Shown here piece after piece: positions 1 to 48,874 of a stretch of 48,874 nucleotides of DNA (positions within the stretch are counted from its first letter, which is position 1; each line of letters opens with the position of its first letter). The notes under the pieces are model-generated. The model was given only the letters and a program-made list of their open reading frames with translations, had not been told where the DNA came from and did not search any database. Both the position numbers and the translations under genes were made by a program. Origin of the DNA: Verrucomicrobiota bacterium (GTDB lineage Bacteria; Verrucomicrobiota; Verrucomicrobiia; Limisphaerales; UBA9464); the NCBI GenBank assembly GCA_017309115.1, contig JAFLEF010000056.1:1-48874 (forward strand). Reading direction: 5' to 3'.

Positions 1-1
1 C

Positions 2-1312
2 CAATGCCCATTTCCCCGATTATCAGCATGTTTGAGGACCTTACGCGGCAAAATCCCGGTGCCGGCTGACTCCTACCGGAATTTCAAACCGCCAGGATCT
101 CACCAATTTCACGCCGCCGCCCACAGCATTGTCGCCCTCCTCCTCGAACTGTTCCGGAACGAGAAGAATTTCGGTGGACTCTTCGTGGATGCCAAAGGGG
201 TCCTCCATGAAGTAATTCTGGAAGTCGCCCGCAACGAGGGCCGGGCTAATGACGTCGTGCTTTTGGAAGTCGGCCCCAATCCCCGTCAGCGCTTTAACCT
301 GGTTGGAGATCGTCGGATTCCGTTCGCCACGTTGGCCCAGTGTGTCGTGGATACGGCGTCCGCAATGGGGAATCGCAACGAGCAAAGCTTCTTTAGGAGT
401 GCGGCTCAGATTCACATCGCCAAAGCCCTGGAGGCGCTCCACGAGGCCGGCTTCCCGGTTACCCTCGAGAATGCGCACAACCTCTTGGTGAATGCCTCCG
501 ATACTAAGCGGGCCTTGGCACTTCTTAAGTCACCCGGACTCATCGAGCATTTCCAACAATACCTCGCGCAACCTCCGGAACAGTTGGCGGGTGTCACGGG
601 TACCGTTCAGAACTACCTCCACTACTTCACGTCACCCGAAATCGCCGAAGTGTTTTGTCGGGACTCCACCTTCGAACTCGACCACGTCGACCAGGGGAAG
701 TTGATCTGCCTTTCAATGCCGCAGCGCTACCAGACTGAACGCCGGTTCGTCGGTACCTTTCTCAAACTACTATTCTTCAATCACGCTCTCGCCCGATTTG
801 ACGCCGCCAAGAAGGTTCGTGACGCCCACAACTTGCTCGTATTGGTGATCGACGAGTGCCAGCACTTCGTCACGACCAGCGAACATGGAATGAGCGACCA
901 CAATGTCATCGACGTGGTCCGCGAGGCTAAACTCGCCGTAATCGCCGCGACGCAGAGCACCACGTCGCTCTTGCCGGTCCTCGGTTTGGATCCGTCCCGG
1001 GTCTACACGCTGAACATGCGCAACCGCCTAATCTTTACCGCGGCGGATGAACTGGACGCCCAGGCTAGTGCCGAATTCATCGGCAAGGAGTCGGTTCGAA
1101 AGGTGAGTCGCACCGTCCAGGGAGGCCGGGAATCGAAGTCGGTATCCGACGCGGACGAATTCCGAGTAAAGCCCCACGTGTTGAAAGGGCTGCGGAATCA
1201 CCACTGCCTGCTCGTCCACTCGGAGGACGGATTTCGCAAAGTGGTCCTGCCGCCGCGTGAGGCCAATGGGTCCGTTTCGCGATGGTATCGGTGGCGTTGG
1301 TTCCGCCGCTGA
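2..1312 (+). CDS. VirD4/TraG-like type IV coupling protein, 5' end cut by window edge
   Basis: The frame is open to the left edge, so the gene probably begins outside the window; an internal TTG at 32 is the first possible start inside it. The remaining protein looks like the ATPase domain of a conjugative coupling protein, which pumps relaxase-bound DNA to a type IV secretion channel. Visible are a GLFVDAKG segment typical of the strand after the P-loop, a Walker B stretch LVIDECQHF (about nt 846-872) and an ATQST sensor-like motif near nt 948. Where the P-loop should lie, just before HAAAHSIVALLLEL (nt 98-120), the sequence reads GSHQFH and lacks the lysine of GxxGSGKT. The other two forward frames also give plausible protein for the first 30-65 bases, so a frameshift is possible. 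It lies 92 bases before the relaxase gene, the usual pairing. Family fairly sure; functionality doubtful. Confidence 0.7.
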   Translation, partial: QCPFPRLSACLRTLRGKIPVPADSYRNFKPPGSHQFHAAAHSIVALLLELFRNEKNFGGLFVDAKGVLHEVILEVARNEGRANDVVLLEVGPNPRQRFNLVGDRRIPFATLAQCVVDTASAMGNRNEQSFFRSAAQIHIAKALEALHEAGFPVTLENAHNLLVNASDTKRALALLKSPGLIEHFQQYLAQPPEQLAGVTGTVQNYLHYFTSPEIAEVFCRDSTFELDHVDQGKLICLSMPQRYQTERRFVGTFLKLLFFNHALARFDAAKKVRDAHNLLVLVIDECQHFVTTSEHGMSDHNVIDVVREAKLAVIAATQSTTSLLPVLGLDPSRVYTLNMRNRLIFTAADELDAQASAEFIGKESVRKVSRTVQGGRESKSVSDADEFRVKPHVLKGLRNHHCLLVHSEDGFRKVVLPPREANGSVSRWYRWRWFRR

Positions 1313-1326
1313 AGCCGCTACGAAGT

Positions 1327-1343
1327 CCCTATCGAAGATAGGG
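1327..1343. promoter_or_regulatory. Short hairpin between coupling-protein and relaxase genes
   Basis: CCCTATC and GATAGGG form a perfect 7-bp inverted repeat with a 3-base loop, in the 92-base gap just before a MOBF relaxase gene. Such a gap can hold an operator or part of a transfer origin. No T-tract follows, so it is not a classic terminator. The role is not proven by the sequence. Confidence 0.3.
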
Positions 1344-1404
1344 GTTGGTGTCTGGCGGATTTTGGGTTTCTGCCTCGTGGATTTGGGAACTTTGAGACGC
1401 TGTT

Positions 1405-4062
1405 ATGTTTACTGCTCGGGTGATGAAAAACTCGGAGACGGCCAAAAGGTACTACACGGAACATCTGGCCAAGGCTGAGTACTATTCAAACGGTAGCAAG
1501 GTTGGGGTGGAATGGTTCGGGCTGGGGTGTACGCGGCTGGGATTGGAGCCAGGTTCCAAGGTAACCCAAGAAGCGTTCGAACGGCTGTGCGACAACCTAC
1601 ACCCGCAGACCGGAGAGAAACTCACGGTCCGTCACCGCTCCAACGACCGCCGAGTGTGTACCGACTTTGTAAACTCAACCCTCAAGTCCGTCTCGATCAT
1701 GGCCCTACTTGCTGGCGATGCCCGTATTCTTGATTGCCACGAAGCCGCCACGCACACCGCCATGATCCAGTTGGAAAAGCGAGCTAGCACCCGGGTTCGA
1801 AAAGGTCGACTGGACAGCGAGCGGCGAACCGGCGAATTGGTCGCCGCCCGGGTCACCCACCTCGAATCGCGCGCACTAGATCCCCAGATTCATTCCCATC
1901 ACGTGGTTTTCAATGCGACCTGGGATCCAGTGGAGAACCGCTGGAAGGCCCTACAGACGACTGAAATCTTTGAACAGTTGGGTTTTTTTACCGAGATCTA
2001 TCGAAGCGAACTAGCCCAGCGCCTCAAGGCTATTGGCTACCGACTGCGCCCGACGGACAATGGGTTTGAGATTGCAGGGGTGCCCGAGGAAATCATTCAG
2101 CGCTTCAGTAAACGCCGTAAGGCGATTCTGGAGGCCGAGGCCGAAGTCTCCCAAGAACTCGGGCAATCTCTCTCCAACAACGCGCGGGCTACTTTGGCGC
2201 AGACCACTCGGGACTGGAAGGATCTGACCCTCAATCCCGAGGAGATCCACCAGTACCAACTCAGCCAACTGACCGCCGAGGAGTTGGCCACACTGCAACG
2301 CCTCGTGCCGCCAAATGTTTCGACTCAGGTGGCCCCGCCAGGAGCGATTACCGAAAAGGTATCCCATCCGTCGGTCTCCGCGAAGGGGGCGGTTGACTTT
2401 GCCCGAGACCACCTTTTCGAACGGAAGAGCGTGGTGCCCCTCTACGCCTTTCACCGAGAGGCCCTGGCCTTCGGGCATGGCGACCTCACCCTCGAAGAGG
2501 TTGAGGAAGAAATGGCCGGACGAACCGAGTTTTTGGAGTTCGAGGGAAACCTGACGACCCACGAAATGATCCAACGGGAGCAGGAAATGCTCAAATTGGT
2601 GAATGCTGGAATGGGTCAATTCGCCCCCCTCAATGTCACTGCCCGGCCGGACTCCAACCTTAAAGCGGAACAAGTGGTTGCCTTAAAGGCCGTGCTCAAT
2701 TCGCCCGACTGGGTCACGGGTATTCGCGGCATCGCAGGCTCAGGCAAAACCGAACTCCTGAAGGCGCTCACTCAGGGCATTCAAGCGAGCGGAAGGCAGG
2801 CGGTCGTGCTGGCGCCCACCAGTGCCGCTTGCGGCGCCCTGCGAGACCGTGGTGTTTCGCGGTCATCCACTTTGCAGAACTTTCTGGCGAACCCCGACTT
2901 TCAGAAAGATTCCCGCGATGCCGTCCTGATCGTGGATGAGGCGGGCCTGCTGTCCGTCGGCGACACGCTCCAATTGCTGAAAGTGGCGCAAGCGGGGAGA
3001 TGTCGTGTGGTGTTGTGCGGCGATACCGGGCAGCACACCGGAATCGAAGCCGGGGATGCACTACGACTTTTGGAAGAACGCAGTGCGATGCAATCCGCCG
3101 GATTGCTCCGCAACCACCGTCAGCGGAATCGCGACTACCGAGAGGCAATTCAAGCCTTCGCCGAAGGAAAGGCAACGGAGGGCTTGTCTCGACTCGACGC
3201 CCTTGGTGCCTTGCACGAAGTAGACTCAGAGAATCCCTACGAAGGCTTAGTGGCGAGCTATCTGAAGTCGGTGAGTCGCGGCAAATCGTCCCTAATTGTT
3301 AGCCCAACGTGGCGGGAAATCACCCAGGTCACCGAAGCGGTTCGGGCCGGACTAAAGGACAGCGGCCGACTGGATCCAAAGGATACGGACGTCGTCGCCC
3401 ATACCTCTCTTCACTGGACCCGCGCCCAAAAGCGCGACCTGCGCAATTACCGAGAGGGGATGGTGCTCCGGTTTCACCGAAGCACTGCCACCGTGTCCCG
3501 GGGGGCAAGCCTGACGTTCACACGCCTTGATGGCGGCACTCTCATTGCCACAAGCGCGCAAGGCAGCGAAGTCAGGCTCACCGGCAAGCAGGTCGGCTGT
3601 TTCGATGTTCTGAAAGTTGGAACGATTCCGGTGAGCGCGGGTGAAGTTCTGCTCGTGCAGGCCAATCAGAAATCCCACGGACTCATCAATGGCCAAAGCG
3701 TCCAGGTCAGCGCCGTTCGACCCGACGGCAGTCTCGACCTGGCCGATGGACGAACCATTCCGCCCGAGTTTCGCACCTTCACGCATGGCTACTGCGTCAC
3801 AAGCTTTGGCGCTCAAGGCCGAACCGTGGACCACGTCTTCGTTGCCGTGGGAGCCGAGTCGATGAACGCGGCGAACCTGAATCAATTCTACGTCAGCGCC
3901 TCCCGTGGTCGGGAGCAAATCCAGGTCTACACGGACGACCTCAAGGAACTTCGGGGCGCCGTTCGTCGGCGAGGCCACCGGACGGCGGCGGTGGAATTCG
4001 CGGAAAAGACGGCGCTGCGTAATTCCCAATCGGCGCACCAGGCGGTAGCCATGAAGCTTTAA
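1405..4062 (+). CDS. MOBF-type conjugative relaxase/helicase (TrwC/TraA-like), copy 1
   Basis: 885 residues. The N-terminal relaxase nicks the transfer origin and stays covalently bound to the DNA; the C-terminal SF1 helicase unwinds it. Paired tyrosines lie at residues 16-17 and 26-27, as expected for MOBF catalytic tyrosines. The histidine metal site appears as DPQIHSHHVVFN near residue 162. The helicase half has GSGKT at about 445-449, a Walker B VDEA near 510 and a late helicase motif around GYCVTSFGAQGRT followed by ASRGR. Length and domain order match TraA/TrwC proteins without the extra C-terminal domains of F TraI. The N-terminal segment (VNSTLKSVSI) departs slightly from the usual APKSVS motif. 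The ATG at 1405 puts the tyrosines in register with the second relaxase at 11390. It follows a coupling protein and precedes a small conserved gene by 4 bases. Confidence 0.92.
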   Translation: MFTARVMKNSETAKRYYTEHLAKAEYYSNGSKVGVEWFGLGCTRLGLEPGSKVTQEAFERLCDNLHPQTGEKLTVRHRSNDRRVCTDFVNSTLKSVSIMALLAGDARILDCHEAATHTAMIQLEKRASTRVRKGRLDSERRTGELVAARVTHLESRALDPQIHSHHVVFNATWDPVENRWKALQTTEIFEQLGFFTEIYRSELAQRLKAIGYRLRPTDNGFEIAGVPEEIIQRFSKRRKAILEAEAEVSQELGQSLSNNARATLAQTTRDWKDLTLNPEEIHQYQLSQLTAEELATLQRLVPPNVSTQVAPPGAITEKVSHPSVSAKGAVDFARDHLFERKSVVPLYAFHREALAFGHGDLTLEEVEEEMAGRTEFLEFEGNLTTHEMIQREQEMLKLVNAGMGQFAPLNVTARPDSNLKAEQVVALKAVLNSPDWVTGIRGIAGSGKTELLKALTQGIQASGRQAVVLAPTSAACGALRDRGVSRSSTLQNFLANPDFQKDSRDAVLIVDEAGLLSVGDTLQLLKVAQAGRCRVVLCGDTGQHTGIEAGDALRLLEERSAMQSAGLLRNHRQRNRDYREAIQAFAEGKATEGLSRLDALGALHEVDSENPYEGLVASYLKSVSRGKSSLIVSPTWREITQVTEAVRAGLKDSGRLDPKDTDVVAHTSLHWTRAQKRDLRNYREGMVLRFHRSTATVSRGASLTFTRLDGGTLIATSAQGSEVRLTGKQVGCFDVLKVGTIPVSAGEVLLVQANQKSHGLINGQSVQVSAVRPDGSLDLADGRTIPPEFRTFTHGYCVTSFGAQGRTVDHVFVAVGAESMNAANLNQFYVSASRGREQIQVYTDDLKELRGAVRRRGHRTAAVEFAEKTALRNSQSAHQAVAMKL

Positions 4063-4066
4063 CCGT

Positions 4067-4465
4067 ATGCTCCGCACCCACCCATCGGGGGAGGTCGAGA
4101 ATTCCGACTCCATTCAGGGGGAACCGTCCAATGCCTTCCCCGGGCCAGATGAACCGTTCGCGTCTCAAGACCGAGCCGTGGGCGTTTTGTTCTACCAAAC
4201 CAAACAGGGGTTCTTCCTACCCTATCATTCACTCCAGTCGATGGACTTCACCGCGACGCGCATCGCTTTGGAGTTTCCCCAAGAAACCGTGGTGATAACA
4301 GGGCGTGGACTGCATGGCCTCGCCCTCGGAATCGCTCGTCAGTCCATCGCAAGAATCGTCGAACAAGGCGATCGCGGATCCACCGCGGCCACATCGATTG
4401 TCCGGATTCGTCGGATTCCCAAAGGAGACGAGGTCGCAGCTGACCTCGCCCCGGATTCTCCCTAA
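4067..4465 (+). CDS. Small conserved protein downstream of relaxase
   Basis: 132 residues, starting 4 bases after the relaxase stop, so probably co-transcribed. No signal peptide or membrane segment. The first 45 residues look disordered and a later start is possible. The central part (FFLPYHSLQSMDF, then a strand-rich VVITGRGLHGLALGIARQSIARIVE) resembles small compact proteins often found behind plasmid relaxase genes; I cannot name a function. The stop codon abuts the stop of the convergent ardC gene with no gap. Confidence 0.6.
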   Translation: MLRTHPSGEVENSDSIQGEPSNAFPGPDEPFASQDRAVGVLFYQTKQGFFLPYHSLQSMDFTATRIALEFPQETVVITGRGLHGLALGIARQSIARIVEQGDRGSTAATSIVRIRRIPKGDEVAADLAPDSP

Positions 4466-5359
4466 TCAGTCGGCGGCTCGTTCGCTCAACGCGGATTCCG
4501 GTTCTCCATCCGTCTCCACGGGCACCTTTCCTCGGATGTAGTCGGCAGCTTTTTGAGCTGCCGAAGCGGCGCGAAGCAGAATCCGACTATTCTTCTGAAA
4601 GACTCGGGCCCATCCGGCCACATAGCTTTCCTGCAGTTGTTCGATCCCGGGATTCCGGATCCCACAGAATCCGCAGAGAAAGGCGGCGCCAATTTCGGCG
4701 ACTAGCTCCTCGAATGAGTACTTCTCAATCCGACTGCCTCCCTCGCGACTGAACCGGTCCAATCGGGTTTGATGACCCGTGGCGTGACAGAGTTCGTGAA
4801 AGAGGGTCGCGAAATAGGCGTCAGCACTCTCGAACTGCGAGAGGTGGGGCAGCAGAACCCGGTCGGTATCGCCATGGTAGGCGGGCTGATTTCCCAGTCC
4901 GTGCGATACCTCCGGCTTGTTGGGCATCACGCCGAGCAACTGATCGGCAATCTCCAGGCGCTCGTGGCCGTGGTGAAGCACATCGTTCTTCGGTCGCTCC
5001 ACGCCTTCAATCTGGTCAAGATTGAAGACGCTGCTCGTAAAGGGGATGCATCGAGCCACCCGCTCGCCCTTTTGTTTGGCCGCTTCGAGTTCAATCTGAG
5101 TTCGCCACTTCCAGTAAACCACAGGAGTCGCTTTCTCTCCTTTGCGAACATGGCCGCCCAAGCGAAGAGCCTCGCGAAACGTAAGCCAAAACCGGGAGCT
5201 GTAGTCGCTTAATGAAAGGGCGAGGATGTTGATTCCTCGGTACTCTCGGCCTGTGGATAGGCTCGCCGGAAGCCCGGTTTGCCAAGTTCGGTGCCACGGC
5301 GCGTGGCCATTCTCCAACTGTGCCAGGATTCGATCGGTGATGGTCTGATAAATGGTCAT
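4466..5359 (-). CDS. ardC: ArdC-like antirestriction protein, copy 1
   Basis: 297 residues from ATG at 5359, preceded by GGAG at good spacing; an upstream in-frame start at 5443 would add a tail encoded by the conserved leader and is less likely. The N-terminal domain (YQTITDRILAQLENG..PWHRTW...YRGIN, then GGHVRKGEKATPVVYW) is the ssDNA-binding ArdC/DUF1738 domain. The C-terminal half is a zincin-like metallopeptidase with HELCHATGH near residue 190 and a downstream glutamate in EELVAEIGAAF. ArdC proteins protect incoming plasmid DNA from restriction during conjugation. It is preceded by the structured leader at 5402-5633, shared with the gene at 16635-17195. A second ArdC lies at 20424-21470; the two are clearly diverged. 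Confidence 0.9.
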   Translation of the reverse strand: MTIYQTITDRILAQLENGHAPWHRTWQTGLPASLSTGREYRGINILALSLSDYSSRFWLTFREALRLGGHVRKGEKATPVVYWKWRTQIELEAAKQKGERVARCIPFTSSVFNLDQIEGVERPKNDVLHHGHERLEIADQLLGVMPNKPEVSHGLGNQPAYHGDTDRVLLPHLSQFESADAYFATLFHELCHATGHQTRLDRFSREGGSRIEKYSFEELVAEIGAAFLCGFCGIRNPGIEQLQESYVAGWARVFQKNSRILLRAASAAQKAADYIRGKVPVETDGEPESALSERAAD

Positions 5360-5401
5360 GGTCAATTCTCCAAAGTTCGCCCTCCTTTCCCCGAAAATGA
5401 A

Positions 5402-5633
5402 TTCCCCGGGGAGGAGGGGTGTTTTCACTTGGCCTTGAAACACCCCACCTCCTTAGGGAACTAGTCTCCCTACTGCCAGACCGTCGGTCTGACCATTTCT
5501 CCTCTTGCGGCGGAGTCGGTGGGGGAAGAAGTGGGGACGGCCAGGAACAGCAACCGCCGTGACGGGCTCTGCTGGCACCAGGTTACCCTGGCCCTCCCCG
5601 CGCCCAGACCGTGCAGCCTAGAGAGAAAGGCTG
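5402..5633 (-). ncRNA. Candidate structured leader RNA, copy A (upstream of ardC)
   Basis: On the minus strand, from far to near the ardC start: a small hairpin (CAGCC/GGCTG arms at 614-618 and 629-633 of the 5 kb block); a 20-nt block at 5557-5576 with 18 of 20 bases identical to copy B; a hairpin AGACCG/CGGTCT at 5478-5490; and a long imperfect hairpin at 5402-5460 whose inner stem is GGGTGTTT/AAACACCC with outer arms TTCCCY/GGGGAA. It ends 42 nt before the start codon. Spacing between the small hairpin and the 20-nt block is 66 nt here and 65 nt in copy B. Sequence between the blocks is diverged while stems are retained, which favours RNA structure. The CCTCCTCC arm could pair with the downstream GGAGG. 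RNA status is inferred. Confidence 0.6.
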
Positions 5634-5651
5634 ACCGTCGCCTCCGACGGT
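5634..5651 (-). terminator. Hairpin after parB, possible weak terminator
   Basis: ACCGTCG and CGACGGT form a 7-bp perfect stem with a 4-base loop, 50 bases past the parB stop on the minus strand. The following bases are only moderately T-rich, so termination would be weak. It may instead be the first hairpin of the structured ardC leader. Confidence 0.3.
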
Positions 5652-5700
5652 TGATCCGCTGGGCCTCGTGGAGGCCTCCTGGAGGTGTCACAACCGGGCA

Positions 5701-5714
5701 TTCAGACGTCTGAA
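5701..5714. promoter_or_regulatory. 14-bp palindrome TTCAGACGTCTGAA, copy 1
   Basis: Perfect palindrome overlapping the last codons and stop of the parB gene. A variant with one central change lies at 5990-6003 and an identical copy at 43976-43989. The shape and length are similar to plasmid partition-protein or KorB-type operators, but it is unlike canonical chromosomal parS. Binding by the adjacent ParB is an inference. Confidence 0.45.
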
Positions 5715-6526
5715 TCTGACGCCTTCCCACTGGCGAGCGTAACCGCTGCCGCTCGCAATGCCTCAACGGTTCGATCCGGTGTCGCTTCGCTCACAGCAAA
5801 TCGAACCACGACCGAACAGTCCGGGAGGACAATGGTTACCGAATTGACCTTCGAGACGCTGCTCCTCGGCTTCTTCGCGCGGGCCTCGCGCACCGTCAAT
5901 TGCCCTGCTTTGGCTTGTTCCAATAGTTCCCCCTGACGCGCTGGGTCAGTCTGTTTGGCAATCTCGAGAAGGACCGACTTCGACACTGGTTCAGACATCT
6001 GAACGGCGTTCAAAAGGTCCGGATCGAGATCGAGGATCCGGAGAATCTGGTTCACTGAACCCGTCGACCTGCCGATTCGTTGGGCGAGATCTCGCTGACT
6101 CAAACCGAACTCTTCCATCAGGCGGCGCAGACCTTGAGCCTCCTCCAGCGGACTCAAGTCCTTTCGATGCATGTTCTCGATGAGTTGAAGAGCAAGGCGG
6201 GACTGCTCTTCGACCGTGCGAACCAGGCATGTCACGGACTCCCATCCAAGACTGCGGCAGGCGGCGAAACGCCGTTCGCCCGCCAGGATACGAAACCGAC
6301 CACCAACCGCTTCTACAATGATGGGATTCAAGAGACCCTGCTGCCGAATGGAGAGGGCGAGGTCCGTCAGGTCCCCCAGGGCTCGCCGCGGCTGATTCGG
6401 ATCAGGATCGATTAATGACAGCGGCAAATTGGACAACTTGGGTTCGTCCAGTCCGGTTGGTGCAAGATTCAAACGCGGGCCGTCTGGGCTGGTTTGTGCA
6501 AGACTGCTTTTCAATGTTGAAGACAT
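5702..6526 (-). CDS. parB: ParB/Spo0J-family DNA-binding partition protein
   Basis: 274 residues from ATG at 6526; in-frame starts at 6586 (ATG) and 6598 (TTG) would add 20-24 residues and cannot be excluded, since no start has a good ribosome-binding site. The N-terminal domain shows the ParB nuclease/CTP-binding fold motifs: DPNQPRR, the arginine patch GERRFAACRSLG and ENMHRKDLSPLEEA. A helix-turn-helix follows (LSQRDLAQRIGRSTGSVNQILRIL). ParB proteins bind palindromic centromere-like sites and work with a ParA ATPase; no parA lies next to this gene, the only one being at 21976-22674. Two copies of a 14-bp palindrome lie inside the gene. The tail after the HTH is short, so it may act as a KorB-like regulator rather than a segregation protein. 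Confidence 0.88.
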   Translation of the reverse strand: MSSTLKSSLAQTSPDGPRLNLAPTGLDEPKLSNLPLSLIDPDPNQPRRALGDLTDLALSIRQQGLLNPIIVEAVGGRFRILAGERRFAACRSLGWESVTCLVRTVEEQSRLALQLIENMHRKDLSPLEEAQGLRRLMEEFGLSQRDLAQRIGRSTGSVNQILRILDLDPDLLNAVQMSEPVSKSVLLEIAKQTDPARQGELLEQAKAGQLTVREARAKKPRSSVSKVNSVTIVLPDCSVVVRFAVSEATPDRTVEALRAAAVTLASGKASDSDV

Positions 6527-6943
6527 GGGTCGGGAGTTTTTGTGATGGAGCCGTCGGGCCGTTGGTATCACCCTGATCGAAGGCATCCTTGTCCCCAATC
6601 ATCCACTGGGCGATTGCCTAGAGTTCTGCACCCTGCGTCATATTCTTCTTCGGTCGACGCCGAGACCCGACGAGTTCGGATAAACAGGCGGAGACAGCAG
6701 GTCCGCCCATTTACTTGATTTCCCGTAAACTTAAGGGCTGGTCTTGGAGTTCTGTTTCCAGCCTGCAGGGCTGAGAGGGACCACACTTTCCCGTCCGCGT
6801 CACGTCGCCGTTCCCCAGGGCTCTCTGGTACTCATAAATGCACCTTGACGGGTGTGCTTAACTGCATGGAGTAAGTCCTAACGTCCTATTCCGTCTCTCC
6901 GTTTGAATCAACGCTGACCCTCGCAAAGCCCAACGGGCCAACC
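6527..6943. other. Intergenic region between divergent parB and secreted-protein gene
   Basis: About 415 bases with no convincing gene. It must hold the promoters of parB (minus) and of the gene at 6944 (plus). A GC-rich stretch with AGCCTGCAGGGCT lies near 6760. I see no clear consensus promoter or repeat. Confidence 0.5.
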
Positions 6944-7807
6944 ATGAACAGACGAGCGTTTTTCAATCTCTTTTTGGTTGGTGCCCTGTTTTTCACTGCG
7001 CGTGCCGATGACTTGATCATCCGCGAAGCGGGCTTCAATGAGGCTGGTCAGTTCTTCGTCCGGTTCGTAACGCACGACCAGTACTACTATGTTCTCCGGC
7101 GTGGCAGCCTCGTGGCAAAGTTGGTCAATCCCAAGGACCTTGCGCTTCCCAACGGCTCGGAACTCATGCTAGTGGACGACGAAACTGATCCCGAATTAGC
7201 ATTCTATCGTGTCGAAGCCATCTTCGTTTCGGCCCCGGCCGATGTGGACAATGATGGTATTGACGACCTCTACGAACTGCTTCACGCGACCATCTTGGAC
7301 CCGCTGAACCCGCTTGATGCCCTGCTCGATCCTGACGGTGATGGAATCAACAATTTGACCGCTTACCGCCGAAACTTCGGCTATTCCGATGCTCCAGGAC
7401 GAACTCTCAGTCGTGAAGTGAGCACGTTCAATTTCGGTGAACCTATCCACACGCTGGAAGCATTCTCGCCCGAGGTCTCGGTGTACAATGGGCTCGTAAT
7501 CTCACCGTCGGAGCTATTGCGGGTGGTATCGCGGGAAATATCCGCATTCAACTTTGGCTCACCGCCGCTTGGAAACGTGAACGCGATCTCACGGGAAGTC
7601 TCGGTTTACCGGGGCGCGGTCATTTCCGATTCCGACCAGTTGAGGTTGGTCTCTCGGGAGCAAAGCCTTTTCAATTTCGGAAGCCCTATTCGTTCGGTAG
7701 AGGCATACTCACAGGAACTTAGTGTCTTCAACTTCGGCCAACCCGTGCATTCGCTCGAAGCCATCTCCCGCGAGGTTTCGGTGCTCAATTTCGAGGAGTC
7801 CGAATGA
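6944..7807 (+). CDS. Secreted protein with calcium-binding motifs and SREVS..FNFG repeats
   Basis: 287 residues. A basic start, a hydrophobic run (FFNLFLVGALFFT) and ARADD form a signal peptide, so it is exported. The middle has two thrombospondin-type-3-like calcium loops (DVDNDGIDD and DPDGDGINN near residues 98-130). The C-terminal half, from about 145, is a degenerate repeat of roughly 20-25 residues built on SREVSVFNFG.P and SREVSVYNG, at least seven units, the last being SREVSVLNF. Similar repeats are, to my knowledge, common in exported proteins of Verrucomicrobiota and Planctomycetota; their function is not established. No cell-wall anchor is visible. It precedes another exported protein by 75 bases, and the two may form a pair. 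Confidence 0.75.
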   Translation: MNRRAFFNLFLVGALFFTARADDLIIREAGFNEAGQFFVRFVTHDQYYYVLRRGSLVAKLVNPKDLALPNGSELMLVDDETDPELAFYRVEAIFVSAPADVDNDGIDDLYELLHATILDPLNPLDALLDPDGDGINNLTAYRRNFGYSDAPGRTLSREVSTFNFGEPIHTLEAFSPEVSVYNGLVISPSELLRVVSREISAFNFGSPPLGNVNAISREVSVYRGAVISDSDQLRLVSREQSLFNFGSPIRSVEAYSQELSVFNFGQPVHSLEAISREVSVLNFEESE

Positions 7808-7882
7808 ACACTTTGACCTCGGGAGGTGATGGGCCTTCAGCTCCCGATATCCATTTTTGACGCCCATTCAAGCCATTAAACG

Positions 7883-9040
7883 ATGAACTCCAAAACAGCG
7901 CTTACCGCCATTCTATGGGCGGCTTCTCTTATAGCTACCCATGCTCAACTCGTCATCCCCAGCGACGGTTCGGATGGGCCGCTCAATGTAGCAGCAGGCG
8001 AAACTGTTGTGATCGACCTCGCAAAGGCGATCACCGGGCCGTGGAATACGAACAACGCCGCCCATGCGGGACAGGGGGTCTATGATCCTCAGAAATGGGC
8101 TGTCGTGTTTAAGTACTCGACGGTGAACATTCAGGGGAATGTTACATTTGCCAATCACCCTAGTCGTGCGCCGGTCGTGTGGTTGGTCAGCGGCGATGTA
8201 AACCTCTCCGGAACCGTAAGTCTTTCAGGAAAGCCGGGAGCGAATGGGGTCGACGCACTGATACCAGCTGAGCCTGGCCCGGGAGGTTTTCGTGGGGGGA
8301 TCATCGGGCCTTTGGGACGGGGAGACGCTCACGGTCCGGGCTATGCGGGGGAATATGGAAACCCTCAGATTGTTCCATTGATCGGGGGCAGTGGTGGTGA
8401 AGCGGGTGTCAATGCAAGTGGTGGCGGCGGGGGTGGGGCAATTCTGATAGCAAGCGCGCGGAGAATAGCCTTGGACGGTATGATTGAGGCCAATGGAGGC
8501 GCCGGAGCGTTCGGGCCTGATGGGATGAACGGCCGGGTTGGAATCGCCGGGGCAATTAGATTAATCGCCGGAGAGATTTCAGGTGCTGGCAAGTTGCGGA
8601 CATTCGTGGGTGACTCCGCCCGCATTGGACGCATCCGATTGGAGACCTTCGTTCTCTCCCCAACTCTAGATTCTGTTCCGGAAACAATTGCCGCGCCGCC
8701 CGCTAATCCGCCGATCATCTGGCCTCCGGAGTCCGCTCCGACTGTTCGCATTCTTCAGGTAGATGGTGTCGATTCACCTTCTGAACCGACGGCCCCCCTG
8801 GCGCGAACTGCTGATGTTGCGCTCCAGAACGACAAGCCGGTGGACATTTTGATCGAGAGCACGAATTTCCCTTTGGAAGGTGCGGTTGAACTGCAGGCCG
8901 TCTACAAGTTTGGCGGCCAAGCTCGAGTCTGGTGGCGTGCTACTTATGTCTCTGGCGATTTCTCGAAGGCAATCTGGAAAGTCACCCGAACATTTCCGGG
9001 CGGCTTTAGCTTTTTGCAGGCCCGCGCAACGCTTCCCTGA
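7883..9040 (+). CDS. Exported glycine-rich, beta-helix-like protein
   Basis: 385 residues with a clear signal peptide (residues 1-21, cleavage near THAQL). The N-terminal 100 residues are strand-rich (STVNIQGNVTF, NLSGTVSLSGKPG), consistent with a right-handed beta-helix or adhesin-like fold. A glycine-rich zone follows (about residues 120-200, including GGSGGEAGVNASGGGGGGA), then a C-terminal beta domain. No catalytic motif is visible. It sits 75 bases after another exported protein on the same strand. A surface or matrix role is inferred from architecture only. Confidence 0.7.
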   Translation: MNSKTALTAILWAASLIATHAQLVIPSDGSDGPLNVAAGETVVIDLAKAITGPWNTNNAAHAGQGVYDPQKWAVVFKYSTVNIQGNVTFANHPSRAPVVWLVSGDVNLSGTVSLSGKPGANGVDALIPAEPGPGGFRGGIIGPLGRGDAHGPGYAGEYGNPQIVPLIGGSGGEAGVNASGGGGGGAILIASARRIALDGMIEANGGAGAFGPDGMNGRVGIAGAIRLIAGEISGAGKLRTFVGDSARIGRIRLETFVLSPTLDSVPETIAAPPANPPIIWPPESAPTVRILQVDGVDSPSEPTAPLARTADVALQNDKPVDILIESTNFPLEGAVELQAVYKFGGQARVWWRATYVSGDFSKAIWKVTRTFPGGFSFLQARATLP

Positions 9041-9078
9041 TATACGGACGCTTCAGGCATCGAATCGCGATGGCTGAT

Positions 9079-9561
9079 TCAGAATGACGTATCTTGCATG
9101 CGCCCCCGTTCGACAAAGGTCACAAACTGCCGTTCGCGAACGCCCGTGGTCTGTCGCCAAACCTGAAGCGGAATCGGTCTGACGAGGAAGTCGGCAATGT
9201 CCCTCCTGAGATCTTCCTCTGATAGAATTCCGTGTTCGGCGGCCAATCTCCACCCGGTGCAGTAGTGAACAAAGACCGTGTTCAGGAATTCGGCTTCGGC
9301 AGTTGTCACCGGTTTGCCCACCAGATCGACCTCATGGGAGAGAATTCTCGCCAGTTCCGGGCGCCGGTGGAGTTCACTCCAGAGTTCCCGGTGCTGTTGA
9401 TCTAGGGCCAGCAGTGCCGTCATTTTGTGGGTGCGCGCCTCGCGCCGAATCGTGACCGCCGCGAAAAGCAGGCTCGCCACAATCCCCGTGCTTTGAACGA
9501 GGTTGAACCAATTGCTTTCGAGGAACGGGAGAAGATCCGCCATGGCACTGTCTTCTACCAT
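9079..9561 (-). CDS. Small single-pass membrane protein, unknown function
   Basis: About 160 residues from ATG at 9561 (GGGGGA lies six bases upstream); ATG at 9543 is an alternative. One hydrophobic segment (LVQSTGIVASLLFAAVTI) near the N-terminus is followed by a soluble helical domain rich in charged residues (ALLALDQQHRELWSELHRRPELARIL ends the first half). The pattern, a membrane helix followed by a residue-counting-like helical domain, recalls proteins annotated as DUF6082 or 'DUF4760-like'; I am not certain of the family. It is convergent with the secreted gene before it and divergent from the coupling protein at 9714. Confidence 0.6.
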   Translation of the reverse strand: MVEDSAMADLLPFLESNWFNLVQSTGIVASLLFAAVTIRREARTHKMTALLALDQQHRELWSELHRRPELARILSHEVDLVGKPVTTAEAEFLNTVFVHYCTGWRLAAEHGILSEEDLRRDIADFLVRPIPLQVWRQTTGVRERQFVTFVERGRMQDTSF

Positions 9562-9713
9562 GAATCCCCCGGCAAAGGGAGAGGCGACGCCGGGCTCAGG
9601 AGTGAACACTTCAGAAGACGAAGTTTGCCGAACTTGAAGGGGGCTTTCGAAAACATCCTCCGCTGATTTAAGCTGGTTGAAGTGGTACCCGATTCTACAT
9701 CCGGTGGGGGTGC

Positions 9714-11303
9714 ATGTTCTCTTTCAAATGGATCATCATTGCTTTGAGCGGTCTCTGTGGCGTGTTGATCACGGCGGTTTGGTGGCGGCGAACTCGAAAA
9801 GGCCGAGTTCCCATTTCCAGTGCCCATTTGCGCGGTCGTTTCCTGCGACAAGCGAGCGAAGTCGAAGGCAATCTGAAGGCTGAGATAGAGGGGATTGGTC
9901 TTCGCTTCGGGCGGTTCCAATTTCCAGCGCGGGCGGCCCACGGCCATTTCGCCTGTGTGGGAGCCACCGGCAGTGGCAAGACGATGATTCAGCGATTGCT
10001 GATGCAATCGGTCCTGCCGGGAATCGGGCGGGGACGCGGCAGTCGGGCGCTGATCTACGATGCGAAGCAAGACCTGCTTTCCATCCTCGCCGGGATGAAG
10101 CTGTCATGTCCTGTTCGGTTGTTTCACCCACTTGATTCCCGGGGGACCGCCTGGGATTTGGCTGCGGACATCACTTCCCCAGCGTCGGCCTTGCAAATGG
10201 CGAGCCTCCTCATTCCGCGCTCCGATCGGGACACCAATCCTTTCTTCACGAATGCAGCCCGACATCTTCTTTTTGGAGTTCTTCTCCAGTGCATACTCCG
10301 GGTTCCGGGCGAGTGGAGCTTCCGGCAGGTCCTCCTGATTCTGCGGGACACCCAACTGCTTCGGCTCATCCTGGATTTCTCCGAGGAGACACGACACCTG
10401 CTCCAGTATTGTGCCCACGAGGGAACCTTTCAAAACATCGTCTCCACGCTCCTTACCTATATCGGGCCGTACGAAATTGTCGCGGCCGCCTGGGACCGGG
10501 CGGAATCTCGGCTAGGCCTCCAAGCGTGGTTGCAGGAGGAATCTATTCTGGTCCTCGGTAATGACGAGGCGAACCGGGTCGCCATCGACACCCTGAACCG
10601 AATGGTCTTCCAGCGGTTGACCGAACTGATCCTTGGTCAGAACGAAGTGACCCCGACCAATCCCCGACAGACCTGGCTCTTCCTGGATGAGATTCGCGAG
10701 ATGGGACGATTGGAGGGACTCTCCCGGCTTTTGACCAAAGGGCGCAGCAAAGGGGTGGCGGCGGTGCTCGGATTCCAGGATGTCGCGGGTCTACATAACG
10801 TATACGGTCGCGATGTGGCCGAAGAGTTACTGGGTCACTGCAATTCCAAGGTGATTCTCCGGCTCAACAGTCCCGGCACGGCCAAGTGGGCCTCGCAGTT
10901 GTTTGGAACCCGAGAGGTCTTGGAGCGCTCAAGAAATCTCAACCGCAGCCGTTCTTCCCGGAATTTGGGTTTCGATTTCTCCGCCAGCAGCGGGGAAGCG
11001 ATTTCCAATGGTATCACGAAACGAGACGTCGTTCTGGAATCCGAGTTTCTCGATCTTCCCGAATCGACTCCGGAAGGGGGGCTCAGCGCCTACTTCCTGA
11101 ACCCCCTTACCGGAGGGTTTCGCGATCATCTTCCTGGTGACTGGATCCGCACCCATTTGGTACCGCCGGATCGACGCGTGCCGGATTGTATGCCGCGGTC
11201 GGATTCCGACCAGTATCTGCGCCCCTGGGACGAGAGTGACTCTCTTCTGTTCGGTCTCTCGGAGTCGCCCGCTAAAGTCTGTTCGAATTCCAGAGAGGGC
11301 TGA
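9714..11303 (+). CDS. Type IV coupling protein (VirD4/TraD-like), copy 2
   Basis: 529 residues from ATG at 9714 (GGTGGGGG upstream). One N-terminal membrane helix (residues 4-22, IIIALSGLCGVLITAVWW) anchors it, shorter than the two helices of classical VirD4. A perfect Walker A, GATGSGKT, lies at residues 82-89, followed by ALIYDAKQDLL, and Walker B FLDEIRE lies near residue 322. GFQDVAGL fits the sensor motif. The C-terminal region is relatively short and ends in an acidic stretch. Coupling proteins recruit the relaxosome to the secretion channel. It lies 86 bases before the second MOBF relaxase, making a complete mobilisation pair, unlike the copy at 2-1312 whose P-loop is missing. No type IV channel genes are in the window. 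Confidence 0.88.
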   Translation: MFSFKWIIIALSGLCGVLITAVWWRRTRKGRVPISSAHLRGRFLRQASEVEGNLKAEIEGIGLRFGRFQFPARAAHGHFACVGATGSGKTMIQRLLMQSVLPGIGRGRGSRALIYDAKQDLLSILAGMKLSCPVRLFHPLDSRGTAWDLAADITSPASALQMASLLIPRSDRDTNPFFTNAARHLLFGVLLQCILRVPGEWSFRQVLLILRDTQLLRLILDFSEETRHLLQYCAHEGTFQNIVSTLLTYIGPYEIVAAAWDRAESRLGLQAWLQEESILVLGNDEANRVAIDTLNRMVFQRLTELILGQNEVTPTNPRQTWLFLDEIREMGRLEGLSRLLTKGRSKGVAAVLGFQDVAGLHNVYGRDVAEELLGHCNSKVILRLNSPGTAKWASQLFGTREVLERSRNLNRSRSSRNLGFDFSASSGEAISNGITKRDVVLESEFLDLPESTPEGGLSAYFLNPLTGGFRDHLPGDWIRTHLVPPDRRVPDCMPRSDSDQYLRPWDESDSLLFGLSESPAKVCSNSREG

Positions 11304-11389
11304 GAATGACCAAGGAATCTATTCTTCAATTCCGAAAATCCCGATCCACACACCACGCATTAAACTGCTTTCTATTTTGGAGTTAGAAG

Positions 11390-13813
11390 TTGCTGTCGAT
11401 TTCTAAACCCATCCGTGGCTCCGACCAGGGTGAATACTACCTCTCCCTAGCCTCGGTCGACGACTACTACCTCGACGGCAAGGAGCCTCCAGGATTCTGG
11501 CTCGGCAAGGGCGCCAAGGAACTGGGACTGACCGGGCTCGTTGCCCCTGAGGAATTCCGCAATTTGTTTCGCGGGTTCAGCCCGGACGGCACCATGGCTC
11601 TGGTTCATAACGCCGGTTCACCTCGGCGGAGGGCCGGATGGGACGTGACCTGGAGCGTCCCCAAGTCGGTGTCCACCGTATGGTCCCAAGCGGATGAAGG
11701 TACGCGCCAGGAGATTGAGACCGCCGTCAACGCCGCCGTCCGAGAGGGGGTTGGTTACCTCGAAACCATTGGGATGGTCTCGCGCCGCGGCGAGGACGGG
11801 GTCATTCGGGATCAGGCAAGGCTAGTCTTTGCCGCCTTCCCCCATTCGATAAGTCGTCTGCAAGATCCACAATTGCATGTACATACGATCCTGATGAATC
11901 TCGCTGTTCGTCCGAACGGATCCACCGGCACCATTGATCCCAAGGAACTCTTCCGTCACCAACATGCGGCGGACGCCCTGTTCCGGGCGGAATTGGCCGC
12001 ACAGTTGGAGAAGCGCTTGGGTCTCCTGGCAGAGCGTGAAGGCCGCGCCTTTGAACTGGCGGGCGTTGACCGGGCACTCATGGCCACGTTTTCGAAACGA
12101 CGCCAGGAGATCGCTGCCGTGCTTTCCGGACGTGGACTTTCCGGAGCCAAGGCCGCCGAGATCGTGGCCTTTGAGACTCGGACGAACAAGAAAGCGGTCG
12201 ATCGCCAGACCCTGTTCACCGAATGGCGGAAGATCGGTCTCCAACATGGCTGGAGCACCGAGCAGGTCGACGAATTGATCCGCGCGCCTTTGGGTCCCCG
12301 GAATCGCGCCAAGGAGTATCAACGCACGGAGGTTGAAGCGCTGAATCGGCTGACCTTGCACGACAGCCATTTCGCTTGGCGCGACCTCACGCGTGCTTTG
12401 GCGGACGAGTCGCAGGGACGAGGTCTGGGAGCTCAGGATGTTTACGCCCTCCGGGACACTATCCTGCAAACCCGGAAAGTAATCCTGATCGGACAGAAAG
12501 ACCGGGAAGCTCGGTTTACGACCCCTGAGATGCTGGAGATCGAACGGCGGTTTCTGGCAGCATCGAGACAACTTCACGGAGACGCGCGTCCCGTCTCAAA
12601 AGTCGAATCGCTTCAGGAGAGCCTTTTGAATCAACACCCGACCTTGTCGGCGGAGCAGCGGGCCGCGGTCCTGACCGTGACGGCGTCGCAGGGCGGGCTC
12701 CAGCTGGTGGCCGGAATGGCCGGTACCGGAAAGTCGTTTGCCTTCGGAGTTGGGAAGGAGATCTGGGAAGCGCAGGGCCTGGAGGTTTTTGGTGGTTGCT
12801 TGGGTGGCAAGGCGGCTGCCGGTTTACAAGACGGCAGCAAGATTCCCAGCCAGACGCTACACCGTCTCTTGTGGGGGATTGAACACGGCGTTATCCAACT
12901 CAGCTCGCGCTCGGTTGTGTTGGTCGACGAGGCCGCCATGGTCGGCACGCGGCAACTTTTGGAGCTGACCTCCCGATGCTTGGCGGCCCGGGCCAAGCTC
13001 GTGCTGGCGGGTGATTTCGGCCAACTCCAGTCGGTGGAGGCGGGTGGGGGATTCGCGGCCCTGATTAAGGAATTCGGCGCGAGCAGCCTAACTGAGATTC
13101 AGCGCCAACGTGAGGAGTGGGCCCGAGCGGCAGTAAAGGACTTTGCAGCCGGTCGGGCCGAGCAAGCTTTAGACGCCTACGAACGCCGCGGACTGCTCCA
13201 CTGTGAGACGGAGCCGGAAAAGGCCGCGCTTGCGTTGATCGCCCGGTGGAAGACCTCCGCTCCGCCCGATCCTTCGGACCAGGTCATCTTGGCGGGAACC
13301 AATTCGGAGGTCGCTCGACTCAACGCGCTCGCCCAGCAGCAGCGCCTCGCGGCCGGAACTGTTTATGGAGAGCCAATCCCGATTGGGGAGGAGAAGGTCT
13401 ATGTCAATGACCGCATTTTGTTTACGCGGAACAGTCAGTCCCTCGCAGTCTTCAATGGGGAAGTAGGAACCGTCACGGAACGCCAAGGAAATCAACTCAC
13501 TGTGGCGATGGAAAACGGGCGGTCGGTGTCCGTAAACGCGAGCGAATACCCCCATCTACGCTTGGGGTACGCGTTGACGACCCACAAAGCCCAGGGAATG
13601 ACCGTTGAACAAGCATTCGTCTTGACCGGACCGATGCAGAACCGGGAGCAAACCTACGTGCAGGCATCACGAGCGCGGGGCAACACCGAGTTCTTCCTCG
13701 GGACTGAGGATCTTCAGCGAACCGCTGAACGCATGGCCCGCAGTCAGCCCAAGGAACTCGCCAGTGAACTCGGGGCGGCCGGACCGGAGCTGGAGTTGGC
13801 GTTAACCCGGTAG
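11390..13813 (+). CDS. MOBF-type conjugative relaxase/helicase, copy 2
   Basis: 807 residues from TTG at 11390, with GGAG eight bases upstream. Paired tyrosines lie at residues 16-17 and 26-27 (GEYYLS and DDYYLD), in the same register as in the relaxase at 1405. DVTWSVPKSVSTVW is the canonical relaxase motif, and LQDPQLHVHTILMN near residue 161 supplies the metal-binding histidines. The helicase half has GMAGTGKS at about 443, VLVDEAAMV near 510, and GYALTTHKAQGMT followed by ASRARG. The helicase motifs fall at almost the same residue numbers as in copy 1 although the sequences differ widely, so the two are ancient paralogues or independently acquired. The gene pairs with the coupling protein just upstream. 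Confidence 0.93.
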   Translation: MLSISKPIRGSDQGEYYLSLASVDDYYLDGKEPPGFWLGKGAKELGLTGLVAPEEFRNLFRGFSPDGTMALVHNAGSPRRRAGWDVTWSVPKSVSTVWSQADEGTRQEIETAVNAAVREGVGYLETIGMVSRRGEDGVIRDQARLVFAAFPHSISRLQDPQLHVHTILMNLAVRPNGSTGTIDPKELFRHQHAADALFRAELAAQLEKRLGLLAEREGRAFELAGVDRALMATFSKRRQEIAAVLSGRGLSGAKAAEIVAFETRTNKKAVDRQTLFTEWRKIGLQHGWSTEQVDELIRAPLGPRNRAKEYQRTEVEALNRLTLHDSHFAWRDLTRALADESQGRGLGAQDVYALRDTILQTRKVILIGQKDREARFTTPEMLEIERRFLAASRQLHGDARPVSKVESLQESLLNQHPTLSAEQRAAVLTVTASQGGLQLVAGMAGTGKSFAFGVGKEIWEAQGLEVFGGCLGGKAAAGLQDGSKIPSQTLHRLLWGIEHGVIQLSSRSVVLVDEAAMVGTRQLLELTSRCLAARAKLVLAGDFGQLQSVEAGGGFAALIKEFGASSLTEIQRQREEWARAAVKDFAAGRAEQALDAYERRGLLHCETEPEKAALALIARWKTSAPPDPSDQVILAGTNSEVARLNALAQQQRLAAGTVYGEPIPIGEEKVYVNDRILFTRNSQSLAVFNGEVGTVTERQGNQLTVAMENGRSVSVNASEYPHLRLGYALTTHKAQGMTVEQAFVLTGPMQNREQTYVQASRARGNTEFFLGTEDLQRTAERMARSQPKELASELGAAGPELELALTR

Positions 13814-13825
13814 GGGCAGGGGACC

Positions 13826-14077
13826 TCAGGACACGACCGGGATCTCCGCCCGAGCGCGGGCCAAGACATCGCGAGGGACCTGAACAATCCGTTCTTCAGG
13901 ACCACACCCGGAGTGAACTGGGAGTTTCGGGTGGGCTGTGGCGGTGATGTCCTTGCCGATCACGGCAAAGTCACCGGATTCCATTTCGAGGATGTCGGGG
14001 CATCCGTGACCGCCCGAGCAGGGGCGGAAAGCATTACCAACGGGAGAATAGAGCAGGCTGCGAACGAACATGCGCAA
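13826..14077 (-). CDS. Small conserved protein of plasmid regions
   Basis: 83 residues, minus strand, convergent with the relaxase end and divergent from an XRE regulator. The core reads CPDILEMESGDFAVIGKDIT, then a hydrophilic linker, then SGCGPEERIVQVPRDVLARA. Two well-conserved blocks and several cysteines suggest a small folded, possibly metal-binding domain. I have seen similar proteins in plasmid and island contexts but know of no function. The start ATG at 14077 faces the promoter region of 14133. Confidence 0.6.
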   Translation of the reverse strand: MRMFVRSLLYSPVGNAFRPCSGGHGCPDILEMESGDFAVIGKDITATAHPKLPVHSGCGPEERIVQVPRDVLARARAEIPVVS

Positions 14078-14132
14078 GCTATAACTGCGTTTATATGTCT
14101 AGTCAACCTACTTTCTCCGGTACGCAATTGCC
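14078..14132. promoter_or_regulatory. Divergent promoter region of XRE regulator
   Basis: 55 bases between divergent starts at 14077 (minus) and 14133 (plus). It contains an AT-rich patch (GCTATAACTGCGTTTATATG) that could hold both -10 elements. The XRE protein encoded at 14133 may bind here to control both genes, as is common for such pairs. No inverted repeat stands out. Confidence 0.4.
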
Positions 14133-14423
14133 GTGCTGGAAGAAGAATTTCGAGCGGCGACATGCACCGAAGTCATCCGCATCTTGGGTGACGCTAGGAA
14201 AGCTCAAGGCCTGTCTATGAATGCTTTCGCAAAGAAGTCAGGCCTCACCCAACCGGCGATCAGCATCATGGAGTCAACCCAACCCAACCCGAAACTTGAT
14301 TCGCTCCTCAGGATGGCGCGCGCCCTCGGCCTGAACCTTGGGGAGGTTCTCGATCAAGCGCTTCGCAACGTTGAATCCCCGACCACGATTCCTCGGGCAG
14401 GTCCGAGGAAGCGCCCCAAATAA
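14133..14423 (+). CDS. XRE-family helix-turn-helix regulator
   Basis: 96 residues from GTG at 14133. The central helix-turn-helix is clear: ILGDARKAQGLSMNAFAKKS followed by GLTQPAISIMEST..NPKLDSLLRMARALGL (about residues 17-70). The tail is basic and proline-rich (PRAGPRKRPK), perhaps a DNA-contacting or disordered extension. Such short XRE proteins act as transcription repressors or antitoxins. The neighbouring divergent gene at 13826 could be its target or partner, but it does not look like a known toxin. Confidence 0.82.
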   Translation: MLEEEFRAATCTEVIRILGDARKAQGLSMNAFAKKSGLTQPAISIMESTQPNPKLDSLLRMARALGLNLGEVLDQALRNVESPTTIPRAGPRKRPK

Positions 14424-14487
14424 ATGCCGCAGTTCCGATCGATCGAAGGGGAGACGTAATTTTGGGTCAAACGCGGCCCACTTCGAA

Positions 14488-15060
14488 CTATGGGTAAAAC
14501 AAGCCCAGCTCCCTTAAGGAAGCGTGTCGGCCAACACCCACGATCACGTGATCCAAGACTTCAATCTTCAGGATCTGACCGGCGCGAATCAGGTCTCGCG
14601 TCACTCGCATATCCGCTTCGGATGGGTTGGCGTCACCGGATGGATGGTTGTGCATGAGCACGACGGCTGCAGAAGCGGCGATAATAGCGGTTCGGAACAC
14701 TTCACGACTATGGGTGATCACGGTATCGAGGGTGCCGGTGGCCACGACGTGATGGCCTCGAACGCGCCGTCGAGTGTTCAAATGCAAAACCACGAAAGTC
14801 TCTATGTCTGGGTTGAAAGTAGGGGCGCTCGCGACGTGGAGCCTCCAGTAATCGGCCGCTTTTTGGGGAGTGTCACATTCCCGCAAGCTTTCGGGTACCG
14901 GACAGTCGCGCAGGGTCACCACCTTGTACTCGACCGGATCCTCCGCCCGGCGACGGCGTCCCGGTCGCTCCCTCAGTTGGGGAAATTCCAACTGTTCCCA
15001 AGGCCAACCCCGGCGGCCCACGGTTGTGGAGGGTTGAGGATTACGATTCGGACCGTCCAC
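14488..15060 (-). CDS. RadC/JAMM-motif protein (MPN domain)
   Basis: 190 residues from GTG at 15060. The C-terminal 120 residues form the RadC-type JAB domain: VVATGTLDTVITHSREVFRT, then the metal-binding motif HNHPSGDANPSEAD near residues 135-148, and ending in ELGLFYP. The N-terminal helix-hairpin-helix of chromosomal RadC is replaced by a proline- and arginine-rich segment. RadC-like proteins on plasmids and islands are frequent, and their biochemical role is unsettled; they are not proven DNA-repair enzymes. The gene stops 64 bases from the XRE gene and starts 16 bases after the gene at 15077, so the two minus-strand genes probably form an operon. Confidence 0.85.
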   Translation of the reverse strand: MDGPNRNPQPSTTVGRRGWPWEQLEFPQLRERPGRRRRAEDPVEYKVVTLRDCPVPESLRECDTPQKAADYWRLHVASAPTFNPDIETFVVLHLNTRRRVRGHHVVATGTLDTVITHSREVFRTAIIAASAAVVLMHNHPSGDANPSEADMRVTRDLIRAGQILKIEVLDHVIVGVGRHASLRELGLFYP

Positions 15061-15076
15061 GAAACCAACTCTCGAA

Positions 15077-15418
15077 CTACGGCCGCTGGGACGGCAGCGA
15101 CGCCTTATCCAGCGAACCCGTTGACCGTCGTGCCGGTTTGTTCTCCGGGGTTACGCCGGGCTCCGAGTGGTCGCGCGGCTGGCTGATGATCCAGGTGTGG
15201 GCTTGGTCGGCGGCCTTGGCCAGGACGAGCAAATCGTCCCGACCAAACGACGTGGTTGATTTCCAGGTTTCTCCGTCCCGATAGGTCCGGTCGAAGGTGA
15301 CATTGTGGCGGATGCCGTTTTCCGTTTCATTGGCCCAGATCGACGCCCGAATAGCGCCGAGGCGGACCTCGTGAACCGGACGCGCACGCGTCGGTTGAGT
15401 AGCAGTCTGAGTAGCCAT
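15077..15418 (-). CDS. Conserved plasmid-associated protein of unknown function
   Basis: 113 residues from ATG at 15418, chosen because GGAGG lies eight bases upstream; an upstream start at 15493 lacks one. The core (LGAIRASIWANE..NGIRHNVTFDRTYRDGE.W, then SFGRDDLLVLAKAADQAHTWI) is a beta-rich unit followed by a helix. I recognise this pattern as a small conserved protein common beside replication or antirestriction genes in plasmids and integrative elements, but no function is known. It probably precedes the RadC-like gene in one operon. Confidence 0.65.
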   Translation of the reverse strand: MATQTATQPTRARPVHEVRLGAIRASIWANETENGIRHNVTFDRTYRDGETWKSTTSFGRDDLLVLAKAADQAHTWIISQPRDHSEPGVTPENKPARRSTGSLDKASLPSQRP

Positions 15419-15605
15419 CAAATACCTCCCTAAATTGGTTTTGGGACCCGTCATCCTGGATGGACGATTTGCCCTTTCTGACACATACCACATCTACGAC
15501 CCTCTTAGTCAAGAGGTTGACAAGGCCATGGGGGCAATCTGGGCGAACATTTCGTCTCGCGTCTGTTACTGGTCGGCTCCAACCAGCTCGAATACGCCCC
15601 GCGCA

Positions 15606-16034
15606 TCACTTGCCGGGCGCACCATATTTCCTGATCCAGTAGTAAACGGATTTCCTGGCTAGATGGATTCCATGCTCGTGTTCTAGCCAGTCGACAATCT
15701 GCTGGGCCGTGGTCCAACGCTGGCATTTCAGACCTTGGACCAGTTTTGATTTTACCCCTTCCCGAGTTAGCGGACTCTTCATTCCGGGTGCCGACTCTCG
15801 CCGTAGCAGTTCACAGAGTCCGCCCTTTCTGAATTTATCCATCCAGTTTTGGATGGTTGAGCGCGAGCGGTCGGCCGCTCGGGCCAACTCGTCCAGCGTA
15901 CGATCCCCCGTAGAGGCTAGAATCAAGAAGTTCAGACGCTCTTGTTGACGTCGGTCACCAGCAATCTTCCTTCGGTGAGCAATTTCTGCGCGATCTTGGT
16001 GGGTTAGGTTTAGCTTTGTCCGTTTTCGACCCAT
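15606..16034 (-). CDS. IS630-like transposase N-terminal fragment (HTH only)
   Basis: 142 residues from ATG at 16034. Two winged-helix/helix-turn-helix units are visible: TLDELARAADRSRSTIQNWMDKFRKGGL, then a basic linker, then WTTAQQIVDWLEHEHGIHLARKSVYYWIRKYG. This is the DNA-binding half of IS630/Tc1-type transposases, in which the DDE catalytic domain normally follows. No DDE domain follows downstream within the next 100 bases and the frame stops, so it is either a truncated insertion sequence or the first frame of an IS whose second frame was lost. AT-rich DNA at 16040-16140 could be the remaining end of the element. Confidence 0.7.
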   Translation of the reverse strand: MGRKRTKLNLTHQDRAEIAHRRKIAGDRRQQERLNFLILASTGDRTLDELARAADRSRSTIQNWMDKFRKGGLCELLRRESAPGMKSPLTREGVKSKLVQGLKCQRWTTAQQIVDWLEHEHGIHLARKSVYYWIRKYGAPGK

Positions 16035-16142
16035 TGCTCAATTCTTCCATCTAAATACATAATTATCAATAAAGTATCTACCAATTATCATTCCGATATG
16101 CTATAAAGTAGGGAATTAATTTGTATTTTTGTGGAGAGATAA

Positions 16143-16421
16143 ATGAGCCGAAATTGTAAACCAGCAATCACAACGAGACTGTACAAAAAGCATGGTCGTT
16201 GGGCGGATGCTCCTCTGGCGACGCTCATGCATCAAACAGGTACCGAACTTGAACATGCGGTGTGCGATCTGTTGGCCAACCTCATGCATTGGTGTGATTT
16301 TCACGAGGAAGATTTCGACCGCCAGCTGGCAAGAGCCCGCGATCACTATAAATGTGAAAAATTCGAGGAGGAGACGTTACTCGATTGGGAGAAGACGCGA
16401 ACGCCGCGCGTCGTCACTTAG
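16143..16421 (+). CDS. Small conserved protein of accessory regions
   Basis: 92 residues, starting just after an AT-rich 100-base promoter-like segment. The sequence (LEHAVCDLLANLMHWCDFHEEDFDRQLARARDHYKCEKF) predicts helices and recalls small proteins found in conjugative plasmids next to antirestriction genes. No motif gives a function. The gene ends 213 bases before the next minus-strand gene. Confidence 0.5.
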   Translation: MSRNCKPAITTRLYKKHGRWADAPLATLMHQTGTELEHAVCDLLANLMHWCDFHEEDFDRQLARARDHYKCEKFEEETLLDWEKTRTPRVVT

Positions 16422-16634
16422 GTTGTGCGGTAACTCTGTGGTCGTCGGTAGGGAGAACATACGTTGGAGACAACGGAGCGGATTGGACACCCTGAGCGAA
16501 GCGACCGACCCCAACAGGGCTGCGAGGCAAGTTTTCCAGCAAGGGGGCCTCAGGGCGGGGCGAGGCCCGAATCTCTCCAAGGAAACGGAGCCGACCGGTC
16601 TTTGGAACTGCGGGCTCCGAGGAGCGCAGGTGAT

Positions 16635-17195
16635 TTAGTCAGGCGCTACCAACACCGCCACTTGCGAACCCAATTTCACCTCGGCCACGGTCCAAGAAGG
16701 TGAGTCCAGAAATCGGTCCGTATCGAAAATCAACCCGTCGCAGGGAGTGGATTCCCACGCCCGGTAAAGCTCTGGATAGTATAACTCAAACAACTCGAAA
16801 GCGGCCTCCCGTCGGACATCCATAAAGTTGTCGCCGAGGAAGCAGGAAGGAGCCCGATCCTGGACGCCTTCCGCCTTCAGTTCCCCCAAGTTTCCCCCTT
16901 GGATGTTCACCGCAAAGTAGACCGCCAGATAATTCTCCACCGTCTCCCCACCGAGTTCCTCCAAGAGATCGGAAAGCGCCAGCAATTCAGCGGCGGTCAC
17001 CGAGCTTTGTCCCTCGAAAATGGCGGATATCTCCGGTTTGTTCCCGGTAGGCCAGAATTCCGCCTCGCCCTGACGGTCGTGATTCCAGTCAACGACTTGC
17101 TGGGCACTCAAGGTGTGTTCGAGGGCGGATTGGCTCCGAAAGTTAAAGCCTTCGAAGTGGCCAAAGTCGTACGAGATGGTTTGGGTCTGATTCAT
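16635..17195 (-). CDS. Conserved protein of unknown function with structured leader
   Basis: 186 residues from ATG at 17195; GGAGG lies five bases upstream, and the longer frame from 17579 would run through the conserved leader and is rejected. Recognisable blocks: YDFGHFEGFNFRSQ at the N-terminus, LSDLLEELGGETVENYLAVYFA in the middle, and FMDVRREAAFELFELYYPEL..W, CDGLIFDTDRFLDSPSW near the C-terminus. The repeated conserved acidic and aromatic residues suggest a compact enzyme- or inhibitor-like fold, but no known catalytic motif is visible. It shares the structured leader with ardC, which suggests a common regulator and perhaps a linked role in plasmid establishment. Antirestriction is a guess from context only. 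Confidence 0.6.
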   Translation of the reverse strand: MNQTQTISYDFGHFEGFNFRSQSALEHTLSAQQVVDWNHDRQGEAEFWPTGNKPEISAIFEGQSSVTAAELLALSDLLEELGGETVENYLAVYFAVNIQGGNLGELKAEGVQDRAPSCFLGDNFMDVRREAAFELFELYYPELYRAWESTPCDGLIFDTDRFLDSPSWTVAEVKLGSQVAVLVAPD

Positions 17196-17232
17196 GTTTT
17201 CCTCCTGTTTTGCCATCCTCCCCCCAAGAAAC

Positions 17233-17458
17233 ATTCCCCGGGGAGGAGGGGTGTTTTCGCTCGGCCTTGAAACACCCTGACTCACCGGGGAATGAATCGT
17301 CTCCAGCCCGTACGGGCTGTCCGCAGAGTCCATCCGGGCGCAGACGACACGTCCGAACGGAACCAAAGCGTCCATGAGCAAGACCGTGACAGGCCCTGCT
17401 GGCGCGGGCATGCGGAGGCGGCGGTTCCGTTCAGTGACGCGCAGCCCGACCAAAGGGC
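17233..17458 (-). ncRNA. Candidate structured leader RNA, copy B
   Basis: Homologous to the leader at 5402-5633 and in the same orientation, 37 nt before the start codon at 17195. It has the long hairpin at 17233-17293 (inner stem GGGTGTTT/AAACACCC, outer arms ATTCCCC/GGGGAAT), the small hairpin AGCCCG/CGGGCT at 17305-17318, the 20-nt block at 17384-17403 and a distal hairpin AGCCC/GGGC near 17443-17458. In the small hairpin the third pair is A-T in copy A and C-G here, a compensatory change. The right arm of the long hairpin differs from copy A yet still pairs. The arm CCCCTCCTCCCC could bind the downstream GGGGGAGG, giving a translational on/off switch. RNA nature is inferred. Confidence 0.6.
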
Positions 17459-17570
17459 CACGGCCGGACTGGGCCGTGACGGTGGAATGGAAGAACTCGC
17501 TGGAAATGCAGAGTTTTAGGCACAATGCGACCTGTTGCGGTAAGGCGGTGGGTTGTGGTAGGATAAAGTC

Positions 17571-17828
17571 ATGACGCAATCCACGATCACCGATAAATTT
17601 CAGACCACGATACCGAGAGAGGTTCGCGAGGCACTCGGCCTCCGGCCTCGGCAGCGGATTTCCTATGAGGTGCGGTCGGACCAGTCCGTGGTCCTGCGGC
17701 CGGAACCCGCCCTCGACGAGTTGTTCGGCAGCCTGAAGCTGAAACGCCCGGTTGCCTCCACTCAGGAGGAGAAGCAGGCGGCTCGGGAAGCCATGGCTCG
17801 GGAGACTGCGGGGAAGGGCTCTCCGTGA
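17571..17828 (+). CDS. vapB: AbrB/MazE-type antitoxin of AbrB-PIN pair
   Basis: 85 residues. A swapped-hairpin AbrB domain is clear at the N-terminus (STITDKFQTTIPREVREALGLRPRQRISYEV), followed by a toxin-wrapping helical tail. It overlaps the PIN toxin gene by four bases (GTGA), the usual coupled arrangement. A -35/-10 pair reading TTGCGG, 18 bases, TAGGAT sits right before the start, which leaves a leader of only a few bases or a leaderless transcript; a short AGGA eight bases upstream might still serve as a ribosome-binding site. Such antitoxins repress their own operon and neutralise the partner RNase. Confidence 0.88.
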   Translation: MTQSTITDKFQTTIPREVREALGLRPRQRISYEVRSDQSVVLRPEPALDELFGSLKLKRPVASTQEEKQAAREAMARETAGKGSP

Positions 17829-18235
17829 GCACCCGCTACTTGGTCGATACCAATATCCTCCTTCGCTTTCTCTCCGGCGAGCCCGTGAAACAGGCGGAAG
17901 CGACCAAACGGCTCTTTGAAGCGGCCGCCTCCGGAACCGTGGTCCTCGACATCTCGCCGGTCATCGTCGCCGAAGCCATGTACACGCTGGTCTCGTTCTA
18001 CAAGGTGGATCGAATCGACGCGGCCCGACAGTTGGCGGCGCTGCTCCGTCGTCGGGGCGTCAAGGTACGGGAGGCCGACCAGGTTTTCGGGACACTCGAA
18101 CGACTGTTGAAGTCCAACATCGGTTTCGCCGACGCCTTCCTCGCGGCGGGAGCGGCGGAGGAAAAGGTTCCCATAGCGTCCTTTGACCGGGACCTGGACA
18201 AGTTCAAGGACGTAACCCGTTTCGAGCCCGCCTGA
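17825..18235 (+). CDS. vapC: PIN-domain toxin (VapC-like RNase)
   Basis: 136 residues from GTG at 17825. The acidic catalytic set of PIN RNases is present: D8 in LVDTN, E50 in VAEAMY, D103 in GFADAFLA and D121 in SFDRDLDKF. VapC toxins cleave tRNA or rRNA and stabilise plasmids by killing or arresting cells that lose the antitoxin. It is coupled to the AbrB-type antitoxin upstream. A strong hairpin at 18280-18311 follows 45 bases past the stop. Confidence 0.9.
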   Translation: MSTRYLVDTNILLRFLSGEPVKQAEATKRLFEAAASGTVVLDISPVIVAEAMYTLVSFYKVDRIDAARQLAALLRRRGVKVREADQVFGTLERLLKSNIGFADAFLAAGAAEEKVPIASFDRDLDKFKDVTRFEPA

Positions 18236-18279
18236 CAAACTCCTGCCAACGGGCCGCCAGGACTCCCCTTTTTCCTCCT

Positions 18280-18311
18280 CCAGTTGTGATAACCTATTTT
18301 ATCACAACTGG
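18280..18311. terminator. Strong inverted repeat after vapBC
   Basis: CCAGTTGTGATAA and TTATCACAACTGG form a perfect 13-bp stem with a 6-base loop (CCTATT). It lies between vapC and the next plus-strand gene, so it can terminate vapBC; no long T-run follows the stem. An outer, weaker inverted repeat (GGGCC / GGCCC and CTGCC / GGCAG) surrounds it. It could also be an operator for the gene at 18479. Confidence 0.6.
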
Positions 18312-18478
18312 CCCAACGGCAGGGGACACCCCAGGATCGGGGCGGTGGTCTCGGTTGCTCCAGCGGCTCCCGTGATACTTGCGGACTTGATTGAGTTTCG
18401 TTTACCGAGGGCCGAATGTGGGAAGTGTGCCTGGCGTCGTACGATGGACGTAGTTGAGACGGACAAGTGGAGATCGCC

Positions 18479-18730
18479 ATGGAAATCATCCTCCAGATTC
18501 CTGAGAAACTGCGCTGCCTCTTGCCCCAACGGGAGGATCTGTCTCGCGAATTCCTGGAGGCTTACGCCGCCGATTCCTATCGCAACGAACGTTTGACGCG
18601 CTCCGAAGTGGGCCAACTCCTGGGTTTGGACTGCTGGCAAACCGAAGAGTTTCTGGTCCGACGCCACGCCCTGCGAACCTTCGGGCCTGAAGACAGGAAC
18701 CTCGAGCGTTCCTCCTTCCGCCGCGATTGA
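18479..18730 (+). CDS. UPF0175-like small protein (possible antitoxin)
   Basis: 83 residues from ATG at 18479 (GTGGAG lies eight bases upstream). It has the profile of UPF0175 proteins: a hydrophilic strand-rich start, YAADSYRNERLTRSEVGQLLGLDCWQTEEFLVRRHAL and a short tail; the middle is a helix-turn-helix-like stretch. Family members often form antitoxins for PIN-type proteins, but no toxin gene follows here, so it looks like an orphan or the toxin was lost. Confidence 0.65.
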   Translation: MEIILQIPEKLRCLLPQREDLSREFLEAYAADSYRNERLTRSEVGQLLGLDCWQTEEFLVRRHALRTFGPEDRNLERSSFRRD

Positions 18731-18982
18731 GGGCGGTTGTCTCAGGCAGGCCCTTAGTCATCTCGACGAGTTACTGAGACGGACGCGCGTCTCCCCCGGT
18801 CGGGAACCTCAACGAATCAGCTTTCCTCGCAATCCACTGGCGACGAGTTTACGGCTCCACTATCGGCGTCAAGGTCGTGCTCGCTGCATCGCCTCCACCT
18901 TGACCCCGTTCGCTCCGCCGAATTCTCGCCTCTAGGAATTGCGGTCGAGGAGCGATGCTCGGGTCCGAATGACGGGACGACT

Positions 18983-19345
18983 TCAGTAGTCTTCCGGCAG
19001 CAGAATGGTGGTCACTGACCGGTCCGCTTCGGTGATGATCCAATAGGTGACTCCCGCCTGAGTTCGGTAGGCCGACAGAATGCGGGTCCCTTCCTGGAGC
19101 GCTTGGTCGTTGGCCGCGCGGTCTGTAGAGTCCACGTTTCCCCAGTCTCGGTTTCGGTGACGTTGCAGTCCTTGGAGGATTTCCTCTGCGGATACTTGGG
19201 AGAGCGCATTCGGGGTCGCCACGATCTGGCCCAGCGGGACGCCCGGGAGCTGGACTCGCGGAACGAAGCGCAACTGGTCGATCGAACCGTTCGGCGGCAC
19301 GGCGGCCGGTTCCCTCCCGGGGTTGCTGAAATCAGGTGCGGCCAT
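18983..19345 (-). CDS. Conserved plasmid-associated protein of unknown function
   Basis: 120 residues from ATG at 19345, selected because GGAGG lies seven bases upstream. The C-terminal part, RHRNRDWGNVDSTDRAANDQ then EGTRILSAYRT, G..YWIITEADRSVTTILLPEDY, is a well-conserved block that I recognise from small proteins of plasmids and integrative elements across several phyla; no function is known. It is divergent from the integrase gene at 19463 and may share a promoter region of about 115 bases with it. Confidence 0.7.
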   Translation of the reverse strand: MAAPDFSNPGREPAAVPPNGSIDQLRFVPRVQLPGVPLGQIVATPNALSQVSAEEILQGLQRHRNRDWGNVDSTDRAANDQALQEGTRILSAYRTQAGVTYWIITEADRSVTTILLPEDY

Positions 19346-19462
19346 GGTGGTTCCTCCCACTTAGTTCATATCCCAAAAAGCAGTTGGATCGCAAGGGGCG
19401 GACCGGTTGGCCCCCTGGCGCAGACTCCACTATCCGTGAGAGGATGGTCGGAGGAGGACAGG

Positions 19463-20440
19463 ATGGGAGCAGCGGAGACACCGGCAATCGCGGCGAGGGT
19501 TTGTTCGGACCGGCGGCTCACGCAGCCAGAGTTTGAGGCGCTCAACCGAATCCCCCACTTCCTCGAATGGCTGGCCAACCTGCCCAATCCCAACACCCGC
19601 CGTGCCTATCAGGCCGATTTGGTGGGTTTCATGCGCTTCGTCGGACTGGCTCAACCCGAAGAGTTCGCGCGCGTCACCCGCGCCCATGTCATCGCCTGGC
19701 GGAAGGATCTCGAACGGCAGGCGCTGCAACCGGCCACCATCCGGCGGCGGCTCTCCGCTGTGTCGGAGTTATTCGAATTCCTCTGTGAGGAGAACAGTGT
19801 CGACCGCAATCCCGTTCACGGTGTGCGCCGTCCCAAGGAGGGCGCCAACGAGGGCAAGACCCCGGCTCTGGCGGACGCGCAGGCCAAGCGCCTGCTAAAT
19901 GCCCCAGATGCCTCCACCCTGAAGGGTCAGCGGGACCGAGCGATCCTGGCGGTGCTGCTCTATCACGCGCTGCGCCGGAGCGAGCTGTGCCGACTCCGGG
20001 CCAAGGACTACGAGGTCCGGCGCGGGGTGCCGACCCTGGCGGTTCAGGGCAAGGGTTCCCGGCTTCGTTACCTACCGATCCATCCCCTCGCCGCCTCCCT
20101 GATTGAAGACTACTTGGAGGCCGCGGGGCACCGCGAGGACCTCGAGGGCGCCCTATTCCGGCCCGTGCGTAATCCCGGCGGAACACTGGAACGGCCCCTG
20201 ACCGGCCAGGCGATCTACCGCAATGTCGTCAAACACCATGCCCTCGCCGCGCGCATCCCGGTCCGCTCCATCCGTCCCCACTGCCTGCGGGCCACCGCCG
20301 CCACCAACGCCCTGGAGCATGGGGCGGACATCGCCAAGGTTCGGGACTGGCTCGGGCACAGCACCATTTCCACGACCCAGCTCTATGACAAACGGCGTCA
20401 CCGACCCGAGGATTCACCGACCTTCAAGGTGGAGTATTGA
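19463..20440 (+). CDS. XerC/D-like tyrosine recombinase
   Basis: 325 residues from ATG at 19463, with a strong GGAGGAGG upstream; the frame opens further 5' but that part is the opposite-strand gene. Has the SAM-like N-terminal domain (PNPNTRRAYQADLVGFMRF) and the catalytic domain with R in HALRRSELCRL (about 170), K in QGKGSRLRYL (about 197), H-x-x-R in RPHCLRATAA (about 273-276), H in LGHSTIS (about 297) and Y in TQLYDKR (about 306). A complete recombinase of plasmid multimer-resolution type. It lies beside the partition genes, and its 3' end overlaps the convergent ardC copy by 17 bases. Chromosome integration is an alternative role. Confidence 0.9.
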   Translation: MGAAETPAIAARVCSDRRLTQPEFEALNRIPHFLEWLANLPNPNTRRAYQADLVGFMRFVGLAQPEEFARVTRAHVIAWRKDLERQALQPATIRRRLSAVSELFEFLCEENSVDRNPVHGVRRPKEGANEGKTPALADAQAKRLLNAPDASTLKGQRDRAILAVLLYHALRRSELCRLRAKDYEVRRGVPTLAVQGKGSRLRYLPIHPLAASLIEDYLEAAGHREDLEGALFRPVRNPGGTLERPLTGQAIYRNVVKHHALAARIPVRSIRPHCLRATAATNALEHGADIAKVRDWLGHSTISTTQLYDKRRHRPEDSPTFKVEY

Positions 20441-21470
20441 GGGGACCCTCGGTCGGGCCACCAGGAGCTGGGGCAGGCCAGCGCTCGCCCCTCATCTCCG
20501 GAGCCTGACCCAAGATGTAGTCTGCGGCCCGCTGCGCCTCACTGGCGGCCTTCACGAGCCACGTCTTGTTGTCCTTCGCCTGCAGGACCGAGAGCCAGCC
20601 TTGCAGGTAAGCCGCAGAATTCTCAAAACCGTCTTCGATGATGCCCGCATGGGCGCCCAGAAAGGCCGCGGTCATTTCGGCCACCAGTTCCTCCAGACAG
20701 TAGATTTTTCGGGCCTCGCCGACGGCAGAGGCTCCGCGGTTGTCCACCAGCGACGGACGGTTCAGTCGCTCTTGGTGCCCCGTCGCATGCGCCAGCTCGT
20801 GAAAGAGCGTCTTGTAGAAGCGCCACTCGGCCCGGAAGGTCTCCCGGCTCGGCATCTCCACCGTGTCCGTATCCGGCACGTAATGAGGATACGACTTACG
20901 CCCTTCGTGAATCCGCGGTGGCCGGGGCATCGCGGCGACGATGTGGCGGGCGTTGTCGGCTAGCTCACTTTCCGCAAACGTCGCGCAGGGCGGCACTTCG
21001 GGAAAGACGAGGCCGTCGATCTGGCACGCGTTGAATACGGTGTAGAGTTTCAGGAACTTTCGCGACTCTACCGAGAGCGGGGCCAGACCCACTGCGGCGG
21101 CGTCACTCTCGCGTTCCCGACTCCAGGTGCCGACCTTGACGATGGGGAATCCCGTTTCTCCCTTTCGCACCGTCCCGCCCAGGTCTTTTGCCTGGAGAAA
21201 GGTCAGAAAGTACGGGGACTGGAATTCGTGGAGGCCCAGTAAGAATACGTTGATGCCGCGGTAGTGCTTCTGGGTGGCGAAGTTTCGGGGAAATCCCGTG
21301 CGGGCGATGGAGGGAGATTGCCACGGAACAACCCCGTTCTCCATCCGTTCCAGAATTCGGCGCGTCACCGTCTCGTAAACATCCCACCGAACCTGCCCCT
21401 CCGCTTTCGGCAAACTGGCCGCGGCCAGAGGCACCGGGATCTTGCCCCGCGCCCGTTCCATCTGCTCCAT
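20424..21470 (-). CDS. ardC: ArdC-like antirestriction protein, copy 2
   Basis: 348 residues from ATG at 21470, which has GGGGAGGGGGG upstream; a start at 21515 would add 15 residues. The N-terminal ssDNA-binding domain (YETVTRRILERMENGVVPW, KHYRGINVFLL, GGTVRKGETGFPIV) and the metallopeptidase domain (HELAHATGH near residue 223, then CLEELVAEMTAAFL) are both intact. The C-terminal tail is proline-rich. It overlaps the integrase by 17 bases on the opposite strand. It lacks the leader found at 5402 and 17233, so it is probably regulated differently. Confidence 0.9.
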   Translation of the reverse strand: MEQMERARGKIPVPLAAASLPKAEGQVRWDVYETVTRRILERMENGVVPWQSPSIARTGFPRNFATQKHYRGINVFLLGLHEFQSPYFLTFLQAKDLGGTVRKGETGFPIVKVGTWSRERESDAAAVGLAPLSVESRKFLKLYTVFNACQIDGLVFPEVPPCATFAESELADNARHIVAAMPRPPRIHEGRKSYPHYVPDTDTVEMPSRETFRAEWRFYKTLFHELAHATGHQERLNRPSLVDNRGASAVGEARKIYCLEELVAEMTAAFLGAHAGIIEDGFENSAAYLQGWLSVLQAKDNKTWLVKAASEAQRAADYILGQAPEMRGERWPAPAPGGPTEGPLNTPP

Positions 21471-21665
21471 CGCTCCCCCCTCCCCGGCGCTCAGGATATC
21501 ACGCCCGGTCTCCATCCGGAAAGGGGCTGAATTCTCCCGAAAACCTCTTTTAGGGGGGGACGGGCGGACTTCGACGGGACGAGGCCCGTTCCGAAGAGGC
21601 TTCTGCGCTCCGGGGCCGCGCGGCCCGATTATTCAGAGGGTTAGGGAGTGATCCCGTCACCGGGG

Positions 21666-22052
21666 CTATTCTTCCCCCGTCGCATATCCGTTGCGTTTCA
21701 GCCACTGGCGAACGGCCTGGGTCACGATGTCTTGCTGCGAATGGGGCGCTTGCCGTTGCAAGCGGCGCTCAAACGCGACCTTGAGCAGACAGTCCGCCAA
21801 ACTCGCCTGCACGCGGACGGACAACGGCACCAAGCCCCGCGGGGGGAGCTGGGGCAGCCCGCTCGAGATCGGTTCCTTGGTGACCTCCCGGGGCGGTTCC
21901 GCGATCGGCGGGCTCTTCTCCTCCCCGCGGGGAACCGTGGAGGCCCCCTCTCGAATAGGGCGCACCTTCCCCGCCTCAATGACGGCCAAGGCTTCCAACG
22001 GCAAGTCGGCTGTCTGTAACGCCTGGCTCAATGATCTCCGCTGATTCGTCAT
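21666..22052 (-). CDS. Partition partner of ParA, ribbon-helix-helix-like
   Basis: 128 residues. The C-terminal 50 residues (LVPLSVRVQASLADCLLKVAFERRLQRQAPHSQQDIVTQAVRQWL) look like a ribbon-helix-helix DNA-binding domain; the N-terminal half is disordered. Its start overlaps the parA gene by 77 bases in a different frame, which couples their translation. It is well placed to be the centromere-binding partner of this small ParA. No ParB domain is present. Confidence 0.7.
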   Translation of the reverse strand: MTNQRRSLSQALQTADLPLEALAVIEAGKVRPIREGASTVPRGEEKSPPIAEPPREVTKEPISSGLPQLPPRGLVPLSVRVQASLADCLLKVAFERRLQRQAPHSQQDIVTQAVRQWLKRNGYATGEE

Positions 22053-22674
22053 GCAACAATTCCTCCAATAGTACTCTCATTTCCTGCGCCGCCTTGGACG
22101 CCTCCGCTCCCATCCGCCACACCACCTGACCCTGGCCTGCCGCGTCGGCATAGGCCTGAAGCAGCCGTAACCCGCTCGCCACCGGAATTCCCAAAGAGCG
22201 ACCGGTCTGCACCAATTCCCGACTGAGCCGGTGGCGAACCTGAAGCTTGTTCGGAATCAAAACCGCCACTGGAGGCCCCTTCCGAATCGCTTGGGCTTGG
22301 CGAACCACCCGCACCGCCTCGCCCGCCGCCCAGAGGTCCAGCGCCGAAGGCCCACACGGCAGAAAGGTGACGTCGCTCACGAAGAGCGCCGCCCGGGTCA
22401 CTTCCGACAAACCCGCCGGACCATCGATGACAATGAACTCAAACTGGTCTCGCAGCGCCGGGATCTGCTCCAGCAGGTCATCCGGCGTCTGCAAGCGGAA
22501 GGGCTCGAACTCCGGCGACACCTCCCGCAGCCATTTCGAAGAAGAGGCCTGAACATCCGCATCCACCAAGGCGACGGATCGCCCCTGCTCCCGCAAATAA
22601 ACGGCCATATGTACCGACAGGGTGGACTTCCCTACTCCTCCCTTTGAATTCGTAAACGCCAACACTTTTCCCAT
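21976..22674 (-). CDS. parA: ParA-family partition ATPase
   Basis: 232 residues. Deviant Walker A KGGVGKST at residues 11-18 preceded by FTNS, Walker A' DADVQ near residue 40, and Walker B FIVIDGPAG near residue 80 are all visible. ParA proteins of this short type lack an N-terminal HTH and move plasmids along the nucleoid. The gene is followed by the overlapping RHH gene, so the partition operon is parA-RHH. The upstream non-coding region contains the candidate centromere and the replication origin, as expected for a plasmid core. Confidence 0.93.
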   Translation of the reverse strand: MGKVLAFTNSKGGVGKSTLSVHMAVYLREQGRSVALVDADVQASSSKWLREVSPEFEPFRLQTPDDLLEQIPALRDQFEFIVIDGPAGLSEVTRAALFVSDVTFLPCGPSALDLWAAGEAVRVVRQAQAIRKGPPVAVLIPNKLQVRHRLSRELVQTGRSLGIPVASGLRLLQAYADAAGQGQVVWRMGAEASKAAQEMRVLLEELLHDESAEIIEPGVTDSRLAVGSLGRH

Positions 22675-22908
22675 GTTTACTGGCTACCACGCCCACTGGT
22701 GAGATCGCAAGGGGGCAACTGGGCCGGGACGCTTGCCGTCCTGATTTAATACTGACCGGTCACCCTGCTGGAACGTCGGGCGGTCGGCCAACCCACCCGC
22801 GGGTCGGCTCGGTCACCTGCTTGCATGCATGCCTGCATGCTTGCAACCTAGACTACTCGCTCGCCGGAGGGTCGCACTGCCACCTCGCTGCTGACCGGTT
22901 TGCCCACC
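22675..22908. other. Non-coding stretch upstream of parA and the origin
   Basis: No gene. It holds a GACCGGTC palindrome near 22744, a GC-rich direct motif (GGTCGG..) and the GCATGC cluster listed separately. The likely functions are the parA promoter with its operator, and perhaps the centromere. Confidence 0.5.
22821..22846. repeat. GCATGC palindrome cluster
   Basis: TTGCATGCATGC is followed by CTGCATGCTTGCAA, giving overlapping copies of TGCATGC and a near-perfect dyad centred near 22833. It lies between parA and the iterons. Such a cluster may be a centromere or partition-complex operator, or an origin-linked binding site. Function is inferred. Confidence 0.5.
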
Positions 22909-23035
22909 GGGATTTGAGACAGCCTCTTACCGGGAAACCAGACAGGTATCTACTGGGAAACGAGACTGGATTCACCGGGATTCGAGACAGACCCCCGCTG
23001 GGAACCGAGACAGCTTTTACCGTGAATGGGGACAG
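22909..23035. repeat. Six iterons: plasmid replication origin
   Basis: Six direct repeats of a 14-bp core (consensus GGGAAWCGAGACAG) start at 22909, 22932, 22955, 22977, 23000 and 23022, so the period is 22 or 23 bp, about two helical turns. The last copy (GTGAATGGGGACAG) is the most degenerate. They lie directly upstream of repA and are followed by an AT-rich stretch. This is the layout of a theta-type iteron origin to which RepA binds. Confidence 0.88.
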
Positions 23036-23158
23036 GAAAGGAGCGGACAACCCCTTGATCTGGTTCGCTGTTTACGGATATAACTATTAACAAGAATTAC
23101 TAATGTATAACTGTTCAACAACACGGCGCGTTGTTGATTCTTGAATCGGGGAGGGAAG
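23036..23158. promoter_or_regulatory. AT-rich unwinding region and repA operator
   Basis: Bases 23080-23115 are AT-rich (ACTATTAACAAGAATTACTA and neighbours) and suit an unwinding element or promoter. An inverted repeat TCAACAA / TTGTTGA with a 9-base spacer lies at 23115-23137, a probable RepA autoregulation site. The repA ribosome-binding site GGGAGGGAAG follows. Confidence 0.6.
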
Positions 23159-24571
23159 ATGGAGCACGAAAAACCGGAGGTGCCGCGGCCGCAGGACGGC
23201 AAAGACGAACTGAATCTGGCGGAGTTTCCTCTCTCGGCTATTGCTGATCGGCTTGATCCGAAGCAGAAGTCCCTGGTTTTCGAGGATCGCGTGTGGGACC
23301 GGAACCGGGGTGATTTGGTCACCCGCCAATTACTCATCACCGCCGCCGAAGAGTATGGCTTGCCCACCGCCCTCGACGACGAGGTCATTCTGGGATTGGT
23401 TCAACTGTCTCGGCTCCACGGGTTCGCCGAACGGCGCGTTCCCTTTACCCGCTACCAACTGATTCAGCTCTTGGGCTGGCGCGACGAATCCAAGAGCTAC
23501 CAGCGCATCGAGAAGTCGCTGAACCGGTGGATCGGCGTAACGCTCTACTACCAGAATGCCTGGTGGGACCGGGAGGGCCAATGCTGGGTCGACGAGAAAT
23601 TCCACCTGCTCGACAACGTGACCCTCTTCGACCGGGAAAAGTATTCGCACCGGAACCGGGTCCAAACGCCGCTACCGATCTCCAGCTTTACCTGGAACGA
23701 AGTGGTCTTCCGTAGCTTCCGCGCGGGCAATCTCAAGAGCCTGGATTTCGACTTCTTCAAGCGCTTGGAAGGAGCCGTCGCCAAGCGGCTCTACCGGTTT
23801 CTCGACAAACGCTTCTTCCATCGGCCGCGCTGGGAATTTCATCTCCAGGAACTGTGCTGGGAACACGTCGGACTCGCCCGTTCGTATGATGCGGCCAACC
23901 TCAAGCGGAAGCTCCGACCGGCGATCAAAGAACTTGAGCGTCACCAATTCATCCGACCGGCATCGGACACGGAGCGCTTTCGAAAGGTCAGCTCCGGCAA
24001 ATGGCGGGTTTTCTTCGAGCGGGCGGGCAGGGGAGTCGCCAAAGTTCTGGCGCCACCCTCGAATACCGACGCCCTTTGCCAGGCCTTGATCGACCGGGGA
24101 GTAACTCGCTCCACGGCCCTCGAAACGGTCGAGAAGTTCCCCAGAGAGCAGATTGAACATCAGTTGGAGGTCTTCGACTGGCTGCTCAATCGCAAGGACT
24201 CCCGACTCCTCCGCAATCCCGCCGGTTACCTGGTGAGCGCCATCCGGAGTGAGTACGTCGCACCCCAGGAATTCACCGCACGGCGCGAGCAGGCCGAGCA
24301 AAAGGCTCGGTCTGAAGAGCTCGATCGACGACGACAGGCACGGATCGTACGCGAACGGGCTCGGGAGGAACTGAAACTCCAAGTCCGTCGACAAGCGGTC
24401 GAATCCTTCTGGTCGTCGTTCTCGCAAGAAGAACGGGATCGACTGGAAACTGAGTGTCTCCACGGGGCTAACTCCTTCGAACGTTCTCTGTTGAAAAAAG
24501 GAGGGACCCTCGGAGCTGCGACTCGAGAGAAACTATTCGAGGAATTCGCGTTGAAGAGTTTAGCGGGATGA
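23159..24571 (+). CDS. repA: Plasmid replication initiator RepA (RPA family)
   Basis: 470 residues from ATG at 23159 after GGGAGGGAAG. Matches the replication initiator protein A family: long winged-helix N-terminal half (LITAAEEYGLPTALDDEVILGLVQLSRLHGF, then WIGVTLYYQNAWWD), a second block ending in FHRPRWEFHLQELCWEHVGLARSYDAANLKRKLRPAIKELE, then a basic coiled segment near residues 380-420 (ARREQAEQKARSEELDRRRQ) and an acidic-hydrophobic tail. It binds the six iterons just upstream and starts replication. A degraded second copy lies at 43895-44797. Confidence 0.9.
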   Translation: MEHEKPEVPRPQDGKDELNLAEFPLSAIADRLDPKQKSLVFEDRVWDRNRGDLVTRQLLITAAEEYGLPTALDDEVILGLVQLSRLHGFAERRVPFTRYQLIQLLGWRDESKSYQRIEKSLNRWIGVTLYYQNAWWDREGQCWVDEKFHLLDNVTLFDREKYSHRNRVQTPLPISSFTWNEVVFRSFRAGNLKSLDFDFFKRLEGAVAKRLYRFLDKRFFHRPRWEFHLQELCWEHVGLARSYDAANLKRKLRPAIKELERHQFIRPASDTERFRKVSSGKWRVFFERAGRGVAKVLAPPSNTDALCQALIDRGVTRSTALETVEKFPREQIEHQLEVFDWLLNRKDSRLLRNPAGYLVSAIRSEYVAPQEFTARREQAEQKARSEELDRRRQARIVRERAREELKLQVRRQAVESFWSSFSQEERDRLETECLHGANSFERSLLKKGGTLGAATREKLFEEFALKSLAG

Positions 24572-24927
24572 GGGGGAGAAAAAAGCTCAGGAAGCCGAAT
24601 TTGATTTGACGCCTGAAACGGTTCTGTGGATTCCTATAAAAACATAAGGCGTTGTACGGCCTCTTTCTTAGGCGACAACCCAGTGACCTCTAACTCAGGT
24701 CCTTCCCCGTTCCTGGCGGCTGCGCCTATATCCATCGGAGATTGGATTAATGCAGACAGGACCGTGGAGTTATCCATTCACCCGAATAATAACTGCATAC
24801 GCAGAATATCCAATCCTGATTATCTGGATGAACTCTCGGCCCTTTTTTGTTTCATGACGGCATCCTTGGCGCCGCACTAGTAACCTTATCGACTCATCCA
24901 TCTTCAGATCGAAATCCACGAACTTCT
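24572..24927 (+). other. Leader region of the giant secreted protein
   Basis: 356 bases without a supported gene. A short open frame (24626-24880) has no domain or ribosome-binding site and is probably spurious. The AT content rises relative to repA. This segment should hold the promoter of the gene at 24928. Confidence 0.4.
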
Positions 24928-27900
24928 ATGCAACGATTACTCCAGTTCTTAGCCGCATCTGTCTTCCTCTCCGCTTTCCTATCGGCCCAGATTGCCAATC
25001 CGCTCTCAAAGGATTCGATGAGAGAGCTTCAGCAAAGCGTAAAGCCCATTGATGGGCACAGCACATTGCACGAGCGAGTACTGGCCCAAACCGGTCCTTC
25101 CGGGGAATCCATCCTCACCACCAACCGGTTCGTGGAACTCGCCACCGGCCTCAATCATTGGCAAGACGATGCATGGCTCCCCTCCGAAGAAGTTCTCAAC
25201 GTAGAGAATGGCGAGGCGGTGGGGCTACAGGGCCAGCACAAAGTGTGGTTGCCGGGGCAGGCAGGCGATGGCTCCTTAATCCGCCTGAAGTTGCCAACCG
25301 GTGAGTTGATGCAAAGCATGGTTTTTGGAATCGGCTATTACGATCCTACCACCGGTCAATCGGTGTTGTTAGCGGAGGCCAAGCCGGCACCGGGTGTGCT
25401 GTATCCACCCAATCAAGTCCTGTATGAGGATGCCTTTGATACACTAAAAGCAGCTCTTCGATACACTTACACAAAGACTGGATTTGAACAGGACGTGATT
25501 CTGGGGGAAACACCGCCCAGCCCAAAGGTATTTGGACTTAGCGAAAAAAGCCGCTTGGAAGTTTGGACAGAATTTCTGGAGGCACCCGAGCCGGAGGTTG
25601 AAGAACGGGTCATTAATGAGCAAGCGGTCGCGGCGAACCGCGAGTCGGCCATGCGCGACCACCGTTTAACCTTTGGAACCATGCGCATGGATGAAGGGCG
25701 AGCCTTTCCAAAACAGGCCGACGACCAAACGCTCGCCTTGGTGTCCAAAGAATGGGTGCGGACGCCGGATCAACGTCAATTTCTGGTGGAGGCCGTCGTC
25801 GTTGATGACCTCAAGCCTGGCTTAGAGGCACTACCTCCCTCCCGAGAAGGCGCCAATCTACGCCGTCCCGTTTCCGGCCGCTTGATGGCGGCACGAACCG
25901 ATCGACCTAGGGCACGACCACCTGGCGAACCGACACGCGAGATCGAAGTCGCGTCCACCGACAAGCCAGAAACGCCGGGATTGGTGGTGGACTACATTCT
26001 AAATGGAGGTTCACCGAATGTTACATTTTATTCCGGCACAACTTACCACGTGACCGGGCCATTCAACGCTACTGGGTCGCAGACCATTTTTGAACCTGGA
26101 GTAATCTTCAAATACAAGAAAAACGTCAGCGCTCGGCTTAACATAGCTACACCCATCTCTTGGCTGGCGTCCGCCTATCGGCCGGTGGTCTTCACGGCTG
26201 AACATGACAATACCATTGGCGCAGTAGTGGCGACGGGAACTCTCACCGGATACTACGCCGATCCGGCCTTGGAAATCACCACTTCGAGTTCCTTCGACCT
26301 TAAACACTTTCGAATAACCCACGCCAAGACCGCTCTAAAACTTTCGGGTGCCGGGACGCCAACAGCAACCCTCTGGCACGGCCAGTTTGTAAACTCGGAA
26401 ACAGGTCTCCTGATCAATAAAGCTGCTACGGTTCGACCTCGCAACATCCTGTTTCACAATGTCGTGTGGACCTTGGATGGGACCTCCACAACAGCTCCCA
26501 TCCAGGCGGAACACCTCACCGTTAACACTGCAACGCTATTCAACAAGGGTGGCTTCTCCTCACTTACCGTAGCAAATTCAATCCTAGCTGGAGTAGCGAC
26601 ATTGCCCGGGGCCTCCTACAGCGCGGTGTCCGGAAGCGTCGTTACCCCAAGCAACCCGACGACTGTATTTCAGGTTTCAGGCGCCGGTCGCAACTACTTG
26701 CCTACTACGTCCGCATACCGCAATGTTGGATTAACCACTATAAATACCCAGCTTAGGGCCGAACTAGCGGGGATGACCACGGAGGCGCCTACCGTCTACT
26801 CCGGCAGTCTGACGACATGGAACCCGGTGGTTGCTCGAGACTCGAACACGCCGGATTACGGCTACCACTATCAACCAATCGACTTCGCCATTAATCACGT
26901 CCCGATAGTCAACACCACACTCAACATCAATCCTGGCGTAACAATCGCCAAACTAGGCACCAATAACTTGGGAATTCGGCTAACTGGGACGGCTAATCTG
27001 TGCGCTAAGGGGACTCCTACTAGTCCTATCAACTTTACACGGTATACCGCAATCCAAGAGCAGCCGGAGGATTGGAATGGTTCGCCAACACTATCGGAAG
27101 TTATGGTCTCCGTAGGCACCACTGGCACGGTGGGTCTTCGCTTTTGCTCCTTTCATCTCAATCCCCACAAAAACGACCAGCATTCAATCTACGTTTATCA
27201 AACACCAGCCAATATAGGGAGGCTATTGATGCGGGACTGCGACCTATTTCTTGGGAATCACTGGTTCTTCGGGCCCACCACAGGGCCTATCCCAAGACTG
27301 CAGTTCATTAATAATATATTTGAATCGGCGGACGTCGAGTTCTACGGGCAAACCATTATCGAGGCACGAAACAACCTATTTCGAAGGGGAAATCTCATGT
27401 GGTTACCGGGCACAGCCACCTCGTGGGCATTTCAGGATAACCTAATTGATAGTGCTTTTCTGATTTTCTCCGAGAACGAGTTGGGATTCGTTCGTAGCCA
27501 CAACGCCTATTACAATATTCAAGGCTCGATTCCGCCACTCAATGGCACCGAAATACAGCTTTCTACATTGACCTATGCCTCTGCAACTTATGGGAGTTTT
27601 ACGGGACGCTATTATACGGGGGGAAATGCGGCGCTGGTAGATAGAGGTAGCCGTGTCTCTGACCAAGCTCGATTGCGTTACTACACAACAGTCTCCATCA
27701 ATACTCCGGAACAAAACTCATTGGTGGATATTGGGTTCCATTATGTCGCACTCAACGGAAGTGGCGTTGCTCCTGACTCCAACGGGAACGGTACAATCGA
27801 TTATCTGGAAGAACTGGGTACCTCCTGTGATTGCGAGTATAATAGTTGCGCGAACTTGCCTGTCGCGGTGGCTTTAACAAGCCCATTAAGCGGGCAGCTA

Positions 27901-30900
27901 TTCCTGACCTCACCCACCAACATCATTGTCAATGCGATTGCGAGCGACCCAGATGGCGCAATCCAAAATGTTAAATTCTACATTAATGGATCCCTCGTGT
28001 TTACGGACACCGCTGCACCGTACCAATACTATTGGGACAATGTCATGTCTGGCCCCTATACAATCTACGCGACGGCAACGCCTGTCGTCGGAACGGCAGT
28101 AACGACCCCAAACGTCGGGGTCACCGTTTATAGTAGCCCAACTATTTCGATTATTGAACCAACGACCGTCAATTCCGTACTTCCACCGGGTAGTAGCGTT
28201 ACGTTCAAAATTGCAGCCACGGCTCCGAACACCACAGTTTCCAAAGTGGAGCTCTACACAGGAATCGCCACGCTTGTTGGACAGGCCGCGAAGGTAGGGG
28301 AGGAGTATTGGGTTACTATTAATAACTTAGCGAATGGCAGTCATTATTTCTACGCCCGGGTCACCGATGAGCTTAACCGATTTCGTGACTCCGAACCGGT
28401 GATAATCCAAATCATTAATCCTGGGGAATTTCCTACATCAATTGTTATTACAGCTCCGACACCAAACGCTCAGATTACGGAAGGGTCGTCCGTAGTGGTC
28501 AAGGCAGCCGTCAGTACCAGCCCATCCATAGCGCGGGTTGAATTCTATGATGAGGATGAATTGATCGAGACGGACTACCAGGCACCTTACGCTGCCACCT
28601 TTACGCCAAAGGCGGGTCCACACAAGCTCGTCGCGAAGGCTTACACTACGGCGGTCCCTTCGAAGAATGCGCGTTCAGCCCCGGTCTCCCTTTCTGTTAA
28701 CGTTCCAGGAGCGGCCAGTGGACCGGGATATTGGGAAACCTATGGAATTGGAGCCGGTGTTCTCCACCCAATTGGGCAAAATGACATATTCTATGACTTA
28801 ATAATTGGCGAGGATGGAACTTTAATCGGGGCACATGAGGTGTGGACAAGTACGCCTGAGTACGATTTCCTAATCGCTAAGCTCGGCGAGTCAGCTTGGT
28901 TTGCGCCAGAAGGTCGAGAATTTGGCGGGCTTCTTACTGATCCTTCGTCGGCAATTACAGGCCTAAAATACGATGGTGTTTACTACGCTTCAGCTCCTAA
29001 CGGGCTCTATTACTGGACGGGTATGGAATGGCAGCAAATCTTTGCGACGGAGGGTACTTACCCCGCCACATGCCCTAGTATAAACACTTATGCGTACCTG
29101 AGCGACGCAGTGTTGGCATTGGTTCCTTGGCGAGGGGATATCATTGCCGGAGGTGCGTTCAATTTGTCATCATCTTCAATTCAAAACATCGCTAGGATTT
29201 CAACCATCACAAAGACTGCATCGTCATTGGGTGTAACGCTTAATGGCCGAGTGCGGGCTCTGCTCGTGCTCGACGACATACTCTATGTGGGAGGAGAGTT
29301 TACAGCGGTAAATGGAGACACCGCCATCGCATATCTGGCGAAGTATGATGGTACATCTTGGTCAGCCGTGCCTCAAAGCGGTTTGAATGGTTCAGTGTGG
29401 GCGCTCGCGGAATGGCAGGGAAAACTAGTGATTGGAGGTAGGTTTACTACCGCCGGCGGAAGTTCGACTGCCAATGGGATCGCCCTCTGGGATGGGTCCT
29501 CCTGGAGCACGGTGGGAAGGGGCGTCTCCGGCCAACCAGATCTCGACGAGGTGGCGCCTCCAGTAGCCGTAATGGCCTTGGCTTCGCGCGGTTTGAATCT
29601 CTATGTCGGAGGACGGTTCACTAACTGTTTAGATTACAACGGAGTTACGAACGTGGTCAACAACGTGGCCGAGGCAATCTGGGATGTCGCGACACAGAAA
29701 TGGACGTGGCGGTCCATGGATGGCGGCGTCAACGACGGTTCAGTCAGCTGGATCGCTTTTGGTAGTAAACCCTCTAATGTGGGGGTGCATGCGCTCGTCG
29801 TCCAGGAGGGGCAGTTGGGAAGTTATGATGTTGTCGCGGCCGGATGCTTCGAGAAGGCCGGTTCGCTTTTGGCTGCGAATATCGCCCGGTGGCGCGTCGG
29901 GACGGGCAATGGGCAGGGTGTAAGCCCACTGGTGACAATTACGGTGCCCTCTGCGTCAAGCGGTTTCGTGGCGGCGCCCGGACAATCTGTTCAGGTGCAC
30001 GGCATAGCGTTCACCTCCGGTCAAGCAGGACATCGAGTAACGACCGTAAAGCTGTATGGGAAGAAGGACGATGGTAACCCCGAGCCGTTGGCCACCGATG
30101 AGGCATACTTTAATGAGGCTAACGGTAGTTATCTCTTTAACTTCACTTGGTCGTCTGACGATCTCGGACGCCACCAGCTTTGGGTGGTCGCCACGCAGGT
30201 TGACGAAAATAACGCGGCCTTTTCTGAGGGAACGTCCCCGCGGGTTGTCGGTACAGTTAAGAATTCCTCCACGACTCTTCCGTCGAGCGACGATTTCATC
30301 CCGATTGTGAATGAGGGACGCACAGTGAGGCTCGATGTCCTGGCCAACGACCAACAACCGGCGACTCGCCGGATTACCGGCGTGCGACGATACACTGGCG
30401 CAAGCGGCCTGGGTGGCCAGCCAGCTACCCTCGGAGTGGTGCGGCCAACCGCCGATGGCCGGGCTCTAGAGTATTCGCCGAGGCCCGGTGCCTTTGGGCA
30501 GGACGTCTTCTACTATGAATCCAAGGAGGGATCCAGCTCATCGGTCGCGGCTGTGGTAATCCAACTTAGTATCGCGCCGTTAGTTAGCATAACGTCTCCA
30601 ACTGACGAATATGAGCTTCCGCCGGGCCAAACCAGTGTCAACATCACGGGAATGGCAAACAGAAGGGATGCCCCTATTGGTAGCATCAAATGCTATCGAA
30701 ATGGTACGCTGCTCAATACCATTCCGAATCCTTCGGGAGCCGCCTTCAGCTTTTCTAGCGGCACCCTCGCTCCCGGGTGGCATATCATTTCGGTTGTCGC
30801 CACCGACAATCGGACCCCAGTCGCCCTGAGCTCCACTCAGACGGTCACGATTAGGAGAAGGAAAACTGGAACGGACACTCCTCCAATCGCAAAGCTCATC

Positions 30901-33900
30901 AACCTGGCAAACCCGACCACCGCCATCTCCACGGTGGATGCGACCGACTACCCGATCGTCCGCGAGGGCATGCTGGCTTTGACGGGCGACGCCTATGACC
31001 CCGACAATAGCCCTCCACCAGCAGCGCCCATTGATGCACTTTCCTACTCCATTCAGATTCATCATCCGGGCGGTGTCGGCGAACCTCTCGCTACGTTGAC
31101 GCCCGGAACTTTGGACCCCGACGGGTTTGCGCCGCTGTCTGGAAACCTGGTTAATGGATCGTTAGGCGTGATCAATCTGGCTCGAATTCCCAACGGAGTT
31201 TACGACCTCTGGTTGATTGTGCGCGGCGGACCCCTCAGCGCGGTTGATGTCGTTCGCATTGCGGTTGACAGTGAGCTCAAACTAGGTCGACTGACCTTTA
31301 GTGAGCAGGACACACTGATTCCGGTCAATGGAATCCCCCTCTCGTTGATTCGGACATACGATTCGTTCGACCCCGAGTCCGGCGATTTCGGCCCCAGTTG
31401 GCGGTATTCTCTCATGGATCTGGGGGCGCAGTTTGACGAAGTCCGCGAGGACGAGACTCCATTCCTCGAATTGGGCAGCACAGGAGCGGATACTTACACG
31501 CTGCCGCCAATTAGCGTACGCTCAGGTGGTGGCTACAATCTGTCACTCACGCTGCCCGGCGGTGAACGAACCACTTTTGTGTTCACTCCCCGTCGTTCAA
31601 ATACGACCCAACTCATGTTTGCCGAGTGGAAATCGGCCCCCGGCGTGGACGCTACGCTGACCATTGAGCCGGAAGACGGGGTTCAAAACACCATTAACTT
31701 TTATGCCAATGGGCTCGGAAATCCCGTCTGGAATGGAGGCGATGTTCACATCCCGTTCGAGCGTTATGATATTCCCAAGTTGCGCCTGACCACCGCGGAT
31801 GGGACGGAATTCTACTTGGAAAGAAGCCCGAGTGATGCTCAAGCCCCGCATTACTTTATCCAGCAGACGACCGGTAAGTACGCGCCGGTTCAGCCCCGTC
31901 CCGGGCCCATCCGGCTCACCAAGATCAAGCAACCCACGGGCGACCAGATAGTCATAACTCCAAACGCGCCTGGCGTCGATGGGGAGATCGCCCACCTCCC
32001 GGCCAATTCAACCACCGCCACGCGGAAATTGACCTTCAAACGCGATGACCGGGATCGGATCATCGAAATCCGTGACCCGGCTACTCTTGAGAGCGGCTCT
32101 CCGGTGGCCATCATGAAGTACACCTACGATCCGACAACCGGTAACCTCATCCAGGTCCATCGCTTAATCAATCGAACCACAGCAACCTACGCGACGACCA
32201 CCTACCATTACGATCATCCGCGTTTCCCACATTACCTGACCGCCGCCGTCGATCCGCGAGGGGTTCAAGTTGCGCGAACCGATTATGATGACTCTGGGCG
32301 TCTAAATTCGGTCGTAGATAGCACCGGGCGAACCACTACCTACACTTATCCGACTTCAGGTTTTAGTGACTCTCGCACCAAGGCGCGGGTAGAAAGTCGC
32401 GACCACGAGCAGAATCTCCGAATCACCGAAGCCGATCAGTTTGGCAATGTGGTTTATTCCGTCAGCAAGGGTCCGCCTCCGAGTAATCTTCAACTCGATG
32501 CGATCCGTAGGTTTACCTATGGTAATACCGGGTTCCCCAATCGTTTGACTCAGGAGGAGACGACGGTTCGAGATCCCGCTAATAGTAGCGGCACGTTATT
32601 CAGTCTGCTGCGGGATTATGACTATAACGACAGTGATAATCCGCTGTTTCCCACCAGTGTCACCGATTGGCACGTCTTGGGGACCCCGAGTAGTCTGTTG
32701 AGAACGCGCAAGGTGATTTACGACAAATACGGCCAGGTCACCCAGCAGATTGACCCACTCTATTCCTCCGGAACCACGGTCCACACCGACACCACCTACG
32801 ATTCGATCACCCACCAGCCCCTGATCCAGTCGTTCACCGGGACGGTCCCCTTGGGTAACTCCAAGACCCTCTCCCAGAATGTCTATTATCCCCTGACGGC
32901 CGCTCCCGGCCAGGCCGGACGTTTGAACTACTCGCTCGACGCCAATAATAACGCGATCGTCTATGAATACGCTACGAGCACTCTCGCCGGAAGTTACCGG
33001 GTGGGCGATCTGCTCTCAGTGACAGCATGGGAAAACGGTCCCAATGTGACATTCCTTAGCAAGACAAGCTATACGTACGACGCCAATGGCAATGTTCGCA
33101 CAGAGATTCAGCGAAATAGTTCCAACGTCGAACTGCGTAGAACCACCTACGAGTACGATGTTCAGAATCGGCGAATCAAAACCATCGACGCCATGGGCGG
33201 CGTTTCCGAACAGAAGTTCAACCTAGCGGGACAAGCGGCTCAATCGATCGACCGGTACGGTTATTCGACCTACACCTTCTATGACCGGCTCAATGCCGCT
33301 TCATGCATCCGAAACCCAGACGACACTTATCAATTCACCTTGACCTATTACACCGGAACTCCTGCTCAGCGAGTCGTCGTGCGCACGGACCGTGCGCTCG
33401 TCTCCAGCAGCGTTGCCGGAGCTTGGTCTGGCCTTACGGCCACGCGGACGTATTACGACGCGCTTGGCCGGGCGGTAAAGACCGAGCGAGTCAAGGATTT
33501 GGCGCTGGTCGAAAGCACCGGTGGAAGTATCAAGGATTTGCCCGGGGTTCTGAATCTGAACCTGATTTGCGATGTAAGTCTCTCGCCCTCTCCAGCGCCC
33601 ACGGTGCTGGAGACTACCCAGACCGAGTACTACGACGACGGTCGAGTGTGGAGAACCATTGATGCCGGCGTCCAGGTGACCACCTACACCTATTCGAGCG
33701 ACGGACTCACACGCACGACCAAGCCACCCTCTTACAGCGACGGTGGCACCGTCACGACGGACATCATCGAGACCTCCGATCTCAATGGGAATCTGATTTA
33801 TAGCCAAACCAAGAGCTACCTGAACGGATCTGTTCAGACCCACCGGCCGCAAACTCGGTACTATTACGATCAACTGAACCGTCGCCTACGCACCCGGATC

Positions 33901-36735
33901 GCCACCAACGAGTCAGTCACCGACGACCGCACAGGCACCGACACTTCCAGCCACGGCACCCTCGTGAGCAGCACTGACTACGACTGGGCAGGCCAGCGCA
34001 TTCGCGAAGCGGACGCTGACGGCGTCATTACGAAATTCGACTATGACGGGGCCAGCCGGTTGAAACAGGTGACCCTGGCTGAATCAACTTCGGACCAGAC
34101 GCTCACCCAGTATAAGTATGACGAACTGGGGCAGCTAGAATCGCAGACCGACGCCAACCAAGTCGGCCAAACAACGCCGAAAAGAACCTTTTTCGCTTAT
34201 GATAAGTTAGGCCGGAGAACTGGGCGAACGCTGCCGCTTAACCAGGTGGAATCTTGGGATTTCGATTTTGATACGACGACGGGAGCCACGGTTCCTGCCA
34301 CCGTGCCGATTAAGCCCAACCGAGTTCGGCACAAGGATTTTACGGGGCTCGCCGCGGGTGAAATGCTCCTGACCTACGACGCGATGGGACGGCCGGATCT
34401 GAAGCGCAAAAAGGTCGGTTCTTCCTGGGTCACGATTGAGGATTACGACTACGCTCCCGGAGGTCAGCGCTCGCAGATGCAGGACAACTTGGCGGGAACG
34501 GCGCGCACCACCAAGTACGCTTATGATCATTCGGGCCGCTTGAAGGTGAAGCAAATGCCCGAAGGCACCGTGTCCTATGCCTACAGTGCGGCGGGCGACT
34601 TGAGCGAGGTGAGCGCGCGGCACAAATACACCTTCACCGGCAGCACGCCCTGGTTGTTCAACGCATTGCAGCAGACGCAAAACAACCGGACTGTGGGCGC
34701 TCAAATGAGCTACGAGTTTGATCCTCGGCACCGGCTCTCGAAGGTGTATGGAAACTTGAATTTGGTAGGTCAAAACTGGGTTCCGAGTGACCTCCGGGCG
34801 ACGTATTCGTATGACCCAGTGGGCAATTTGGCCAAGGTGACCTATGGACCGGGCACACCGTTCGCGACCACGAAGTACACCTACAACACGCTGAACCAGC
34901 TTCGTTTCCTCACGACCAAAGAAGGAACGACGACCAACACGATTTGCAGCTTCGACTACGACGATGCGGATAATTTGAGCCCGGGTGACAATTTTGCGGA
35001 ACCGGGTGACAACTTTACTTGGCCGGCGGCGCGTCGGTTGACGACCAGCGGGTTCCGCCGGGGCGCCCGGGAAGTCATTGGCACGACGCCTATGCGCCAA
35101 GTGGGCTACAGCTACGATCCGCTGAAGCGCCTCACGCGCGAAGGGCTTTGGAGCGCCGCCTTCGCCAGCGAGAGCAGCGCCGTGCAATTTGATGGCACGT
35201 CGGGGTACACCGACACCGCCGGCTACGATAAAGTCGGCAACCGGCGCGGACGGACCATCGTCAACAGTTTCCCGGTTGTCACCGGGCGGACTTATGCTGA
35301 TTACGATGCTAATGACAGGCTAGGCGGCATCGTCTTGAACAAGGTGGCCGCTAGTTGGGACGCCAACGGAAACACGCTCCGCTTCGATCTGAACGGCGAC
35401 GGCGCCTGGGACAATGCCGCGGCCGACGACGTCTATGATTTAGAGAATCGCTTGATTACGGCTTCCCGACCGACCGGAACGGTGAGCTTTGTTTATGACG
35501 GCGATGGGAACCGGGTGAAGAAATCGGTGGGGAGCACGACTACCTATTACCTCGTGGATGACCGTAATCCGACCGGATACTCGCAGGTTCTGGAAGAGCT
35601 CTCCAGCCTCACGGCCTGGCCCCTGCCCGCTCCCACGGTTCGGTACGTGTATGGCTCAGACCTGCTGCACCAAGACCGCGCGGGCACGCTGCGCTACTAC
35701 GGCTACGACGGTCTGGGCAGCGTGCGATGTTTGTTTAGCACCTCCCCCACCCCCACTGTTACGGACACCTACACTTACGACGCATTTGGGCTGCTGATCG
35801 CCCGTTACGCGCGTCGAAGTTCCGACGGGGTGCTGGTCGCATTTGCCGATCCGGCATCAGAAACATCAGCCCCCGCAGGCACGACGCCGGTGCAGAACAA
35901 CTATCGCTACACGGGCGAGCAATGGGATCCAGACCTGGGGATGTATTACCTGCGCGCCCGCTACTACCACCCGGACTTCGGCCGGTTCTGGAACATGGAT
36001 ACGTTTGAGGGCAGTCAGAGCGACCCTCTTAGCCTCCATAAATACCTCTATGTGCATTCAAATCCAGTAAATGGGATTGATCCTAGCGGTCATGAATTTA
36101 CGCTGGCAAACGTAAGTATATCGTCGGGAATGCAAAGTGTGCTTTCAAGCGCGGCTTCCGGTGCGGCGATAAACTCAATTGGTAATGCGTTAATATTCGG
36201 TGAGACTTCAGCGAGGCAGATGTTGTGGAATGCTGGGACAGGAGCACTAATGGGTGGTTCTGGGGGTTTAACCAAACTGGGTGCTAAATCACTGGTTGGG
36301 AGAATTGGGCTGCAGCGTTCGGCGCAGATTGTTCTCATGTTTGGTCCAGCCGCGGTAAACGCTTTCGTGGCCACTGCCGAAACCATTGTGAAGGAAAAAT
36401 TGTTGAACAATGAGGACCTTGCTCCAAAAAAAGTCGCGGTGTTGTTCGCCGCAAATTTCGTACTTAATGTGGCTATCTCTAAAATAGATGCTGGCATTGG
36501 CGCACACAGTGAAAATGCGCGGAAGGCAATTGAGGGGATGAGAAATAGTAAGGGTAATTGGGCGCATGGATGGGCCGGAATGACTCCCGCTGAGAGAAGG
36601 TTGGAGCAAATTTGGTTGCGAGTCTCGTCGGATCCTTTGGGTAGTGACACGATCCTGGGCGCGCTGATTTCCGCCGAAGCCGAGGTTGCCGAATGGCTCA
36701 TCGGCGGGGCGGTTGGAGAGGCGATTACGGAGTAG
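24928..36735 (+). CDS. Giant secreted RHS/YD-repeat protein, possible polymorphic toxin
   Basis: 3,935 residues from ATG at 24928, which begins a signal peptide (LLQFLAASVFLSAFLSAQ). Order: unique N-terminal beta-rich region to about residue 960, with a calcium-loop-like DSNGNGTIDY; three Ig-like domains (nt 27860-28720); GGxF repeats resembling a beta-propeller (28900-29900); more Ig/cadherin-like domains, with one LANDQQP motif (29930-30870); the RHS entry motif near 31300 (LIRTYDSFDPESGDFGPSWR); many YD repeats (32000-35900); the RHS hallmark at residue 3660 (RYTGEQWDPDLGMYYLRARYY) ending in DPSGHE near 3720. The last 215 residues are a lower-GC, alanine/glycine-rich tip with hydrophobic helices, different in style. 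RHS tips are usually toxins released from the shell. The gene at 36745 is a candidate immunity protein. Tip function is unknown. Confidence 0.85.
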   Translation: MQRLLQFLAASVFLSAFLSAQIANPLSKDSMRELQQSVKPIDGHSTLHERVLAQTGPSGESILTTNRFVELATGLNHWQDDAWLPSEEVLNVENGEAVGLQGQHKVWLPGQAGDGSLIRLKLPTGELMQSMVFGIGYYDPTTGQSVLLAEAKPAPGVLYPPNQVLYEDAFDTLKAALRYTYTKTGFEQDVILGETPPSPKVFGLSEKSRLEVWTEFLEAPEPEVEERVINEQAVAANRESAMRDHRLTFGTMRMDEGRAFPKQADDQTLALVSKEWVRTPDQRQFLVEAVVVDDLKPGLEALPPSREGANLRRPVSGRLMAARTDRPRARPPGEPTREIEVASTDKPETPGLVVDYILNGGSPNVTFYSGTTYHVTGPFNATGSQTIFEPGVIFKYKKNVSARLNIATPISWLASAYRPVVFTAEHDNTIGAVVATGTLTGYYADPALEITTSSSFDLKHFRITHAKTALKLSGAGTPTATLWHGQFVNSETGLLINKAATVRPRNILFHNVVWTLDGTSTTAPIQAEHLTVNTATLFNKGGFSSLTVANSILAGVATLPGASYSAVSGSVVTPSNPTTVFQVSGAGRNYLPTTSAYRNVGLTTINTQLRAELAGMTTEAPTVYSGSLTTWNPVVARDSNTPDYGYHYQPIDFAINHVPIVNTTLNINPGVTIAKLGTNNLGIRLTGTANLCAKGTPTSPINFTRYTAIQEQPEDWNGSPTLSEVMVSVGTTGTVGLRFCSFHLNPHKNDQHSIYVYQTPANIGRLLMRDCDLFLGNHWFFGPTTGPIPRLQFINNIFESADVEFYGQTIIEARNNLFRRGNLMWLPGTATSWAFQDNLIDSAFLIFSENELGFVRSHNAYYNIQGSIPPLNGTEIQLSTLTYASATYGSFTGRYYTGGNAALVDRGSRVSDQARLRYYTTVSINTPEQNSLVDIGFHYVALNGSGVAPDSNGNGTIDYLEELGTSCDCEYNSCANLPVAVALTSPLSGQLFLTSPTNIIVNAIASDPDGAIQNVKFYINGSLVFTDTAAPYQYYWDNVMSGPYTIYATATPVVGTAVTTPNVGVTVYSSPTISIIEPTTVNSVLPPGSSVTFKIAATAPNTTVSKVELYTGIATLVGQAAKVGEEYWVTINNLANGSHYFYARVTDELNRFRDSEPVIIQIINPGEFPTSIVITAPTPNAQITEGSSVVVKAAVSTSPSIARVEFYDEDELIETDYQAPYAATFTPKAGPHKLVAKAYTTAVPSKNARSAPVSLSVNVPGAASGPGYWETYGIGAGVLHPIGQNDIFYDLIIGEDGTLIGAHEVWTSTPEYDFLIAKLGESAWFAPEGREFGGLLTDPSSAITGLKYDGVYYASAPNGLYYWTGMEWQQIFATEGTYPATCPSINTYAYLSDAVLALVPWRGDIIAGGAFNLSSSSIQNIARISTITKTASSLGVTLNGRVRALLVLDDILYVGGEFTAVNGDTAIAYLAKYDGTSWSAVPQSGLNGSVWALAEWQGKLVIGGRFTTAGGSSTANGIALWDGSSWSTVGRGVSGQPDLDEVAPPVAVMALASRGLNLYVGGRFTNCLDYNGVTNVVNNVAEAIWDVATQKWTWRSMDGGVNDGSVSWIAFGSKPSNVGVHALVVQEGQLGSYDVVAAGCFEKAGSLLAANIARWRVGTGNGQGVSPLVTITVPSASSGFVAAPGQSVQVHGIAFTSGQAGHRVTTVKLYGKKDDGNPEPLATDEAYFNEANGSYLFNFTWSSDDLGRHQLWVVATQVDENNAAFSEGTSPRVVGTVKNSSTTLPSSDDFIPIVNEGRTVRLDVLANDQQPATRRITGVRRYTGASGLGGQPATLGVVRPTADGRALEYSPRPGAFGQDVFYYESKEGSSSSVAAVVIQLSIAPLVSITSPTDEYELPPGQTSVNITGMANRRDAPIGSIKCYRNGTLLNTIPNPSGAAFSFSSGTLAPGWHIISVVATDNRTPVALSSTQTVTIRRRKTGTDTPPIAKLINLANPTTAISTVDATDYPIVREGMLALTGDAYDPDNSPPPAAPIDALSYSIQIHHPGGVGEPLATLTPGTLDPDGFAPLSGNLVNGSLGVINLARIPNGVYDLWLIVRGGPLSAVDVVRIAVDSELKLGRLTFSEQDTLIPVNGIPLSLIRTYDSFDPESGDFGPSWRYSLMDLGAQFDEVREDETPFLELGSTGADTYTLPPISVRSGGGYNLSLTLPGGERTTFVFTPRRSNTTQLMFAEWKSAPGVDATLTIEPEDGVQNTINFYANGLGNPVWNGGDVHIPFERYDIPKLRLTTADGTEFYLERSPSDAQAPHYFIQQTTGKYAPVQPRPGPIRLTKIKQPTGDQIVITPNAPGVDGEIAHLPANSTTATRKLTFKRDDRDRIIEIRDPATLESGSPVAIMKYTYDPTTGNLIQVHRLINRTTATYATTTYHYDHPRFPHYLTAAVDPRGVQVARTDYDDSGRLNSVVDSTGRTTTYTYPTSGFSDSRTKARVESRDHEQNLRITEADQFGNVVYSVSKGPPPSNLQLDAIRRFTYGNTGFPNRLTQEETTVRDPANSSGTLFSLLRDYDYNDSDNPLFPTSVTDWHVLGTPSSLLRTRKVIYDKYGQVTQQIDPLYSSGTTVHTDTTYDSITHQPLIQSFTGTVPLGNSKTLSQNVYYPLTAAPGQAGRLNYSLDANNNAIVYEYATSTLAGSYRVGDLLSVTAWENGPNVTFLSKTSYTYDANGNVRTEIQRNSSNVELRRTTYEYDVQNRRIKTIDAMGGVSEQKFNLAGQAAQSIDRYGYSTYTFYDRLNAASCIRNPDDTYQFTLTYYTGTPAQRVVVRTDRALVSSSVAGAWSGLTATRTYYDALGRAVKTERVKDLALVESTGGSIKDLPGVLNLNLICDVSLSPSPAPTVLETTQTEYYDDGRVWRTIDAGVQVTTYTYSSDGLTRTTKPPSYSDGGTVTTDIIETSDLNGNLIYSQTKSYLNGSVQTHRPQTRYYYDQLNRRLRTRIATNESVTDDRTGTDTSSHGTLVSSTDYDWAGQRIREADADGVITKFDYDGASRLKQVTLAESTSDQTLTQYKYDELGQLESQTDANQVGQTTPKRTFFAYDKLGRRTGRTLPLNQVESWDFDFDTTTGATVPATVPIKPNRVRHKDFTGLAAGEMLLTYDAMGRPDLKRKKVGSSWVTIEDYDYAPGGQRSQMQDNLAGTARTTKYAYDHSGRLKVKQMPEGTVSYAYSAAGDLSEVSARHKYTFTGSTPWLFNALQQTQNNRTVGAQMSYEFDPRHRLSKVYGNLNLVGQNWVPSDLRATYSYDPVGNLAKVTYGPGTPFATTKYTYNTLNQLRFLTTKEGTTTNTICSFDYDDADNLSPGDNFAEPGDNFTWPAARRLTTSGFRRGAREVIGTTPMRQVGYSYDPLKRLTREGLWSAAFASESSAVQFDGTSGYTDTAGYDKVGNRRGRTIVNSFPVVTGRTYADYDANDRLGGIVLNKVAASWDANGNTLRFDLNGDGAWDNAAADDVYDLENRLITASRPTGTVSFVYDGDGNRVKKSVGSTTTYYLVDDRNPTGYSQVLEELSSLTAWPLPAPTVRYVYGSDLLHQDRAGTLRYYGYDGLGSVRCLFSTSPTPTVTDTYTYDAFGLLIARYARRSSDGVLVAFADPASETSAPAGTTPVQNNYRYTGEQWDPDLGMYYLRARYYHPDFGRFWNMDTFEGSQSDPLSLHKYLYVHSNPVNGIDPSGHEFTLANVSISSGMQSVLSSAASGAAINSIGNALIFGETSARQMLWNAGTGALMGGSGGLTKLGAKSLVGRIGLQRSAQIVLMFGPAAVNAFVATAETIVKEKLLNNEDLAPKKVAVLFAANFVLNVAISKIDAGIGAHSENARKAIEGMRNSKGNWAHGWAGMTPAERRLEQIWLRVSSDPLGSDTILGALISAEAEVAEWLIGGAVGEAITE

Positions 36736-36744
36736 TATAAATGC

Positions 36745-37239
36745 ATGAATGTTATTGTATACACGGTCGAATCGCACCCGTGGTTGGCTTACGTAGGTCT
36801 TGCGTTGGCCACCATTAGTTTCGGTATTGTATTTGTATACCTCCTGCGCGCATTTGCTACATTGAAGGAGGTGTTGGGAATAGTGTCTTCAATTAAAAAC
36901 GCGAAGAGCAATGCTGTATTGAGGTATTGCACATTACGTATTGGAATTCTCATTGGATTCGCCGCAAGCGCTCTAATTGCGGGCTATTTCTTTTCGGCTA
37001 ATGCCTTCCTTTGGTTTCATGGTGCAGGCGTTGGTGAAAAGGGTGTTGAGTTGTTCTTTTTGTGGCCGAGGCCTTCGTCAATTGTTCAAAAAAGTGAAAT
37101 ACGCTCCGTTAAAGTTGTGGCTTTGAGACGGCAGTCATATTTAGTAATTGAAACTAAAAATGGTAAGGTGATTCGAAGCGTAAACTCGATAAATAGTAAG
37201 TTGCTCGGGCAATTGCGTGCGGTCCTGTCTGAGGAGTGA
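36745..37239 (+). CDS. Small membrane protein, candidate immunity to RHS tip
   Basis: 164 residues from ATG at 36745, nine bases after the RHS stop. Two membrane helices (residues 12-37, LAYVGLALATISFGIVFVYLL, and 64-91, GILIGFAASALIAGYFF) are followed by a short PH-like beta domain (VELFFLWPRPSSIVQKSEIRSVKVVALRRQSYLVIE). AT-rich codons match the RHS tip and differ from the gene body. Position directly behind a variable RHS tip is the classic immunity position; a membrane location would suit a membrane-acting tip. Function is inferred from context. Confidence 0.6.
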   Translation: MNVIVYTVESHPWLAYVGLALATISFGIVFVYLLRAFATLKEVLGIVSSIKNAKSNAVLRYCTLRIGILIGFAASALIAGYFFSANAFLWFHGAGVGEKGVELFFLWPRPSSIVQKSEIRSVKVVALRRQSYLVIETKNGKVIRSVNSINSKLLGQLRAVLSEE

Positions 37240-37614
37240 ATCATAATTGAACTCGGCACGCGATCCATAGCACCCGTGATGCCAGAAAGACGCTTTGGCG
37301 CTTGGGACTGCTCCTCGGCTACGAACCCTGCCCGTGTATAGGAAAGCTTGCCTACTTCTGACTGAACATCCCAACGCCTTACCCGCCTCGGAGCGCTGTT
37401 CCGGTCAACCAGGGGTGCGGTTGGAGGTTCTTTCACTCTCCACACCCGGTTCGTTCTCGGTCAGGGATGCGACGGCCTAAACTATGTTTTGCCATTGAGC
37501 GGTGCCCCTTCCTGGCCGTCAATCTTGGCATGTCAGTACGCCGAACTCCTGCCGGATGATCGGCCCAGTGTAACAAGACCCACCATCAGGAGGCGAAAAG
37601 TTGGTCCGCCCAGT
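37240..37614. other. Region with no supported gene after the immunity candidate
   Basis: About 375 bases with no convincing coding frame. It may hold a promoter or remnants; I see no repeats or RNA motif. Confidence 0.4.
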
Positions 37615-37755
37615 TCACTTGCCGAACTGGGCTTCCAGATCTCGCGCGCAGTGAATGACGCGGACGATTTCGATGCCGTCGTCGTCGGGAAGTTTACGGT
37701 AGAAGACCAGATGTATGGGGAAATCGGCAACTTTCCACGAGAGGAGACCTTCGGT
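37615..37755 (-). pseudogene. ParE/RelE-like toxin remnant
   Basis: Reading the minus strand from 37755 to the TGA at 37615 gives about 46 residues ending in HLVFYRKLPDDDGIEIVRVI followed by HCARDLEAQFGK. This is the C-terminal half of ParE toxins (the FYR, IEIVRV and ARDL patterns). A TAA stop sits just upstream and no N-terminal half or antitoxin is visible. The piece is too short for a working toxin and is probably a truncated relic next to the IS66-type element. Confidence 0.6.
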
Positions 37756-38008
37756 TTAGGGTTTAGGGATTGGGAAACGGGCGAACGTGCCCGAGGCCAG
37801 GACTGCGGGCAAGATTGTTGAAGGGTAAGCGTCACGCCGAGCACCTTTGGTTGGGTGCATCAGTGTCATAGGGATTGCGCTACGACGTTTATGCAGCGCG
37901 TTGGAGGAGTGCGGATTGCCAGGCCTCGGGTGTCAGGGAGGGGAGTAAGCGTCCGGCGAACCCCATCTGGACGGCCCGGATTGGTCGGCCAAAGGTTGGT
38001 GCGTGAGA

Positions 38009-39100
38009 TTACTTGGGCCGAGGTTTCCAGTTGGCGGGAAGGAGTTCGTCGATCTGTTGATTGGTCAGGGCCGGCAGGCGGGCGAAGAGATCGCGGAGGT
38101 ATTCCCAGGGATCGATGGCGCGGCGGCGACAACTAGCGATCAGGGAATAGAAGTGAGCACTGCGCCAACCGGCGTCGGGATGTCCCAAGAAGAGCCAATT
38201 CCGTTTGCCCAGGCAGGTGGTTCGTCCCCGACCCATGCGGAAGTCAAAGACCACCGGCCCGCTCGGCCGCCCGTACTCCCACAGATAGGCCCGGTGGTTT
38301 TTGCCCGTCGTCTCGGGCACCTGGCAGGGCACCGTGGTTTCGTCGGCCTGGAGATAATCGCCAGCCAGCAGTTCGGCGGCCTGCGCCTGCACCACGGGCA
38401 CCAGCAATTGCGCCGCCGCCAAGATGCCCGCGTTAAGGGTCTGGCGGCTCAAGTCGAGGCCGTGGTCCTCGAGCAGGCGGGCACACTGACGGTAGACCGG
38501 GGTGTGCTGCTGGAACTTGGCGGCCAAGACCTCGATGATGAACTCGTTGGAGAGTTTGCTCTTGGGGACGATCTGGCCGGGAGCCGGCGTCACCGTGACC
38601 CCTTGCTCAGGTCGGCAATGGGAACCGCGCTTCTCCCGCTTGATGACCCGGACGAAGAACTCGGCCGGCCGGCACCCCAACTCCTCGCGGACTTCGTAGC
38701 CAATGACCGGACGGGGGGCACCACAGGCGCCGCAGGTGCAATCCTGGGGAGAACAGGGAATGATCTCTTCGCGCCGCTCCAAATGAGCCGGAAGAGTGGC
38801 CCGCCCCGGATGATTATTCTTCGGGGCCTTGGCCCGGGGAACAGCGGTCAGGACTTTGGCGGGTTCCGGGAGCTCGGCTTCGAGTTCGATCTCCGGGACC
38901 ACGACGACCAATTCCAAGGGCAGCAGGGACAGCTGGTTCTCTGAAAGCTTGTCTGCCTTGGGTCCCCATTGCCGATGGTGCAGCAAACGGATCTGCTCAT
39001 TCTTGAGGTTGATGATCAGCTGGAGCCGGGCGTTCTCGGCTTCCAAGCGCTTCACAAAGTCACTGACTTCGGGTGAAAGTGAGAGGAGATCCAGTGGCAT
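38009..39100 (-). CDS. tnpC: IS66 transposase TnpC, middle deleted
   Basis: 363 residues; typical TnpC proteins are about 500. The N-terminal half looks normal: leucine-rich helix, zinc-finger-like CSPQDCTCGACGAP (Cys cluster near 117-130), and LQADETTVPCQV, which contains the first catalytic aspartate. At GRGRTT the normal run to the catalytic end is missing and the sequence jumps to LGKRNWLFLGHPDAGWRSA and the normal C-terminus. Roughly 150 residues, including other catalytic acids, are lost in frame. The protein is therefore almost certainly inactive. It lies at the downstream end of the element. Confidence 0.8.
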   Translation of the reverse strand: MPLDLLSLSPEVSDFVKRLEAENARLQLIINLKNEQIRLLHHRQWGPKADKLSENQLSLLPLELVVVVPEIELEAELPEPAKVLTAVPRAKAPKNNHPGRATLPAHLERREEIIPCSPQDCTCGACGAPRPVIGYEVREELGCRPAEFFVRVIKREKRGSHCRPEQGVTVTPAPGQIVPKSKLSNEFIIEVLAAKFQQHTPVYRQCARLLEDHGLDLSRQTLNAGILAAAQLLVPVVQAQAAELLAGDYLQADETTVPCQVPETTGKNHRAYLWEYGRPSGPVVFDFRMGRGRTTCLGKRNWLFLGHPDAGWRSAHFYSLIASCRRRAIDPWEYLRDLFARLPALTNQQIDELLPANWKPRPK

Positions 39101-39189
39101 CTAAGTTGCACATCACAATATAGATGCAAACGCAATAGTGCAACACTATTGATATATTATAAACGGCTTTTTTTGTGCTTACAGGCAGC

Positions 39190-39549
39190 TCACGCCGCCT
39201 TGCGCCACCAGGCCCGGGACTGCGTCTTCTCCAGATCAATCCCGCTCAACAGCAGGGTCAATTCCTCCGCCAGGATCCGCAGCGCGGCGTCCGTCGGTGT
39301 TCCCTCATCCCCAGGCCAGCTGAAGCGACCCTTCGCCAGGCGTTTGGCCAGGAGCCACGTCCCTGATCCGTCCCAATAGAGCAACTTGATCCGGGTCCGG
39401 TTCCGATTGGTGAAGGCAAAGAGATGGCCGCTCATCGGATCCTCCTTGAGCCGGTGCCTTACTAAATCGCCGAGCCCCTCAAATCCCTTGCGCAGATCGG
39501 TCGCACCCAATGCCAGGAAGACCTTTGTCGCCGGCCCGGTGGGAATCAT
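39190..39549 (-). CDS. tnpB: IS66 accessory protein TnpB (Orf2)
   Basis: 119 residues. It has the IS66 Orf2-like pattern: KVFLALGATDLRKGFEGLGDLV, then GHLFAFTNRNRTRIKLLYWDGSGTW and LAKGRFSWP. It overlaps tnpA by four bases (ATGA). TnpB is needed with TnpA for IS66 transposition; its exact action is not known. Confidence 0.88.
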   Translation of the reverse strand: MIPTGPATKVFLALGATDLRKGFEGLGDLVRHRLKEDPMSGHLFAFTNRNRTRIKLLYWDGSGTWLLAKRLAKGRFSWPGDEGTPTDAALRILAEELTLLLSGIDLEKTQSRAWWRKAA

Positions 39550-39881
39550 AGCGCTCGCAGGAGTTGGCAGAGCTCCCGTAGTTCCTCAACCCGGAACCCG
39601 GCGGCGACCTCCAGGCTGTGGCCGCCAGGAAAGCCAATCCGGTAGGCCGCTCCAGCCGGACGGCCGGGCGTCAAATCCACCGGCAACCGGAGCAACGCGG
39701 GCCGCGAGCTTTTCACTTCCACCTTCCGGGACCGCCGCAACCAAATACTCAGGCACGAAAGGCTGAGCCCATTTCGCGCGGCGAACTCCCCCTGCGTAAG
39801 TCCACTCTGCCGGTATCCGGCCAGGAGCTTGGCCCGTTCACCATCCGTGTAACGTCGCCGCCGCACTACTTCTGATCTCAT
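39546..39881 (-). CDS. tnpA: IS66 accessory protein TnpA
   Basis: 111 residues with an N-terminal helix-turn-helix: RRRYTDGERAKLLAGYRQSGLTQGEFAARNGLSLSCLSIWLRR. The C-terminal half (FPGGHSLEVAAGFRVEELRELCQLL) is typical of IS66 TnpA. It is the first gene of the element and lies about 40 bases from its right end. Confidence 0.85.
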   Translation of the reverse strand: MRSEVVRRRRYTDGERAKLLAGYRQSGLTQGEFAARNGLSLSCLSIWLRRSRKVEVKSSRPALLRLPVDLTPGRPAGAAYRIGFPGGHSLEVAAGFRVEELRELCQLLRAL

Positions 39882-39938
39882 CTCCCCAGCCTACCCGATC
39901 CCCTCACACCGCATAGCCGCACTTCCCCAGACGGATAC

Positions 39939-39977
39939 CTTCTTTCCAATCGCGGTCGGACGGATCGCGTTCTCCAC
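39939..39977 (-). pseudogene. Fragment of a second IS66 tnpC, left of the RIT element
   Basis: Minus strand reads VENAIRPTAIGKK directly after the RIT junction. In IS66 TnpC this follows RVEIDNNL, and RVEIDNNL is encoded across the RIT element at 43429-43458. So an older tnpC was split by the RIT insertion and the fragment was then cut by the end of the IS66 element at 39938. Confidence 0.7.
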
Positions 39978-40077
39978 CAGGTTATGCCGACCACAGGATT
40001 ATGCCGCGTCGGGTTCAGGACCTGCGAGTTTCTTGAGGAAACGGAGGATCTGTAGACCGCGCACGCGGCATAATTAT
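39978..40077. repeat. RIT left inverted repeat, 100 bp
   Basis: Reverse complement of 43305-43404 with one mismatch (TGTAG here versus TGGAG in the mate). It contains TTATGCCG, TTATGCCGCG and, near its inner end, GCGGCATAAT, the putative recombinase-binding motif in both orientations. The stop codon of the last recombinase gene lies in its inner end. Confidence 0.92.
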
Positions 40078-41069
40078 AGGGCCTCAAGGAACGCCAACAG
40101 TTGGTCTTTGGGTCGGTAGCGTTTGAGCGGGGCAACCCCAGGGTTCGCTCGGCCCAACGCCTTTTCCTTCATGGCCATGTCCGCATGCAAGTAGGCCTGG
40201 GTCGATTGGATGGATTCGTGTCCAAGCCAAAGTGCGATCACAGCGACATCAACGCCGCGATGCAGCAGGTCCATGGCGGTCGTATGACGCAGTGTATGTG
40301 GCGTCACCCGCTTCACCCGCAAGGAGGGACACGAAACGGACGCAATCCGAACGTACCGGGCCACCAATTTCTGGAGCGCGTCGGGACTCAGGCCCTTGCC
40401 GGTGGCGGTCGGAAAGATCGGCCTGAGGGGATCCTGAAGTTCCTGGGACAGCCATTGAGTGAGGCCTTTCGCCACCTCCGGTCGCAATGGCGTACAGCGG
40501 GCTTTGCGCCCTTTGCCTAGACAGCGGACGTGGGGACCAGAGCCAAAATGAACGTCCTGGTGGCGCAACCCAATCAGCTCCGCGCTGCGCAGCCCCGTCT
40601 GTAACGCTAATTGCAGCAGGAGGCGATCTCGGCGCCCTCGCCAAGTCGTGGTATCTGGCGCGTTCAAGAGCGCCACGCTCTCTTCAGCACTCAGAAACTC
40701 CACCGGGCCGCGCTCGAAGCGTTTGAACGGGACAGCCAGCACTTGCTGACAGTGATGCGCCAGTGCGGGTTCTTGCAGATAGAGCTGTCGAAAGAACGCG
40801 TGAATGGCGCTCAGTCGATTGTTGCGGGAGCGTGCCGCGTTACCTCGATCGTGCTCCAGATGCCGGAGGAATGCCGCGACTAGCTTGGCGTCCAGATCCT
40901 CGACCCTCAGGTCGATGACAGGGCGCCGGCGATGCTTGGACGCGAAAATCAGCAGGAGTCGAAAGGTATCGCGATAGCTGGCAACGGTGTGCGGGCTCGC
41001 GCCCAGTTGGCCCGTGAGTCGTTCGGTAAAGAACCTCTGCACATGGCCGGACAGATTCGAAGCGATCAT
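40074..41069 (-). CDS. RIT recombinase, third gene (RitC-like)
   Basis: 331 residues, tyrosine recombinase. N-terminal SAM-like core-binding domain (TGQLGASPHTVASYRDTFRLL), then catalytic domain with R in QTGLRSAELIGLR, K in LGKGRKARCTPL, H-x-x-R in TPHTLRHTTA and Y in TQAYLHAD after LGHESI. It starts four bases into the end of the middle recombinase gene (ATGA overlap), so translation is coupled. All catalytic residues are present. Confidence 0.9.
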   Translation of the reverse strand: MIASNLSGHVQRFFTERLTGQLGASPHTVASYRDTFRLLLIFASKHRRRPVIDLRVEDLDAKLVAAFLRHLEHDRGNAARSRNNRLSAIHAFFRQLYLQEPALAHHCQQVLAVPFKRFERGPVEFLSAEESVALLNAPDTTTWRGRRDRLLLQLALQTGLRSAELIGLRHQDVHFGSGPHVRCLGKGRKARCTPLRPEVAKGLTQWLSQELQDPLRPIFPTATGKGLSPDALQKLVARYVRIASVSCPSLRVKRVTPHTLRHTTAMDLLHRGVDVAVIALWLGHESIQSTQAYLHADMAMKEKALGRANPGVAPLKRYRPKDQLLAFLEAL

Positions 41070-42013
41070 GATCGCCCTCCCTGTTCCAACGGGAGCCGAA
41101 GGTTCGCGGCCAGTGCGAGCAACTCAGGAACCGCTTCGACGTACCAATAGGTGCATTCCACCGAGGAGTGTCCCAGGTAGGTGGACAGCTTGGGGATTTG
41201 GACACCGACATCGTCTCCGGCCTGGTACCATTCCACCAAGCGTCGGGTGGCGAACGTGTGACGAAAGTCCTGCAGTCGTGGACCTCGCCCGGAACGTCGA
41301 CCGTCTGAGGGGTTCCTCAACCCGCAGACCCGCGAAACTTCATTATACCACCGGCGGACAGTCCCCAGATCCAGAGCGTCTCCGACACCCGAGACGAAGA
41401 ACAAATTGCTCACTACATGAGGGAAGACCCGGTCTCGCTCGCGGGCGTATTGCGTCAACGCCGCAGCCGTCGAGGAGTGGATCGGAACCTGCCGCGACTT
41501 ATCGAACTTCGAGTGCCGCACCATGAGAATCTGCGCCCGGAGGTGGACATCGCCGATCTCCAGGGCGGCAGCCTCGCCAGGCCTGAGTCCGGTGGCGGCG
41601 AGCAACCCAATCAGGGTTTGCAGCGTTCGCGCGTCGAGCGGCCCGCGCGATTTCAACCGAGCGGCTTCGGTCATCAGACGGCTGATCTGCTGGTCGCTGT
41701 AGATGTGCGGCCTGCCGCGCCGGTGGCGAACGTCGAGCAGGCGGGAGGGAGGAACTTGATGACGAGGCTCACTGGCGCTCAGCCAGCGGGCGAACTGGCG
41801 AACCATGGACAGCTTTCGAGCCCAGGTGGCGCGCTGTACGCCACGGGATTGCTGCGACCACTCCAAGGCCAGCGGGACGGTGATGAACCGGGCCTTCTTC
41901 CGAGCCAGGAATCGGACGAAATGACGAAGCGTCTGTGCCGGCTCTTCTAGAGCCGTTCCCAGAGCACGTCGCGCCTCGATGTACTCCGTCAACTGGACCT
42001 GAAGCGACTTCAT
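41066..42013 (-). CDS. RIT recombinase, middle gene (RitB-like)
   Basis: 315 residues from ATG at 42013 (a longer frame from 42610 would overlap the first gene for hundreds of bases and is rejected). Catalytic tyrosine-recombinase residues: R in AATGLRPGEAAALE, K in HSKFDKSRQVPI, H-x-x-R in QDFRHTFATRRL and Y in TYWYVEAV after LGHSSVECT. ATGA overlaps exist with the genes on both sides. Confidence 0.9.
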   Translation of the reverse strand: MKSLQVQLTEYIEARRALGTALEEPAQTLRHFVRFLARKKARFITVPLALEWSQQSRGVQRATWARKLSMVRQFARWLSASEPRHQVPPSRLLDVRHRRGRPHIYSDQQISRLMTEAARLKSRGPLDARTLQTLIGLLAATGLRPGEAAALEIGDVHLRAQILMVRHSKFDKSRQVPIHSSTAAALTQYARERDRVFPHVVSNLFFVSGVGDALDLGTVRRWYNEVSRVCGLRNPSDGRRSGRGPRLQDFRHTFATRRLVEWYQAGDDVGVQIPKLSTYLGHSSVECTYWYVEAVPELLALAANLRLPLEQGGRS

Positions 42014-43257
42014 CGTACACCTCCCGGGAAGGGCCATGGGCGGACAACTTCCTGCAGCGAGCGCAGATCGATCTTCGCGTAGATCTCCGTGCTGCTGGGA
42101 GCGCGATGACGGAGAACTTCGGCAATATCCCGGAGATGGGCGCCCTGTTGGAGCATTCGACTCGCCAGAGAGTGGCGGAACAAGTGCGCCGCGATGCGGT
42201 GGGGCCGATGGACACCCGCGTGCGCCATAGCTCGACGGACGATATGGCCGATGCTTGCTGGCCCGCTTAGTGCCACCCTCGGAGCATTGGTGCGCAAAAA
42301 GACACGCCGGGTAGCGGATGGACCGTCTCGATCCAGGCGCAAATAGTCGGCCAGGGCCCGTCCGACGTCTTGCGGCAAAGGCAGCAGATCCTGTCGTTGC
42401 CCTTTGCCCCGGATCAGAATCTCGCCTGTTCTCCAGCGGATGTCCCCCAACTCGAGAAGCAGGACCTCGCTCGACCGAAGACCCAACTTCGCCAGTAGGA
42501 GCAGGATGGCGAAATCGCGTCGCCCCGTACCGCACGTCCGATCCGGTGTCGCTAGAACTCGATCCACTTCCTCGCGGGTCAGCAATCTGGGGATATCGGG
42601 CTGAGCCCACCGACGCACTGTCGGGACTGCCGCGGCAAGATCGTGGAGGATGTATCCATGCGCATAGAGAAAGCGGAGGAAGGACCGGAGACTCGCGCTG
42701 AATAGGCGCACGTAAGCGCAGGACCGATCTCGGATTCGGTCGAACAAGAAGGCCCTCAGAATACTGGCATTCAGCCTGCGAACCGACCTTGTCCGGTGCT
42801 CCTTGGCCAAGTACCCGAGCAGGTCAGGAACTAACGGCAAGTAGGCCAGCAGGGATCGATCCGCCAACCCCTTCTCTTTGCGGAGAAAATCGGCGTAAGC
42901 GTCCCAAAGTGCTGAGCTGGGTGTTTTCGAAGGTGTTGGAGCTGGACTTGCGATCAGCCCGTGGCGGCGTAAGTGCTGCAAGAACGCCGACAACGCAGTG
43001 ACACCAAGGCTGTACTGCCGTGGACCGAGTTTACAGGCACGTCGAAGAAACAAGGACACCTCCGACTCGTCGGGTTCCCGATCAGAACGTTTACGCCGTC
43101 GCCTCCATCCTAAAAACTGCCGCAGCGCACTCCGTTTCGTGATGAGCGCACTGGGACAATACCCAGCGACCTCCAGCTCAGCCATGAAGGGTCCGAGCTG
43201 AGACTCGAAGACGTTGGCGATGGGCGAGGAACTTGGACGAGCACAATAGATGCGCAT
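42010..43257 (-). CDS. RIT recombinase, first gene (RitA-like)
   Basis: 415 residues, the first gene of the trio. N-terminal core-binding region (residues 1-170, longer than in the other two), then the catalytic domain with R in KLGLRSSEVLLLE, K in IRGKGQRQDLLPL, H-x-x-R in AAHLFRHSLASR and Y in EIYAKIDL after LRHRAPSST. The promoter probably lies in the right inverted repeat region at 43258-43404. Confidence 0.9.
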   Translation of the reverse strand: MRIYCARPSSSPIANVFESQLGPFMAELEVAGYCPSALITKRSALRQFLGWRRRRKRSDREPDESEVSLFLRRACKLGPRQYSLGVTALSAFLQHLRRHGLIASPAPTPSKTPSSALWDAYADFLRKEKGLADRSLLAYLPLVPDLLGYLAKEHRTRSVRRLNASILRAFLFDRIRDRSCAYVRLFSASLRSFLRFLYAHGYILHDLAAAVPTVRRWAQPDIPRLLTREEVDRVLATPDRTCGTGRRDFAILLLLAKLGLRSSEVLLLELGDIRWRTGEILIRGKGQRQDLLPLPQDVGRALADYLRLDRDGPSATRRVFLRTNAPRVALSGPASIGHIVRRAMAHAGVHRPHRIAAHLFRHSLASRMLQQGAHLRDIAEVLRHRAPSSTEIYAKIDLRSLQEVVRPWPFPGGVR

Positions 43258-43304
43258 CCGAGATCTCGTCCCGTCTTGGCGCCAGACGCCAGACGTGTAT
43301 ACCC

Positions 43305-43404
43305 ATAATTATGCCGCGTGCGCGGTCTCCAGATCCTCCGTTTCCTCAAGAAACTCGCAGGTCCTGAACCCGACGCGGCATAATCCTGTGGTCGGCATAA
43401 CCTG
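43305..43404. repeat. RIT right inverted repeat, 100 bp
   Basis: Reverse complement of 39978-40077, one mismatch. It contains the same internal recombinase-type motifs. Directly outside it the 32-bp palindrome at 43401-43432 begins. Confidence 0.92.
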
Positions 43405-43432
43405 ATTTATGCCGCGCGCGGCATAAATCAGG
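43401..43432. repeat. 32-bp perfect palindrome at the RIT outer edge
   Basis: Two 16-base halves, CCTGATTTATGCCGCG and its exact reverse complement, meet at 43416/43417. Its core TTATGCCGCG matches the motif in the RIT inverted repeats. It appears on only one side of the element. The left end of the element begins CCAGGTTATG, so the outer bases CAGG repeat on both sides. It may be an excised or reconstituted recombinase site. Confidence 0.8.
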
Positions 43433-43458
43433 TTGTTGTCGATCTCCACTCGACCAGA
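43429..43458 (-). pseudogene. Fragment of a second IS66 tnpC, right of the RIT element
   Basis: Minus strand reads GRVEIDNNL, a signature of the IS66 TnpC catalytic end. It would join VENAIRPTAIGKK at 39939-39977 if the RIT element were removed. Upstream of it on the minus strand the IS66 frame is no longer recognisable. Confidence 0.65.
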
Positions 43459-43894
43459 TGATCGGGAATGCGCTCGCGGCGAGCGCGGCGTGCCGGCGCG
43501 TTCTTGACCAGGGCCGCCGGGGAACTCACGGGTTCGGGCCGGAGCAGGTGAAAAGTGAAAAGTGAGCCTGCAGACGGCAAGCACGGCTCTTCCGGTAGGG
43601 CGGAGTTTACCGAACAAAACCGAACAGATTTTCTTCGGGACGGTTCGGTTTAACGACCAAGTGCCGGACACGAGGGTGGCGCACTTTGAGGCCTATTTGC
43701 GGGCTGATGACGCACATTTGCGTCGCCGTCCCGAAGGGCCTGGTTTGGCTTCAACTCCCGCCGCCTCCACGTTCAGCATCAAGTACTTACGTATAGGGAT
43801 GCGGGTTCGGGCACGTTTTCCTAACAAATTCCGAACACCAAAGGTCCGGTTGGGAGTGTAGTTTCGATCGGGATCGAGCCCAAACTTCGTTACG
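43459..43894. other. Region between mobile debris and the broken repA
   Basis: About 435 bases with no supported gene. A 9-bp inverted repeat AAACCGAAC / GTTCGGTTT lies at 43617-43651 with a 17-base loop. Several short frames exist but show no domain. The leftmost part is IS66 debris. Confidence 0.45.
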
Positions 43895-44797
43895 GATCCA
43901 TCCAGCTTTATGTAGAACGAGATGGTCTTCCGCAGCTTCCGCGCTGGCAAGCTCAAGAGACTCGTTTTCGCCTTCTTCAGACGTCTGAATCGGTCCGTCG
44001 CCAAGATTCTTTACCGGTTTCTCGGCAAACGTTTCTTCCATCGGCCGCGCTGGGAATTCCATCTTCAGGAACTGTGCTGGGAACACGTCGGACTCGCTCG
44101 CTCGTATGATGCGGCCAACCTCAAGCGAAAGCTTCGACCGGCGATCGAGGAACTCGAGCGTCACCAATTCATTCGACCGGCGTCTGATTCGGAGCGTTTT
44201 CGAAAGGTCAGCTCCGGCAAATGGCGGGTGTTTTTCGAGCGGGAGGGAAGGGGAGTCACCAAAGTTGCGGCGCCACCCTCGGACACCGACGCCCTCTGCC
44301 AGGCCCTGATCGACCGAGGGGTAACCCGCTCCACGGCCCTCGAAACGGTTGAGAAATTCCCCAAGGAGCAGATTGAACATCAATTGGAGGTCTTCGATTG
44401 GCTGCTCAGTCGCAAGGACTCCCGACTCCTCCGCAATCCCGCAGGCTACCTAGTAAGCGCCATCCGGAGTGAGTACGTCGCTCCCCAAGAATTTACCGGG
44501 CGGCGCGAGCAGGCCGAACAAAAGTCCCGCGCTGAAGAACTCGAGCGGAGGCGACAGGCGCGGATCGACCGCGAACGAACTCGGGAGAACCAGAAACTCC
44601 AGGCCCGTCGCAAGGCGGTCGAATCCTTCTGGTCGTCGTTTTCGCAGGAAGAACGGAATCAACTGGAAGCCGAGTGTCTCCACGCGGCCAACTCCTTCGA
44701 ACGGTCCCTCTTGGATAAGGGAGGGACCCTTGGAGTTGCGACCCGGGAGAAACTCTTCGAGGAGTTCGCTCTCAAGAGCTTGGCAGTCGCTGAGTAG
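43895..44797 (+). pseudogene. Degraded second repA copy, N-terminal half missing
   Basis: Matches the C-terminal half of RepA at 23698-24571, starting at the segment SSF and continuing to the end; the family blocks FHRPRWEFHLQELCWEHVGL, RSYDAANLKRKLRPAIEELE and the basic coiled segment are all present. Near its start a TAG replaces the codons for TW in the intact gene (SSFM* instead of SSFTW), and the N-terminal iteron-binding half is absent. The open part from 43922 could still be translated to 291 residues but would not initiate replication. No iterons are seen upstream. Confidence 0.85.
43976..43989. promoter_or_regulatory. 14-bp palindrome TTCAGACGTCTGAA, copy 3
   Basis: Identical to 5701-5714. 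The matching position in intact repA (near 23752) reads differently and lacks the palindrome, so the palindrome arose, or was retained, only in this copy. Confidence 0.45.
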
Positions 44798-45469
44798 ATA
44801 GGACGATTGAGTGCCGCTTGAAACGCCCAGAATCAGCGTTGCCCGAGTGAACGCTTATACGCCAATGCTGGGGGTGGTGCGTGATAGTCTCCCTCCGGAC
44901 TGGCGTGGCGATGAACCTGGTCTCGGAGTTGGAAACCGTAGCTGAAGCTCCAGGCTACGTTTGCAGGTGGGTGGGTTACAGGATCCCTCAGCTTCCCCCC
45001 AAATTTATCATTCTCGCGGTACCCATTGTCACCGCACTCGCAATCGAACTGGGGGTCGGCCACGGGTCCACTCGCTCCGTCACCGCCTTCCGCTGATTGA
45101 TTAGCCAAGGTGCTGTCCTGATGGATATCCCAGATGATGAGTTGATGGCCCTCAAAAAAGACAAAACCGAGGATTGACGGGCAAAAGGAACGTGTGGTTT
45201 CTATGAACCAGTTATCAGATACTCGACCCGCCCGAACTGTTCAGAAACCCACCACCCAATTCCTCAGAATCTCCTTCTCTCTTCATCTATCAAATTCGGC
45301 AGTAGTGAAGCTTTCCGCTGGAGCAGTGGCCTAGTCATCGAGTCGTGATGCGAGAAACGCTCATGGCCCAACTCATTTGCCTCCAAACACTGTCGTTCAT
45401 TCGACGCGGTCTGGTTTTTCTTGGTGAAGAAATCCCCGCTCAACTTCCGAATACAATTCAAACCCTCTT
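44798..45469. other. Region upstream of the 1,013-residue secreted protein
   Basis: About 670 bases with no supported gene. A minus-strand open frame (44833-45108) shows a short cysteine pattern CECGDNGY but has no family I can name. A 19-codon frame from 45121 ends quickly. The last 300 bases probably contain the promoter of the gene at 45470. Confidence 0.4.
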
Positions 45470-48400
45470 ATGCATCCGAATCGTCTGTTGAACATAGCTA
45501 TGCTTTCTTTTCTCGGGCTGCCATTAGTTCTACATGCAGTTGTGCGGGAAGAGGTGACCTTTCGGGGGCCACATGACCAAATCGTTCAAGTTTTGACCGA
45601 TGATGTGGACTCAAGCGGGACCGCAATCGTTCTCACCAATAGTTATGTGCAGATTCAGACGGGCCTAAACTTTCAAGACGAGAAAGGTGACTGGGTGCCG
45701 TCCACTCCGGCATTTGAGCTCGTACCGGGAGCAGCCACAGCGTGGAGGGCTCAGCACAAAGTGTCGATTGCCGCCAACCTCAATACAGCGGAAGCCGTGG
45801 CGATTCGACTTCCCGATGATCAACTGTTGGTGAGCAACATCTATGGCCTCGCCTACTATGACACCGAAACAGGGCAATCGGTCCTGTTAGGTGAAATCAA
45901 GGACTGTTCGGGCTACGTTGTCGAAGATACAGAAGTGATTTTTCCGGATGCCTTCAGTCAAATCAGTGCTGATGTTCGTTATCGGATGACGACCAGCAGC
46001 TTTGAGCAAGATGTCATCCTCCGCGAACGCCCGCCGAGCCCAGAGTCATTCGGTTTAAACCCGGCCACAACAAGGCTTGAAGTGTGGACGGAGTTCACTG
46101 GCTCTCCTAGTCCGGCTCGATCAATCAAAGCCGATTTAAGCGACTCAAAACGCCAAAAAGCCGGTACCGAGGAACCAGCTCCGGATGAAATTCTTGATTT
46201 TAAGAGTGCCCAAATTGGCGCTGGGCGAACGTTTCGAATGTCGGAACCCGACGAGAGCTTGGCCTTGGTGGTAAAGCACTGGTTGTCGGGCAATGATGGA
46301 AGAAAGTTTTTGGTTGAAGGCGTCGCGCTTGAGGAACTTGAGAAGGGAATCATCACTCTTCCTCCCTCACGCGATGGAGCTCAGGTCTTGCGGCGGTCTC
46401 CGTCACGGCTCCAAGCACTCAACGCCCTGCCCCGAAAAAGCAAGCGAGGTGATCTTGAGAATGTCCAGGTAAAGCGGTTGAAGTCAGGACGAGACGACGA
46501 GATGATCGCTCAGGTTGAGCGGCCGGGAGTCGTGTTGGATTACCTTACCCTCAACACCACTCAAAACAACTACACGTTCACCAGCCATCAAACTTATCAT
46601 GTGACCGGAGCCGTAGTGCTGACCGGGACCACCACCTTTGAAGGCGGCACGGTGGTCAAGTTCGACTCCACGACCACTCCGAAGCTGGAAGTTCAGGGTG
46701 CGCTCAGCTTCGGAGGGATGCCGTACTTGCCGGTTGTCTTCACCGCTAAACATGACAACACCGTCGGAGGATTCGTCGCGTCAGGTACGCCTTCGGGAAG
46801 TTATGGGAGCGCAAATGGGGCCCTCGTCATCAACAACGGCGCCGCCACGTCGATTCCATACGCGCGGTTTCGCCACTTGCGACGAGGCTTGGCGTTTATG
46901 AACGGGACCGGGCATTCCGTCAAACACTCCCAGTTCGTTCAGTGCTCCGAGGGAATCTGGAGCACCACGGCATTGGCCTATAGCCTGTTCAATTCCTTGT
47001 TTGACAGTACCTCGATCGTGTTGGCGGGAAATGCTGCTACGATTACAGCCCAACACCTAACTGTGCGAACCGCTACCACTTTCAATACGGGTCACTCAGT
47101 GACGTTGGCTAACACGCTTTTGGTCGGAGTAACAACTCCTGGATCCTACACTCAGGTCGCGGGTTCGGTCTCCGCTACGCCCGCGGGCGGCACGGCGTTT
47201 GAAACCATTGCAGGTGGGCAACTGTATCTCCCCGCCGGCAGCCCCCATCGCAACTCAGGGACTTCGACTATAGATTCGACACTAGCGACCGAACTCAAAA
47301 AAATGACCACGGAGGCGCCGCAGATCCTCACTGGGAGCCTCAGCGTGAACACAACCCTCAGTTCCCGGGTTCAGCGGGACACGGACCAAGTGGACAAAGG
47401 CTACCACTACGACTCCTTGGACTACGTGGTCAAAAATCTCGATGCAACGGCTGCTTTGATTCTGACAAATGGGGTGGCCATCGCAGTCGCCGGGAATTAC
47501 GGCGTGGATCTGCGCAACGCGGGCCAACTGATTAGCGAGGGCCGAGCAGAGAATCTCAACCGCCTGACCCGCTGGCATAACGTGCAGGAACAATCGGCCG
47601 CTGAAGGGAACGGCGGTCCGATAGCCAAAATTACGGCAAATTACACAACTCGGCCAGTTCTTAGCCTGCGCTTTACCCAAGCCAATGCACTCAGTGAATC
47701 TGGAACCACCCTGCTCGACATGAACATCGTGCAGCCGCCCACCTGGCGGTTCCAAAGCATCTCGCTGGAGTTCTGCCAAGCGCGAAACATTGGACTACCG
47801 TTGATCGCCCCCAGTGACACTTCGGCTGCCTCCGTGCTCCTACGGAACAATCTCTTTGAACGTTCCACGATCCTGGTACAAAAGATGGCCTCGGGAGCAG
47901 CGACACCCTTAACCGGCAACTTTTACAACAACCTCTTTTGGCGTGGAGCCCTTACCCTAGGATACGATTCAGGGGGCGGTAACCCTGGCTGGGCCTTAAG
48001 AGACAATCTTTTTGATGGCGGCAGCACAGCTTTTAGCGGGAACTTGCAATCATCCGTTATCCGTTGGAACAACGGATTCACGACCGGCACAGCCAACGCG
48101 TTTGGTGGCTCCACCAACAAAACCGGGCTTTCAACCGACTACCAATCAAACGGCACCTGGGGCAATCGCTATTATCCTGCCTCCGGCGTTGCGCCTAGCC
48201 TCTTTACCCTGATCAACGCGGGAAGCCGATTGCGCGATGTGGCCGGCCTTTATCACTTCACCGTTAAGTCGGCCACGGGGACGAAGGAAGCTGTCGATAC
48301 CCCTGACACCGTTGATATAGGCCTTCACTACGTCGGGCTCAATGGCTCCGGTCAACCAAACGATACAGACGGAGACGGAATTCCAGACTACGTTGAAGAT

Positions 48401-48511
48401 CGGAATGGTAACGGCAGCGCCACTCCGGACGCTGATGAGACAGGGTGGCAACAGTCGAATGGTGCTGGATCAGGATCGGGGGCTCTACAGGTGTTTACCC
48501 CTCTAATGTAG
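45470..48511 (+). CDS. Secreted protein, paralogue of the RHS giant's N-terminal region
   Basis: 1,013 residues with signal peptide (LLNIAMLSFLGLPLVLHA). From residue 30 on it shares its layout with the N-terminal region of the protein at 24928: TGLNFQDEKGDWVPS, GQSVLLGEIK, SSFEQDVILRERPPSPESFGL, and later VVFTAKHDNT plus a beta-helix-like region. It ends with DIGLHYVGLNGSGQPNDTDG and a calcium-loop segment DGDGIPDYVED. The big protein shows the same segment (DIGFHYVALNGSG) just before its Ig domains. No YD repeats or tip follow here, so either the gene evolved as the short form or the rest was lost. Confidence 0.8.
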   Translation: MHPNRLLNIAMLSFLGLPLVLHAVVREEVTFRGPHDQIVQVLTDDVDSSGTAIVLTNSYVQIQTGLNFQDEKGDWVPSTPAFELVPGAATAWRAQHKVSIAANLNTAEAVAIRLPDDQLLVSNIYGLAYYDTETGQSVLLGEIKDCSGYVVEDTEVIFPDAFSQISADVRYRMTTSSFEQDVILRERPPSPESFGLNPATTRLEVWTEFTGSPSPARSIKADLSDSKRQKAGTEEPAPDEILDFKSAQIGAGRTFRMSEPDESLALVVKHWLSGNDGRKFLVEGVALEELEKGIITLPPSRDGAQVLRRSPSRLQALNALPRKSKRGDLENVQVKRLKSGRDDEMIAQVERPGVVLDYLTLNTTQNNYTFTSHQTYHVTGAVVLTGTTTFEGGTVVKFDSTTTPKLEVQGALSFGGMPYLPVVFTAKHDNTVGGFVASGTPSGSYGSANGALVINNGAATSIPYARFRHLRRGLAFMNGTGHSVKHSQFVQCSEGIWSTTALAYSLFNSLFDSTSIVLAGNAATITAQHLTVRTATTFNTGHSVTLANTLLVGVTTPGSYTQVAGSVSATPAGGTAFETIAGGQLYLPAGSPHRNSGTSTIDSTLATELKKMTTEAPQILTGSLSVNTTLSSRVQRDTDQVDKGYHYDSLDYVVKNLDATAALILTNGVAIAVAGNYGVDLRNAGQLISEGRAENLNRLTRWHNVQEQSAAEGNGGPIAKITANYTTRPVLSLRFTQANALSESGTTLLDMNIVQPPTWRFQSISLEFCQARNIGLPLIAPSDTSAASVLLRNNLFERSTILVQKMASGAATPLTGNFYNNLFWRGALTLGYDSGGGNPGWALRDNLFDGGSTAFSGNLQSSVIRWNNGFTTGTANAFGGSTNKTGLSTDYQSNGTWGNRYYPASGVAPSLFTLINAGSRLRDVAGLYHFTVKSATGTKEAVDTPDTVDIGLHYVGLNGSGQPNDTDGDGIPDYVEDRNGNGSATPDADETGWQQSNGAGSGSGALQVFTPLM

Positions 48512-48550
48512 GTCATTTTACAAACTGGTAGGTTATAACCCAACACGTCA

Positions 48551-48760
48551 ATGATTACCTTCAGATTGCGAGGCGCATTGCTGATACTCCTTTTTCTCGG
48601 AGCGTTCGAATCATGTGTCACAATCGCCCAGTCATGTTTCACGCCCACCACACGAATAGCGATGAGTGTAGATGAGGCAGCGAAGTACGGTTGGGACGAG
48701 TATTACAGTGGAACACCGCCTTTGCGTCCAAAAAAATACAAGAAATATGCCTCAATATGA
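48551..48760 (+). CDS. Small putative lipoprotein or secreted peptide
   Basis: 69 residues from ATG at 48551 beginning with a hydrophobic helix (GALLILLFLGAF) and a cysteine in ESCVTIA near residue 22, which resembles a lipoprotein signal, though the lipobox is imperfect. The remainder is acidic and then proline- and lysine-rich. It lies 40 bases after the gene at 45470 and could be its small partner. The 3' end overlaps the transposase remnant on the other strand by a few bases. Confidence 0.4.
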   Translation: MITFRLRGALLILLFLGAFESCVTIAQSCFTPTTRIAMSVDEAAKYGWDEYYSGTPPLRPKKYKKYASI

Positions 48761-48874
48761 GTTTGTGTGGGTAGCTGGGAGGGGATCCGGGAGGTCGAAG
48801 TGAAGGTGGGAGGCGACGAGATAGATCATGGTGGTGAAGTATTCGACGGTGCGGAAGCCGCGGGATTTGCGCTT
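48752..48874 (-). CDS. C-terminal end of a transposase, cut by window edge
   Basis: Minus strand, stop at 48752-48754, reading KRKSRGFRTVEYFTTMIYLV then ASHLHFDLPDPL before a short tail. The pattern RGFR..eyF..MIYLvA is typical of the C-terminus of DDE transposases of the ISL3-like type. The N-terminal part lies outside the window, so the assignment to a family is tentative. Confidence 0.6.
   Translation of the reverse strand, partial: KRKSRGFRTVEYFTTMIYLVASHLHFDLPDPLPATHTNSY

What the first reader, a model, noticed from the sequence alone, without database searches (positions are those of the whole stretch)
5402..5633. Twin structured leaders before two unrelated minus-strand genes, with matched spacing and compensatory changes
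Copies at 5402-5633 and 17233-17458 precede ardC and a gene of unknown function. Shared order: distal hairpin, 20-nt block (18 of 20 identical, CCGTGAC..GCTGGC), 65/66-nt spacer, small hairpin with A-T to C-G pair change, GTCTCC, long hairpin with inner stem GGGTGTTT/AAACACCC and apical CAAGGCCRAGYGA. It ends 42 and 37 nt before each start. Sequence between blocks is diverged. This is the strongest undescribed signal in the window.
Basis: partly seen in the sequence, partly recalled or inferred. Interest (0 to 1): 0.85.

Follow-up and report, generated by a model that had tools for sequence, protein, structure and literature searches.

The report
Hairpin control elements of incoming plasmids
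Two look-alike folded DNA stretches in front of two plasmid genes turn out to belong to a family not found in the RNA-family library, which sits before the genes a conjugative plasmid probably needs first on entering a new cell, and it may be a new kind of switch for reading those genes from incoming single-stranded DNA.

Summary
The twin leaders are real and belong to a family. Covariance models found 31 copies in 16 of 321 genomes of the order (Verrucomicrobiota). Of these, 30 lie directly before a gene of one of four families: ArdC, RadC, an acidic ~190-aa orphan (the gene behind W2), and a ~92-aa protein also present in R388's leading region; the 31st runs off its contig. Stems co-vary above shuffled and slid controls. 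No Rfam family matches, and the leaders are not coding. Most host contigs carry TrwC (MOBF) relaxases. An F/R388-like oriT motif was found on 13 of 22 leader-bearing contigs, including the window at about 1351. On all 13 the inferred transferred strand runs toward the leaders and is the template strand of their genes (one contig has a second, opposite site). The 'two unrelated genes' are therefore probably leading-region establishment genes. No sigma-70 promoter stands out in 29 leaders tested. Best reading: a cis element for early (zygotic) expression that acts on the incoming T-strand, analogous to Frpo/ssi but without its -35/-10 boxes, so not a member. Main rival: an RNA-level terminator/insulator like EGeRS1 of pLS20. 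Mechanism unproven.

The parts
5401..5461 (-). W1 long hairpin H3 (outer stem, mismatch zone, GC-rich middle, inner stem GGGTGTTT/AAACACCC)
   Evidence: covariance hit (E 1.3e-12; W1 was among the sequences the model was built from)
5477..5491 (-). W1 small hairpin H2 (CAGACC-gac-GGTCTG)
   Evidence: compensatory changes
5533..5599 (-). W1 distal hairpin H1
5559..5578 (-). W1 conserved H1 tip block GTGCCAGCAGAGCCCGTCAC
5380..5392 (-). W1 G-rich segment able to pair with the 3' arm of H3 (alternative helix H4)
4466..5359 (-). ardC, the gene behind leader W1
   Evidence: Pfam ArdcN 1.5e-30 and MPTase-PolyVal 2.7e-28
17232..17294 (-). W2 long hairpin H3
   Evidence: covariance hit (E 1.1e-10; W2 was among the sequences the model was built from)
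17304..17319 (-). W2 small hairpin H2 (CAGCCC-gtac-GGGCTG)
17355..17432 (-). W2 distal hairpin H1 (GAACGGAACC...GGTTCCGTTC)
17386..17405 (-). W2 conserved H1 tip block GCGCCAGCAGGGCCTGTCAC
17213..17225 (-). W2 G-rich segment able to pair with the 3' arm of H3
16635..17195 (-). acidic 186-aa orphan gene behind leader W2 (pI 4.2; family here called FEGFNF)
   Evidence: no Pfam, NCBIfam, PADLOC or PDB match; relatives; pI
1327..1351 (+). oriT-like hairpin plus GGTGT, inferred nic at about 1351; T-strand would run rightward toward W1 and W2
   Evidence: nic position by analogy with F and R388, not shown
1405..4062 (+). TrwC (MOBF) relaxase next to the oriT-like site
   Evidence: Pfam TrwC 5.5e-72
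32..1312 (+). coupling protein gene (TrwB/TraD-like), near the contig start

Best explanation
The twin leaders are two copies of a cis-acting establishment (zygotic-induction) element carried by MOBF conjugative or mobilizable elements of Verrucomicrobiota. When the plasmid enters a recipient as single-stranded T-strand, which is the template strand of the leader genes, H1-H3 fold. The long hairpin H3, whose base lies about 42-56 nt before each start codon, then offers a local double-stranded platform from which transcription of that gene starts. Once the second strand is made the hairpin is taken up into duplex and expression stops. Shown: the family, its covariation, its fixed place before a recurring set of genes, no sigma-70 promoter that stands out. 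Inferred from motif homology: oriT and T-strand identity. Inferred without direct evidence: transcription initiation from the folded strand, and what polymerase or factor reads it.
For: 31 copies, 30 before one of four gene families, one off a contig end. Covariation (type II alone). oriT-like sites on 13 of 22 leader contigs, T-strand = template on 13 of 13 (four of the 13 helped to define the motif). The same rule finds the F site, and with GTCT in place of GTGT the R388 site, each with one further match in the record scanned; their ssb, psiB and ardC-type genes lie on the side and strand expected. The ~92-aa gene family lies in R388's leading region with the same orientation. No sigma-70 promoter stands out in 29 leaders: best scores mean 8.0 against 8.46 for block-shuffled sequence, 5 of 29 above their own shuffles, and none by the scan tool in three regions. 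W2's upstream neighbour is divergent, so its promoter should lie in the leader interval. A.C (= G.T on the template) exceed G.U 21 to 8 by cluster-site, P 0.024.
Against: No -35/-10 pair can be recognised in the 3' arm of H3; Frpo has them. Both strands fold about equally well. H2 loops read C(UNCG)G on the RNA in 13 of 19 type-I copies, mostly close relatives: a stable RNA motif, but C(GNA)G on the template is a stable DNA motif (both recalled), so they do not decide. Many A.C mismatches cluster at one recurrent junction and can shift register, so the strand test is weak and its P value flattering. The outer stem also shows U.G cells. Two of the five covariation measures are not striking (pairs changed on both sides 6 against 4.2, 45/500; further pair types 13 against 11.2, 60/500). 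One contig (L061) has a second oriT-like site pointing the other way. Window relaxase module 2 and contigs G026:C68 and G025:C206 gave no GGTGT site. In the window and three relatives the relaxase gene lies between the inferred nic and the leader, an unusual order. Relatives of the W2 gene in nine further loci show no match to the element models.
Confidence: 0.5

Rival explanations
1. RNA-level control: the leader is the 5' part of a transcript and H3 with the T-rich run behind it is a terminator or insulator, as the EGeRS1 repeats of pLS20 block readthrough. The alternative helix between the 3' arm and the downstream G-rich segment would be the anti-terminator state.
For: T-rich run after H3 in many copies and short terminator-like calls at its base in W1 and W2, though the scan expects 0.6-0.7 such calls by chance. 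The 3' arm pairs better with its own downstream segment than with swapped ones: P 0.0003 over 15 groups, 0.0125 when stratified by subtype, 0.024 in type I alone, 0.18 in type II alone. EGeRS1 precedent (PMC8708921). C(UNCG)G loops in 13 of 19 type-I copies.
Against: No promoter upstream that would make the RNA stands out. W2 has a divergent neighbour, so there is little readthrough to block. No G.U excess over A.C. The pairing test is not corrected for phylogeny.
Confidence: 0.3
2. Single-strand initiation site: the hairpins prime complementary-strand synthesis on the T-strand, and gene expression is secondary.
For: Same T-strand placement. F's Frpo is described in the title of its paper as serving both transcription and primer RNA synthesis (reference seen).
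Against: A copy before each gene or gene pair, its base 42-56 nt before a start codon, argues for gene expression; priming alone needs no such spacing.
Confidence: 0.1
3. Protein-binding or recombination repeat: a double-stranded operator, or a homology block that lets establishment genes be shuffled like cassettes.
For: Leaders are homogenised within a plasmid: leaders A1-A2 92% with genes 59%, while genes A1-B1 are 93% with leaders 82%. Relatives L110 and L119 instead carry a palindromic promoter-like sequence.
Against: Compensatory changes keep pairing while the sequence changes, which a sequence-specific operator does not need. I saw no integrase-site boxes by eye but did not test it formally.
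Confidence: 0.1

Closest known systems
Frpo / ssi single-stranded DNA promoters of F and ColIb-P9
   Same: Hairpin DNA upstream of leading-region establishment genes; T-strand is template; several copies per plasmid; before SSB, SOS-inhibitor or anti-restriction genes (PMC9849209 and PMC11541004, passages seen).
   Different: No recognisable -35/-10 or A+T-rich UP element; GC-rich stems; W2 has no sequence match in the plasmid collection; different phylum; three-hairpin layout with a conserved H1 tip in type I.
EGeRS1 repeats of pLS20 and pBS72 (PMC8708921)
   Same: Repeated, highly structured sequences without a detected promoter, immediately upstream of the RBS of ardC and other establishment genes (passages and sections 3.4 and 4.1 seen).
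   Different: EGeRS1 is 400-750 bp and its transferred strand is the non-template strand (paper); here the leader is about 230 nt and the inferred transferred strand is the template.
radC (RF01754) and STAXI candidate structured RNAs (PMC2864571)
   Same: STAXI lies near SSB, topoisomerase, anti-restriction and integrase genes and the paper discusses a possible single-stranded DNA role (passage seen); radC is a candidate RNA named after one of the gene families met here.
   Different: radC is listed for Proteobacteria and STAXI is described as repeated pseudoknots; no Rfam match to radC or any other family here. STAXI itself was not compared.

Membership tests
Frpo/ssi ssDNA promoter | lies upstream of leading-region establishment genes | tested here: met
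   30 of 31 copies before ArdC, RadC, FEGFNF or ~92-aa genes, one off a contig end; oriT-like sites placing them on the inferred leading side on 13 of 22 contigs
Frpo/ssi ssDNA promoter | T-strand is the template strand | tested here: met
   13 of 13 contigs with a site, by motif homology, nic not mapped; L061 has one extra contrary site
Frpo/ssi ssDNA promoter | hairpin rebuilds -35 and -10 boxes | tested here: not met
   best pairs on average below shuffled sequence in 29 leaders; matches in the H3 3' arm weak
Frpo/ssi ssDNA promoter | sequence similarity to known Frpo/ssi | tested here: not met
   no match for W2 (17200-17480) in 72,556 plasmid records, blastn E 0.01; W1 and the other copies were not searched
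Frpo/ssi ssDNA promoter | transcription from single-stranded DNA | not testable with these tools
   needs in vitro transcription or mating assays
EGeRS1 | structured repeats directly upstream of RBS of ardC and other establishment genes | tested here: met
EGeRS1 | no constitutive main-sigma promoter | tested here: inconclusive
   none stands out by consensus scan; not tested by reporter
EGeRS1 | transferred strand is the non-template strand (as in pLS20) | tested here: not met
   template strand on 13 of 13 contigs with a site
EGeRS1 | blocks readthrough | not testable with these tools
   needs reporter fusions
Rfam families incl. radC RF01754 | score above gathering threshold | tested here: not met
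   whole window, 0 matches; relaxed, 3,701 and 461 bases, sub-threshold hits only, none to radC
Integron attC sites | R'/R'' boxes recognised by IntI | not tested
   only looked at by eye

The most novel reading that the evidence does not exclude
A strand-state switch: the same hairpin set silences the gene in double-stranded plasmid DNA (terminator-like H3 in any readthrough RNA) and starts transcription only on the incoming single T-strand, through a promoter without sigma-70 boxes read by another sigma factor, a carried-in polymerase or a plasmid protein. It would be a single-stranded promoter class unrelated in sequence to Frpo, in a phylum for which my literature searches listed none.
Probability: 0.25. 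Interest if true: 0.85.

Novelty: new variant of a known kind. Interest (0 to 1): 0.66.

Why it matters
Single-stranded promoters explain how plasmids express anti-defence genes before they are double-stranded, but the well-studied ones (F, ColIb-P9) come from enterobacterial plasmids and rely on canonical boxes. A covarying, box-less element with an inferred T-strand orientation makes the question 'what does a polymerase need to start on folded single-stranded DNA' testable in another phylum. The models also work as a locator: they pick out probable leading-region genes, among them two orphan families that are good anti-defence candidates.

Tried and rejected
Protein-coding repeat: rejected; the leader frame relative to the gene is spread 9/12/9 over 30 copies (the anchor was found by pattern and is clearly displaced in four of them).

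Rfam family: rejected.

Element outside the order: the class search used R1 only (384 genomes, many of them of the same order) and returned only copies already known. The phylum search used R2 only (387 genomes) and gave, besides the window's genome, three weak hits (E 1.5e-4, 4.4e-4, 3.2e-3) that are unrelated by context. The order search with R2 gave three more false hits at E 0.012-0.045. So hits weaker than about E 1e-4 need gene context. Twelve rows in each order search are the same hairpins read on the other strand.

First DNA search: besides the true copies it listed hits at E 0.005-0.08 in seven other genomes. G050 and G027 were looked at and have no such hairpin; the hits in the other five were dropped without inspection.

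Nine further loci with the orphan gene family have no match to R1 or R2; seven of them were read upstream. L120 and L121 have a different large hairpin abutting the ATG, L122 has several hairpins, L110 and L119 a palindromic promoter-like sequence, L123 a TTGACA-TACAAT pair, and L111 an ordinary terminator-like hairpin upstream.

Strand test by folding energy: contradictory (RNA favours sense in 18 of 25, DNA favours template in 17 of 25).

First H4 script misparsed W2; repeated correctly. First oriT counting script was faulty for stems over 5 bp; repeated. The oriT rule was written after seeing the alignment of four upstream regions, and the AGTGT variant in L058 was accepted because it aligns there.

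Structure prediction of the W2 protein had not finished at the last of eight look-ups; nothing from it is used.

They changed the H2 loop count (13 of 19) and confirmed by Pfam the PIN and antitoxin genes, one RadC and G241's coupling protein. 

Full report
WHAT IS THERE. A repeat search pairs 5389-5460 with 17221-17292 (72 nt, 81%). Each has a distal hairpin H1 with a 20-nt tip block, a small hairpin H2 and a long hairpin H3 that ends 42 (W1) or 37 (W2) nt before the start codon. Folding is better than shuffled as RNA (z -3.6 and -3.1) and as DNA on either strand. The window is a whole 48,874-base contig of a 7.53 Mb genome. It carries two TrwC relaxase and coupling-protein modules, two ArdC genes, RadC, ParA, ParB and an RPA-type replication gene, so it is a conjugative or mobilizable element, possibly a fusion of two.

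THE FAMILY. A first DNA search of 51 genomes of the same family found arrays of the same element in two relatives, G014 and G026. A covariance model of H2+H3 (R1, built from eight copies) searched over 321 genomes of the order gave 25 sense-strand hits at E <= 0.05 in 15 genomes. All 25 are accepted, because each lies before a gene of the four families. A second model on a divergent subtype (R2, seven copies) added six more accepted copies, two of them on another contig of the window's own genome, plus three false hits. Total 31 copies, 16 of 321 genomes, six families. Class (R1, 384 genomes) and phylum (R2, 387 genomes) searches found none outside the order, with one model each and the stricter filters.

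WHAT IT STANDS IN FRONT OF. Read by hand: 12 copies precede the FEGFNF orphan family (the W2 gene), 10 a ~92-aa protein ending in LLPEDY-like residues, 4 ArdC and 4 RadC (one with a broken frame, G033); one runs off its contig. Pfam was run on W1's ArdC and on one leader-borne RadC, G000c; the others are assigned by resemblance. In G014 and G241 several leader-gene units lie in a row between coupling protein (Pfam) and relaxase genes; G026 has the same layout with an unscanned 681-aa frame in the coupling-protein place. The ~92-aa family is found by tblastn on 165 plasmid records, including R388, where it lies at 19210-19554 between oriT and ssb/ardC.

COVARIATION. On 25 copies, with a structure predicted from the same alignment, 96.2% of cells pair; 27 cells change on both sides against 7.5 shuffled (0/500); the covariation score is 0.277 against at most 0.120 for slid partners. 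The counts of pairs with such changes (6 against 4.2, 45/500) and of further pair types (13 against 11.2, 60/500) are not striking. In the seven type-II copies alone the score is 0.204 against 0.129 shuffled, 0/500, and pairs changed on both sides 6 against 2.6, 2/500. The inner stem switches as a unit from GGGTGTT/AACACCC to GGAGGAGTT/AACTCCTCC. The H1 tip also shows compensated variants (CAGC/GCTG, CAGG/CCTG, CAAG/CTTG, CGGC/GCCG) among the 16 of 19 type-I copies that have it (read by eye). The relatedness of the copies is not corrected for.

WHICH STRAND ENTERS FIRST. F and R388 carry, before the nic, a perfect hairpin and 8-9 nt ending GGTGT^ or GTCT^ (sites read; that the nic lies there is recalled). 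After an alignment of four regions upstream of relaxases showed the same layout, I scanned with the rule 'hairpin of 5-9 bp, loop 3-4, 8-9 nt, GGTGT'. It gives 13 sites in 452,632 bases. All are on leader-bearing contigs, but only 39,882 of the bases scanned come from other contigs, so this is no strong control. With one AGTGT variant (L058), 13 of 22 leader contigs have a site; 10 of the 13 lie within about 450 nt upstream of a TrwC relaxase (positions). G004:C615 and G033:C45 were not scanned, and some other contigs only in part. Fourteen of the 16 genomes have a TrwC match and 14 of the 22 leader contigs carry a strong one, G003:C20 a weak one. In the window the site is at 1327-1351, between coupling protein and relaxase. 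On all 13 contigs the strand that would be transferred runs toward the leaders and is complementary to their genes, so it is their template, as for ssb and psiB of F and ardC and ssb of R388. L061 has a second site of opposite direction. Window module 2, G026:C68 and G025:C206 gave no GGTGT site. In the control records the rule also found one extra place in the 14-kb F stretch and one in R388.

PROMOTERS AND SPACING. In 29 leaders no -35/-10 pair stands out: mean best score 8.0 against 8.46 for block-shuffled sequence, 5 of 29 above their own shuffles; the best single match (A2) overlaps the start of the gene. The scan tool finds none in three regions. The W2 gene's upstream neighbour is a divergent antitoxin/PIN-toxin pair starting at 17571, so its promoter should lie in the leader interval. 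H3's GRAA patch lies 42-56 nt before the start codon in 30 copies and the leader frame is not conserved.

RNA OR DNA. Symmetric pairing of H3 gives 21 cluster-sites with A.C and 8 with G.U on the sense strand (P 0.024 against equal; strongly against a 4:1 G.U excess, a ratio I assumed). A.C on the sense strand is G.T on the T-strand, so this leans to the T-strand, but many sites are one recurrent junction near the base of H3, and RNA-based alignments show U.G in the outer stem. H2 loops fit stable motifs on both strands. I treat this as open. The 3' arm can also pair with the G-rich segment behind it; own pairs beat swapped ones (P 0.0003; stratified 0.0125; type II alone 0.18), which suggests a switch but is not phylogeny-corrected.

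LITERATURE. PMC11541004 and PMC9849209 (passages): Frpo promoters rebuild -35/-10 on the T-strand and drive early leading genes. PMC8708921 (passages plus sections 3.4 and 4.1): EGeRS1 repeats before ardC and other establishment operons of pLS20 show no promoter activity in the tests made, block readthrough, and lie on the wrong strand for a single-strand promoter. PMC2864571 (passages): radC and STAXI candidates. Seven searches (only listings seen beyond the papers named) listed no description of this element; the library is partial.

VERDICT. A real, covarying element family tied to probable plasmid establishment genes. It works most like a single-strand promoter, fails the -35/-10 test for being Frpo, and shares its place but not its strand with EGeRS1. 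Mechanism at about even odds.

Noticed in passing
window 11250-11450: Second TrwC relaxase module (11390-13813 +) has no site under the oriT rule; an F-like GTGGTGTGTGG on the minus strand near 11350 with only a weak inverted repeat may be its nic, pointing the other way.
   Followed up: partly
window 18983-19360 (-): A ~92-aa-family gene (by eye) without any leader found by model R1 in the window; a second ArdC gene at 20424-21515 (-) likewise has none.
   Followed up: partly
window 23681-23980 and 43901-44200: 300-nt direct repeat, 86% identical, the first copy inside the RPA-type replication gene; with two relaxases and two ArdC genes it suggests two fused replicons.
   Followed up: no
window 24847-36735 (+): One open frame of 3,962 aa, not examined.
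   Followed up: no
L020, L021 (G014, G026): Leaders evolve in concert within a plasmid while the genes behind them do not (leaders A1-A2 92% with genes 59%; leaders A1-B1 82% with genes 93%).
   Followed up: partly
L110 and L119, upstream of the ~92-aa or orphan gene: A shared A+T-rich palindromic sequence (ATTRTCATTGAGACATG) in place of the hairpins, like an operator-promoter; the same genes seem to have two control strategies, as EGeRS1/EGeRS2 on pLS20-type plasmids.
   Followed up: partly
L120 and L121, upstream of the orphan gene: A different long hairpin whose outer stem abuts the start codon, not matched by either model; may be an analogous, unrelated element.
   Followed up: no
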